A DNA stretch of 64,000 nt, from positions 3,925,230 to 3,989,229 of the forward strand of contig NC_087079.1 of NCBI RefSeq assembly GCF_026151205.1. Reading direction: 5' to 3'. Below the pieces are notes generated by a model. The model made no database searches. It was not told the origin of the DNA and saw nothing but the letters and a program-made list of their open reading frames with translations. This stretch comes from Bolinopsis microptera. Taxonomy: Eukaryota; Ctenophora; Tentaculata; Lobata; Bolinopsidae. Within the stretch, counting starts at the first letter, position 1. Each line of letters begins with the position of its first letter. Below, piece after piece: positions 1 through 64,000 of the stretch. The position numbers and the translations under genes were made by a program.

Positions 1-269
1 TAGCGCTATAATTTTATAATAAAGTTTGGTAAAATATGACAGTTGAATTATTTTAGAGGCTTAGTAGGTAAATGTTGCAATATCTAGACCATCTAGAGAG
101 TTATTAATTAGTTTGTACCTAAAAATAATAACGACATGGACCCCCAAAATTATTGTGCACATTTTCTTAAACAAAATTATTTTGCACGTTTTTCTTAAAC
201 ATGACGCTCTCTAGTAGTATACCTTGTTTTACACATTATAGTTCTAGTGAATAGATTTTCACTCCGCAG

Positions 270-2983
270 GATTTGGGTTTGACAGTTGGGCAGCAGGTGA
301 CTGCTAATCCTTTTCGGGATAAGATAGAGTACCAAGCAACCATCCTACGCTGCGTTAAGGTATGCACAATAATAATAATATTAAGTACTTTTTGTGAGAC
401 TTTTTGTGAGACCATTTTATTCCACTTGTTGTCCAGGCGACTGGCTTGAAACCTAACCAATTTTTAATGACAATATTCATAATAAGATAGTGCAAATTAT
501 TTACACTTATTTCAGAGGGGCATCTTTGAACTACAGTTCGATGATGTTTGCTGCAACGTGTCTAGAAAATATATAAAGCTGATAACAGGTGAGATATGTA
601 TACTATCGGCTAGGCCTCCTTTTAAAATAAAAATTGGGTAAATGAGTTAACAATTTTGCGATCGTTGAATTAAAAGTAAAACGTGTTATTATCAGTTTAG
701 ACCTTTAAACCTTTAGACATTTATTGACAAATAACTGTAAATGTAATATAGTTTTTAAGTTTATGTATGAATTGTTTCCAAATTTCAAGAAACATATGCA
801 TTTCAGATCAAACGACAGACGAGACCGGATCTGTAATGGATGGTCCAGCTGAAGACAAGACCAGATCTTTAATGGATGGTCCAGCTAAAGACGAGACTGG
901 ATCTGTAATGGATGGTCCAGCTGAAGACGAGACTGGATCTGTAATGTGTGGTCCAGCTGAAGACGAGACTGGATCTGTAATCGATGGTCCAGCTAAAGAC
1001 GAGACCGGATCTGTAATGAATGGTCCTGCTGAAGACGAGACCGGATCTGTAATGTGTGGTCCAGCTGAAGACGAGACTGGATCTGTAATCGATGGTCCAG
1101 CTGAAGACGAGACCGGATCTGTAATGAATGGTCCTGCTGAAGACGAGACCGGATCTGTAGTGGATGGTCCAGCTGAAGACGAGACCGTATCTGTAATGGA
1201 TGGTCCGGCTGAAGACAAGACCGGATCTGTAATAAATGGTCCTGCTGAAGACGAGACCGGATCTGTAATGGATGGTCCTGCTGAAGACGAGACCGTATCT
1301 GGAATGGGTGGTCGAGCTGAAGACGAAACCGGATCTGTAATGGATGCTCCGGCTGAAGGCAAGACCGGATCTGTAATCGATGGTCCAGCTGAAGATAAGA
1401 CCAGATCTGTAATAAATTGTCCTGCTGAAGACAAGACCGGATCTGTAATGAATGGTCCTGCTGAAGACGAGACCGGATCTGTAATGGATGGTCCTGCTGA
1501 AGACGAGACCGTATCTGTAATGGGTGGTCGAGCTGAAGACGAAATCGGATCTGTAATGGATGGTCCGGCTGAAGGCGTGACCGGATCTGTAATAAATGGT
1601 CCAGCTAAAGACGAGACCGGATCTGTAATGGGTGGTCCAGCTGAAGACAAGACCGGACCTCGAGAAAACGACAATAAAGCTAATAAGCAAATGAGTTATT
1701 CTGGAATTTTAGAGAAAGAGAACAATTCAAAAAAAAACCCATATGAAGGTAAACCATTTGAATGTAATGTTTGTTCCTTCTCTTCCTCCTCCGAACCTCT
1801 TCTTCAGAAACATCTTCTGAAACATCTTCTGAAACATCAGAGAGTTCATACTAAAGAAAAACCTTTCGAGTGTGAACAGTGCTCATATGCTTGTTCTTAT
1901 AAACATCATCTAGTTTTACATCAGCGTATTCACACTGGTGAGAAGCCCCACAAGTGCAATGAATGCTCATATGCTTGTGCTCAAAAAAGTGGTCTAGTCC
2001 AACATCAGAAAATTCACACTGGTGAAAGACCATTCAAGTGTGAACATTGCTCATATGCTTCTACTCAGAAAGGCACTCTAGACTTACATCAACGAATTCA
2101 CACTGGTGAGAAACCATACAAGTGTGAGGAATGCTTGTTTGCTTTTACTCATAAAGGTAGTCTAGATAGACATCAGCGGATTCACACAGGGGAGAAACCC
2201 TACAAGTGTACAGAATGCTCATATGCTTCTTCTATAAAAGGAAATCTAGTCGTACATCAGAAAGTTCACAGTAATGAAAGACCATTCAAGTGTGAACAGT
2301 GCTCATATGCTTCTTCTCATAAACGCCTTCTAGTTTTACATCAGCGAATTCACACTCGTGAGAAATCCTACAAGTGTGAACATTGTGCACATGCTTTTGC
2401 TCTAAAATGTGATTTAGTGAAACATCGGCTAATTCACACTAGTGAGAAACTGTACAAGTGTACAGAATGCTCAAATGCTTTTTCTTATAAACATCATCTA
2501 ACCAATCATCAGAAAATTCACACAGGTGAGAGACCCTTCAAGTGCAAGGAATGCTCATATGGTTGTATTAAAAAACATGATCTTATCATACATCAACGAA
2601 TTCACACTGGTGAGAAACCCTACAAGTGCGAGGGATGCTCATATGCTTGTTCTCGAAAATCTAATCTAATCCAACATCAGCGAATTCACACAGGGGACAA
2701 TCCCTACAAATGCAGCGATTGTAAATACACAAGTTCTTCTGAATCAAATCTTATGCATCATCAACGAATTCACACCGGAGAGGAATTCTACAAGTGCGAG
2801 GAATGCTCATATGCTTGTTCACAAAAATGTGATCTAGTGAAACATCAGCGAATTCACACCGGTGTGAAACCCTACAAGTGCGAGGAATGCTCATATGCTT
2901 GTGCTCAAAAAAGTAATCTTATCCGACATCAGCGAATTCACAAAAGTGTGAACTGTGAAACCCTACAAACGCAGCGACTTTGA
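270..2983 (+). CDS. Family-A zinc-finger protein A1 (5' partial): Tudor-like exons, 23 acidic repeats, 14 C2H2 fingers
   Basis: Probable nuclear sequence-specific DNA-binding protein. I read exons at 270-359, 516-588 and 807-2983, each with AG/GT borders and matching phases (0, 0, 1). Exon 1 (MADGDK.. in the paralogues) should lie just left of the window, because position 1 is inside the homologous intron 1. Exons 2-3 encode about 54 residues (VGQQVTAN..YQATIL..FELQFDD) resembling a small Tudor/SH3-like barrel; that fold is inferred. Exon 4 starts with 23 copies of a 12-residue acidic repeat, then a linker and 14 C2H2 fingers joined by TGEKP-type linkers. Finger 1 carries an extra LLKHLLKH insertion. 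A Met upstream of 807 falls in the intron and was not used. The frame ends early: a degenerate fifteenth finger continues in another frame to 3049. Closest relative in the window is A3. Fingers and repeats are certain; the splicing model is inferred from four paralogues. Confidence 0.82.
824..1651 (+). repeat. 36-bp coding minisatellite of A1, 23 units
   Basis: Twenty-three head-to-tail 36-bp units, each encoding a variant of TGSVMDGPAEDE. No unit breaks the frame. Variation sits mostly at residue 2 (G/R/V), residues 5-6 (MD, MN, MC, ID, IN, MG) and the last residue (E/K). Because 36 is a multiple of three, open frames also appear on the opposite strand. Confidence 0.97.
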
Positions 2984-3049
2984 ATACGCCAGCCCTTCTA
3001 AATCAAATCTTTTAAAACACCAACGAATTCATAATGAAAAGAAACGTTA
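2984..3049 (+). pseudogene. Degenerate last finger of A1
   Basis: In a different frame from the A1 ORF this stretch reads as a terminal finger remnant (SDFEYASPSKSNLLKHQRIH) ending at a TAG at 3047-3049. The first zinc-binding Cys of the finger is replaced by Arg. The same tail is seen after A2, B2 and B3, so it is an ancestral C-terminus lost by frameshift here. Confidence 0.7.
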
Positions 3050-3070
3050 GAAAAGAAGATCAGTTAAGTG

Positions 3071-4998
3071 CAGCAATAGCAGCAAATCTGGGGAAACTTG
3101 GTGGACATTGACTTTTTTCACAAAATTTGTGTATGTTGACTTCAACATGATATTGCAGCTTATTGTGGTTAATCTCAATGTTGGAGTGATGTTTTTCTGG
3201 TGCGCAAAACACTGCAGTACAGTTATGTTGAATAATTGAGGTTAATGAATCCTCTATGTGGCCACTATGGTGGTTTAAATACCAGTTTTAGGGTTAACCA
3301 CCATTTTGAGATATGATATTATGAAATGAGTAGTCATTATATTGAGATCATCCCATGGTGCAACTATTACAAAAGTTTAAAACTCTTATTGGGGGCATTT
3401 TGTGGTCCTAATGGTGGTTAAATGGAAGATGAACGATGAGCAATAAATATTGCTCTGGTTATAGATGTATAGTGGTGGTTGTTCATTTGTACATGGATGA
3501 TAATTTTTCATCACAAATGTGCAATTTAATAGTATGGTTAATTTTAGGTGGTTAATATTCGTAAAAAATGCTAAAAAGATGGTTAAAACGTCAAAATATT
3601 TTGTTAACCACCAATCAAAACAATATTAATGCTTTTAGTCAACTGTTTCTGGTCAACAAAGGATATTTGAAGGGTTTTGATAACAGTTATCAAGAAATGT
3701 TGTCATTAAAGTGGTTAAAAGGGCTATATGACTTGCTAGGCTGTTGAACAAGGCATCTATTAAAGTGAAAATTAACCACAATATGAAGTTCGGATAATGG
3801 TTTGCTATCCAATTGAGTGTATAATTGTTTGCAAATCCATAATTGACCCCAAGTTCATGCATTATGATCAATGTGCAGCTATGGTGGTTAAAATGTCTCG
3901 AAAATACCCTATATTTGCTCTAATTAACCATTTTTAGAGCACATATTAGCTTTGTAAAGCTATAGCTGGCCATGCTGCATTATCTAGATATAACTACCAG
4001 CTCATCTATGTGCACAAAAACATTGCTGAGTCCTTTGTTGCGTCCAGCATGGTTAATAAAGGTCTAAAATTGACCTAAATCAGTGTTTTTGGTCGTTTTA
4101 AACCGCCATACGGCCACACATTCTGTTGCATTATCTTTAAAATCACTTATTATCCTTCAGCTATCTCTCATAATCAAATATCAAAACAAAATAAGGCACA
4201 AAAAGTTTGGAGGTTGCTGAATAATGGTTAATTAGTGATGGCTTCTGTTGACCGAAAGTCCAAAATAAACATGTTTTAACCACATTGAGGCCACATCTAA
4301 GGTTTTATGGTATTGGGACCATAGCCAAAAGTTTTGGGCACCTGGATGGTGTCCTCTGCCTCTGAAATTATAGTGATATTTCAATGCTGTGCCATACCAG
4401 GTGGTTAAGTACGCGCAAGCGCTCTCGCACGCGTACAAACATGGTTTTTTTGATATACCACAGTTGGTGGTTAACTGTTCTACATCAGACCTTCACTAAA
4501 AGTATTGGGCACCATAGTGGTGACATAATATATAAAGAATTTAAGCATAGACTAAATATGTTGGCCTACAGATGGTTAAGTACGCGCAAGCGCGCGCGCA
4601 CGCGTACACTATAACATAAACAAATAAACCACTCCACAGACCACATTTATTAATTTTTTTATTTCCTTCTTCAACTATGTGTCAATGAACCATTTTTGTT
4701 TAATAATGACCATCAATTTTAACTGTACTACTCATATCTTCACTGTAGTAAGGGTTTGGGTGTAAGAAGTATAAAAAATGTCCACTAACAAATCAGTCAT
4801 TTTTCGACTACTTAACCACCTAACTCAGCACCAAAATGTTCTGAGATTTTTTTCGTTGCACTATCATAAAGCTATGACATTTTTGAACCTATGTAAATAT
4901 TCAGATTACTAGAATTCATATTCTGTGATTTTTAAGGGGTGGTTAAATGCTTCAAAGTGGTGTATTTCAAAGTTTCCCCAGATTTGCTGCTATTGCTG
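3071..4998. mobile_element. 1.93-kb non-autonomous DNA transposon with 29-bp terminal inverted repeats
   Basis: The ends are 29-bp inverted repeats (3071-3099 and 4970-4998) beginning CAGCAATAGCAGC. No ORF above 76 codons lies inside, so it lacks a transposase. The interior carries about 20 scattered copies of TGGTTAA or its complement, and two 38-bp GC-rich direct repeats near 4400 and 4570. The sequence is absent from the matching positions after B3 and A4, which fits an insertion specific to the A1 copy. I could not define a clean target-site duplication, so the superfamily is open. Confidence 0.82.
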
Positions 4999-5606
4999 AG
5001 AGTTGTCTCACTATTGTTTTTTAGATTATTGATGCTCTTGCTTGCAAATCTTGTTCTCCCCAAATTTGAGACATTTATTCTAGAGTCTTGACAGACATTG
5101 AACACTAATTGTTACCACCTGTTGTTAAGACACACGATTTAAACTGTGTGGAAATTGTGTTCTGTAAACTATGCCTTTTAATTCAGATGTACTGCAGGAA
5201 CATACACTGCTTGGGCCCTATGCAGGAGGACGTAACATTAACAGCCGGTAACATTAACAGCCGGTAATGGTTATATTAGACAATGTGGCGTTACTTTTTA
5301 AAGTTTTTATTAATGCTTGTATGTTTCATAATTTATTGCAAAGTAAAGATATTATTTTGTAATCTTGAGATGAATTTATACAAATTATCGATTTTTAGAT
5401 TTAGTCTTTAGAACCGTGATTTTGTCCTGCAGAGCTAGAGGGTTTCCCTGACCCCTTCGAAATAGCTTAATAAAATATTTTTGGATTATGAAACCATCCA
5501 AAGGTATATGATTTAAGTGTTTAATGTGATAAGAAAAGTTGTTACTGTTTTAAATACTCGTATAATTACTAATTGTATTTAATGTAATTCTAACTTCTTG
5601 AATCTG
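4999..5606. other. Cluster spacer following A1
   Basis: Non-coding sequence found with variations downstream or upstream of every zinc-finger gene here (compare 9837-10356, 33860-34130, 34994-35347 and 41223-41830). It would hold the 3' end of an A or B gene and the 5' region of the next gene. Apart from a duplicated short motif near 5235-5268 (AACATTAACAGCCGGT twice) I see no further feature. Confidence 0.6.
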
Positions 5607-5613
5607 ATCACAG

Positions 5614-5690
5614 GAAAGATTTCCATGTCAAATCGGGAGATTTATTGAACATATCGCTGCTCACATTACCAAACATTGTATGTCAAAATT
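5614..5690 (+). pseudogene. Family-B remnant between A1 and A2
   Basis: After a splice-acceptor-like TCACAG the sequence matches the start of family-B exons (GAAAGATTTCCATGTCAAATCGG, i.e. MSNRE), then jumps to a stretch reading FIEHIAAHITKH, comparable to the MEHIKEHHE segment of the isolated finger. About 60 codons, including the SUMO-motif region, are deleted, and the original frame stops at once. The same remnant occurs inverted near 39,765-39,810, so the deletion predates the duplication. Confidence 0.7.
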
Positions 5691-6136
5691 TAAATTTTTA
5701 CATATTATCATGAATCTACGCTCAATTCCACACATACAAGTAAGTGCAGTTTCAAAGCAAAATTCAACAACATCATTTTTTAAACAAACATATTATGTGC
5801 CTTCACAGTCATTCTGTGATATGTAGCATCCTTTTGTTGTTTAATTATGGATGAAGTAGACTCTAGAACATGGTGAGACTTTCCATTGGTAATGCTTAAA
5901 GTATTTCCATTAAATTATTGTTTAAATCAGCACGCACGTCCTGATCCTCGTGATCGTAGTAATAGACATTTCATGCTCGCTGTATGTGCTGTTGTTTACA
6001 GAACTCTGATTGGGGCATGTGATATTAAGCCTGCTTTCATGCCACATTTGCCTCGACTGTCTTATGATGTAAATGACTTGTAATTTCATGGTTATACAGC
6101 TCATATACTGACTTTATTATTTTGAAGCTTAAGTCC
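5691..6136. other. Upstream region of A2
   Basis: Intergenic stretch before the A2 start codon, conserved in inverted form upstream of A4 (39,285-39,760) and partly upstream of A3. It presumably contains the family-A promoter and 5' UTR. I see no clear core promoter motif. Confidence 0.5.
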
Positions 6137-8871
6137 ATGGCTGACGGTGACAAAATGGGAAGAAATCATGGCTGTGATACTGATGAGAAGGTTTGTTTAT
6201 CATTGCTAGAGCTATAATTTTATAATAAAGTTTGGTAAAATATGACAGTTAAATTATTTTAGAGGCTTAGTAGGTAAATGTTGCAATATCTAGACCATCT
6301 AGAGAGTTATTAATTAGTTTGTACCTAAAAATAATAACGACATGGACCCCCAAAATTATTGTGCACATTTTCTTGAATAAAATTATTTTGCACGTTTTTC
6401 TTAAACATGACGCTCTCTAGTAGTATACCTTGTTTTATACATTATAGTTCTAGTGAATAGATTTTCACTCCGCAGGATTTGGGTTTGACAGTTGGGCAGC
6501 AGGTGACTGCTAATCCTTTTCGGGATAAGATAGAGTACCAAGCAACCATCCTACGCTGCGTTAAGGTATGCACAATAATAATAATATTAAGTACTTTTGG
6601 TTTAAAGCAGTGTGAGACCATTTTATTCCACTTGTTGTCCAGGCGACTGGCTTGAAACCTAATCAATTTTTAATGACAATATTAATAATAAGATAGTGAA
6701 AATTATTTACACTTATTTCAGAGGGGGATCTTTGAACTACAGTTCGATGAAGTTTGCTGCAACGTGTCTAGAAAATATATAAAGCTGATAACAGGTGGGA
6801 TATTTATGCTATCGGCTAGGCCTCCTTTAAAAATAAATATTGGGTAAATAAGTCAACAATTTTGCGATCGTTGAATTAAAGTAAAACGTGTTATTATCAC
6901 TTTGGACAGTTATTGCCAAATAACTGTAAAATATAGTTTTTAAGTTTATGTATGAATTGTTTCCGAATTTCAAGAAACATGTGCATTTCAGATCAAATAG
7001 CAGACGAGACCAGATCTGTAATGTGTGGTCAAGCTAAAGACGAGACCGGATCTGTAATGAATGGTCTAGTTGAAGACGAGACCGATTCTGTAATGGGTGG
7101 TCCAGCTGATGACGAGACCAGATTTGTAATGGGTGGTGCAGCTGAAGACACTACCGATTCTGTAATGGATGGTCCAGCTGAAGATAAGACAGGATCTGTA
7201 ATGGATGGTTCAGCTGAAGACAAGATCGGATCTGTGATAGGTGGTCCAGCTGAAGACGAGACCGATTCTGTAATAGGTGGTCCAGCTGAAGACGAGACCG
7301 GATCTGTTATGGATGGTTCAGCTGAAGACAAGATCGGATCTGTAATAGGTGGTCCAGCTGAAGACAAGATCGGATCTGTAATGGATGGTTCAGCTGAAGA
7401 CAAGATCGGATCTGTAATAGGTGGTCCAGCTGAAGACAAGATCGGATCTGTGATAGGTGGTCCAGCTGAAGACGAGACCGATTCTGTAATGGATGGTCCA
7501 GCTGAAGACAAGACAGGATCTGTAATGGATGGTTCAGCTGAAGACAAGATCGGATCTGTAATAGGTGGTCCAGCTGAAGACAAGACCGATTCTGTAATGG
7601 ATGGTCCAGCTGAAGACAAGACCGGATCTGTAATAGGTGGTCCAGCTGAAGACGAGACCGATTCTGTAATGGGTGGTCTAGCTAAAGACGAGACCGGATT
7701 TGTAATGGGTGGTCCAGCTAAAGACGAGACCGGATTTGTAATGGGTGGTCTACCTGAAGACGAGACCGGATTTGTAATGGGTGGTCCAACTGAAGACAAG
7801 ACCGTTTCTGTAATGGATGGTCCAGCTGAAGACAAGACCGGATCTGTAATGGGTGGTCTAGCTGAAGATAAGACTGGATCTGTAATGGGCGGTCCAGCTG
7901 AAGACAAGACCGGATCTCGAAAAAACGACAATAAAGCTAATAAGCTTATGAGTTTTTCTGGAATTTTAGAGAAAGAGAAGAATTCAAAGAATACCCCCTA
8001 TGAACGTAAACCATTTGAATGTAATATTTGTTCCTTTTCTTCCTCCTCCGAACCTCTTCTTCAGAAACATCTTCTGGAACATCTTCTGAAACATCAGAGA
8101 ATTCATACTAAAGAAAAATCTTTCGAGTGTGAACAGTGCTCATACGCTTGTTCTAATAAACATCATCTAGTTTTACATCAGCGAATTCACACTGGTGAGA
8201 AGCCCCACAAGTGCAAGGAATGCTCATATGCTTGTGCTCAAAAAAGTAGTCTAGTCGAACATCAGAGAGTTCACACTGGTGAAAGACCATTCAAGTGTGA
8301 ACATTGCTCATATGCTTCTTCTCAGAAAGGCACTCTAGACTTACATCAACGAATTCACACTGGTGAGAAACCATACAAGTGCGAGGAATGCTCATTTGCT
8401 TTCACTCAAAAAGGTAGTTTAGTTAAACATCAGCGAATTCACACTGGTGAGAAACCCTACAAGTGTACAGAATGCTCATATGCTTCTTCTATAAAATGTA
8501 ATCTAGTCCAACATCAGAAAGTTCACACTAATGAAAGACCATTCAAGTGTGAACAGTGTTCATATGCTTCTTCTCGTAAACGCCTTCTTGTTTTACATCA
8601 GCGAATTCACACTGGTGAGAAACCCTACAAGTGTACAGAATGCTCATATGCTTCTTCTATAAAATGTAATCTAGTCCAACATCAGAAAGTTCACACTAAT
8701 GAAAGACCATTCAAGTGTGAACAGTGTTCATATGCTTCTTCTCGTAAACGCCTTCTAGTTTTACATCAGCGAATTCACACAGGTGAGAAACCCTACAAGT
8801 GTACAGAATGTTCATATGCATGTTCTGTAAAAGGTAATCTAGTCAAACATCAGCGAAATCAGCATTTGTAG
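6137..8871 (+). CDS. Family-A zinc-finger protein A2: complete model, 25 acidic repeats, 10 fingers
   Basis: The most complete family-A gene. Exons: 6137-6190 (18 residues, MADGDKMGRNHGCDTDEK), 6476-6565, 6722-6794 and 6992-8871; all introns are GT-AG and phases agree. Exons 2-3 give the Tudor-like segment. Exon 4 has 25 acidic 12-residue repeats, a Ser/Lys-rich linker and 10 C2H2 fingers. Fingers 6-7 and 8-9 are a near-perfect 168-bp tandem duplication. The last finger has an altered His spacing (HQRNQH) before TAG, and a finger remnant follows the stop. Contact positions vary between fingers while the backbone (CSYAC/S..LV.HQRIHTGEKP) is fixed. Likely a nuclear DNA-binding regulator; targets unknown. 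The start is supported by conservation of exon 1 in A3 and A4. Confidence 0.85.
7009..7908 (+). repeat. 36-bp coding minisatellite of A2, 25 units
   Basis: Twenty-five in-frame 36-bp units. A2 favours types such as IGSVIGGPAEDK and TDSVMDGPAEDK that are rare or absent in A1 and A3. Pairs of unit types recur in blocks (about 7200-7640), which suggests two-unit (72-bp) duplications. Confidence 0.97.
8452..8787 (+). repeat. Tandem duplication of a two-finger block in A2
   Basis: Two adjacent 168-bp copies (8452-8619 and 8620-8787), each encoding one CTECSYASSIKCNL finger and one CEQCSYASSRKRLL finger. They differ at only about two nucleotides, so the duplication is recent and extends the array by exactly two fingers. 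Confidence 0.95.
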
Positions 8872-9043
8872 GGAGAATCCCTGCAAATGTAACGACTGTG
8901 AATACACAAGCCCTTCTAAATCAAATTTTATTAATGATCATCAATGAATTCATACTGAGAAAAAACGTTATAAAGAAAGATCAGGGCCAGGGTAGTCTCA
9001 CGATTAACTTTTGTTAGATTATTGATGCTCATGCTTTCAAATA
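8872..9043. pseudogene. A2 3' flank with finger remnant
   Basis: Directly after the A2 stop the sequence still reads as a damaged finger (CNDCEYTSPSKSN..) with stops, ending around 8970. It corresponds to the ancestral last finger and the cluster spacer. Confidence 0.6.
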
Positions 9044-9836
9044 CAGGGGGGAGGGGCCAAAAGTCAGTACCCATACGTTGGCCTTAATAGCTCAGTCACT
9101 GAGTGTCTAATTAAAATAATTCTTTCGGTTATGACTTACTACCATGACCACCTCAGCTCTGGTTCGAGGAATTTTTCAAATTGAAAAATATTCGTGTTAT
9201 GTATGTTCATTTGTTACAAATAAAGGTTCATTTTCGCATTTGTTTGTAGTTTGGACCATAGTCAGATTGAGCAAAATTGTATTGAATTGTGTGGCCATTT
9301 GAATTACGTTTGTTCTGAAAAATGATAGTTCTAGCTTCTCAGATGGCCGAGATGTGAAGCATAGTTACGAGTTTGTTCATTACGTGTGATTAGGTGATTG
9401 AGTTGAGGCTAGATCCGCATTATGGGAATCGTGCAGAGAGCTCAATTACAGTGTTGTAATTAGGTAATAATTGATTACCCAATCAATTTTGCTAACGAGA
9501 TAAACAAATTGCTTGATAACTTCGTCATTTTCAATCCGTTTCGAAACCATCTTATCAGGTTATAATATTCTGGATTAAATGACTTATTGCGATATGTTAC
9601 AACGGAGTCTCTAACATGTTCGCAAACGTTAAACACGAGTATAAGCAATTAAATGTTGATTGTTGATTAGGTGTGGCTCCCAAATATCCAATTTTAAAAT
9701 TTTTGTGACTGAATCCTCGAACAAGTAGGTACAGTGCAGTATGCCATCTACAAAGCAACAACTATATAAAATGTAAAACACGGTGGTGGTTCATGACCCA
9801 ATGTTTGGATACTGACTTTTGGCCCCCGGCCCCCTG
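9044..9836. mobile_element. 793-bp MITE-like DNA transposon, copy 1
   Basis: Both ends carry about 35-bp imperfect inverted repeats starting CAGGGGG and including GGCCAAAAGTCAGTA, flanked on each side by TA. There is no coding capacity. Just inside the left end are tRNA-like boxes (TAGCTCAGT at about 9089 and GGTTCGAGGAA at about 9162), spaced too far apart for a normal tRNA. A second copy lies inverted at 36146-36925 at the matching position of the mirrored cluster. Confidence 0.82.
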
Positions 9837-10356
9837 TATTATAATCCACCCCAAATTTGAAATATTTATTTTAGAGTCCACAAAACAGTAATTGTTACTG
9901 CATCTCTGCATGATCACTGTGTGGAACTTGTGTTTTTTTAACCATGCCTTTTAATTCAGATGTACTAAATACATGTACTGCTTGTGGCTCTATGCTATGC
10001 AGGGGGACCTAAGATTAACAGCTGGTAATGGTTATATTAGACAACGTGGCGTTATTTTTTAATGTTTTTTTTAATGCTTGTATGTTTCATAATTTAATGA
10101 AGATATTATTTTGTAATCTGGAGATGAGTTTTTAATACTATTATACATTTTTAAATTTAGTGTTTAAAACCACGAGTTTGTTCTGCAGGGGTTTCCCTGC
10201 TCCCCTGGCCTTCAAAATAGCTTAATAAATTGTTTGAACTGTATTGTGAAACCATCCAAAGGAAGATTATTTAAGTCTTTATTGTGCCAAGTAAAGTTTT
10301 TACTCTTTTAGATACTAGTATTTGATGTAATTCTAACTTCTTGAATCTGTTTGCAG
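9837..10356. other. Cluster spacer and upstream region of B1
   Basis: Non-coding spacer homologous to 4999-5606 and 34994-36145. Around 10,000-10,020 it provides the uninterrupted version of the site that carries a foldback element at 35356-36010. It ends at the TTTGCAG acceptor of the B1 exon. No 5' exon of B1 could be identified. Confidence 0.55.
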
Positions 10357-10367
10357 GAAAGATTTCT

Positions 10368-11510
10368 ATGTCAAATCGGGAGACAAGATCACAAACTGTT
10401 AAAGTTGAAGTGAAGACTGAGATTCTGGACCATATTATCAAGAAGGAGATAAAGACTGAGCTACAGGAAGTCACCGGGAAGTCACACGGTTTTATTTGTC
10501 CCACATGTAAAGCTCATTTCCTTTACGATGAGTTCTTTATGGAGCATATTAAAGAACACCACGAGAATATGGCTGCTGAAAAAGTAAATTCTAATCAGCC
10601 AATGAGTTCTTCTGGAATATCAGAAAAAGAGAACAATTCAAAGAATACCACACATGTAAGTGAACCTTTAAAATGTGATGTTTGTTCCTTTTCTTGCTCC
10701 TACGAATCTCATCTTCTGGAACATCAGAGAGTTCATACTAATAAAAATCCATTAAAATGTCAACAGTGCTCATATGCTTGTTCTCATAAACGTGATATAG
10801 TGAAACATCAGCGAATTCACACTGGTGAGAAACCCTACAAGTGTGAACAGTGCTCATATGCTTGTACTCAAAAATGTAATCTAGTGAAACATCAGCGAAT
10901 TCACACAGGAGAGAAACCCTACAAGTGCAAAGATTGCTCATATGCTTGTACTCAAAAAGGTAGGCTAGTTAACCATCAGAGAATTCACACAGGAGAGAAA
11001 CCCTACAAGTGCAAAGATTGCTCATATGCTTGTACTCAAAAATGTAATCTAGTTAACCATCAGAGAATTCACACCGGTGAGAAACCCTACTGTAAGTGCA
11101 AGGAATGCTCATATGCTTGTTATCTAAAAAGTAGTCTAGTGAAACATCAGAGAGTACACACTAATGAAAAACCATTTAAGTGTGAACAGTGCTCATATGC
11201 TTCTTCTCGGAAAGACACTCTAGACTTACATCAGCGTACTCACACGGGTGAGAAATCCTACAAGTGTGAACAGTGCTCATTTGCTTTCACTCAAAAAGGT
11301 AATCTAGTCAGACACCAGCGAATTCACACTGGTGAGAAACCCTACAAGTGTAAACATTTCTCATATGCATGTTCTCAAAAACATCCTCTAGTCAGACATC
11401 AGCGTGCTCACACGGGTGTTCATACTCCTATAATTACAAGCAGTGCTCCCATCATACTTGAGCCGACTCAAACCAGAAAGAAAAAAAAGTCAAAAGGTAG
11501 AGGAAAGTAG
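10368..11510 (+). CDS. Family-B zinc-finger protein B1: SUMO-motif tetrad, isolated finger, 9-finger array, basic tail
   Basis: Exon begins at 10357 after TTTGCAG; the first Met (MSNRETRSQ) is at 10368. A Met further upstream would be intronic. Residues about 10-30 hold four psi-K-x-E motifs (VKVE, VKTE, IKKE, IKTE), typical SUMO acceptor sites. An isolated N-terminal C2H2 finger (CPTCKAHF..HIKEHH) follows, then a Ser/Asn linker and an array of nine fingers. Finger 6 has a one-residue insertion before its first Cys (YCKCKEC). In finger 9 the second Cys is Phe (CKHF), so it is probably not folded. The tail is a unique segment ending in a Lys-rich cluster (RKKKKSKGRGK), a likely nuclear signal. 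Probable SUMO-dependent DNA-binding regulator, by inference. The other family-B copies lack this tail. Confidence 0.85.
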   Translation: MSNRETRSQTVKVEVKTEILDHIIKKEIKTELQEVTGKSHGFICPTCKAHFLYDEFFMEHIKEHHENMAAEKVNSNQPMSSSGISEKENNSKNTTHVSEPLKCDVCSFSCSYESHLLEHQRVHTNKNPLKCQQCSYACSHKRDIVKHQRIHTGEKPYKCEQCSYACTQKCNLVKHQRIHTGEKPYKCKDCSYACTQKGRLVNHQRIHTGEKPYKCKDCSYACTQKCNLVNHQRIHTGEKPYCKCKECSYACYLKSSLVKHQRVHTNEKPFKCEQCSYASSRKDTLDLHQRTHTGEKSYKCEQCSFAFTQKGNLVRHQRIHTGEKPYKCKHFSYACSQKHPLVRHQRAHTGVHTPIITSSAPIILEPTQTRKKKKSKGRGK

Positions 11511-12268
11511 CCCAACTACCGAATCTCACATAGCATTAATTGTTAATTGCCTCTCAATGCTGATGGTTGTTAATGTTAATTTTATGAAAATTATTTTTGA
11601 TTTACTGAACAGTCTGTGTCCTTTATTCTGTTAAATTATAAAATACTAAAGTTCATATAAATCTAACACGTTATAACGCATTGAAATTTCTTCCTTAAAT
11701 CATGAGATTGTATGGAGCTTTTACAACACGATAGTTCTTATGTGACCAACCAAACATTCGGAATGTTTTTTTTTTGTTCTGGTACGGTATTCTATTTGTG
11801 ACTTCAGTTTTCTTTTGTAATGATTTTGTAATGACTTTGCAATCGACTGAATGACCTGAATTGAAGTATGCGGTATTTTTAAAGATTTAAATTCGAATAT
11901 TTTAATAGGTGCAACCCCCGCCCCATCCCCCCCCCCCCCCCCCCACCCAGTGCCAGCGTTTATAATATAAATTATACTATGCCCCACCACACAATGTATT
12001 TAACTATTGGAATGTATTTCAATATTCATTAAGTCGCTGTTTGAGTGAAATTGATTTCATTGATTTGCTGACAAATATTTCTGTATTTAAAGGAAGATGT
12101 TCCATGTTGTCGCTGACACTCATGTTTTTAGTATCATGGTTGAACTAATTATTTTCCTTTTTTAAAGACTTGAGTTTAACGTATTAACGTATTAACTCAA
12201 AATTCAATTATAAATAAGCTTTGGATTATTCAACAGTGATATAAAATATATTAAATACTCTCTCCTAG
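11511..12268. other. Intergenic, B1 to HPS1
   Basis: AT-rich sequence with a long C tract at about 11927-11944. The segment ends in a splice-acceptor-like TCTCTCCTAG directly before the HPS1 start, so a 5' UTR exon of HPS1 may lie here. No other feature seen. Confidence 0.5.
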
Positions 12269-12269
12269 G

Positions 12270-14164
12270 ATGAGATGTCTCTGTGCGATAGACAGCATTG
12301 GCAACGACGTCATCTTCCTCAACTGTGACAGTGAATTCAACACCTACCTCCAAAAAGAAGCAGTGAAACTTTTTGGTGATGACTATGTCGCAGCGGACAC
12401 AACCACACCTGATATAAACGTAGCAACAATCTTCTTCCTCCCCTTCACCACCATCCAGAACAAACAACACCAGCAGAACAACCCACTCAACTCTGTTCTC
12501 TGTCAGGATGGTTTAAAAGTGGCTCTCCACCGCTTTGACAATATTGATGTGGTGGCTGTAGACAGCGATTCGAGTAGCAAGAACGCTTGTTTGTCACAGT
12601 GCGTGGTTTTTGAGAAGTTGGCAAAGCTACATTTGGGACCGGCTACTCTGTATTTGAAACCCAGTGATCTGGCATTGCGGAGGCAGCTGTGGACTAAGAT
12701 ATCTGATTATCTTGATTATTGGAACGATGTGTGTGGTTTGTCTGAAAAATACCTCTGTAGTGATGATGAATATTTTAGTATGACGTGTGAAGAAAATTTC
12801 AAGCAACACTTCCTATTCCAAGCAGTTGAAGAGCTGCATATTAACACAGAACTGAAACGCCAAGCAACTGAACTGGTAACAGAAGCTCTGCAATCAGCCC
12901 AGAAGATAGACAGAGCTTACTGTGAGGCTATCCTTGTAGTAAACGGTAAAGTTTTAGTCTCTCACTCATACAGACAAGCTCAGCGACTGGACCCCTCAGA
13001 TTTACTCTTTATACTGTTTATAGCTCACTGCTCTCTACCCAAGTCTCCTGTAGAAATAGATTACGGTGATAACCTGTCCGAATCAGAGGAGATGAAACAT
13101 CACCAACAAAACATCTTTATCAGAAAAGTAGATCAGACTGACAATTACCTGCCCTGTACTCTAACTGCGGTTTGTATTCGCGCTGGTATTGTGCTGATCC
13201 TCCTAGCAGAAACTAAGACTGCCATCGCGCCAAACATTTGCCGTGCCATTCAGTCGCTCTCTCAGTTGTACAGCAAAATAGATGAGATTGCTACAGAAGC
13301 TGAGAGAGGCCAGCATAACGCGCAGATTAATACCAAGACTCTGCCAACTAATTTTCTCAAAGTGAAAGGTGTGGTTGATTTTTATTTTGCGCGCATGGAG
13401 AAGGACATGGAAAACATCAGTACTCGTCTTAGCCACCAGTGGAATAAAGTACGTGACCACTGGTATGCGGTTTCCACTAGCGCGGGGCACTTGGGTGAGG
13501 AAAACCGGTATTTTCACGAGTTTGAGAGGAAAACGTTCAGTTTAATCACCGATTTAAGGAAACTTTTTTACAGTATCTACTGCACTGACGAGGACTCGGA
13601 GATCCACAAAGATATCAATGATATCTACAAGAAAGTGTCTCTCGGTCTCCGGGACTCCTCCTCATTTCTCCTGGTGAAAGCTCAGAGAAACTTCACACTC
13701 GGCAACTACCTGTCCGACTTCCAGGGATAGTCCACTTCCTTGTGATTGATAGGACTAAGAACAAGATAATAGTCCCCTCACTTGGCGCTCAAGGGCAGAG
13801 TGCCCGCTTCTGTCACAAGATCATACAAACACTTGCCAGGTTCCATCGCAACATGGTTCACAGCGGCTACCTGGGTGGTTTCATGAAGAAAAAAGACATG
13901 TTGTTCACATATAAACTGTGGTTTCAGAACCAAGGGAAGGTGGTCTCACCGGAGACAACAGTTCAGTATGTACCTACTCAGCCCCGGTCACAACTACTCT
14001 GCATGTTGTATCATAACATGGTTCAGCATTACTTTGGTGCACGTGCCCCGCTTGTGGAATGTTTTGAGCTACTGACTATACATATTGGAGAGGTTCCCTT
14101 GGAGTATGTTAATGATTCTGCTACTCGTCTTATGCAGGTTGTGGTGTCTGATTTCGCTTCGTAG
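12270..14164 (+). CDS. HPS1: HPS1, BLOC-3 subunit (one-base frameshift)
   Basis: Orthologue of Hermansky-Pudlak syndrome 1 protein, which with HPS4 forms BLOC-3, the exchange factor for Rab32/Rab38 in lysosome-related organelle biogenesis. The start MRCLCAI matches the known N-terminus (MKCVLVA), and the context (..SSFLLVKAQRNFTLGNYL) is a hallmark. The frame 12270-13730 ends at TAG directly after DFQG; homology resumes at once in the next frame (IVHFLVIDRTKN..) and runs to 14164. One missing base in the GGG at about 13726-13728 explains this, giving about 631 residues against 700 in human. The whole coding region lies in one exon. A homopolymer error is the simplest cause; a real null allele is possible. 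An AATAAA follows at about 14562. Confidence 0.9.
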
Positions 14165-14695
14165 ATTATAATACCTCATCTAGATCATACTCCTACTCCA
14201 CCAAATACGAATACAATCAAATATTCTACGATTGAAGATTAAAGCGAAGTTGTAAGTTGTTTGAGTGTTCCACAGGAGGAATTAGTTACTTAAAAAGCAT
14301 GTTCTTGTTAGAACCGCTAATTTTCTCTATCCAGAAATAGTTTGTTAATAACCCGCTGACAGGACCTGGAACACTGTGAGCACTTTAACATATGACGTCA
14401 TCCAACTATCATTACTTGCTTCTCACAGAAACAATCATAGTACATACAATTACATGTTACATTTTGTCATGATGGTATAAATCACACTTACCATTGGTAA
14501 GTGTGCTTTTTGGCTTGATTTTTTGCTGTGAGCTTGGCCCGAGGCAACATTTTATGTATGTAATAAAAACTGTCGTGTTTTAAACTATGAGGAAGAGTGC
14601 AAGTACTGCTACACCAGTTATTTGACACAAACGTGTGCCAAATTTGCTATAAATAACGTGATGATGTATAGATTAGCTTTAAATGGGGTGTAATT

Positions 14696-14788
14696 GTGCA
14701 CACATACACACATACACACATACACACATACACACATACACACATACACACATACACACATACACACATACACACATACACACACACA
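14696..14788. repeat. (CACATA)n microsatellite
   Basis: About fifteen near-perfect copies of the hexamer CACATA/ACACAT. It produces a spurious repetitive ORF of His-Thr-Tyr. Confidence 0.95.
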
Positions 14789-15139
14789 TTTACACCTACT
14801 CTACTCGTATACTACAGTCCTATCCTCGAAGTGACATGTAATTCAACACTTTATATATTTTGCCGCTGTATGTACCCTGTGATCTAACGTTATCTTGCTG
14901 GAATGTTGCCAGCTCTCAACTCCCCAACATGATCTAAACCTGGTCCAGTTTTGGGGTTACTTCCTGATATCTACCCCGTGTGATAAAATATATAAAGTAT
15001 CTTCTCGTGTGCTGCGAGACCTGCTGTGTTTTTAATGAGTGCCGTTCGGGAGAAAACCTCGTGATATTTGAATCTGTTGTGTGTGGAGGAGCTTGTGGCG
15101 GGTATGAGGTGATTTGGATTATTTTTCGACAGTTCCATT

Positions 15140-15256
15140 TTATTGCAATGTGCATTTATAAATATAGTGCTTTTATGAGTGCTGTGTATTTATAAATGTA
15201 GTGCTTTCATGTGCGGTGCATTTATTACAATGTAGTGCGTTTATACGTCATGTAGT
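15140..15256. repeat. Degenerate tandem repeat near the Ras 5' side
   Basis: Three diverged copies of a roughly 38-40 bp unit containing GCATTTATAAATNTAGTGC(G)TTTATG. Copies differ by small indels. Confidence 0.6.
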
Positions 15257-16499
15257 AGTAGTGTGCGTTGTTTTGTGTGATGTTGGTTATTAATACATCA
15301 CCAGCCTTATTAAGGTTTCAGAGTTTAGTTCAAAGCTTTTTACTCAGAGAAACGGGGGAGTGTGCTCTCCTCGTATTTATTATATAATTGCATAATATAT
15401 CGACACATGACAGTGATTCTGGGGTTTGATTGGTTAAAAGTCGAAGCTGATTTGTTAATTTCTGTCACGTGTCTAAAAAACATCATCTCCCCACATCTCT
15501 ATTATATATTACATAATATACCGATTTGGTTTTAATCCCCAAATATGGTTTCTAGCACATGTGTTATTTTTCAGATTTATTGTGTGCGTTACGTTTGAAG
15601 ATTTACGTTTCGACCTTAACTTGTTAACATATTTATGTTAACATATTTATTGTGATTGTTGTGATTTAATAAAGCAATGAGCTGGTCTCGTTATAAACAT
15701 TTTATTATAGAGTTTATTTTTTACTTTTTGTGTTCTAATTTTCTATTTCAGTTTACCTGTGTTTTAAAGCATATTATACATGATAATGTTCTACAGTTTA
15801 TCCCTTGTTTTGAACTCTCAAAATAACTGATTAACACGATTTAAATTAAAGTTGACAGAATTATTACTACACCAAACATACAGGCTTCCCTCTTTGGCAA
15901 AAGGGAAATCCTTCAAAATGTTGGAGTGATAATTCGGCCGGGGTATTACATATTATTCGTATAATATATATACACATTACCGGTACCTGGTGTAGCGTAG
16001 TTAGCCGATATATCGGTAGTACACACGCACACTCTCGTTACTACACTACTATTATACCTAACGCATAATGCTACAGTAACATTGCATAATATTACTATTC
16101 TATAGTACTTTCCTGGTCGATATATCCCCATAATTTAAAAATAAGTTGTCCTGTATTCTATTGCCATGCTGTGTATTTACTGTTAAATTGATGACACCCC
16201 CTTGCAACCTTAGTTCGTGCTATTGTCCACGGATTTGATTGTTGTAAAAGTGTAGAACTAAGGTTGTTGTTGCGTGGATTACCTTGTGTGGTTCTTGTTG
16301 ATCGTTTGTTATTATTATATGTAAGGAACACGATTGTAATATATTATATAGCGTGATATTTATGTTTATTTCGGTGCGTTACATCAATCTTTATAATGTT
16401 AGGTGATGACGAACCAATAGAGCTACTGTGAACGATATATTTCATATATTCGCGAGAACCACGCTGCTCCTTCTTCGTAATCTGTGACACAGTTAAAGA

Positions 16500-19801
<3,302 letters not shown>

Positions 19802-21538
19802 ACTCGAACTATTCATCATCATCACGGACTCTCCGATATCAGTTCACCGTCCAGTAAATTGTGTCATGCTACTTTTCGTTATAATCGATCCAGTGAGGGA
19901 GCTGTGATAACCAGGGTATCATGATTATTCATTAACTTGGTTGATTTTTTTCAACGATTACTCTTGATTACATTTTTGTGTCGATATATTGTTAGCTTGG
20001 ATGGAAATGGAGGTGTTGAACTATTAATAGATCCTTTTGTAGCGTGATTGATCACTTGATTAGCGTTATTGATATGAATGAATACAGTTGACCTGATATA
20101 TATTACAACGCTTGTAATACATAATAGTACACATTTTTTTGCCCCCAATGCCGTAATTTGCCGAAGTATATTATTAAGAAGTAGTGCCTGTATAAGGAAG
20201 TAGAATTAAATCTCAGGTTTTTGGGAATCAATAATTCTTGATTTTTTGTCACATTTTGTCGGAAAGGAAATACATAGTTTAAAATTTTTGATATTTTCTT
20301 ATGGTTTTATATTCTTATACGGAGGTTGTTTGGTTGCCGTGGCCCGCTATTTTGAAGACACGGTAACTTTTTAATAGATCAAATGGCACTTTATTTTCTT
20401 TTACTTGTAGTTCCCCGTTTTAAAGCTGATCAACATCTTCACGTGATATGTTATTACTAATTAGACAACTAATTAGATTGGGACTGATAGTTTTACATTT
20501 GATTCACATTCATTTAATCACCATCTCTGTAGACATATTTAGAATATTTTGAGATCTTACGTGGGATAACTGTCTGGAATGTTGATATTTTATCATTTTA
20601 ATTAAGGATGATATAGCGCCTATGAGATTATTTGCTGCGCTTAATAATGATAATACAATATTTCATGATTTAAAACGCGGAGATTAGACCTAGTGCAGAT
20701 TATAGAAACTAGAGTTACTAGAACCAGCATGTGCGTCAGGGTTTTTCGGTTTGCAAGATTTCTATTTTCTTGAGGAACGTTGTTCGTGGTATAATATTGG
20801 GCCTCAGTCATGGTTATGATTAAATTAAAATATTGAGTTGATTTATTGTTAGTGATATTAGCAAGCATTTTATTGGTTGGATTTCGAAATAAGCATAAAG
20901 AGAACTAACATGGGATTGTTTTGTATATAAAATTTTCCTGACACAAGCACCGTCTTTTGTGTGACAAATTATGCGTATTTATGCGAATATTTGCCCCATT
21001 TAGAGCATTAAAAGGGTTCAATGACGAGCGCACCTTCTTTACATGGAAAACCTTAAAATTCACCCCTAACTATTCTCCAAAAACATGACCCTAGTATTCC
21101 TCAGAAATACGTACAACTGTACGTATTTCTGGGGGCATTCCAAAACATTACGTCAACTGTAAGCTACTGGTAGCTTACAGTTGACGTAATGTTTGGGAAT
21201 GCCCCCACAGACATAACATCATATGTTTGTCATTGCTGACCTCATTTCTGTTTAAAAGAATGTACAGTTTTTCGTCAACCAATATCATACAAATACACAG
21301 CAATGGTACAATTCAAAACATAACCTCATAAATTCATTCCTATGGTAAAATACTTGCAAGATCTAATAAAGCTCCAGGAAATACTTCCCTTCGCTGCAAA
21401 TATATCAGCAAAATATTCATAAACATAACGTATTAAAAAGTTCAGTATATCTGCGGTTAAGGAAGCTTTTTACAAGGTGAAAAGCTGAAAGACCTGCCAT
21501 AAACGGAGGTCGTTAAAAACAATAAATCTATTTTAAAT
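19802..21538. other. Intergenic between convergent Ras and MANF
   Basis: The 3' flanks of two convergent genes. No further coding region is supported. It contains two adjacent palindromes at 21102-21206, listed separately. Confidence 0.55.
21102..21206. repeat. Pair of adjacent palindromes (possible mini-transposon)
   Basis: A 30-bp palindrome (21102-21131, arms of 13 bp, CAGAAATACGTAC) is followed at once by a larger one with 37-nt arms (21131-21167 and 21170-21206), a 2-nt loop and one mismatch. The large one begins and ends with GGGGGC/GCCCCC. It would extrude as a strong hairpin. It lies about 330 bp past the MANF stop codon, so it may sit in its 3' UTR. Confidence 0.9.
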
Positions 21539-24183
21539 CTAAAGTTCGCTTCGACCCTGGGAAGCGGCGATGGCCTCTACTTTCTTGACATATTCGCTTT
21601 TCTCGGTGCAACCCTTGCAATTTTGACCATGTTGTTCCAGAATCTTCTTCAGATCTTTAACTTTCAGTTTCTTGATGTTAACAGTCTTCAGGTCAATCTG
21701 CTTCTCTGAAATAGCCAAAAATTAGAACGTTGATCTAGGAAAGCGGTAACTGAGATTTGAGCCCGAAAAGTGAAAGGGGCTTTAAAAGAATTTGGATATT
21801 TCGCCTATTCCATGAAATTTCCAGTGTAATAATGACTATTATAGGGCTAATATAGCAGCAAGTTGCGGCGGAAATAAAGTGGGCATAAAGAACGACCAGG
21901 GATGTATGTGTTTCACACTCGGGCTTCGTTGATAACAGCAGTCAGCGACGGCTTTTGTTTCTGCTTTAGAGGCTGATAAGCTGTAACACTAACCAGTCAT
22001 CTTATAACCCTGACTAGTGGTCACATGGGCCTTAATATTGCTGTTTGGGTCAAACCCGCTGTCGGCACGCCATCTCAAAATATTGTCGCCTGCCAAACCA
22101 AAACCTGGTTTTTCTGGCTCATCATCAACTGTGATGAATTATTGGTAGAAATTCGCTAGTCCGAGAAATGTGAAGAAGTAACTGTTGCTAACATTAGACC
22201 AATGTTAACAATGGTTTACATTCTGGTTACAATTAAAGCGGACCCGCAGTATAAGCGGAGGATATGGTCCTGAAATTAGGCTCATGTATTATGTAGGAAT
22301 GATCCCTTACTGTCACCAACATCTAAATGAACATTCTTATTTATACTCTTAGCTACAGGTTGCTTACACTTACAGTTATCTTAATTGTAGAGCTTTGCAA
22401 CGAGACAATCAAGGGCAATCTACTTCATCGAATAGCTAGAGTACACGCTAATCTTCGAATAGATGGGGATCTGTAGCGCGCAAGAGCCGCGCAATAACAC
22501 TGGGACAAGGCGTACTTTTCATGGTGCCAGAGAAACAATTCGGCTAGTATTTACAGCTATTCGCACGTATGTGATCCATTATGCAATGTGTTACGTACGA
22601 AAGTGCCCCGAAATCAGTTTTAGCGGGCCTGTTGACAAATGTGCTAAAAATATGTACGACATGCATTTCTGCATTTCACGAGCAGATTATGCTGGGCCTT
22701 CCTTGGTACACCAACATCTCTAATCTTCTCACCAAATATAACTTCCCCCACTCATCCTCTTCAAAATCCAAGCTCTCTACCCAAATCAGTCACAACATGA
22801 GGGAAGAATTTGTGGATACCTGGAAATCTGCCAAGGCATCCTCACCTAAATTAGAATTCTACAATCAAATTAAACATGATTTTGAACCAGAAACATACTT
22901 AGGAGTGGTTAAGATCCCCGATGCTCGGAAAAGCTTAACAAGGTTTCGTATTAGCTGCCACAATCTTTACATTGAGAGGGGCCGTTACGAAACCCCCCTA
23001 GTACCAAGAGAACATCGATGGTGCACTTTTTGCTTTCTCAGCAAGGGGCTTAAGCCTATTGAGGACGAAATTCATGTTCTAACTGACTGTTTACTCTACT
23101 CCTCAGTTAGAGAAAAATTTAACTTCCATCCCAAAAATATTACTGACCTAGCCGGTTTGCTATCCGATAAAACACTAGACCCTACAAAATTTACTGCCAC
23201 AGCAAGAGCAATCCATTCAATTCTCTCTGTGAACGAACATTTTACAGCCTACTATAAGAGCCCAGATTTCCACTCAAATACTGGCCAATGCATAATGCTA
23301 TAGGACCTCAAAAATAGTATTATAAAACATTTCTATTTTATCCCTACACATTTGTAAATAACTAGAATTGTGTAACCTTAAATTATTTCAGAATTATAAC
23401 TATTGTGAATTCAATAAAATAATTATCACTTTTGTATCCTTGTATCCTTGTATCCTTGTATCCTTGCATTATCCGCACCATTGCACTCACCGTATTTAAG
23501 ATCACAAATTGAAGCATCCTTCTTGTGCAGCTCTCCGCAAATCTTCTCCACAGGCTTATGGAATGACATAGGTTTAGTGACCATCTGTGTCATACCAGTT
23601 GCTGAAGTTTCAGTTGCTCCAATGTACCAGCACTGCGGATTGAGGAAAGTTTATAATTTATCACGTAGTTAGTACGTGGTAGATATTTTCAGCTACCAGT
23701 CTTCTTTTTGGGAAGGAAAATGTTTTGCCCTCCCTTTTAAGAAACGCCCATAATTTTGTAAAAATTGGCGGGTAAATAACGTGTTAGCCAAAAAACAGAG
23801 GGTTTTATGAAAATAATGTAAACAATGTACGTTGGTATACGGTTACACAGCTGCTCATGGTACATATTTCATGAACACTGACAAGATGAGCAATTTTATT
23901 CTAACAATCCTCTTCCCTCCGTCAGTATGCTAAAATAATACCTAGCACAATACAAATTACTTAATTTAAGTATGATGATTAACTAATCATTGAAGCTGCC
24001 AGATTGTACAAATTGTCTCAAAAAAAACATCAAATAATAAATTTCTTACGAATCTCTCATCTTTAGGCTGTGTAGTTTTGCATTCTTTCCTCAAAACTGT
24101 GTCTATCTTGGTGTGATCACTCTGTATGGAATTATCTAGACCGTCGAGAGTAGCTCTGAACTTTGTAAGGAATGTGATACACA
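21539..24183 (-). CDS. MANF: MANF/CDNF-type neurotrophic factor (first exon not found)
   Basis: Secreted and ER-resident protein that protects cells during ER stress. Minus-strand exons: 24050-24183, 23491-23632 and 21539-21705, with consistent phases (2, 0, 1) and GT-AG borders. They encode VCITFLTKF.. (second half of the CxxC pair), the helical saposin-like domain ([28 protein letters not shown]) and the C-terminal SAP-like domain ([20 protein letters not shown]) with the CKGC motif. It ends in RSEL, a KDEL-like ER-retrieval signal as in insect MANF. The first exon, with signal peptide and first Cys, should lie above 24183 but I could not identify it. The last intron contains a LINE fragment whose tail comes within about 20 bp of the exon 23491-23632 donor. 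Confidence 0.93.
22581..23466 (+). mobile_element. 3' end of a LINE retrotransposon inside the MANF intron
   Basis: An open frame to 23303 encodes the region downstream of reverse transcriptase in CR1/L2/jockey-like LINEs: a [17 protein letters not shown] segment, then a Cys-rich motif ([15 protein letters not shown]). About 160 bp after the stop the element ends in a four-fold TTGTATCC repeat (23433-23466), a typical microsatellite tail. It is antisense to MANF and 5'-truncated; the reverse transcriptase core is missing. The left border lies between about 22440 and 22700. Confidence 0.82.
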
Positions 24184-24853
24184 CTGAAACGAGGATGTGA
24201 TTAGTCACTAATAGGTTAATTCCAAGTTACTAATTAACAAATGAGTTGGTTCATTAGGTACTAATATAGTAACCAAAGTTACATTTTTTAATAAGATCAC
24301 CATCATATTTGCCCGTGCACCACAAATATATTGTATAATACTAGGTATGGTACAATGTACAATGTACCATACCCTGTATTGTAAATTCTATCTGATAACT
24401 GAACCTGGACAACGGAGACTTTTTGGGGAGAAACTTAAGGAAATCATTTTGGGAAGACTGCAATAAAACCACTGTGTGTATCTTTGAATGGCAATAAAAT
24501 AATAGTGTAAAATTGTAAATAACAAAACCAATAAATATCTTTAAAACGTAAATATGGACTGATGAAGCGGGGAGCCTACTTTTGAAAATATAATTAGCCA
24601 TAACAACAAAATGAACATTTAACATTTAGCAAAATAAATAGGATTTCCTGAACCATGGCCTCTTTTTGACAAAAACACAATTTCCCCTGTCTAAACGTAG
24701 AAAACAAGAACAGCTATTATTATTTATTTGGAAACCAGCCCACTAAATAACTGAAACATCTAAAGCATCGTAAAAATCAATTAATTATCCAATTAATCAA
24801 ATAGCTATTTAATTAGTAAATTAATCGGTTCACTAAAGAATTATGTCATTTAA
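24184..24853. other. Between MANF exon 2 and SEC11
   Basis: AT-rich. It should contain the MANF promoter and first exon unless that exon lies further upstream, but no convincing signal-peptide exon was found. At about 24345-24372 there is a small palindrome (GGTATGGTACAATGTACAATGTACC). Confidence 0.45.
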
Positions 24854-26702
24854 CTATTGCTCCCTCTTGATGAGAACGAAAAGAGCCAGAAGTCCAAGCA
24901 GAGCGTATTTTAGGTTGGGTTTATCGTTCATCAGAATTGTCATCATTCCAACATAAGGCAAATAACCCTGAAAAACACGTGTTATAATTTGGATAGCCTG
25001 TCAAGTGTCAAATACATAGATAAGAAATGTGTCATGAGTCATAGGGTATTACAAAGTGAACGTGTTTAAAAGATAAGAACATACTGGCATGATTTCTATC
25101 TGTTGTTAGCCTATATGTATAACGAATATGAACACCTTTCTGCATATCATTCTTACATAATGGGCCAAAATTCAATTCAAATTTGGCGGTTAAAACTTTT
25201 GTCTCGTTTATTATACTTATTTTAATTAGCACTGAGGAGCTTATTAGGGCTCGTGCCCTCCTAGCTTGCCAGGAGGGACTTTTAAATTCAATAGCACTGA
25301 GAAAAATCAGTCTCCTTCTCAACTGCCAATTTCAAATCGGACCTCTCCAAAAGATAATTCTAACCTTAGCTCTGCCGATGAGGTCAGTTTCTTCTAACCA
25401 TAGCTGTCCTTCGTCATACAGACCACGGTCGTCTATGTTATTGTTATCACCTTTTGTCAGGAACTTAACATACCTGGTAAAATATAGGATTGTTAAACAG
25501 TCTCATTAAACTATATAAAAAAATAAGTATAAAGAATAAGGAAAAGGAACGGGAATGAAGCCAATACCAGAAGTGAAACCCCACCAAAGAATAATTGATC
25601 CTTAGGTAGACCTGGTGAAATAAAGTAACTGAACTGTAAGTTTAAGAAAAGACGGAAGGAATAAAGGAGAGAGGAAATAATGTTATGTGAACATCATCAG
25701 CAGATGACTTGGCACACCGGTTTCGGGGGTTTAATACCTGTACTTCAATCCAAAGTTCGCTAAGCTTAGCAAAGAACAATATTGATATTTATGGACCTGA
25801 TATTTATATTGGTATAACTTAATCAATTTTCCAAAGCTTTCAAACAAATTGTCAGGAAACGAATATTAACCGATATTGAGATTTAATCTACTGTCTCCAC
25901 TCTGACCTACCCGTCATCTTTCTCGTGAACTTTGATAACTCTGTGCACGATGGGGATGTTCCTGCCCTTAATCCTGAACACCGCCACATCCCCCACCCTG
26001 ACTGGCTCGGGATAGTTGGTCAGGAACAGCAGGTCCCCTCTGTAGTACGCCGGCTGGAATTATTAGAGTTGTTAACTATAAGTAGAATTATAAAATTGTT
26101 TGAACGAGTATGAAGAAGTGGGGAAATTGTGAGATTAGGTCTGGACTTTGGCCACTATACGGCCACTATACGATTACTATATATAGTGGCCGTTTAGTGA
26201 CCGTTTATAGGCCGTGTAGTGGCCCTTCAGTGCCCAAACCTAATCTCCCAAGGAAGTGATTAGAGTTACAGTGTAACACTGCACTGGTCAGTAGTCACTA
26301 GTACATTGTAGGAAATATTCTATATTATCTGCATTGTGCACACTGCACAGTCATTGGCCCTATTTAACCCTACAAAACAAACAGCAAACTCTGTAAGAAA
26401 ATTGAGATAAAAAAGGCAGTTTTTTGTATGAAAGCGGTCGACTCAAGATCAAAGTAATTATATATATTAGGACGCAGTGAAACTATAACAGCAATGGTCG
26501 TTAAAAGCTCGCTGTTGCAATAATAGCAGTACACTAAAACTCTCAACTCAGAGGCCAGCTTTCAGCAGTTGTGGTATTATGAAAATTGTTATTATGATAA
26601 CTGTTATTATGATATACCTGCATAGATCCACTGAGAACGACAACTATAGGACTCTCACAGTGCGTCACCACAAAGAGTCCTTTCCATAACATCAGTGCTG
26701 AA
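24854..26702 (-). CDS. SEC11: SEC11 signal peptidase catalytic subunit (5' exon missing)
   Basis: Catalytic subunit of the ER signal peptidase complex, which removes signal peptides from secretory proteins. Minus-strand exons: 26618-26702, 25911-26053, 25365-25473 and 24854-24967; phases agree and borders are GT-AG. Visible parts: [20 protein letters not shown] leading to the SGSMQ motif with the catalytic Ser; [11 protein letters not shown] with the catalytic His; [15 protein letters not shown] with the acidic residues; and the hydrophobic C-terminal helix ([14 protein letters not shown]). This equals human SEC11A from about residue 34 to the end. The exon for the first 30 or so residues was not found upstream of 26702, where low-complexity sequence begins. 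MANF, itself a secretory protein, lies next to it on the same strand; I would not infer co-regulation. Confidence 0.95.
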
Positions 26703-27115
26703 CTGACAATCATCTGTTAATGCTCCGTCGCAGTTATTCCAGTATTGTTGTAGATAGAGTTGCAGATAGAGTAGCAGTATTTTGTAGCAGTATTTTGCAA
26801 CATCTAACTTTTTGGACGTCTTGTTCTCCGTAACCCCACTAATATCAACTTCCCCCTGCCCCCCCCCCCCCACTATACTCAGTAACCTCACTAATATCAA
26901 ACATTCCCCCTGCCACCACACCATCCCCCCGGTATCACATCAAAAGATCCCATCCTGGTATCTTCCGCACTCCCTGACTTGTAGGACTCTGCCTCAGGGG
27001 CTTAGCCACACTGTTGCTTTCCTCGTCCAACTGCGTTCTGCTCTCACAATCCCTTTAACGAGAGCAGGACCTGCACTACTGGTCCGGGTCTGAGGGTCGC
27101 TGGCCCATGAGGACT
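26703..27115. other. Low-complexity flank of SEC11
   Basis: Contains two copies of a C-rich unit of about 55 bp (around 26832-26925, CACTAATATCAAC/A..TTCCCCCTGCC) and long C runs. No gene supported; the missing SEC11 exon may be here or beyond the minisatellite. Confidence 0.5.
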
Positions 27116-28260
27116 GGGCTGCCAAGCATTGCTAACTTCTGAGGGGGGGGGGTTAATGTAATGAGACTGGGCATGCGAGCATGCTGCTTCTGAGGGGGGG
27201 GGGGTTAATGTAATGAGACTGGGTGCGAGCATGCTACTTCTGAGGGGGGGGGGTTAATGTAATGAGATGGGCTGACCAAGCTGCTCCTTCTGAGGAGGGG
27301 GGGGTTAATGGAATGAGATGGGGCTGCGGCATGCTGCTTCTGAGGGGGGGGGGGTTAATGTAATGAGGACTGGGCTGCCGAGCATGCTGCTTCTGAGGGG
27401 GGGGGGTTAATGTAATGAGGACTGGGCTGCCCGTGCATGCTACTTCTGAGGGGGGGGGGTTAATGTAATGAGACTGGGCTGCCAAGCATGCTACTTCTGA
27501 GGGGGGGGGGGGGGGTTAATGTAATGAGACTGGGCTGCGAGCATGCTACTTTCTGAGGGCGGGGGGGGGTTAATGTAATGAGGGACCGGGCTGCCGAGCA
27601 ATGCTGTTCTGAGGAGGAGGGTTAATGTAATGAGACTGAGCTGCCGAGCATTGCTGCTTCTGGAGGGGGGGTTCAATGTAATGAGATGGGGCTGCCGGCA
27701 TGCTGCTTCTGAGGGGGGGGGGGGGGTTAATGTAATGCGGACTACGGGCTGCCGAGCATGCTGCTCTGAGGGGGGGGGTTTAGTATATGAGACGGGCTGC
27801 CGAGAATGCTGCTCTGAGGGGGGGGGTTAATGTAATGAGATGGGCTCCGAGCATGCTGCTTTGTGGGGGGGGGGTCAATGTAATGAGACTGGGCTCGCCG
27901 AGCATGCTATTCAGAGGGGGGGGGGGTTAATGTAATGAGATGGGCTGCCGAGCATGCTGCTTCTGAGGAGGAGGGTCTAATGTAATGAGGACTGGGCTGC
28001 GAGATGGTGCTTCTGCGGAGGGGGGTTAATGTATGAGACTGGGCTGCCGAGGCATGCAGCTTCTGAGGGGGGAGGGTTAATGTATGAGACTGGGCTGTGC
28101 CGAGCATGCTGCTTCTGAGGGGGGGTTAATGTAAATGAGACTGGCTGCGAGCATGCTGCTTTAGGAGGGTTAATGTAATGAGCTGGGTGCCGACATGCTA
28201 TTCTGAGGGGGGGTTAATTGTTATTGAGCCTGAGGGCTGCGAGCATGCTGCGTCCTAAGG
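27116..28260. repeat. Minisatellite 1: about 22 units of roughly 51 bp
   Basis: Unit core: GGGGGGTTAATGTAATGAG, then ACTGGGCTGCCGAGCATGCTGCTTCTGA. Units differ by single-base indels and by G-run length (5-14), so no frame is kept and the many predicted ORFs are spurious. The indel pattern is what uncorrected long-read sequence also looks like. Confidence 0.95.
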
Positions 28261-28740
28261 AGGGGTGTGTTGAATTATGGGGTGAAAAGAAGGAGAGTGC
28301 GGTGGTCTTTTTTTATCAAGGGACACGTATTTTACTTCGGAGTATTCCAACAGCTTATTGTTCAAAGTGCAACCAGCCAATTACAGGAAGCCGAAAAAGT
28401 ATTTGATGCCTTAATCGAGCTTACTTGAAGCTTATTTTCTATTGTTAAGAGCCATAGATGATTCCAGTGTTTAATTTCGTTTTTATGAGGGGCTCATGAT
28501 ATTCTAATTATGAAGATTATTGTTGGCATATAATTTGCTTCGTAGTATAATGAAACTTCCTGGCATATATAGTTCTTATGACCAATTATTAACCTACAAA
28601 ACTAGAATTACTCATTTATTTCCCGCGTCTGTTTTCTCAGATGGTTTGCGTGTGGCAGTACTAGGAGGCTCGTGGTCAGCGTTCTTGCTACTTGTACCTC
28701 GTCGGTGCTGCTTTTTATTGAATCTCGGTCAAAGTCAGCA
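28261..28740. other. Unassigned stretch between minisatellites 1 and 2
   Basis: About 480 bp of non-repetitive AT-rich sequence without a supported gene. Confidence 0.5.
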
Positions 28741-29240
28741 GTGAAGTAGGGCCTGAAGATTTCATGGGTCATGTCATTGTGTTTTGCAAGTCAGCAGTGA
28801 ATTAGGGCCTGAAGATTTACAGGGGTCATGACATTGTGTTTTTGAAGTCAGCAGTGAAGTAGGGCCTAAAGATTGACAGGGTTCATGACATTGGGTTTTG
28901 AACGTCGCAGTGAAGTGGGCCTGACGATTTACCGGGTCATGAAATTGTGTTATTAAAGGTCAGCAGTGAAGTAGGGCTGGAAGATTTACCAGGGGTAATG
29001 ACATTGTGTTTTGAATGTCACCAGTGAAGTAAGGCCTGAGATTTACAGGGGTCATGACTTTGTGTTTTGAAAGTCAACAGTGAAGTAGGGCTGAAGATTT
29101 ACAGGGGTCATGGACATGTGTTTGAAAGTCCGCAGTGAAGTAAGGCTGAAGATTTACAGGGGTCATGACATTGTGTTTTGAAAGTATCAGTTGAAGAAAG
29201 GGCCTGAAGTTTCCGGGGTCATGACATGTGTTTGAAAATA
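28735..29240. repeat. Minisatellite 2: about 9 units of roughly 57 bp
   Basis: Unit core: AGTCAGCAGTGAAGTAGGGC, then CTGAAGATTTACAGGGGTCATGACATTGTGTTTTGA. Units vary through small indels, as in minisatellite 1. Confidence 0.95.
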
Positions 29241-30470
29241 TCGCTAATATCTATTTTAGGGCGCATTGTACTGTATGAGGAATTTACTAATAAGTCTGGT
29301 GCGTTTTATTTTATCAGATTGAACGACGAGCTGAATCATCCTTCTCATATCGAAATTGTAAAGACCTTGGATTAAAACTACTACCTGCTTCAACGGGGTG
29401 TACAGGTTGATATAATATCAGTACTAGTAGTTTAGGCGTAACCATATGTAGTAGAGGATAACCACATGTGTCTCATGACAGCTCAACCAAATCAGCTTCC
29501 AGTATTTATTAATTCAAAACTGTGAATCCAGATTTATAAGACGGCTAAAGCTGGAAAGTAGGAAAGTGGCCAATTAGTACTATTCTCAATATCTTGTTCA
29601 CTTGAGTCCTTTTTGGTCTACTGGCCCTGAGGTAGTGAGTTCGAATCCCGATTAGGATATCAAAAACTGTAGGCAGATGTGGACGTCACTCACAAAGCTT
29701 CCATTAGAGCGGCATAAACCACGAGTGCATATATGGCATTGTGCCTGGGGTTGTGTACCGATATTCTGCAGTGAACTGCTGTGCAGACACGGGCTGTGGC
29801 CATATGGAAAAGAAAAGGAGATCCAGTTCCTCCTCACAAGGCTTGCTAGGATGCTCCATTCTTTACATCTTGATATGTGGTTTAAAAGCCAGTTCCGTTT
29901 CAGGCGGACTATGTTTATTACAAGCATGTAGAAGAGCAGTTATGCAAAGCTGCTGTGTGTTGTTAATATGATACTTAATAAACTTGTGTTAATATACAAT
30001 ATTTTATAATTGATAAGGTCGGCATAGAAACAAACGGTTTACTCAACACTCGCCACTTCTATTTCATAATAATACGTATTATAAAGATAACTTCAATCTT
30101 CCTTATAGCATATTATGGATATTCATCTTATGGACCTCATAAAGAGGGGAAAACTGTAATGAACCATGTAATTAATTCTCCGCGTGGTAGGTACATGTAA
30201 TATTTCTTTGAGTCGCTAGACTTTCCATCTTAAAAGTTGCTGTTTTTCTAAATGCAGATAAACGCGTCAAGAAAACGCGGGATATTGCTATGGCGTAAAA
30301 TTGTTTCGTTTGAATAAATAGTATCGACCTCAACTAAAGCTAATTAGTGTTCAATTTTGCGAGCTGGTGAGTTCCTAGCCAGTAGCCAGGATTTTCAAAA
30401 TTACGGAGTTTGTTTTTCCTAATCAACTTATTGAATAATAGGGTAATAAGGGTAAGCAATTCAGTTCAAC
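29241..30470. other. Unassigned 1.2 kb with SINE-like and exon-like traces
   Basis: No gene recognised. A possible 88-bp plus-strand exon (29318-29405, after TTTTATCAG and before GTTGAT; IERRAESSFSYRNC..) has good splice signals but no recognised homology. A tRNA-like B box (GAGTTCGAATCCC, 29637-29649) sits in what may be a SINE reaching to about 29,760. Confidence 0.3.
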
Positions 30471-30474
30471 ACCA

Positions 30475-30755
30475 TGAGGTTTATGCAGTGTCCTACACTA
30501 CTACTTACCTAAGATGAGGTTTTGGGCAGGGTGCCAACATACTACTTACCTAAGATGAGGTTTTGGCCAGGGTGCCAGAATTACTATACTTACCTAAGAA
30601 GAGGTTTTGACGGGTGCCAACACTATACTTAGACCTAAAACTGAGGTTTTGACAGGGTGCCCAACACTACTACTTACCTAAGATGAGGTTTTGGCAGGGT
30701 GCCAGAAATACTACTTCCCGAGATTGAGTTTGGGCAGGGTGCCAAACACTGTCAC
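30475..30755. repeat. Minisatellite 3: about 6 units of roughly 43 bp
   Basis: Unit core: ACTACTTACCTAAGATGAGG, then TTTTGGCAGGGTGCCAACACT. Copies are decayed by indels. This is the third unrelated minisatellite within 4 kb. Confidence 0.92.
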
Positions 30756-31354
30756 TGTCACTTGTACACTGTCGTCACTGTCGTCCTCATGATAGAGCTG
30801 AGGTGGCCGAATACTGGTCCGGCTGTGTTACTGAACAAGACATGTAAAACACCGATTAACTGGGAAAAGCATCCAGTTTAATTGGAGTTGGATTTTATTC
30901 TATTACAATATTATGTAAATAATAATTCTCGGGGGTCTATGGTAGAGGTGGCTCGTGGGTTTACACTCTATGGAACGATATCGGATATGCCGTATGATTT
31001 ATAATATGGTGTACCTTGCTATTGGTAAATGGATCTTTGATTTGATCAAACTTATGTTTTTTGATTAATTAAATGACATGACTTCATTTGGGGTCTAGTT
31101 CCTTGTAAAAGGGACTATCATTGGGTAACTTTCTTTAAACGTGATATCCTAAATTTAATGCTAACAACTAGACGTCTTCTTTTAATTAGATGATTATAAG
31201 CTACCTGTATAAGGTACAGGTATTCAAGATGTCAGTAAATAATAATATTATCAAACTTACAAACCGACCTCATCATCGATCATAGGTTGTCCGTGTCATT
31301 CGCTTCCCTCTTTCGTCGGAGGGGGCATGAATTTTTTTTAAGCTTAAGATCTCT
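30756..31354. other. Flank between minisatellite 3 and A3
   Basis: No supported gene. It is the unique sequence outside the truncated 3' end of A3, so the edge of the inverted zinc-finger block lies close to 31,430. Confidence 0.5.
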
Positions 31355-33525
31355 TTAAACTTTACTGGGTTTCTTTTTCGTGCGCTCCTCGCTTCTGAGT
31401 TCCAGGTCCTCTGAAAACAGCCTCATTTGAATTCGCTGATGTAAAACTAGAAGGCGTTTATGAGAAGAAGCATATGAGCACTGTTCACACTTGAATGGTC
31501 TTTCATTACTGTGAACTTTCTGATGTACGACTAGATTTCCTTTTATAGAAGAAGCATATGAGCATTCTGTACACTTGTAGGGTTTCTCCCCTGTGTGAAT
31601 TCGCTGATGTCTATCTAGACTACCTTTATGAGTAAAAGCAAGCAAGCATTCCTTACACTTGTATGGTTTCTCACCAGTGTGAATTCGTTGATGTAAGTCT
31701 AGAGTGCCTTTCTGAGTAGAAGCATATGAGCAATGTTCACACTTGAATGGTCTTTCACCAGTGTGAATTTTCTGATGTTGGACTAGACCACTTTTTTGAG
31801 CACAAGCATATGAGCATTCCTTGCACTTGTGGGGCTTCTCACCAGTGTGAATTCGCTTATGTAAAACTAGATGATGTTTATAAGAACAAGCATATGAGCA
31901 CTGTTCACACTCGAAAGGTTTTTCTTTAGTATGAACTCTCTGATGTTTCAGAAGATGTTTCAGAAGATGTTTCTGAAGAAGAGGTTCGGAGGAGGAAGAG
32001 AAGGAACAAACATTACATTCAAATGGTTTACCTTCATATGGGTTTTTTTTTGAATTGTTCTCTTTCTCTAAAATTCCAGAATAACTCATTTGCTTATTAG
32101 CTTTATTGTCGTTTTCTCGAGATCCGGTCTTGTCTTCAGCTGGACCACCCATTACAGATCCGGTCTCGTCTTTAGCTGGACCATTTATTACAGATCCGGT
32201 CACGCCTTCAGCTGGACCATCCATTACAGATCCGATTTCGTCTTCAGCCGGACCATCCATTACAGATACGGTCTCGTCTTCAGCAGGACCATCCATTACA
32301 GATCCGGTCTCGTCTTCAGCAGGACCATCGATTACAGATCCGGTCTTGCCTTCAGCCGGAGCATCCATTACAGATACGGTCTCGTCTTCAGCTGGACCAT
32401 CCACTACAGATCCGGTCTCGTCTTCAGCAGGACCATTCATTACAGATCCGGTCTCGTCTTCAGCTGGACCATCGATTACAGATCCAGTCTCGTCTTCAGC
32501 TGGACCACACATTACAGATCCGGTCTCGTCTTCAGCAGGACCATTCATTACAGATCCGGTCTCGTCTTCAGCTGGACCATCGATTAAAGATCTGGTCTTG
32601 TCTTCAGCTGGACCATCCATTACAGATCCGGTCTCGTCTGTCGTTTGATCTGAAATGCATATGTTTCTTGAAATTTGGAAACAATTCATACATAAACTTA
32701 AAAACTATATTACATTTACAGTTATTTGTCAATAAATGTCTAAAGGTTTAAAGGTCTAAACTGATAATAACACGTTTTACTTTTAATTCAACGATCGCAA
32801 AATTGTTAACTCATTTACCCAATTTTTATTTTAAAAGGAGGCCTAGCCGATAGTATACATATCTCACCTGTTATCAGCTTTATATATTTTCTAGACACGT
32901 TGCAGGAAACATCATCAAACTGTAGTTCAAAGATCCCCCTCTGAAATAAGTGTAAATAATTTGCACTATCTTATTATGAATATTGTCATTAAAAATTGAT
33001 TAGGTTTCAAGCCAGTTGCCTGGACAACAAGTGGGATAAAATGGTCTCACACTGCTTTAAACCAAAAGTACTTAATATTATTATTATTGTGCATACCTTA
33101 ACGCGGCGTAGGATGGTTGCTTGGTACTCTATCTTATCCCGAAAAGGATTAGCAGTCACCTGCTGCCCAACTGTCAAACCCAAATCCTGCGGAGTGAAAA
33201 TCTATTCACTAGAACTATAATGTATAAAACAAGGTATACTACTAGAGAGCGTCATGTTTAAGAAAAACGTGCAAAATAATTTTGTGCAAGAAAATGTGCA
33301 CAATAATTTTGGGGGTCCATGTCGTTATTATTTTTAGGTACAAACTAATTAATAACTCTCTAGATGGTCTAGATATTGCAACATTTACCTACTAAGCCTC
33401 TAAAATAATTCAACTGTCATATTTTATGAAACCTTATTAAAAAATTATAGCGCTAGCAATTATAAACAAACCTTCTCATCAGTATCACAGCCATGATTTC
33501 TTCCTATTTTATCACGGTCAGCCAT
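31355..33525 (-). CDS. Family-A zinc-finger protein A3: 14 repeats, truncated finger array
   Basis: Minus-strand exons: 33472-33525 (MADRDKIGRNHGCDTDEK), 33097-33186, 32868-32940 and 31355-32649, with the same phases as A1 and A2. Exons 2-3 give the Tudor-like segment; exon 4 has 14 acidic repeats and six complete C2H2 fingers. The seventh breaks off at HQRI before its last His. From about 31,430 the coding sequence continues into an unrelated tail (MRLFSEDLELRSEERTKKK..) ending at 31355. This breakpoint removed the fingers corresponding to A1 fingers 8-14. Repeats and fingers are otherwise almost identical to A1, so this is a recent duplicate of A1 cut by a rearrangement. The protein could still bind DNA with six fingers, but the tail is not from the family. 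Confidence 0.82.
32129..32632 (-). repeat. 36-bp coding minisatellite of A3, 14 units
   Basis: Fourteen in-frame units. Unit order matches A1 with internal blocks missing: both contain DAPAEGK, EGV and INGPAKDE variants near the 3' end. The difference from A1 (23 units) is therefore by deletion or expansion of whole units. Confidence 0.97.
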
Positions 33526-34139
33526 GGACTTAAGCTTCAAAATAATAAAGTCAGTATTATATTATATGAGCTGTATAACCATGAAATTACAAGTCATTTA
33601 CATCATAAGACAGTGGAGGGAAATGTGGCAGGAAAGCAGGCTTGATATCACATGCCCCAATGAGAGTACTGCAGACAATATAGCTCACACAACGAACATG
33701 AAATGTCTAACTGCATGTTTTGCTCTAGAAGTTCATACATTTATAGAGATTTTACCGGCGTATCCTCTAAAATCACCTAATTTGTTCAATTTTAGGGAGG
33801 GGCGCTAACAAGGGGATGGATTTTCGGCGGGGCGCCAACAGGCAATGCTACGCCTCTAGCCACAAGCAGTGCATGTTTTCAGTACATCTGATTTAAAAGG
33901 CATAGTTTACAGAACACAATTTCCACACAGTAATCGTGTGTCTTAACAACAGGTGGTAACAATTAGTGTTCAATGTCTGTCGAGACTCTAAAATAAATCT
34001 CTCAAAATTGGGGTGAACAAGATTTGCAAGCATAAGCATCATATCAATAATCTAACAAAAGATAATAGTGAGACTAAACTGATGTTCTTTTTAAAAGATT
34101 CTTCTCTTTATGAATTCGTTGGTGTTTTTTAAGATTTGA
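33526..34139. other. Cluster spacer between B2 and A3
   Basis: Upstream region of A3 and downstream region of B2. It contains cluster-spacer homology (about 33,860-34,130) and a family-A upstream segment that breaks off near 33,700, where the sequence no longer resembles the other upstream regions. Confidence 0.5.
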
Positions 34140-34982
34140 TTAAGAAGGGCTGGCGTATTCACAGTCGTTGCATTTGAAGGGTTTCTCCCTTGTATGAATT
34201 CGCTGATGTTGGACTAGACTACCTTTTTGAGTGAAAGCAGATGAGCATTCTTTGCACTTGTAGGGTTTCTCACCTGTGTGAATTTGCTGATGCAAGTGTA
34301 GTTTTTGTTTTTGAGAAAATGCATATGAGCACTGTTCACATTTGAATGGTTTTTCATTAGTGTGTATTCTCTGATGGTTCACTAAATTACCTTTTCGAGA
34401 ACTAGCATATGAGCACTGTTCACACTTGTAGGGTTTCTCCCCTGTGTGAATTCTCTGATGGTTAACTAAACTACCTTTTCGAGAACTAGTATAGGAGCAC
34501 TCCTTGCATTTGTAGGGTTTCACACCTGTGTGAATTTGCTGATGTTGCACTAGATTATATTTTCGTGAATAAGCAGATGAGCACTGTTCACATTTGAATG
34601 GTTTTTCTTTAGTGTGAACTTTCTGATGTTTCAGAAAAAGAGGTTCGTTGGAGCAAGAAAAGGAACAAACATCACATTTAAAAGGTTCACTTCTATGCAG
34701 GGTATTCTTTGAATTGTCCTCTTTTTCTGATATTCCAGAAGAACTCAATAGCTCATTAGAATTTATCCTTTTACTAGCCACATCCTCATGATGTTCTTTA
34801 ATATGTTTAATAAAGAACTCATCGTAAAGGAAATGAGCTTCACATGTGGGACAAATTAAACCATGTGACTTCCCGTTGACTTCCTGTAGCTCAGTCTTTA
34901 TCTCCTTCTTGATAACATGGTCCAGAATCTCAGTCTTGACTTCAACTTTAACAGTTTGTGATCTTGTTTCCCGATTTGACAT
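34140..34982 (-). CDS. Family-B zinc-finger protein B2: SUMO-motif tetrad, isolated finger, six-finger array, early stop
   Basis: Exon runs from 34993 (acceptor CTGTTTGCAG) with the first Met at 34980-34982. The N-terminus repeats B1: VKVE, VKTE, IKKE and IKTE, then the isolated finger (CPTCEAHF..HIKEHH). Six array fingers follow, several with an unusual CSSA start. A seventh finger is cut after CNDCEYASPS by TAA (34140-34142), where the family tail reads Lys; the remaining finger lies beyond the stop. The protein is therefore about 280 residues and lacks the basic tail of B1. Likely still a DNA-binding protein. B2 occupies the mirrored position of B1. Confidence 0.82.
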   Translation of the reverse strand: MSNRETRSQTVKVEVKTEILDHVIKKEIKTELQEVNGKSHGLICPTCEAHFLYDEFFIKHIKEHHEDVASKRINSNELLSSSGISEKEDNSKNTLHRSEPFKCDVCSFSCSNEPLFLKHQKVHTKEKPFKCEQCSSAYSRKYNLVQHQQIHTGVKPYKCKECSYTSSRKGSLVNHQRIHTGEKPYKCEQCSYASSRKGNLVNHQRIHTNEKPFKCEQCSYAFSQKQKLHLHQQIHTGEKPYKCKECSSAFTQKGSLVQHQRIHTREKPFKCNDCEYASPS

Positions 34983-34993
34983 AGAAATCTTTC

Positions 34994-35347
34994 CTGCAAA
35001 CAGATTCAAGAAGTTAGAATTACATCAAATACTAGTATTTAAAAGAGTAAAAACTTTACTTATCCTGCTGGTCACAATAAAGCGTTGAATCATATTCCTT
35101 TGGATGGTTTCACAATACAGTTCAAACAATCTATTAAGCTATTTTGAAGGCCAGGGAAGCAGGGAAACCCCCTGCAGAACAAACTCGTGGTTTTAAACAC
35201 TAAATCTAAAAATGTATAATAGTATTAAAAACTCATCTTCAGATTACAAAATAATATCTTCATTAAATTATGAAACATACAAGCATTAACAAAAACTTTA
35301 AAAAGTAACGCCCCGTTGTTTAATATTTAACCATTACTAGCAGTTAA
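34994..35347. other. Cluster spacer upstream of B2
   Basis: Inverted homologue of 10,020-10,356. It is interrupted at 35348 by the foldback element that follows. Confidence 0.55.
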
Positions 35348-35355
35348 TCTGAGAC

Positions 35356-36010
35356 CGGGGGGGGGGGGGGGGGGGCTCGGGGGGGGGGGGGGGGGGGGGG
35401 GGGATCAGGTACCAAGTGCCGGACTTCACGTTGGTGGGTGGGTCATTTTTTCTCCCAAAAACACAGTTAGTACATGGTACTAACTGGTGGGTCTACTGCC
35501 CATTTCCCAGAAAAACAGTTAGTACAGTACATGGTACCAAGGGGTTCATTTTTTGAGTGTTCAACCCCATAAAAACCCATTTTACCTCAAATTTCAATTT
35601 TGGGGGTGGTTTTTGAGGTTTTTTGAGTTTTTTTTGGGGTTTTTTGTAATTTTTAAAATTCTTTTTGTAACTTTTTATATAATTCATTAATTCGACTACA
35701 TTGAAAACAAAACCCCTACTAAATAGTGGGTATAATTTGCCCATTTCCAATGTTTAATGAGCTGCTTAAAGCAATTTATGGTTGGGTATCTTATTTTATA
35801 TACCCAGACTCAGTTATTACTGTGATTTCTCAACAGTTAGTACCGCAAAAGCCGGCAAAAGGGGGTGGGTGTCCTAAATATTATCCGAAAAAACAGTTAG
35901 TACCGCAAAGGAGGTGGGTGTGTCTAGTGAAAAATATCCAAAGCTACACTTAGTCGACGTGATGTCCGACACTTGGTACCCGAACCCCCCCCCCCCCCCC
36001 CCCCCCCCCG
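35356..36010. mobile_element. 655-bp foldback element with poly-G/poly-C ends and 8-bp target duplication
   Basis: The ends are inverted repeats: a long G run, then GGTACCAAGTGCCGGACTTCACG on the left, mirrored by CGTGATGTCCGACACTTGGTACC and a C run on the right. Inside, ACAGTTAGTAC recurs at least four times. Flanks TCTGAGAC (35348-35355) and TCTTAGAT (36011-36018) match the single TCTTAGGT (complement) of the empty paralogous site near 10,011, so an 8-bp target duplication is likely, as made by hAT elements. No coding capacity. Confidence 0.82.
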
Positions 36011-36145
36011 TCTTAGATCCCCCTACATAGGGCCCAAGCAGTGCATGTTATCCACACAGTGATAACGCGAACGTGGTAACAATTACTGTTCAATGTCTGT
36101 CTCGGAGACTCTTAAACAAATATTTCAAATTTAGGGTGGACTATA

Positions 36146-36925
36146 CAGGGGGCCAAGGGCCAAAAGTCAGTGACAGTATTCAAACATTGGGACTTACACT
36201 TCCACCGTGTTTTACATTTTATAGATGTTGCTTTGCAGTCTGCAGACCACATACTGTACCTACTTGTTCGAGGATTCCGTCACAAAAATTTTAAAATTCG
36301 ATTTTTGGGGGCCACACCCAATCAACATTGAATTGCTTAAACTCGTCTTTGTGAACATGTTAGAGACTCCGTTGTAACATATTGCAATAGGTCATTTAAT
36401 CTGGAATATAATCTGAAAAGATGGTTTCTAAACGGATTCGAAATGACGAAGTTATCAAGCAATTTGTTTATCTCGTTAGAAGAATTGATTGGGTATTCAA
36501 TGATTACCTAATTACGACACCGTAATTGGGCTCTCTACAAGATTCCCATAATGCGGATCTAGCCTCAACCCAATCACCTAATCACACCTAATGAAAAAAC
36601 TCGTTATGCTTCACATCTCGATCATCTGAGAAGTTAGAAAGCTAGAACTATCATTTTGTCAGAACAAACGTAATTCAAATGGCCAAACAATTTAATAAAA
36701 CTTGGCTCGATCCCACTATGGTCCAAACTATCAAATGAATGTGAAAATTAACCTTTATTTCTTCATATGAAACAAATGAACGCGAATATTTTTTGAGTTG
36801 ACAAATTCCTCGAACCAGTGGTGGTAGTAAGGCATACCAAAAAGAATTATTTCAATTGGGCACTCAGTAACTGAGCTATTAAGGCCAACGTATGGGTACT
36901 GACTTTTGCCCCCCCCCCCCTCCTG
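36146..36925. mobile_element. MITE-like DNA transposon, copy 2 (inverted)
   Basis: Reverse-complement counterpart of 9044-9836 with the same inverted ends (CAGGGGG..CCAAAAGTCAGT), TA flanks and tRNA-like boxes. It sits between A4 and B2 exactly as copy 1 sits between A2 and B1, so it was present before the cluster was duplicated. Confidence 0.82.
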
Positions 36926-37034
36926 TATTTACAAGCAAGAGCATCAATAATCTAACAAAAGTTAATCGTGAGACTACACTGATCTTCTTTTTTTAACGTT
37001 TCTTCTCAGTATGAATTCGTTGATGGGATTCTTC

Positions 37035-39284
37035 CTAAAAATGCTGAATTCGCTGATGTTGGAGTAAATTATATTTCCGAGAACAAGCATATGAGCATTC
37101 CTCGCACTTGTAGGGTTTCTCTCCGGTGTGAATTCGTTGATGATGTATAAGATTTGATTTAGAAGAACTTGTGTATTTACAATCGCTGCATTTGTAGGGA
37201 TTGTCCCCTGTGTGAATTCGCTGATGTTGGATTAGATTAGATTTTCGAGAACAAGCATATGAGCATCCCTCGCACTTGTAGGGTTTCTCACCAGTGTGAA
37301 TTCGTTGATGTATGATAAGATCATGTTTCTTAATACAACCATATGAGCATTCCTTGCACTTGAAGGGTTTCTCACCTGTGTGAATTTTCTGATGTTTAAC
37401 TAGACTACCTTTTTCAGTGAAAGCAAATGAGCATTCCTCGCACTTGTATGGTTTCTCACCAGTGTGAATTCTCTGATGTTTAACTAGACTACCTTTTTGA
37501 GTGAAAGCAAATGAGCATTCCTCGCACTTGTAGGGTTTCTCACCAGTGTGAATTCGTTGATGTAAGTCTAGAGTGCCTTTCTGAGAAGAAGCATATGAGC
37601 AATGTTCACACTTGAATGGTCTTTCACCAGTGTGAACTCTCTGATGTTCGACTAGACTACTTTTTTGAGCACAAGCATATGAGCATTCCTTGCACTTGTG
37701 GGGCTTCTCACCGGTGTGAATTCGCTGATGTAGAACTAGATGATGGTTATAAGAACAAGCATATGAGCACTGTTCACACTCGAAAGGTTTTTCTTTAGTA
37801 TGAACTCTCTGATATTTCAGAAGATGTTTCAGAAGATGTTTCAGAAGAAGAGGTTCGGAGGAGGAAGAAAAGGAACAAACATTACATTCAAATGGTTTAC
37901 GTTCATAGGGGTTTTTTTTTGAATTGTTCTCTTTCTCTAAAATTCCAGAATAACTCATTTGCTTATTAGCTTTATTGTCGTTTTTTCGAGATCCGGTCTT
38001 GTCTTCAGCTGGACCACCCAATACAGATCCGGTCTTGTCTTCAGCTGGACCACCCATTACAGACCCGGTCTTGTCTTCAGCTGGACCACCCATTACTGAT
38101 CCGGTCTTGTCTTCAGCTGGACCACCCATTACAGATCCGGTCTTGTCTTCAGCTGGACCACCCATTACAGATACGGTCTCGTCTTCAGCTGGACAATCCA
38201 TTACAGATCCGGTCTCGTCTTCAACAGGACCATTCATTACAGATCCGGTCTCGTCTTCAGCTGGACCATCGATTACAGATCCAGTCTCGTCTTCAGCTGG
38301 ACCACACATTACAGATCCGGTCTTGTCTTCAGCTGGACCAACCATTAAAGATCCGGTCTTGTCTTCAGCTGGACCATCCATTACAGATCCGGTATCGTCT
38401 GCCGTTTGATCTGAAATGCATATGTTTCTTGAAATTTGGAAACAATTCTGAATACATAAACTTAAAAACTATATTACATTTACAGTTATTTGTCAATAAA
38501 GGTCTAAACTGATAATAACACGTTTTACTTTTAATTCATTGATCGCAAAATTGTTAACTCATAATTTACCCAATATTTATTTTAAAAGGAGGCCTAGCCG
38601 ATAGTATAAATATGTCACCTGTTATCAGCTTTATATATTTTCTAGACACGTTGCAGCAAACATCATCGAACTGTAGTTCAAAGATCCCCCTCTGAAATAA
38701 GTGTAAATAATTAGCACTATCTTATTATGAATATTGTCATTAAAAATTGGTTAGGTTTCAAGCCAGTCGCCTGGACAACAAGTGGAATAAAATGGTCTCA
38801 CAAAAAGTCTCACAAAAAGTACTTAATATTATTATTATTGTGCATACCTTAACGCGGCGTAGGATGGTTGCTTGGTACTCTATCTTATCCCGAAAAGGAT
38901 TAGCAGTCACCTGCTGCCCAACTGTCAAACCCAAATCCTGCGGAGTGAAAATCTATTCACTAGAACTATAATGTATAAAACAAGGTATACTACTAGAGAG
39001 CGTCATGTTTAAGAAAAACGTGCAAAATAATTTTGTTCAAGAAAATGTGCACAATAATTTTGGGGGTCCATCAGTCCATGTTGTTATTATTTTTAGGTAC
39101 AAACTAATTAATAACTCTCTAGATGGTCTAGATATCGCAACATTTACCTACTAAGCCTCTAAAATAATTCAACTGTCATATTTTACCAAACTTTATTATA
39201 AAATTATAGCGCTAGCAATGATAAACAAACCTTCTCATCAGTATCACAGCTATGATTTCTCCCCATTTTGTCACAGTCAGCCAT
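37035..39284 (-). CDS. Family-A zinc-finger protein A4: 11 repeats, 10 fingers
   Basis: Minus-strand exons: 39231-39284 (MADCDKMGRNHSCDTDEK), 38848-38937, 38619-38691 and 37035-38410, phases as in the other copies. After the Tudor-like segment come only 11 acidic repeats, five of them near-identical GGPAEDK types, then ten C2H2 fingers. Fingers 5 and 6 are a tandem pair (CEECSFAF..KGSLVKH). Fingers 7-9 match A1 fingers 10-12, while fingers 3-5 match A2, so the array is a mosaic of the two. The last finger has altered His spacing (HQRIQH), as in A2. It lies at the mirrored position of A2. Function as for A2; the variable fingers imply a different DNA target. Confidence 0.84.
37998..38393 (-). 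repeat. 36-bp coding minisatellite of A4, 11 units
   Basis: Eleven in-frame units, the shortest array of the four. Units 7-11 are almost the same type (T.SV.GGPAEDK), indicating recent local homogenisation. Confidence 0.97.
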
Positions 39285-39852
39285 GGACTTAAGCTTCAAA
39301 ATAACAAAGTCAGTATTATATTATATGAGCTGTATGACCAGGAAATTACAAGTCATTTACATCATAAGACAGTCGAGGCAAATGTGGCAGGAAAGCAGGC
39401 TTGAGATCACATGCCCCAATGAGAGTACTGCAGACAATAGCTCACACAACGAGCATGAAATGTCTATTACTACGATCACGAGGACGTGCTGATTTAAACA
39501 ATAATTTAATGGAAATACTTTAAGCATATTACCAATGGAAAGTCTCACCATGTTCTAGAGTCTACATCATCCATTTAAACAACAAAAGGATGCTATATAT
39601 CACAGAATGACTGTGAAGGCACATAATATGTTTGTTTAAAAAATGATGTTGCTGAATTTTGCTTTGAAACTGTACTTACTCGTATGTGTGGAATTGAACT
39701 TAGATTCATGATAATATGTAAAAATTAAAATTTTGACATACAATGTTTGGTAATATGAGCAGCGATATGTTCAATAAATCTCCCGATTTGACATGGAAAT
39801 CTTTCCTGTGATCAGATTCAAGAAGTTAGAATTACATTAAATACAAGTAATT
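39285..39852. pseudogene. A4 upstream region with inverted family-B remnant
   Basis: Contains the reverse complement of the remnant at 5614-5690 (MSNRE start followed by the internal deletion), at about 39,765-39,810, and the family-A upstream region. Confidence 0.65.
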
Positions 39853-41222
39853 AATAATAATAATAATAAAATTTGGTAGCTTAAACACAAACTCTAAGCC
39901 CAGTGGATAAACCACAAAACTTATGCTCTATTGTGTGAAACAAAGATACTAGATCAAGATAACTATCAAGGAGTGTATGCATAGGACATAAAAAGTTTTG
40001 GAACGAAGATGACATGCTTATGAAGCGAGCTAACAGTCTAATTGCTAATAAGTTCAAAAAGATCATGACATTAGGTTGCATCCTAAACAGTTTAAGCAAA
40101 TAACATAAAGTTATAATGTCAATTAATCGCTCATGCCATAACTTTTCTTAAACAGGTGAGTTTTTAATAATGTTTTGAACAGATCAACATCAGAACAAGT
40201 CTTAATTTCAATTGGTAGTTGGTTCCAGATTTTCGGAGCAACAGTCTGAAACGCTCTTGGGTGCGATCTTGTAGATCCGACAGGTAGGTGTAAGGAGGAA
40301 GTTCTTCTGCTACTCGAACTAACAAATGTTACTAGATCACACAGATATGCAGGAGCAACACCATTGACTGCTTTGAAAATCAGTAAACATAACTTAAACT
40401 CAATCCTTTCCTTCACCTTGAGCCAATGAAGGGATTTGAGCTTCTCCTCGACTGAGTCTCTCTTCTTTAATCCAAAAACCAGACGGCATGCTCGGTTCTG
40501 AATGTTCTGCAGCTGCGTAATTGAGGCTTGACTACAACCATAGTAAAGCGCATTGCAGTAGTCTAGCGATGAGATTACAATTGCTTGAGTCAGTGTTCCC
40601 ATCTGTTTGGTTGTGAGGAATGTTTTCATCTTAGCAAGGTCTCTTAGTTTCAGAAAACACGATGTTTTAAGTTGCTTGATTTGCTCACCAAAGTTTAGTT
40701 GAGAGTCGAGACGAAATCCGAGGTTCTTTGCAACAGGTGACAGCCTGACACACGTCTCAGAGTTAACAAACACGCCCCCTATAGACAGCTGCTGGAGAAC
40801 AAGCGGTGTCCCAAAAACAAGAATCTCAGTTTTTCCTGCATTGAGCTGTAGATAATGTTTTTTCATCCAGTCATTAATTTCTTGGAAACATTTGGGAACA
40901 TCGTTGATAAGGACGGTGGGCTCCTCGTTTGGCTTGAAACTTTTATACAGCTGATGATCGTCGGCGTAACCCTGGATGGAGAAGTTCAAATCATGTGCTG
41001 CTGAGTACAAAGAGCGAATGTAGATGTTGAACAGGACCGGACCCAGCACAGAGCCCTGTGGGACTCCAAACTTAATCACTATCTCATAAGATTCCTCATT
41101 TCCAACTTTAATCGTTTGACATCTACCTGTGAGGAAGCTGCTGAACCATTTCCAAGCTGTCCCTGTTATTCCCAACTCATTTCTGAGGATGTTCAGTAGT
41201 TTGCAGTGGTCAACTGTATCAA
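39853..41222 (-). mobile_element. 5'-truncated CR1/L2-like LINE with partial reverse transcriptase
   Basis: Reading leftwards from 41222, an open frame (..DTVDHCKLLN.. to stop at 40123) encodes the second half of a LINE reverse transcriptase: GVPQGSVLGP (motif B), the catalytic YADD box, then the thumb and a C-terminal region typical of CR1/L2 elements. The 5' part, including motif A, is missing. The 3' end is a (TTA)n tail at 39,853-39,870. The frame is intact over 360 codons, so the insertion is young. The matching plus-strand site near 5560-5580 is empty. Confidence 0.9.
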
Positions 41223-41830
41223 AATTATACGAGTATTTAAAACAGTAACAACTTTTCTTATCACATTAAAGACTTAAATCATATACCTTTGGATGGTTTC
41301 ATAATCCAAAAATCTTTTATTAAGCTATTTCGAAGGGGGCAGGGAAACACTCTGCAGGACAAAATCACGGTTCTAAAGACTAAATCTAAAAATCGATAAT
41401 TTGTATAAATTCATCTCAAGATTACAAAATAATATCTTTACTTTGCAATAAATTATGAAACATAAAAGCATTAATAAAAACTTTAAAAAGTAACGCCACA
41501 TTGTCTAATATAACCATTACCGGCTGTTAATGTTACCGGCTGTAAATGTTACGTCCCCCTGCATAGGGCCCAAGCAGTGTATGTTCCTGCAGTACATCTG
41601 AATTAAAAGGCATAGTTTACAGAACACAATTTCCACACAATAATCGTGTGTCTTAACAATTACAGGTGGTAACAATTACTGTTCAATGTCTGTCGAGACT
41701 CTAGAATAAATCTCTCAAAATTGGGGTGAACAAGATTTGCAAGCAAGAGCATCAATAATCTAAAAAACAATAGTGAGACTACACTTAAAACTGATCTTCT
41801 TTTCTAACGTTTCTTCTCATTATGAATTCG
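41223..41830. other. Cluster spacer following B3
   Basis: Inverted homologue of 5005-5565, without the 1.93-kb transposon. No gene. Confidence 0.6.
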
Positions 41831-41910
41831 TTGGTGTTTTATAAGATTTGATTTAGAAGGGCTGTCGTATTCAAGTCACTGCGTTTGTAAGGCTTCACAC
41901 CTGTGTGAAT

Positions 41911-43281
41911 TCAATGATGTTGGACTAGATTACCTTTTTGAGAACTAGCAAATGAGCACTGTTCACACTTGAAGGGTTTCTCACCTGTGTGAATTCGCTG
42001 ATGTTTCACTAGATTACCTTTCAGAGAACAAGCATATGAGCACTGTTCACACTTGAATGGTCTTTCATTAGTGTGAACTTTCTGATGTTGGACTAGATTA
42101 CATTTTATAGAAGAAGCATATGAGCATTCTGTACACTTGTAGGGTTTCTCACCTGTGTGAATTTTCTGATGTTTAACTAGACTACCTTTTTGAGTGAAAG
42201 CAAATGAACATTCCTCGCACTTGTAGGGTTTCTCACCGGTGTGGATTCGCTGATGTAAGACTAGATCACCTTTTCGAGAACAAGCATATGAGCAATGTTC
42301 ACACTTGAAGGGTTTCTCACCTGTGTGAATTCGCTGATGTTGGACTAGATTACATTTTAGAGAAGAAGCATATGAGCATTCTTTACACTTGAAGGGTTTC
42401 TCACTGGTGTGAATTCTCTGATGTTTAACTAGACTACCTTTTTGAGTGAAAGCAAATGAGCATACATCACACTTGTAGGGTTTCTCACCGGTGTGAATTC
42501 GTTGATGTAAGACTAGATTACATTTTTGAGAACTAGCATATGAGCATTCTTTACACTTGTAGGGTTTCTCTCCTGTGTGAATTTTCTGATGTTTAACTAG
42601 ACTACCTTTTTGAGTGAAAGCAAATGAGCATTCCTCGCACTTGTAGGGTTTCTCACCTGTGTGGATTCGCTGATGTAAGACTAGATCACCTTTTCGAGAA
42701 CAGGCATATGAGCAATGTTCACACTTGTAGGGTTTCTCACCGGTGTGAATTCGTTGATGATGAATAAGATTTGATTTAGAAGAGCTTGTGTATTTACAAT
42801 CGCTGCATTTGTAGGGATTGTACCCTGTGTGAATTCGCTGATGTCGGATTAGATTACATTTTCGAGAATAAGCAGATGAGCACTGTTCACATTTGAATGG
42901 CTTTTCATTAGTATGAACTCTCTAATGTTTCAGAAGATGAGATTCGTAGGAGCAAGAAAAGGAACAAACATCACATTTAAAAGGTTCACTTCTATGCAGG
43001 GTATTCTTTGAATTGTTCTCTTTTTCTGATATTCCAGAAGAACTCAATAGCTTATTAGAATTCATCTTTTCACCAGCCATATCCTCGTGGTGTTCTTTAA
43101 TATGCTCCATAAAGAACTCATCGTAAAGGAAATGAGCTTTACATGTGGGACAAATAAAACCATGAGACTTCCCGTTGACTTCCTGTAGCTCAGTCTTTAT
43201 CTCCTTTTTGATAACATGGTCCAGAATCTCAGTCTTCACTTCATCTTTTACAGATTGTGATCTTGTGTCCCGATTTGACAT
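41911..43281 (-). pseudogene. Family-B zinc-finger gene B3, split by an in-frame stop before a 12-finger array
   Basis: Exon from 43292, Met at 43279-43281. The N-terminus has the family-B front, but the first SUMO-type motif is changed (VKDE, still psi-K-x-E), followed by VKTE, IKKE and IKTE and the isolated finger. In the first array finger, Gln of HQRVH is a TAG stop (42922-42924), giving a 128-residue product. Beyond it the frame stays open for exactly 336 codons (12 complete fingers of 28 residues) to a TGA at 41911-41913. That uninterrupted array contains no Met. So one C-to-T change separates the leader from the longest family-B array. It could be a recent pseudogene, a readthrough stop, or a short product carrying only the SUMO motifs and isolated finger. 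Confidence 0.85.
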
Positions 43282-43292
43282 GGAAATATTTC

Positions 43293-44317
43293 CTGTGAAC
43301 AGATTCAAAAAGTTAGAATTACACCAAATACTAGTATTAAAAGAGTAAACTTACTTATCAAAATAAAGAGTTGAATCATATTCCTTTGGATGGAATATGC
43401 TTCATATGATTCTGACTATTCTTTACATTATATCCCACAGTCATATATGGGCAATTTCATGAAACATGAACAAGGAGGGAAAAAAATAAATTTCAGTTAT
43501 GGCACTAGCTTTGATTGGAGTCTGAAAGAGAAGATTATAAACTGTTAGACACAAAAAACCGCTTATAAATATCTCACTTCGTTTCTGTGTTATCGCGTTT
43601 TCAAAATACCCATAAATTGTCATGTTTTACAGGCTAAAACTACTCTATAATAAAAGCTGTTTACTAAAAAGAGATTGTTGTAATATTCATTAATTCTTGA
43701 TCTGTAAAGGTGCATACCACTTCACTGAAGCTGTATGCAAAATTTGGGACTCAAAATTTAAGCAGATTCGGAGCAATGCTATTCTACTTTCTCCTGTTTT
43801 TAGTGTAAATTACTATACATAAAAAACAAAAAAGTTTTCTGCTGGCCACATTTCATGTTATTTCTTGCTGAAATCTTGCTAAAACAAGCTAACTCTGATG
43901 TCAAGACATAATGTACTTGTTTATTTAGATCCATAGATATCAGATCATGTCAATACCAGCGTCAAGTAAGTTACATGTCAAGTAATTTACGTGTCAAGTA
44001 ATTTACACATATGCTTTTTATTCAGAAATAGTAGTAAAACACAACAAGTAACGATTGTCAAACAGAATAAAAGTTATTTAAAAGTGATAATAGATTGGTT
44101 CTGGTCAGAATTTCATTAAAGAAATCTATAAAAATGGTTTAAAATGGTTAAAAATTGACTTTTCGAAAATATAATATAAATAATACTTTACTTTACAGAA
44201 AATCCAGTGGCCTGCTTGAACACAAATTTTTGAGCTGGGAAACATTCGTACATTTACGCCCACCTACCTACTCTGTATAACTGGGCTAACTGTGGACCCA
44301 ATCAGTGGATCAATCAA
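43293..44317. other. Outer edge of the inverted cluster and unassigned sequence
   Basis: Homology to the cluster ends at about 43,393, directly after CCTTTGGATGG; the paralogous regions continue with TTTCA. Beyond that, AT-rich sequence without a supported gene. A short motif TCAAGTAATTTAC is repeated at 43,970-44,010. Confidence 0.55.
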
Positions 44318-44325
44318 CCAATTAA

Positions 44326-44897
44326 GGGGGCCGGGGGGTCTTCATCAAAATTCCCTCGAAATTGACTTTTTAGTTGTTTCTGATAGAAGGGAGTGATATC
44401 TATCAGATGCTTTTGGTCCCATGGAAAAATATTATTCCTAGCCGAAATTATTGTCGGTCAAAGATCAGCACTTATGTGTAATTGTATTGCGCGAGCGATT
44501 TTCAATCATGCGTCCTGAAAATCGAGTCTAAAAATCTATTTTCTCCTACATGTTTTGAGCAATCACCCTGAAACTTTCAGGATATGTTCTAGAGATAATT
44601 TAAAAGAGATGAGCCAAACAGAATTTTGAGATAGGCCTTTAAACATATTTCATTCGATTTTGAAAATCTTCAACCTCGTTTTTTGACGATTTTTTGAGGT
44701 CCAAGATTTTCAAAAATTGAAAATCGCTCGCACAATACAATTACACATAAGCGCTGACATTTGACCGATAATAATTTCGTCTAGGAACAATATTTTTCCA
44801 TGGGACCAAAAGCATCTGATAGATATCACTCCCCTCTATTAGAAACAACTATAAAGTCAATTTCGAGAAAATTTTGATGAAGGCCCCCCCGGCCCCC
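44326..44897. mobile_element. 572-bp foldback/MITE flanked by TTAA
   Basis: Two inverted arms of about 200 bp (44326-44525 and 44700-44897) start GGGGGCCGGGGGG and enclose a loop of under 200 bp. TTAA flanks both sides (44322-44325 and 44898-44901). TTAA duplication is characteristic of piggyBac-type transposition, but the ends do not show the usual CCC..GGG polarity. No coding capacity. Confidence 0.85.
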
Positions 44898-44905
44898 TTA
44901 ATTGG

Positions 44906-45644
44906 CTAATGATAAACTGATATATCATTATTAATCATATATTACATAGTTCATACACTTAGCAAACGAATTAAAGACAAAGGGGCAGCTTTAAACAGTT
45001 AAAATCAAAGGATTGTGTAACAGTGTAAACTACTTGACACAAAAGAGTAACTTACTTTACAAGGAAAAAAGGCTTCTACAGAACACAGCTATTAACCATT
45101 TACCAAAACAAACCCTTTCCAGTACAGGCAAGACATTTGCCAGTGTGCATGAAAAATATTTAAATGTTTATTCTCACACCTGGGCACGAAATGAGATTTC
45201 AATACACGTTGGTCAGGAATGTCAATTTGTGCCCTGTAATTTACTTTACATTTTCAAACGTGCCTCACTCAAAAGCCATAGCAGTTGGAGTAAAAATCTT
45301 AATATAGCTGTGTGTGGAGTACATAAGAGATGTTTCATGCAATTTATCATGATTCTGTTATGTTTGTGTAATGCTTGAGAGTCAGAATAAGGCCAAATTT
45401 TTGTGCAAAGTGTAATTTACTTTACGTGAAATCGCCCATATCTAAGTTTAGCGAATTTTAATCTCCATTTGTATTTTAAGCAGTGAAAGACAAAATAAAA
45501 ACTGTCAGAACCCAATAACTTTATTTAAAAAAACAATAAATTAGCAATTAAACTTCAGGTACATCTCTGTAAAAGCAATTAACTTAACAAATACCAAAAT
45601 TGGTCACAGGATACTCCGCAAATAATTAATAAGGGGTGCTCCAA
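44906..45644. other. Flank downstream of DPH7
   Basis: No gene supported. An AATAAA on the minus strand at 45520-45525, about 120 nt past the DPH7 stop, is a plausible polyadenylation signal. Confidence 0.5.
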
Positions 45645-46574
45645 CTAGACACCGCTGTGCCAAACGTTAACCAAATTATCATAAAATGAGCAGGTAGCAA
45701 CAAACCCCTGGTCTAACCAATCTGCCCCATACGCAAGGGATGTGTGTCCTGTGTAGGTCTGTGCTACAGCAAACTCTGTCAAGTCCGCGATATGAAACCC
45801 ACTGTGCATGCCTGCTATAAGCGCATGCATATTGTCAGGACTGCGCTTGATGCGCCACACACCACCACCTACACTGACAGTTCTGAGGGGTTGTTTAAAG
45901 TTCCTGGTATCCCACTCAACGACCAACTCATCATAACTTCCGGATAATATCCGGTTAAGAGATACAGGATCAGGGGATATGCAGCACACCCCCATGGTGT
46001 GGTATCGTGAGGTGGAGACAGTGTGAGGGGTGCGCAGGTCATGGCACTTCAACAAACAGTCGTCTCCCCCGCTGTAAACCAGGTTTACATCGTGCCTGTC
46101 AAGCGCTAAACCCCATACTTCAGCGCCCCAACCCTGCGCACCATGTGCTGCCTCTATCTTCATTGAAATTTCCAAACTATCTGGGTTTATTGAGTAGATG
46201 ATTCCAGCAGTATCACTGGTGACAACAGTATTAGAACTCCCGTTAACAGCCAGTAAAATATCACTTGACACATTAGTAACTTTGCACTCACTAAACGCAC
46301 AGTCCTTATCAACATCAATCATGCGCAACTCGCCTGAAGCGCATGCTGCCAACAAACATCCCTCATCTCTCCACCACAGATCCAATACTCCCCCCGTTTC
46401 TAGGACTGATGATACTTTAACAGACTTCTCCTGGAAGTCTAGAATGGAGACGTTACCGTGTCTTTCTGTTCCGCTAGAGTCTAGTTGGTATGTTGCGCAA
46501 GCAAACTTGGTTTGGTCACCTGGTTTTGTTTCGATGCTGTCTGCACTGTACTTTGTTTTGTGCGAGGCTATCAT
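45645..46574 (-). CDS. DPH7: DPH7, diphthine methyl esterase (WD-repeat)
   Basis: WD40 protein of the diphthamide pathway; it removes the methyl ester from the over-methylated diphthine intermediate on elongation factor 2 before amidation by DPH6. Single 309-residue exon. Features: WD-type strands throughout, SGGDDCLLKCHDLRTP, then ILSGSYDELVVEWDTRN, VGGGVWRIKRSP and AGMHSGFHI, the segment that best identifies the family, and a last blade ending NVWHSGV. It is shorter than human DPH7 (452 residues) mainly at the ends. The ATG at 46572-46574 gives MIASHKTKYSADSIETKPG; the N-terminal DSIETKPG strand is expected for the first blade. No intron is seen. FDX2 follows upstream on the same strand after 330 bp. 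Confidence 0.93.
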   Translation of the reverse strand: MIASHKTKYSADSIETKPGDQTKFACATYQLDSSGTERHGNVSILDFQEKSVKVSSVLETGGVLDLWWRDEGCLLAACASGELRMIDVDKDCAFSECKVTNVSSDILLAVNGSSNTVVTSDTAGIIYSINPDSLEISMKIEAAHGAQGWGAEVWGLALDRHDVNLVYSGGDDCLLKCHDLRTPHTVSTSRYHTMGVCCISPDPVSLNRILSGSYDELVVEWDTRNFKQPLRTVSVGGGVWRIKRSPDNMHALIAGMHSGFHIADLTEFAVAQTYTGHTSLAYGADWLDQGFVATCSFYDNLVNVWHSGV

Positions 46575-46904
46575 CTTTATCTAGATTAAGGGAACTAAGG
46601 GATCGAATTTTCAGTTTTGACATTTTTATAATTTATTTGATATTGTAGTTCCTACTAGTGAAACAAGAGTGATAATATGAATGTGAAATAAAATGGTTTA
46701 CAATGTGTATTATAAGCTGCACTGTTTAATAAATTAGGGGGTCACTGAAACATTACATCAAATGTATAATTTACACCAAAACGCTCTCAAATAAAGCATG
46801 GTCTATGCTAGTAAAAAGTTACAAAAGGTTCTACACAGAACATAAACCTTCAAACAAACAATAAATCTATAAATAAACATTAAAAACCCGAGAAAGTCTC
46901 AATT
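46575..46904. other. Intergenic, FDX2 3' flank and DPH7 upstream region
   Basis: 330 bp of AT-rich sequence. It must hold the FDX2 3' end and the DPH7 promoter. No specific motif found. Confidence 0.5.
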
Positions 46905-47543
46905 TCAGTGAGGTTGAGGCACGTGACCATCCACATAAAAGTTCCTAGTAATCCTGGGTATCTGCACCGTAATCCCATCCAACTTCCTCTCCAACACAAT
47001 CTGACATGACAGTCTACTGGTCTCCCTGAGCTCCGGAGCCATGTCCAACATGTCCTCCTCGTCCTCACTCGCCTCCTCCAACATATCACAGTACTCACCC
47101 TCCACATACACGTGACACGTGCAACACGCCAGGCTCGCTTCACACGCGCCCTCTATCTCAATATCGTGCTTGTGCGCGAGGTACATGACGTTATCTCCTG
47201 TCCGTCCTGCTATTGTCCGGACTGTTCCGTCTCGGAGTATATAGTTTATCCGGACTGTTTCCTCCTCGGACTCGGGTTCTGGCAGGTGTTCGTGGAATGC
47301 GGTATGTGTGGTATGTAGATGTCGTAATGTAGCCTGCTGTAATCTGATACCTGTATATACCTTTCCGGGGATTGTAGATAAAAACCTGGATATATTACAG
47401 TTAGGTAGAACTGGTGGTGGAGTGGAACCTGATAATATGACTCTGTCACGTGAGTGACGTGCTGGTCGGAGAAGCTTTAGAAGAGGTCGGGCACCGGGGC
47501 TGGTTCGGGAGTGATGACGTAGACAGATCATGAGTACATACAC
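46905..47543 (-). CDS. FDX2: FDX2, mitochondrial [2Fe-2S] ferredoxin
   Basis: Adrenodoxin-type ferredoxin that supplies electrons for mitochondrial Fe-S cluster assembly. Single exon, 212 residues (human FDX2 186). The first ~85 residues are Arg-rich with few acids, as in a mitochondrial presequence. The core begins at VRINYILRDGT. The cluster ligands are in GACEASLACCTCHV (C-x5-C-x2-C) and the fourth Cys in SRLSCQIVL. The acidic DMLDMAPEL loop binds the reductase. The C-terminus TRNFYVDGHVPQPH is the FDX2 signature (FDX1 differs). An extra Cys sits beside the second ligand (ACCTC). Two Met are possible at the start (47543 and 47528); either gives a good presequence. Confidence 0.96.
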   Translation of the reverse strand: MYVLMICLRHHSRTSPGARPLLKLLRPARHSRDRVILSGSTPPPVLPNCNISRFLSTIPGKVYTGIRLQQATLRHLHTTHTAFHEHLPEPESEEETVRINYILRDGTVRTIAGRTGDNVMYLAHKHDIEIEGACEASLACCTCHVYVEGEYCDMLEEASEDEEDMLDMAPELRETSRLSCQIVLERKLDGITVQIPRITRNFYVDGHVPQPH

Positions 47544-50036
47544 TACCGCCTGTAATGGAGTGTTATGTTATGTATCCTGTACACGCGGTGTGTGTGTGTA
47601 CTGAGTAGCCAATGACTAGACCCATTGATTAGATTCAGTATCTGTTGTGTTACACTGAGCTTTACATTATATTATCATAATTATTGCTGTTAAGGCTTTG
47701 TGTTAAGGCGGTTAGTTTAGCAACAGTGGGGATAGTTGTTATAGACTTCCTGCTCACAATGGTGTTTTTAGCTGAGATTATAATAATATTACATAATATG
47801 CACATTATTCATGTAGCTCCAATCATTGTTGAAGCATGTACGGGATTGCATATTAAATTATTGGCATAATGTTATGTTGGCCACACGTACAGGAATCTTG
47901 ATTTCGGAATCACGAGAATGCGAACACTGTATACTTGGCAATGATAACTTAGTGAGCTACTCGGGAAATTAATAAAGTATGTAACTTAATCCGTAATATT
48001 GTTGATGCATCATGTGAGTTTACCCTGGCTAGTTGCTACGCTGTTTGTTATGTATTGATTCTATGTATTGTTATATTGTGTAAGTTACCATAGATTAACT
48101 TAAAGTTGAAGTTTAATGATAATTAAGTGAATTAAGTTGGAGATCTTTACTCATTCAAATTGCCATAATTTTTCATTTGAGTAACACGAATTTTAATTAG
48201 CTACTTGGTCATTTAACTTTTAAAATTATAAAGAAATCAGTGAAACGAGGTAGATTTTAACAAAGTTCAATACAAAAATAAGTAACAAGGAGTTGCTAAG
48301 TATCAAATCGACGAATACACGAAACACGGAAGAGATAGGATAATGCCATGTGAACGAATTAACAAAATATTTCACTTTCACTTCATAAAATACTTCATTT
48401 TCAATCTTTCACTAACATTACTCACGTCGGGCACTAAAAAAAGTGCAACACATCTTCATCTTTACATACATTGCTAAAACCTAGTCCTATCTGGTAAGGT
48501 GATCCATGTAACTCCCCTTCCTCTTCAGCATAATTCACATTACTTCCCTTCCTCTTCAGCATAATTCACATAACTCCCATTCCTTATAAGCATTATTCAC
48601 ATAACTCCCATTCCTTATCAGCATAATTCACATAGCTCCCATTTGCATTCCTCATATTATAATTATCATAATCGCTTAAAATCCTCCATTTTATTACCAT
48701 AACATGCGGTAAAGTCGTCCCAAAAGTATGTTTTTGTTGATATTATTGGAATCATTATTAGATTAAATGAGGAAATAATTTCAACAGTTTAAAAGGAAAA
48801 TGGTGTGTTTAAGTTCTTGACAGTTCAAAAGTGTTCGGTACGTGATCATCAAACCGGTGTTTTCCATAATATTTTCATTTCCGGTTAGCCACGACCGAGA
48901 GATATGCTGGTAATTAACACTATGTCTCATATTATAACCAAGAGCGTGTGTATTATTATAACAGTGTAGTGTCACATTGGGTTGCTATATATCTGCCAAT
49001 TTCACCAGAGACGCACTGCAATGTTGGCAACAGTCACGTGAATATTCAGCCGATCATTTGTGTTATTGTGGTGTGATCTTATTCGTGTACCATGATCAAT
49101 GATCATTAGGTCAGGGTTGAGTTTTAAAGTTTTGCCATCCTTGCGATTTCGAGTAATTATTTGCGATTTCCATTCATAATAAGATGGAAAACCACTTTTA
49201 ACATTTTATGAGACTGATGGTATTAAAATATCTTTAAAAAATAAAATTTAGGATTTGACTGTTCCTGAGAAGAGAACTTATAATGTTGAAAAAAACTGTG
49301 AACTGTCAGTTTAATAAACGAACTTAAACACCCCATTTACTTCCTTTGAAAACAATTCATCATCATTTTTAACAATATCACCGCGTTATATTAAGTTTAC
49401 TTCAAAAAAATTGGGATCTAAAATAAACATTAAACAGATCATTGAAAAAGACAAGTTATTGGGAAGTTCCGGAAATTTCACACACTTAAAATTAGCCAAA
49501 AAAAGCGAGTCCAAGCCCGTGCCTCTAGAGTGTTAACAGTAGAAATATAATGATATAACTAATATATTACAACTATCTAAGTAGAAACATCGTACAAACG
49601 ATTAAGAGAGTTTTAAACTGCAAATAATATACAAGAGCCAAATTCCTGCAAGAGCCAAATTCCTGCAAGATTCACATTCCTGCGAAGGACTGATTTAACC
49701 AAGCCACTCAATTGAGATATCATTGTTCATGATATTTAAAAACCGCAGCTTATTTGTGATCTCCCTTACATTGGGAAATACAACACTGCACAATCCATCG
49801 ACAACAATCTATTATATCTAGATTTTCTCCGAACTCATTATCAAAACCTTTACAAAAACTATGTATCAGCATCAAGATATTTATTATGGCTTTTATCATT
49901 AAACCATATTTATACTCTCTCATTAAATAAAAATATGAACGTTGCCAATGCGATTTATATCAGTATTACATAGAAAGTATAAAACAAATTGCACAGTACA
50001 ATGGTAGGGATAGCTAAATGACTAGAAACTAACATT
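47544..50036. other. 2.5-kb intergenic stretch, FDX2 to TMEM64
   Basis: No gene supported; the short ORFs lack recognisable features. It contains a tandem repeat at about 48510-48645 and a two-fold 18-bp repeat (CAAGAGCCAAATTCCTG) at about 49632-49667. Confidence 0.5.
48510..48645. repeat. Tandem repeat, four units of about 34 bp
   Basis: Unit: TTCAGCATAATTCACATAAC followed by TCCCATTCCTTA or TCCCCTTCCTC. Four diverged copies. Confidence 0.88.
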
Positions 50037-51977
50037 TCATTTAAAAATCGAAGGCTGATTTATTATTTTTTGCTTGGACATGAGGATGGCAGAAGCAGAT
50101 TTGGATCTGGAATGTCCCTTCTTGAATCCCTCGCCCGACTCCAAGTCTCCCTTGTCAGTAGTATCACTGCACTTGTTGATCTCCTGGCGCGCAAGCCGCG
50201 CCACAAATATCATCAGGACAAGACTTATAAGGAGTTGAAAGGAAAAGAGAATGTAACTCTCACCGTCGTTACTCACAACATCCTTTATACTCCGCAAGGT
50301 AGTTCCAAAATAAGTGTTCAGTGCCTGAGTGGGCAGGAGGCCGATGCACGTTGCGAACGTGTACTTAAAAATGCTAATATCAGTGAGGGCGAACACACCG
50401 TTTTGGAATCCGAAGGGCAGCGGAGTTAGTCTAAAGAGTGCGATCACCTTAACACCGTTCTTTCCCTCGATAATCCTGAGCATGGGGTTTATGAGGGCTG
50501 CATCGTCACCATCAGATAAAAGCCGTTCAATACATCCGGGTAAGCACTTCCGTATCAGGACAAACGCAATGACGGACCCGACCGTAACGGAGATGAAGAT
50601 TATGAGCATGCCCAGCCAGAAACCGTACATGTAGCCAGCCGCTATGTTGAGGATGAGGTACCCGAAGGAGCCCGGCAGGGAGATGATGGTGAAGAGAACT
50701 ACGAAGATTATTCCGCTCTGCCATCTTGGTAACGCGTCCAGCCAGTTCAAGAAATCCTGTAAACAGTTTTGTTGTAATATTGAGTCTAAACTTACCGATG
50801 GTTATCACGGGGGGGGGGGGGGGGGGGGGGTCCGGCGGGTTATCATGATACTAACCAGAATTGGTTACCATATTTTTTACGAATACTTTCGACTGACGTA
50901 TCCCTGGATGGGGATTGGGGAAACTAAGTCAATAATAAACCATCTCGATTACAAAGTTTCTTCTAAATACTCACCTCAAGATGGTCTCTACAGAATATGA
51001 AGACCAGACAACACACAATAAGGAACAGGATGAAGGGAACTCCTGCTTTCCATGTTCGTTTTGTGTTCGCTGTTTTCTTTGCTACCAACTGATCAAGCTT
51101 GGTCTGAAACAGGTGAAATAAATGATAAGTTGCTAGTCACGTGACTGGATCAAATCTTTTTAATAACTAAACGTTTGGAATTGATAAAACATACACGATA
51201 AAATTAAAACCAATCACATCGAATTGATGATGACTAAACTGGGTTAATGTGAGAGATCAAGTGAGGAATGTGTGAGGTATTTGTGGAATTTTACCTGTTG
51301 TCCAAGACAATTGTGTGGTAACAGCTCCTCCTCGTGGACACAGTAATTCATCAGCTGACTGGAAGAGAATTACGTGTTATATTATTATATACACAGGAAT
51401 TAACACGTGTTATTTGGGAGAATGCACATGTTAAGTCAACGGAGAAAACATTATATGTTATTATGTTATGCTTCATACCCTAGTGCTTCATGCTTCACAT
51501 TAAAACAGCCGATCTAGCCACAACAAACACAATATGTAAACGTATTAATTTAAAGCACTAATTGTCTTAATTAAATTGAATGAAAAAGGAAGCAGAGCAG
51601 GTCTAGTACGCTAAGTCCTGACGAAATATCTGTGAGATATATGATCTTTCAAATGTACGCTAATTCTAAAAGTTAAAAACATCAGTGCGACAAAGCATTA
51701 TTCAAGTGACAAGTCAAAAGCCATGCTGGAACAATATGTGAAATCCAGGTGAAAATGAAAGTGAAATTGTCTCGCATCACAAACAGCCTAAAACCAACGA
51801 AGAGCTAAAATTCAGCAGTTAGCAAAACAAATGGATCAAAAAAATCCCAGCGACCAAACTGAAACGTCACGTGACGTCACAACATCACGCATCGTCACAA
51901 ATTTACGTGACGTCACAAAAATCACATGACGTCACGTAACGGTGTTTGCGGTACCTGTCAACGGAGGAGGGCGACAT
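50037..51977 (-). CDS. TMEM64: TMEM64-like VTT-domain membrane protein, four exons
   Basis: Multi-pass membrane protein of the VTT/DedA superfamily; vertebrate TMEM64 acts in the ER and influences calcium and Wnt signalling. Exons (minus): 51955-51977, 51295-51358, 50975-51103 and 50037-50756; phases 2, 0, 0 agree and borders are GT-AG, giving 311 residues. The third exon has the first transmembrane helix (VPFILFLIVCCLVFIFC). The large exon holds the VTT core: LPGSFGYLILNIAAGYMYGF, ARLTP-like FRLTPLPFGFQNGVFALTD and GLLPTQALNTYFGTTLRS, close to human TMEM64. The C-terminal tail is Ser/Lys-rich. Exons 2-4 are well supported. The first exon (MSPSSVDS) rests on a phase-matched donor and could be wrong. 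A cluster of CRE sites lies directly next to it. Confidence 0.85.
51864..51940. promoter_or_regulatory. Cluster of three consensus CRE sites beside TMEM64 exon 1
   Basis: Three perfect TGACGTCA palindromes (51872-51879, 51908-51915, 51927-51934), with an overlapping CACGTG E-box (51868-51873) and two further CGTCAC half sites. CREB/ATF proteins bind TGACGTCA. The cluster is 15-90 bp downstream of the proposed first TMEM64 exon, i.e. in a promoter-proximal position if transcription starts nearby. Confidence 0.8.
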
Positions 51978-52368
51978 CAAGATGGCATGTTGCTGGGGTG
52001 ACAGCACGTGTTGGTGATGAGTGGAATGGGGGATGTTTGTTGGTGTGTCCCGGGTCTGTTCATTCACTGTTATGTCCCACTCTCGGTGGTCATGTCGCTA
52101 AATGTTAGAATCCAGTTTAAATCTTATGGTTGGTGGGCTAGACAGTGAAACACGCAAATGTAGTGTATACTTCGTTAAATTACATCATTAGCTACAAAGG
52201 AATTAAGTTGGTTAGTTTTATTAGTACTATATATACGAAGATCTAAAATGCCTCAAACAATCGAGAATCAAATAACCCAAAAAAATACACAAGGTAAATG
52301 GAGATGAACTACACAAAAATATAGCTTCAAAAATGAAGCTTCAAAAAAGAAGAAAAAAACTAAGAACC

Positions 52369-55317
52369 TTATCTTTCAACTTTGCATCTATTTAAACCCA
52401 AGCAATTAGTTCTATACTTCTCAATATACCTAAATTCCTCCCTATTTAATCCCCTGGGGTTACATTCTTTCAAAATGGCAAATTTATAGTTGTCAATAGT
52501 AAAAATGTCACTGTGATGTTCATAGGCATGAATCGAAAGGGCTGATTTATTACGATCCTCTACTTTAAAACAGGCTCTGTGTCCATTGACACGTTTATGA
52601 AAGTTTTGCATTGTTTGCCCGAAATAAGTGTCTTCTACAACTATCTCATAACCTTCTTCCTTTATAAGATTACAAAGCTTACATTGGGCCACATAAATAA
52701 CATTTTTAGATTTACAATTATATCTGATAGGAACTACTAGCTTCTGTCCATTAACTACAAATTCTTCCCCTGCCCTACACATATGCCTGCATGTTCGGCA
52801 TCTTGGTGCATTGCATTTCTGAGTCCACTCTGAATTATTTTCTGCCGGTGTTCTGCAGATAGCACTGTTTCTCAGTACTCTGTTACCAATCGAGCAGCCT
52901 TTCTTCGATGCCACCGTGATTTGTGTTGGGCCTAATAGTGCTTCAATGTCCGGTTCCAACTCCTTTAAGACTGATTTAAGCTGGGGCATCTCCGAGAGGT
53001 GTTGGACTGAAAACACCATGGAAGTTTTTTGGGGAACATGAACACTTCCTTCTGAGTTGGGTGGAGGATTGAACAGCTTCTCCAACACTTTTGGCTCTAA
53101 GGCGTTCAGTTTCGCTGAGTCGTGTCCACTACGACGCAAATCCGATTTCAATTGCTGTAGGTCCGCCTGCCGTGTATCCTCTCTTGAGTTCCTGTTAGCA
53201 ATCCGAAGCATTTGGGAGAAGGCTACGGAGTTAAACACGTGTTTTGGGTGGAAACTGTCAGTACGGAGAAAATTCCTGGCATCTGTCGGTTTGGTGTAGA
53301 GCTTATATTGGATCTTGTTGGTTGTGTCCAAATACAAGGTTATGTCCAGGAAATTCACCTCCTTCCCCAATTCCCAGCTGCCAAACCTTATCCCGTATTC
53401 CGCTGCCAGTTGGTTCAGTTTCTGTACAAAAGAATCAAACTGCCTTGCCGTACCCTTCCAGATTATGAAGCAGTCATCGATGTAGCGTAAAAACAGTTCA
53501 ATGAGACTATCCCAAGGGAGATCTTTCCTAAGTTTTTTATGCATAAGCCAGTGCAGAAATAGATCAGCGATCTGCCTTGAATCGCATCCCCCTGTTGGGA
53601 TCCCTTTCTCCGACTTATAACAATTGTCTCGGAACGTAACACAAGAGTGGTTAAAGGAGAGTTTGGTGAAATTCAGCAAAGCGTCCTTAGTCCTTTCAGA
53701 TGTGGTTCGATCCGATTCAAAAGCGTCCGCCATGGCCTCTAGTGCTAAACGTGGGTTAATGGAGGGGTACAGGGCTTCCACGTCCAGGGTGGCTAGTAGG
53801 GTGTTTCCTCTTGGTGGGGATGAGTTGTGTTGCTCGATTTTCCTCATAAGATGGGGAGTGTCAAGCAGGAATTCATCTCCACAGTAGTCCTGGCTGATTT
53901 TTGTTAGGTGTGGGCTTGACCATTGCCCTAGTCTATAGAGGGGGCCATGCTTTGCTGCATTGATGAATCTTTGTGGTGGTACAACCTTGTTCCTGATTTG
54001 TTCTTCTGATAGCTTGTGTACTTTGAACAAGGGCCAGATTTTTGGTGGTACTGGTCTGTAATCCGGGCTGTGTTTCATGTTATTATCCGTGTTGAGACCT
54101 GTTATTATAGTCTTGTCCTTAGATGTTATGTGCCCAATGTGTTCTTGGGCCAGGACCTCCTTAACTATCTCCGTTCTGGTGTTCTCCATGTAGTCTTCAA
54201 TAGTAGAATCTAATTTCGTATACTTCCTAGTATCTGATATCTCCTCTTTTATCGTGTTTACGACGACGTCATAGTCCAGGATCAGTGTGGCTCCCCCTTT
54301 ATCGGCTTTTGTTACAAACACTCTTTCTTCTTTTATGAGTTGTAGCAGAAGTTTCCTTCCTCGGATTTCGTCTTTTCCTAGATTACTTTCAGGTGTGGAT
54401 AGCTGTGTGTTCGCGACCCATCCTAGTAATCTAGTTTTCAACTGATCCAGTAGGGGATGGCTGTAGTCCGGGTGGGAGGTTCCTGACACACGCATGTGTC
54501 CGTGGATGTCTTCTTCTCTGGAGTCTGAATCAATCCAGGGTCTCTGTTTGAAGTAAGCCTTCCACTCAAGCTTCCTGATAAAGTTTTGGCAATCAAAAAG
54601 TAAGTCTTCTCTGTCCGCTTTGTTAGATTCAACAAAGTTGAGCCCTTTAGCCAGGTACAAGTAACATTGTTCAGGTACCTGAACAGATGAAAGATTTATG
54701 ACAAGTTTTTTCTCCACTATTTCAGCTACTTTTCGAGCGAAAAATTCGGCCTTGCGCTTTTTACGATTTTCCTTGTATCGGCGATACATGGACTTCCGTT
54801 GTTCAGGAGACCTCTTACCTTTCTTCCGTTTACTTCTTAGTTTCAGTTGAGGTGCCTGCACTGGCTGTACTTTGAAGAAAGCGATCTTTTTCTTCATTTT
54901 CTTGTTTATACTCCTTATGACTGGATTTATCCTCTTGTTGATCGCGTCACTTAAACTCCTTCTACCCATATCCGGGTTCGCTACTAAAAAAGAATGCTCT
55001 GATCGACTTATGTCTTCTTCGAGTTTCTTGACGTCTCTTTGTGCTTCTACTAAAGATAAATCCAGTAACTGCTGTCTAGCACTGAATAATATCAAGTCTT
55101 TCCTTAATTCAAGGTCTTGGTACAAGTAGTTTTTCCCTATCTTTGGGTTAACACTTGATACTATCTTGGTGGCGCAGAGATCTCGATTGTTGGTGACCAG
55201 TTGTAGGAGGTCGAATTGAGACATTCTATTCTCGTATTTACTATGCAAAATAACCAACTCATTAACATCGTTGTCTGTAGGACCCATAGCGGTGATTAAA
55301 AACACTGGCGTCAGCAA
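52369..55317 (-). mobile_element. Penelope-like retroelement, intact 982-codon reverse transcriptase plus GIY-YIG endonuclease
   Basis: One uninterrupted frame encodes a Penelope-like element polyprotein. From about residue 505: TLDVEALYPSI (motif A, catalytic Asp), KGIPTGGCDSRQIADLFLHW (motif B) and, near 612, YIDD (motif C), followed by the WELGKEVNFLDITLY block. A Cys-rich linker (CNAPRCRTCRHMC) precedes a GIY-YIG-type nuclease near residue 876 (VIYVAQCKLC..YFGQT..FHKRVNGHR). The N-terminal 450 residues include a very basic Lys/Arg patch. The Met at 55284-55286 (MGPTDNDV) may be the true start. No stop or frameshift is seen, so the copy may be young or active. I could not define terminal repeats. 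Confidence 0.93.
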
Positions 55318-57487
55318 GATAAATAAACATGTGAGGTTAGCACTATTCTTCTGGGGCTGGAAGTGTTCTCCTACTTCTTTCGATGAAAAGTCGGATTGTT
55401 TAGATTATCTTAATATTATCGTATTATGTATGTTAGAGAGCTGCACGCCGGCGTTATATTTAAAACCTCCGCTACAAAATCATCTGATTTATTAGGAGCA
55501 ATATTACGCTAAGCATAATTTCACATGGTCGATCTTACGACTTTCTGTAGTTTGTAGAAAACTATAGTGTACAAGCAACAGTAAATAGTTAAAATTACAT
55601 AGCCCGACTCAATATCAACCAATAAGACCCACTGACCAGTCACCCCCACACAATGCCGCCCAACTCAACACAATGCCGCGATTTTGTACAATCGGCGGCG
55701 TAAAGCAGTGGTATTTGTACAAGTAAAAGAGAAATAAATGAGCGTGGAAATGGAACTGCGGGCATAATAAGACACAGTACTAAAATGGTAAATTATGTGA
55801 TTATCTAGACCAAGGCACTACAGGTTATCAATTGGATTAAGCTTGTTGTAAATTAGAACCCAAGATTATTCAAATATTATTATTTAGTGAATTTGAATGC
55901 GAACGTAAAAATCAAATATCTTGCCTTCATAAACAGTTGGCCCAAAACCACAACATGAGGAACAAGAACTGAAACAAGCCCGCCTAGAATGAAATATGTT
56001 GGCTAACGCAGGCACAAAGAACTGTGTTAATTTCAACCTCTCTAATTAGCCCCACCAATCCGTGAGCAAGTAGCAGCATTACTTGTCACATTAACCAGAA
56101 TACACTCGGAAATACCACCGGGATAAAAGTGAACAGTAATGAGGCGGTGCCGAGTTGTTACAGTGTAATTTTAGCATAATATAATGTTTAGTTGTGTGGG
56201 ATTACTGCAATGGTGAAGCGGATAAATACACTATATACACACACACACACACACACATGCTATAGTGTATACATTTTCATCTAAACAATACCAGGCACTC
56301 ACATGTGCAAGGAGTAGGGGTGTATTGTTTTATATATTATCATATCAGTTCTACTGTCATGTCGGGAGTGTGGGGAAGCAGTGACATTCAATAAGCGACA
56401 TTTATAAGCTATCATCATTGTATTTTGGTTAAGCAATCCGGAAACATCATCAGTGAGTCAGTTCATTGTACAGGATATTATGTTTTTCAGTACTAGTTCA
56501 TTATGCTGCACTCGCTCATTAGTATGCATTAAGCAGCATTATATCACAGGTAAATTCATTGCATTTTTATTCACAAAACTACAGTGCAGTAAATTCGTGT
56601 CAATGAAGCTCTCATTTCGTTACATTCGCAGGCATATCACAGTGATAAGGCCAAAATATGGTCGATTATAATAGGATTAGTGATCATGTAAAACAAGTAT
56701 TGATATTGATAATAATAAGGTTATAATTTCTGGGAATAATTGCAAGTTTAGTGCCTTGGTGTCAATACAAATACCGATCAGAGAGCAACATTTGCGAAAA
56801 TTCAGAAATACAACTACAAGAACGAATTACTGCGGACATTAATAGCTATTTGTACGCAAATAAGAAAACATGTGATGTCATCTACCATGGAACTATTTCA
56901 AAGCTAATTACCGTCGGCAAAAGCAGTTCCACTTCACAAAATGTATTATTTAACGGCAAGATTAATAACACAGTTATAATTAACCCCGACAAAACGAATG
57001 TGGTCACAGTTGTTGGAAGATGTAAAACGCAACCAAACGTGTAGCCGCGTGAAGTGAAGCGATTATTCCAACCGAGTCACACCCTACGAGAATAATCATC
57101 TAGAGAAACTATCATGTTTAGTGATCGACAGTAATGGTTAAACGAAGTACAGAATCTAAATAAGGGGTAATGACGAAGCACCTCAGAGCTGAGTCAAGGT
57201 AATAGTGAACGGTAATCTGCAAAACAAGATGCTGTTAAAGTATGCATTAGCTTTAGAAAACTGGCCGGTGCTTAACACCAGCGAGTTTCGCATAATTAAA
57301 ATGATTGGCTTAATGTCTACTACGTTATCTTCTGCACAATCAACTGTTATAATATATGACAAGTTTAAAGCATGACCTAGCATCTGGATCAGTGAGAGAG
57401 CATAATATTGCACTAAATAATCACGTGATAGCTGCAATGCAAGCTACAGGAGGGTGGTTCTAGAATCATCTAGAGAGTGCTCACTGT
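55318..57487. other. Unassigned 2.2 kb
   Basis: AT-rich. Contains a short (CA)n run at about 56239-56259. None of the ORFs up to 97 codons has supporting features. The upstream end of the Penelope-like element should lie at the left side. Confidence 0.45.
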
Positions 57488-58176
57488 TCACCTATACTCG
57501 TTAGGCTCCTCCTCGATATCAGCATCACACGCTCCACAAATCTCAACTAGAGAGGGAACAGGAGGAGAGCTCTCTAGAGTTTGGATAGAAGGAATTAGAG
57601 GCGCTACCTCTAGATACAGAGTCTCTAGATACAGGGTGTCTCTACCACACTCTCCGTTACCACTGCATACTGTGCTACTGATATCTCCTTCACTAGTTGT
57701 CACTGATGGAGGGTCCTCTACTTTAGAATCCTCTGTTTCAGAGTCCTCTAATGGTGCGGTGTCCGGCATGTCCGGTATGTCCGGCATGTCCGGCATGTCC
57801 GGCATGAGAGTCCGGGAGTTGGTTGGTTCTGGTAGATCCAGAGTGTACGGGTTGGCAAAGGAGAGATGGTTCAAAAGCAACTGGTTCAAATAAAAGTAAG
57901 CCAATTTACCGTAAAATGTACAGATTGGTGTGGCTCAGTGAACATAACATGATTTTAACATACAGCAGACTATTGAGACAAATAATTAAAACACAAGTTC
58001 ATCAATTTTAAAATTGTCTCGTAATTAAAAAACACGTACATTAAATGAGAAAGTGTTATCTCCCTCACCCAGTAGATAAGATAAGATATGATGAGATAAG
58101 AAAACAGACAGTAGGTGAACCAGATGGCTGCTAATCTCACGAGTAACGGTGCCTCATGATTTACGAGGATTGTGGG
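57488..58176 (-). CDS. Possible 3' end of an unidentified membrane protein (two exons)
   Basis: Minus strand: a 108-bp exon (58069-58176) after an ATTAG acceptor and before GTGAGG encodes a strongly hydrophobic stretch (RLAAIWFTYCLFSYLIISYL). It joins in phase 0 to an exon 57488-57880 after TTGAACCAG. That exon encodes LLLNHLSFANPYTLDL, then an acidic tail with a PDM repeat (five units), many Glu/Asp and the end ICGACDADIEEEPNEYR. The layout suggests a transmembrane helix followed by an acidic cytoplasmic tail. I do not recognise the family and found no upstream exon with confidence. The opposite strand is also open over the tail, so the strand choice rests on the splice sites and composition. 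Confidence 0.35.
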
Positions 58177-59541
58177 CTAATTATACCTTATAAAGCGACT
58201 AATTACCCCAATCAAGACAATGATGAGGCGACTTAACGAAAATTCGGAACAAGTCAGAAGCGATCAAATTGCAATAATGACACATCTGATTAATTGATTA
58301 TCTCAGCATGTGTGAGCACAGGTAGGAGAAATTGGAAACCATCTCGAGGGTGGTAGCTGGACTCAGTTTTAGGGACCCTTCCTGTTGATAACTGTGTGAA
58401 TGGTGTGTAATCATGATCTAGACTTAGTTATCGTCATTGATGATTTGGTGATGGGACAGTGCGTTTCTGAGGTCTGAGATGAGAGATAAAACACGTCGAG
58501 CTAAAACTGAAGCAGGTTCTTCATCGGGTACTTTTATGGTAAGAACTAAAGCTCAGTAAATCTATTAAAACACCGCCCACTGTTTACGTCAATAAAAATA
58601 TTTTACCCTTTTGTTTCTGAACACAAAGGAAAGTGCTCAAATTACAGGAGTGACAAAGCCACTCATTACCGCACCTCCACTGCGCAACGCCAATAAACTA
58701 GCCACGCTATTTTAACCCCTAACGGAGAAAAAAGACAAAAAGCCTGAGCACTGTGCATGTGGTCAGGCTTTTTGTGGGCAGATAAAATAAGTGGGCAGAT
58801 CTGGCGAGTGACTGTTGTATGAGAATGGTGAACACGAGAAAAACATGTACTACACAGAGTAAAGGTGCTTTGTCCAATCAACCTGCTGGACATAGACTGA
58901 TTGTTCAGAATATTATAGAGCTGTAGTAGATGATCAATCATCCTCATGCTGTTTACTTTTAACATTGAAAGTTGTACGGTAATTAAATGGGCAATCATTC
59001 TATTATTATTCGTGAAAAATCACCATAATTAAGAATCAATAAAAATATGACAAAACTTTAATTGATAGTAATTAAAGAAAAAGTCGACATACAGCCACAG
59101 TTTGAACTTTGTAAAGCTACTCACACAGTTGCTCAGCAGGAACCGCTACTGGGGGTGCTACATGTGGTCACACCTAGACACAGGGTTAGTGTTAACAATT
59201 CAAGATTCTGAATGTGGTCAGGGAAGTAAACAGTATAATATAAAGTTTGCAATGATTCAAATGATTTCATGATTTATTTTAGAATTTAAGTTGAAGTTTT
59301 CATTTGAAAGTTCAATTTCAATTGTTGAAGTTTGATTCAATTAATCATAAAAGAATTAATGCTAAATGACGATAAGAACCAAATCAATTATAACACCAAT
59401 CTACATTTTAGAGCTAAACCAACGAATCAATGTGATCCAAAATCAAAAATGATTCCCCATGGTCAGAAAAACAAACAAAGCACGTATAAATTTAACTTAA
59501 TTATAGGTTTTAAACTAAAATTCTGAAAATTAAAAAACGTT
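58177..59541. other. Unassigned 1.4 kb with a stem-loop
   Basis: No firm gene. A minus-strand exon-like stretch at about 58433-58545 (VPDEEPASVLARRVLSLISD.., ending TAA, after CTTTAG) could be coding but is unassigned. At about 58732-58773 the 13-nt arms ACAAAAAGCCTGA / TCAGGCTTTTTGT enclose a 15-nt loop. Confidence 0.35.
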
Positions 59542-61533
59542 TCAGTCCAAATCATCCTCCACAATCTCTCTATTCTCAATCTCATCACCATTTTGAGCTT
59601 CATCAACAACTTCAGGCATAGCATCCTGATTGTCCTGATCTTGAATATAAAGATTAGCGAGCATATCCCTAAGGGCGACCCCAAAATCTCCAGGAATGTT
59701 TCTCAGTTGTTCTCCCCATTGCCCTGCTCTGTTCCCCTCGCCAGCAGGAGCCAAGAAGCCACCCAGGTTTACTCCACCAATTTCCTGTTCATTTTGAGTG
59801 TTTTGGTCATAGCCAGGCATGAGAGAGTTGATGAATGCCATTACTGGATTGCCAGCGTTAGGTCTTGTTGTGTCAGGTTGGTAATCTGAGTAACTAGATG
59901 GGGGTGGCATTGGATCATGGGGGTCTTGCGAGCTTTCAAATGCTGTATTAGGCAATAAAGCCGATACAGCTGAGATGTCAGAGATGAAAATGTGTCTCAT
60001 AACATTGAGGGGTGGACTAAGAAATACGGTTTTTCTCCGGTGCAGGGATTCCTGATATCCTGGCATATCTGCATGATTAGTGTTCACAATATCCACATTA
60101 TGTTTGAACCAATGAACTACTTTAGTATCTTTCCATAGATCAACAGACCTCTCTAGATACAGCTTACATTGCTGAGTAAGGCTCCTGGTATGACTTTTAA
60201 GTACTTTTTCATTCATCACAAAAAGAGAGTTTGATTCAATGACAAAGGAACATTTTTCACAAATAAGTTGGGCAACCATAGGATAATTTAGAATTGCTTT
60301 TTGCAATAAATCACTTGAATGTTCATGTGAAATTCCATCCACTACTTCCTTGTAAAATTGGGCAATGGAATATGAGTACGCAAAGTTAGGGAGCATTGTT
60401 AGCTTCAAAGAATGATTGAATTCATCAATAAACTGCAAAACAAAGTTGTAATCTTCAACTTTTAGAGCAAGGGTATCAATGACTAATAGACAAGCCAAAG
60501 GGTCCTGTTCTGGAGACAGGTTGTACAGAAACTTGGACAATTCAAATGCTGTCTGCCAGCAAGACTTCAACGACACAAAAAGTATTTGCCGGAACAGAGC
60601 AACAAATAATGCTCTGTTTTCTGTTCTATTGTAATCCAATCTGCATGTTACAGATGTCACATTAAAACTGGGGTGAAAGGCTTTTTCCAAACAAAAGAGA
60701 GCTCTATTCAACAGGTCTGATGCTGTCTGTGTATCCCCACTGACTCTGCATACTTCACTTAAATGAAGCAATGTATCCAGGTGATATGGATGAATTTCCA
60801 GAACTTGCCTGACTGCATGTGGATCTGCCAAATGGGATGCCTTCCAAAATATTTGTTGGAGATTCTGATAATTTGATTTGCTATGAACATATTTGAAGTA
60901 AGTTATTCCACTCTGCGTCTTCGCAACCACCATCTGTATACCACATTTTGTCATGGGTGGCCAGTTAGACTTAGGTGTTGCAAATATGTAGTTTTTCTTC
61001 TTGAATTGAGAACCACGCCCTCTGTTCTCATCAACAGCTTCCCTTCCAAACATTCGTCTGAGTTCGTTCTCAGCATTCAGATTTTTGCGAATCACTGTCA
61101 ATGTTGTGGATTGCAGTGAATTGTGAAGTGTGCTGATATTTCCTGTTACTGAAGAATCCAAATTTCGGGGGGAAATAGCATCCAGTTCAGACAGTATTGC
61201 ATCAAAGTTATCTTCTTGTTCAACAGCTTCATTATTCTGGAGTTCGTTTTTTTGCTTCTTTTTATTTTTCTTCTTTCTTTTTTTTTGTTGAGCTTTTTTT
61301 GCCACTGGTGTTTCAACTAAACTATGATCGGGACTGTCCTCATTTGCTTCCTCATCTGATGAACAATCAGCGTTCAAAAGATCAAAAACATTTAAAGATT
61401 GAGAAGCTTTGGTGGGCAGGTTTTTCTCCTCATTGAGAGATGTAGTTTTCAAAATGTTTTTAATATCTTCTAGATCTTTATCTCCCCTTATTTTGCGTAA
61501 AGATCTGGAGGACATCTTTTGGCTTTGTTGCAC
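59542..61533 (-). CDS. TCF25: TCF25 / Rqc1 orthologue, ribosome quality control
   Basis: Orthologue of human TCF25 (NULP1) and yeast Rqc1, a factor of the ribosome-associated quality-control complex acting with Ltn1/listerin on stalled nascent chains. Single exon, 663 residues (human 676). The N-terminus has SSRSLRKIRG, an acidic segment (DCSSDEEANEDSPD) and a Lys-rich block (KKRKKKNKKKQK). Diagnostic central segments: EIHPYHLDTLLHLSEVCR, ALFCLEKAFHPSFNV, CRLDYNRTENRALFVALFR, LSPEQDPLACLLVIDTLAL and LPNFAYSYSIAQF. The tail has an acidic end (NREIVEDDLD). The ATG at 61531-61533 gives MQQSQKMSSRSLRK; the second Met (MSSRSLRK) matches the family start better and may be the real one. No intron. 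Confidence 0.95.
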   Translation of the reverse strand: MQQSQKMSSRSLRKIRGDKDLEDIKNILKTTSLNEEKNLPTKASQSLNVFDLLNADCSSDEEANEDSPDHSLVETPVAKKAQQKKRKKKNKKKQKNELQNNEAVEQEDNFDAILSELDAISPRNLDSSVTGNISTLHNSLQSTTLTVIRKNLNAENELRRMFGREAVDENRGRGSQFKKKNYIFATPKSNWPPMTKCGIQMVVAKTQSGITYFKYVHSKSNYQNLQQIFWKASHLADPHAVRQVLEIHPYHLDTLLHLSEVCRVSGDTQTASDLLNRALFCLEKAFHPSFNVTSVTCRLDYNRTENRALFVALFRQILFVSLKSCWQTAFELSKFLYNLSPEQDPLACLLVIDTLALKVEDYNFVLQFIDEFNHSLKLTMLPNFAYSYSIAQFYKEVVDGISHEHSSDLLQKAILNYPMVAQLICEKCSFVIESNSLFVMNEKVLKSHTRSLTQQCKLYLERSVDLWKDTKVVHWFKHNVDIVNTNHADMPGYQESLHRRKTVFLSPPLNVMRHIFISDISAVSALLPNTAFESSQDPHDPMPPPSSYSDYQPDTTRPNAGNPVMAFINSLMPGYDQNTQNEQEIGGVNLGGFLAPAGEGNRAGQWGEQLRNIPGDFGVALRDMLANLYIQDQDNQDAMPEVVDEAQNGDEIENREIVEDDLD

Positions 61534-62160
61534 TAAATAGTTAGTAATTAAGAAGCCAATTTATTACACAAATTGAATAGAACACAATAAAGATAATCTT
61601 CAGAACTGTGAGATTGTTTGACTATGACTGAAGATGAGTCAAGGACTGTTGTTGTCCACTTTCATTATGATTAAATTACTAGCTATTAAGAATAAATAAT
61701 AATTATAACTAATTTTCATCAGTGTTCACTGTTCATCCCTATCAGCAACTGATATAATATGTAGGATAGAGGTAAAAAGAGTATAGAAATGAACCAATTC
61801 AACGTCTCAACAAATATTGGTTTTTAAAGTCTTGTCAAAGGCCAACTTATTAAAATAAAAAAGAAAAGGGGGAGCCCACAAAGGGTTAATACAAGCCAAA
61901 AATTTGGAGAATATAATATGAGGAATAGGTACAAATAATACTAAAGCGAGACACTCTAGATCTAGTATACTGGCTGGGAATAGGAAGTGAAAAATTTTAC
62001 CGCTAATTTCAAATTTGGAAAACATCAGTATTTTAGCATTTTAGCCAAAATTTCAAATTAAACCATAAAATCGAATCGAAACATGTAATGATACATCATC
62101 AAAAATGTTCTTAATTAAAATTCTCAGTGAGCACCTTTAACTTATCTCGACTTACTCAAC
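61534..62160. other. Upstream region of TCF25
   Basis: About 630 bp of AT-rich sequence containing the TCF25 promoter. No clear motif or further gene. Confidence 0.45.
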
Positions 62161-62936
62161 TTAGGGCGGCTTCAACATCCGAACAGAGATAGTTTTCTTC
62201 CAAATCTGTCTATCCAGCATGAGTTTGTTAATATCCATGCTGTTGTCAAGCCCTGTGTCCTTCCGAAGAATGTCAATGACTTTAACTTATACACCGAAAA
62301 AATGGGACCTGATGACAGCACACACATTTCTCTTAGGAGGAGCCCTCACTCAGCACCATAGACGAAATTTTCTCTTGGCTGATATGATTTCAAAAGCTGG
62401 TGAGTGAGGGCTCCCTTTTTTAGTGGAGAAGACCTTTAAGATTGTAAATGTTTTATCTGGTCCCGTCCAACATTCAACAGCCAAGCTGGATGCACCCTAA
62501 TGTGTAATTTTTAACTTTCGAAAAGTCAAATTGTGTTCTAGTATAATAATTTATCCTAACAGATAAAGTATACGAAGAGAACGAGAAGGAGAAGAAGGAC
62601 GAGTACTTGGAGAGAGTGTTGAATGTGGAGAAGGCTACCTTCACCCCGGCTGTATTCCTCACATCTGGAGGAATGTCTAAAGAGTGTAAGCAGTTCGTCA
62701 ACAGAGTAGCAGACCTCATTGCAAGAAAAAGGAAGGAAAGGTACTGCGATGTAGTAAGACACGTGAGAACTAGGATAAGATTTGCAATGTTGAGAACAAC
62801 TCTTATTGCTCTACGAGGGTACCGAGGAAAGAAGGTGGACACCAAACGTGAGATTCAGCTATCAGAAGTTTCATACAACATCAGAAGTTTCATACAACAT
62901 CAGAAGTTTCATACAACCTCATCCCTGCCCCTATAA
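62160..62936 (+). mobile_element. Retroelement remnant with a 'TGGM' C-terminal domain
   Basis: The plus-strand frame at about 62562-62936 reads DKVYEENEKEKK.. FTPAVFLTSGGMSKECKQFV..LIARKRKERY..VRTRIRFAMLRTTLIALRG. This resembles the end of a reverse-transcriptase-bearing element that I recall from cnidarian, sponge and other invertebrate genomes (FSPLVF.TTGGMG..RL..RTRLRF.LLRS). The reverse transcriptase itself is absent. The end contains a 17-bp repeat (CAGAAGTTTCATACAAC) in three copies. The 5' part at 62163-62340 may belong to it. Confidence 0.7.
62338..62416. repeat. Short inverted-repeat insertion inside a retroelement remnant
   Basis: Arms GGAGCCCTCACTCAGCACC and its near complement (62400-62417) flank a 40-bp centre. 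The hairpin sits where an open frame (about 62163-62340) is interrupted. Confidence 0.75.
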
Positions 62937-64000
62937 TGGAGTAGATCATGTGTTTTGTTAAAATGGTTTTGTTAAAATTATTGGTAGCAATGAATTGTGC
63001 TCTGCCAATTGCAACACTTAAAATTTGATTGTGCTCTGCCAATTGCATCACTTGATTTGATTGAATGTATATATACTGTTTGATAAATTCTTTTAAAATG
63101 TAAATTATTATTATATCTAAATGGGTGTCACTAAAACCTCAAAGTTTCTCAGTCTCTTAACTGGGACTTTAGGTCGATGGTAAACTCCAACTACCCGTTC
63201 TATCTTTTGATGGAGGGTAAAATAAGGCTAACTATCAAGGTTTTGTTCATTACTTGTTCTCTGCTTCTTCGGACTACCCCTTCAAATTGTTTCTGTCTAA
63301 CCTGTATTCATGAATAGTCGACGACCATATATACTAAGAAAAACAAAATTTTTATTTACCACAAAACAATCAATACAATTCAATTTTTATTGACATTGTA
63401 CTGTAATTTTCACTTTCCCACCCACACCACCCCCACCCTCCATCATTGACACCACTCCATCACATATAAGCATTGTCAACCATATTCTAACACTGCATCT
63501 GATTGCGACACAAGTTACTGGATGGTTTGATTTGTTAGCCCCAATTTCGCCTCCCGGAGAGAGGGTAGCCTCATTCTAACCTCACATAGGTTATGATAAA
63601 GTCTCGATAACCTTCGGGCTGTAATAACAAGTTTTTTATAACCTGTTTCCGTACATTAAAGACGAATCAATCTTTATTGTTGAAACATTAGATGGTCACA
63701 ATACCGAACCTGCTCGAAAATATACACAAAAGTATACTAATTGTTATATTAGCCTCATTTCACCCTCTCAAAAGGTGGTTAGCCTCATTTTCACCTTGAA
63801 TATTTGAAGCTTAGATATCAATTAAATATAATCCTAAGGAGTTTCATGTGCAACATAGATATAAAGTAACTTGTGAATTGTTCACCTTTGTTCGTACATT
63901 AAAGTTAAAATGGGGTCGAATTCTTTATTAGCCTCATTTTGGCCTTTTACAAGTTGACTCGGTGAATTCTGAAATGTTGAAACGAAGTTGACAAAAATTG
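62937..64000. repeat. Repeat-rich right end with TTAGCCTCATTTT cassettes
   Basis: No gene seen. A motif GTTAGCCTCATTTTNACC(T) occurs at about 63563, 63750, 63779 and 63927, with an inverted copy (AAAATAAGGCTAAC) at 63219. CGTACATTAAAG also recurs at 63651 and 63894, so a diverged unit of roughly 240 bp may continue beyond the window. Confidence 0.5.

Follow-up and report, generated by a model that had tools for sequence, protein, structure and literature searches.

To our knowledge, the origin of new N-terminal effector domains in zinc-finger families is mostly unknown, with SCAN as a known case of a mobile-element source. ZAD zinc-finger genes combine a variable finger exon with a short conserved N-terminal piece that one or more separate upstream exons encode. 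FiNZ- and KRAB-ZNF genes are organized likewise, according to excerpts of PMC10547256. In SCAN zinc-finger genes, a mobile-element protein domain, which resembles the gag capsid of LTR retrotransposons and multimerises, has been exapted ahead of the C2H2 array (excerpts of PMC4592553). A mobile-element or viral domain also precedes the C2H2 array in proteins combining an integrase zinc-binding domain with BTB (ZBTB11 is named in a reference title); these are found almost exclusively in chordates and, as far as excerpts of PMC12062965 describe them, have neither a Tudor-like front nor an acidic repeat. Finally, SETMAR, CSB-PGBD3 and KRABINER are host-transposase fusion genes, in which a host regulatory gene has been joined to DNA transposon coding exons (Cosby et al. 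2021, as cited in PMC12062965); the tendency reported there is for transposon-derived DNA-binding domains to join host regulatory domains.

Four zinc-finger genes (A1 to A4, family A) of the ctenophore Bolinopsis microptera share a feature with each of these systems and differ from all of them. Unlike the large FiNZ-, KRAB- and ZAD-ZNF families, family A comprises four genes, whose front has a traceable transposon relative; unlike SCAN, this front is Tudor/SH3-like, appears to derive from a DNA transposon and brings along a coding minisatellite. The direction of capture would moreover be opposite to that reported for host-transposase fusions: the transposon would contribute an N-terminal adaptor and a hinge and the host its DNA-binding fingers, with nothing of the transposase domain remaining.

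The window, i.e. the whole 64,000-nt stretch of DNA analysed here (NC_087079.1), contains all four genes with the exception of one exon (Table 1). Each gene is predicted to consist of a leader exon of 18 codons, exons of 90 and 73 nt that jointly encode the front, and a single exon for the acidic hinge and the fingers; in our script-built models all introns are of the GT-AG type, with phases 0, 0 and 1 in every gene. Leader exons are counted in four of four genes, three of them inside the window, because that of A1 was located upstream of it. The interval 270..8871, in which the family was first noticed, takes in only A1 (without its leader) and A2, A3 and A4 lying outside of it. The first-pass annotation had proposed one architecture for four genes, with 6-14 fingers fused in one exon to an acidic repeat, and the models read from the sequence bear this out throughout: the 36-nt units of the minisatellite are in frame, and the pattern C..C.{12}H.{3,5}H counts 14, 10, 6 and 10 tandem C2H2 fingers in A1 to A4, in frame and with TGEKP-type linkers. 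An open frame across the minisatellite is in itself weak evidence, because minus-strand frames are open there too.

Table 1. Positions of family A exons, acidic minisatellites, family B remnants and the unfused comparator gene in the window
Feature	Position	Strand	Basis
A1 exon 1 (leader)	upstream of window, start -69	+	genome sequence beyond window
A1 exon 2, first half of Tudor-like front (DLGLTVGQQVTANPFRDKIEYQATILRCVK)	270..359	+	gene model
A1 exon 3, second half of Tudor-like front, ends phase 1	516..588	+	gene model
A1 exon 4, acidic hinge and 14 C2H2 fingers	807..2983	+	gene model, ORF
A1 acidic minisatellite, 36 nt x 23.4	817..1657	+	tandem repeat count
5' flank and initial codons of the ancestral family B gene kept at A2; B1 homology ends here	5058..5640	+	comparison with B1
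A2 remnant ancestral start, now short uORF MSNREIY*	5625..5648	+	sequence
A2 exon 1, leader (MADGDKMGRNHGCDTDEK)	6137..6190	+	gene model
A2 exon 2, first half of Tudor-like front	6476..6565	+	gene model
A2 exon 3, second half of Tudor-like front	6722..6794	+	gene model
A2 exon 4, hinge and 10 fingers	6992..8871	+	gene model
A2 acidic minisatellite, 36 nt x 25.4	7002..7917	+	tandem repeat count
B1, unfused family B zinc-finger gene, comparator	10368..11507	+	ORF, sequence comparison
A3 exon 4, hinge and 6 fingers	31355..32649	-	gene model
A3 acidic minisatellite, 36 nt x 14.4	32120..32639	-	tandem repeat count
A3 exon 3	32868..32940	-	gene model
A3 exon 2	33097..33186	-	gene model
A3 exon 1 (leader)	33472..33525	-	gene model
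A4 exon 4, hinge and 10 fingers	37035..38410	-	gene model
A4 acidic minisatellite, 36 nt x 11.4	37989..38400	-	tandem repeat count
A4 exon 3	38619..38691	-	gene model
A4 exon 2	38848..38937	-	gene model
A4 exon 1 (leader)	39231..39284	-	gene model
A4 remnant of ancestral family B exon start (uORF MSNREIY* from 39794)	39779..39866	-	sequence comparison

Genome searches found the family A front and hinge sequences in A1 to A4 only, save for one further hinge match. All four candidates of a genome-wide DNA search with exon 2 proved to be A1 to A4 loci, and a search with the hinge peptide (18 places out of 56 scored) hit these genes in 17 cases, the sole exception being a sequence on C11 with 37% identity and 5 stops. 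Since the exon 2 and hinge matches fall almost wholly within A1 to A4, we consider family A to be a local four-gene family and not a large one. Protein searches of the same genome (E up to 10) recovered no other host gene with this front, and a search of viral and genome contig collections (without eukaryotes) found no relative of the spliced front.

The closest relative of the family A front is the start of the transposase gene of a DNA transposon, TE1 (49-53% identity; 49% over the spliced front). The two align with a score of 130, which was reached by none of 2000 shuffles (maximum 40). The TE1 gene may begin with a leader exon that ends in phase 0; its exon 2 has 90 nt, as in family A, its exon 3 ends in phase 1, and the intron phases are equal in both; downstream of exon 3 come its own acidic coding minisatellite and a DUF7869-like transposase. 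Judged by its sequence, TE1 is a mobile element, with C2 and C5 copies that show 98.2-98.7% identity amid unrelated flanks; its 34-bp inverted repeats match at 94%. The idea of a front standing on its own is not supported, as this genome contains elements with a related front and a repeat hinge ahead of their transposase. Short SH3-like barrels occur commonly, and an unrelated small barrel might have come to look like the transposon domain through convergence; the extent of identity, the shuffling result and the equal exon 2 length and phases make this hardly credible, the shared intron phases alone coming close to refuting it.

The TE1-like plan is found, in part or whole, in three further transposase families. 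Seven of 35 transposase matches were examined, and a tandem repeat lies ahead of the transposase in all seven; a front was seen at five of these loci and a piece of one at a sixth, while repeat and transposase do not share one open frame at three (C2, C10:2.30 and C6). Each of the four families examined possesses a tandem repeat of its own. The TE2 transposase exceeds the DUF7869 (PF25273) cut-off (34.8 vs 26 bits), that of TE1 stays under it (19.7-20.2 bits), and that of TE3 is 50% identical to the TE1 protein; the flanks of TE2 are compatible with AT and TA target-site duplications. The domain is absent from the family A reading frames (front scanned in Pfam; exon 4 consists of hinge and fingers), and no relatives of the TE2 transposase were found in the viral and genome contig collections. 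In the literature searched we found no paper mentioning DUF7869, and among the matches listed no title or abstract start describes a front-hinge-transposase or front-hinge-finger layout. Our data also point to a transposon organization, with a tandem repeat ahead of the transposase, not found described in that literature.

Transposons do pick up host exons. The intron positions and phases common to family A and TE1 would also be expected if the transposons had taken front and hinge from a family A gene or its ancestor. We nevertheless regard this reverse direction as quite improbable: the fronts of TE1 and TE2, both with DUF7869-type transposases, are closer to each other (score 80) than family A is to TE2 (score 51; none of 2000 shuffles), the family A front occurs in four local copies that bear a fusion scar within a coding exon, and the protein searches of the genome mentioned above yielded no further host gene with it. 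Neither the TE3 nor the TE4 front piece shows significant similarity to family A (214 and 434 of 2000 shuffles) or to TE1 (1071 and 1128 of 2000). As to the hinge, the peptide search placed the 12-residue unit of family A in no transposon of the genome; with units entered by hand, homology between the hinges of family A and TE1 is not demonstrable (75 of 500 shuffles reach the score), the corresponding values being 15 of 500 for family A and TE3 and 4 of 500 for TE1 and TE3.

The likely recipient of the front is family B, zinc-finger genes for whose starts the genome gave 150 scored matches out of 355 candidates, and of which B1, exceeding the zf-C2H2 cut-offs, lies unfused in the window. In A1, A2 and A4, homology to the family B 5' flank stops at B1 position 10383 and restarts at 10582, just ahead of the fingers; B1 bases from about 10384 to 10581 are the stretch missing from family A. 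About 200 bp of family B coding sequence have been replaced there by 1.8-2.3 kb, the ancestral 5' flank and first codons being still present. This 5' junction is absent from A3. Where present, the junction shows no recognisable TE1 inverted repeat, and outside the exons the A2 insert gave a single marginal DNA match to transposons (E 0.45). Coding sequence homologous to a transposase gene is joined in frame to host finger domains in family A, as splicing is read from the sequence.

We therefore favour, with a probability of roughly three in four, an origin of family A as a host-transposon fusion. A TE1-related DNA transposon would have inserted into a family B gene, within its first coding exon; the transposon's 5' exons (leader and two-exon Tudor-like front) and acidic minisatellite would have been kept, its transposase domain lost together with about 200 bp of the host gene start, and the hinge brought into one reading frame with the host fingers, after which the fused locus would have been duplicated to give four copies. 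Three copies retain the splice acceptor and start codon of the ancestral gene in the form of a short uORF, so transcription probably still starts from the promoter of that zinc-finger gene. The exact donor transposon was not found in the genome. A single genome shows the donor type, the recipient family and the limits of the replaced stretch, and still contains unfused relatives; the fusion step is therefore directly testable.

The resemblance of the front to Tudor/SH3 barrels, proposed by the first-pass annotation, holds weakly but consistently, with no score above the Pfam cut-offs. Leader, front and hinge start (E up to 10) matched a single Pfam family, 53-BP1_Tudor (PF09038; E 0.038, 14.4 bits vs a cut-off of 22). 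Six front rows matched seven families, five of which are Tudor/SH3 types, including DUF4537, which we take to be one (best E 0.0015), whereas 32 shuffled fronts matched four other families, one at E 0.0021, and none of these five. Single E-values around 0.002 consequently mean little, and the weight lies in the agreement among the Tudor/SH3 matches. Against the PDB, a single front sequence found nothing (E up to 10). A three-row profile retrieved 13 sequences, 12 of them Tudor, from just two proteins, 53BP1 and PHF20L1 (E 0.78-1.5), its top match being a G-protein chain (E 0.37). Among the 29 matches of a six-row profile, SPT5 (E 0.006 and 0.008) and DNMT3B (0.008) chains, presumably KOW and PWWP barrels, came first, with a G-protein chain next (0.12) and Tudor chains behind it (0.48 or worse). 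In the six-row set, used for this profile, the Pfam scan and the pairwise scores, the TE3 row was shortened by 16 residues (a suspected short intron or loop) and the TE4 and C8 rows are partial; we prefer the three-row profile, free of such rows, with its weak E-values. Pairwise, no shuffle out of 2000 reached the score of the family A front against 53BP1 Tudor 1, a partner picked after the search. The methyl-lysine aromatic cage of 53BP1 is formed by W1495, Y1502, F1519, D1521 and Y1523 (PMC5974088). By alignment, family A has P, Y, F, D (E in A2) and V or C in their place, W1495 and Y1523 not being conserved, and a complete classical cage is not predicted.

By analogy, the putative small barrel may serve as a chromatin or protein adaptor and, within the transposon, as a tether for the transposase; the fingers would pick the DNA site and the acidic hinge would act as a flexible spacer. 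We tentatively suggest, as a possibility somewhat short of even odds, that one group of DNA transposons carries, upstream of the DUF7869-like transposase, a chromatin-tethering module (basic leader, Tudor/SH3-like reader and fast-changing coding minisatellite spacer) and that a zinc-finger gene of an early-branching animal took it whole, turning a transposon targeting device into an adaptor under host fingers. In the ctenophore Mnemiopsis, the C2H2 proteins CTEP1 and CTEP2 bind chromatin-loop anchors, and ctenophore loops are associated with transposable elements (excerpts of PMC12221973), so that family A touches a lineage with such biology.

By analogy with KRAB or ZAD zinc fingers, it had been put forward that the front could recruit chromatin or partner proteins while the fingers diversify against targets such as transposons. 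In a KRAB-like repressor family of this kind, the front would bring a silencing complex to those transposons that the fingers pick out. Across 40 fingers, the DNA-contacting helix positions -1, 2, 3 and 6 are indeed among the most variable, showing 11, 7, 7 and 9 different residues (a count of 7 is also reached by two other columns), and between nearest finger pairs nonsynonymous changes are more frequent at these positions (0.132 vs 0.065 per codon; 34 non-independent pairs); zinc-ligand conservation is no evidence in this comparison because the fingers were picked by the C2H2 pattern. We consider such a repressor family unlikely, as leader, front and hinge start matched none of KRAB, zf-AD and SCAN in Pfam (E up to 10), and the idea of a diversifying family is not supported, given the four copies found, in which the front sits in a zinc-finger gene with its own start replaced.

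Doubtful, to a similar degree, is the notion that the copies are inert by-products, with a front that is no part of a functional protein and persistence through recent segmental duplication only. The copies are recent: outside splice signals, 41 of 565 ungapped intron columns vary, and exon 1 is equally variable (5 of 54 sites, 3 copies). A3, with the fewest fingers, is without the 5' flank. For exons 2-3 the data give no more than a hint of constraint (5 of 163 sites variable, p 0.066 vs introns; nonsynonymous sites, their number estimated by hand, p 0.064; neither is significant). Against inertness, all four frames remain open through about 500-780 codons and every splice site is kept, while the introns carry indels, several of them not multiples of three. 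Given that all four copies preserve their splice sites, phases and frame despite intron divergence, the structure of family A is more than chance.

The window contains four zinc-finger genes of family A: A1 and A2 are encoded on the plus strand, A3 and A4 on the minus strand. As read from the sequence, each has three introns with GT-AG ends, a 90-nt exon 2 (phase 0-0), a 73-nt exon 3 ending in phase 1, and an exon 4 in which an acidic minisatellite runs into the fingers without an intervening stop. The 36-nt minisatellite unit is present in 23.4, 25.4, 14.4 and 11.4 copies in A1 to A4, and the fingers number 14, 10, 6 and 10, respectively. The A1 leader, MADRDKMGRNHSCDTDEK, starts at -69, outside the window; the front peptide encoded by exons 2-3 is DLGLTVGQQVTANPFRDKIEYQATILR(C/R)VKRGIFELQFD(D/E)V(C/S)CNVSRKYIKLIT. 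The first-pass annotation had proposed a Tudor-like front, an acidic hinge and a C2H2 array in this order, and splice signals, phases and the open frame from hinge to fingers bear out the predicted exon architecture in all four genes. In the assembly searched (264.65 Mb, 232 contigs), where the window occupies C8:3925230-3989229, exon 2 DNA matched genome-wide with four of four candidates, every one within A1-A4, and 17 of 18 places encoding the hinge peptide belong to these genes.

The spliced front matched ten places in the genome: the eight exons of A1-A4 and one place each on contigs C2 and C5, 53% identical to it over exon 2. Both of the latter lie in TE1, a DUF7869-type transposase element with homologues of exon 2 (again 90 nt) and, after it, of exon 3 (again with phase 1 at its end); a putative leader upstream, MTHSVKLRKRKGRGGTLSVE, ends in phase 0, as in family A. 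The TE1 hinge consists of a 27-nt unit encoding VVAAGSED(T/M) (about 36 copies on C2). On C5 it shares one open frame with a transposase-like region containing motifs such as DSCGGQNRN; on C2 the frames of repeat and transposase-like region differ. Across 6.5-6.7 kb the C2 and C5 copies are 98.2-98.7% identical; they end in 34-bp inverted repeats (94% match), and their flanks are unrelated. The ORFs on either side of the C2 copy resemble a myosin gene by a sequence motif. The TE1 transposase matched DUF7869 at E-values of 5e-4 to 7e-4, under the cut-off.

With the TE1 front, 11 places were found, adding C1, C4 and a decayed fragment at C8:10.24 Mb. Near this relic lies an exon 3 piece, KYIKLISG, close to KYIKLITG of family A, and about 6 kb away a decayed TE1-like transposase (76% identity). 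The TE1 transposase matched 35 of 66 candidates, and identity reaches 99% or more at three of these matches (C2, C5, C152). Seven of the 35 loci were examined: two TE1, two TE2, C10:1.97 Mb, C10:2.30 Mb and C6:19.3 Mb. TE2 (C1, C4) has its front in a single exon, a hinge of roughly ten-residue units (PSEPSISAAT, from the ORF) in frame with the transposase, and inverted repeats at its edges; on C4 its DUF7869 score exceeds the cut-off. TE3 (C10:1.97 Mb) combines a front-like stretch with an acidic 27-nt unit (EADEGGNRS) that is present 23.7 times and is in frame with its transposase. TE4 (C10:2.30 Mb, C6:19.3 Mb) has a common 63-nt unit that does not share a frame with the transposase, with 23.1 copies in the stretch retrieved at C10:2.30 Mb, which starts within the array, and 2.5 copies at C6:19.3 Mb, where a piece of a front is present. 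TE3 and TE4 are putative transposons by their transposase alone. A tandem repeat precedes the transposase in each of the four families examined, with differing units (27, ~30, 27 and 63 nt), as if these elements might want a hinge and leave its sequence free.

Front pairs scoring above all 2000 shuffles were A-TE1 (130), TE1-TE2 (80), A-TE2 (51) and TE2-TE3 (44); A-TE3, A-TE4, TE1-TE3, TE1-TE4 and TE2-TE4 did not. The A front is thus securely tied by sequence to TE1 and TE2; TE3 and TE4 are linked to it more by a common plan than by sequence similarity.

The recipient side is recorded in family B, unfused zinc-finger genes that adjoin A1-A4, start with MSNRETRSQTVKVEVKTEILDH and have fingers related to those of family A. 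Their start is a large N-terminal module in this genome (150 scored matches among 355 candidates, E up to 0.001), which makes family B ancestral and family A derived. A1, A2 and A4 still have, upstream, the family-B 5' flank with its splice acceptor and the five initial codons, up to the base matching position 10383 of B1, the comparator, and homology restarts at B1 10582, directly ahead of the fingers; in place of about 200 bp of family B they carry ~2.2 kb (A1), ~2.3 kb (A2) or ~1.8 kb (A4) with leader, front and hinge. The remnant of the old start reads MSNREIY* identically in all three; A3 is without this 5' edge. In A4 the ancestral flank is interrupted by a reverse-transcriptase ORF (RVT_1). 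Family-B starts contain several psi-K-x-E motifs in succession (VKVE, VKTE, IKKE, IKTE), presumably resembling SUMO sites, and then a lone finger; in B3, the start and a long finger block share a frame, which an in-frame stop between them interrupts.

We consider family A a fusion of a TE1-related element with a family-B gene, with a probability of about three in four. The transposon is most likely the donor, as the TE2 front resembles that of TE1 more than that of A. That the transposons instead took front and hinge from a family-A host gene is improbable. The argument from recurrence of the plan is weakened by the TE1-TE3 comparison, in which the transposases are 50% identical although the fronts fail the shuffle test, and by the split frames of TE4; both make the fusion slightly less likely and the reverse direction slightly more so. 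As to the donor itself, no element with the 12-residue hinge unit of family A was found in the genome, and kinship between the A and TE1 hinge units was not demonstrable by shuffle comparison.

On the Tudor character proposed for the front, Pfam returned a Tudor family (53-BP1_Tudor) at E 0.038, under the cut-off. With six front rows, five of seven matched families were Tudor or SH3 types, the best being DUF4537 (E 0.0015), which we take to be Tudor-like; 32 shuffles of four front rows gave no Tudor/SH3 family and four others, one at E 0.0021. A three-row profile matched 13 PDB sequences, 12 of them Tudor, from 53BP1 and PHF20L1 alone and at E 0.78 or worse, the top match being a G-protein chain (E 0.37). 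Alignment to 53BP1 Tudor 1, a partner picked after the searches, scored 46, reached by none of 2000 shuffles. Of the five methyl-lysine cage residues named for 53BP1 (PMC5974088), the A front shares three, one of them replaced by E in A2, and differs at two. The front is likely a Tudor/SH3-like barrel, for which no classical methyl-lysine cage is predicted.

Open reading frames, splice signals, transposon relatives, fusion edges and copy number are established from the DNA; the working of the genes can be proposed. Transcription would start from the old family-B promoter, the predicted introns would be spliced out, and the leader ATG would be used after a short uORF; the front barrel may act as an adaptor, the hinge as an acidic spacer, and the fingers would select DNA. 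Finger helix positions -1, 2, 3 and 6 show high residue variety and, in nearest-finger pairs, which are not independent of one another, about twice the nonsynonymous differences of other positions; both would fit diversifying DNA binding. Purifying selection on the front is no more than suggested.

Family A resembles SCAN (PMC4592553) and proteins with an integrase zinc-binding domain, BTB and fingers (PMC12062965) in joining a mobile-element domain to a C2H2 array, and also host-transposase fusions, an already known class. A survey of transcription factors derived from transposons, with ctenophores among the animals covered (PMC10027918), has none of the terms C2H2, Tudor, fusion or chimeric in its main text.

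Coordinates of features in and related to the window
Feature	Position	Strand	Remark
Family-B start	10368-10583		also genome-wide
Family-B start	34770-34982		also genome-wide
Family-B start	43066-43281		also genome-wide
Reverse-transcriptase ORF	40123-41265	-	RVT_1
In-frame stop of B3	42922-42924	-	
FUZ/MON1/HPS1-type longin	13622-14164		host gene
WD40-like propeller	45645-46580		host gene
VTT domain	50037-50801		host gene
TCF25	59542-61560		host gene
Intact ORF, 1011 residues	52369-55404	-	zero Pfam matches at E 0.001
Minisatellite, 51 nt	27107-28213		
Minisatellite, 56 nt	28731-29237		
Minisatellite, 41 nt	30474-30745		
ORF, 111 residues	27491-27826	-	
Decayed front relic	C8:10239196-10239270		
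Decayed TE1-like transposase	C8:10245344-10245541		

Among the remaining features, the 1011-residue ORF looks Penelope-like by its motifs. The three minisatellites contain no plus-strand ORF of 100 residues; the 111-residue ORF lies inside the 51-nt array.
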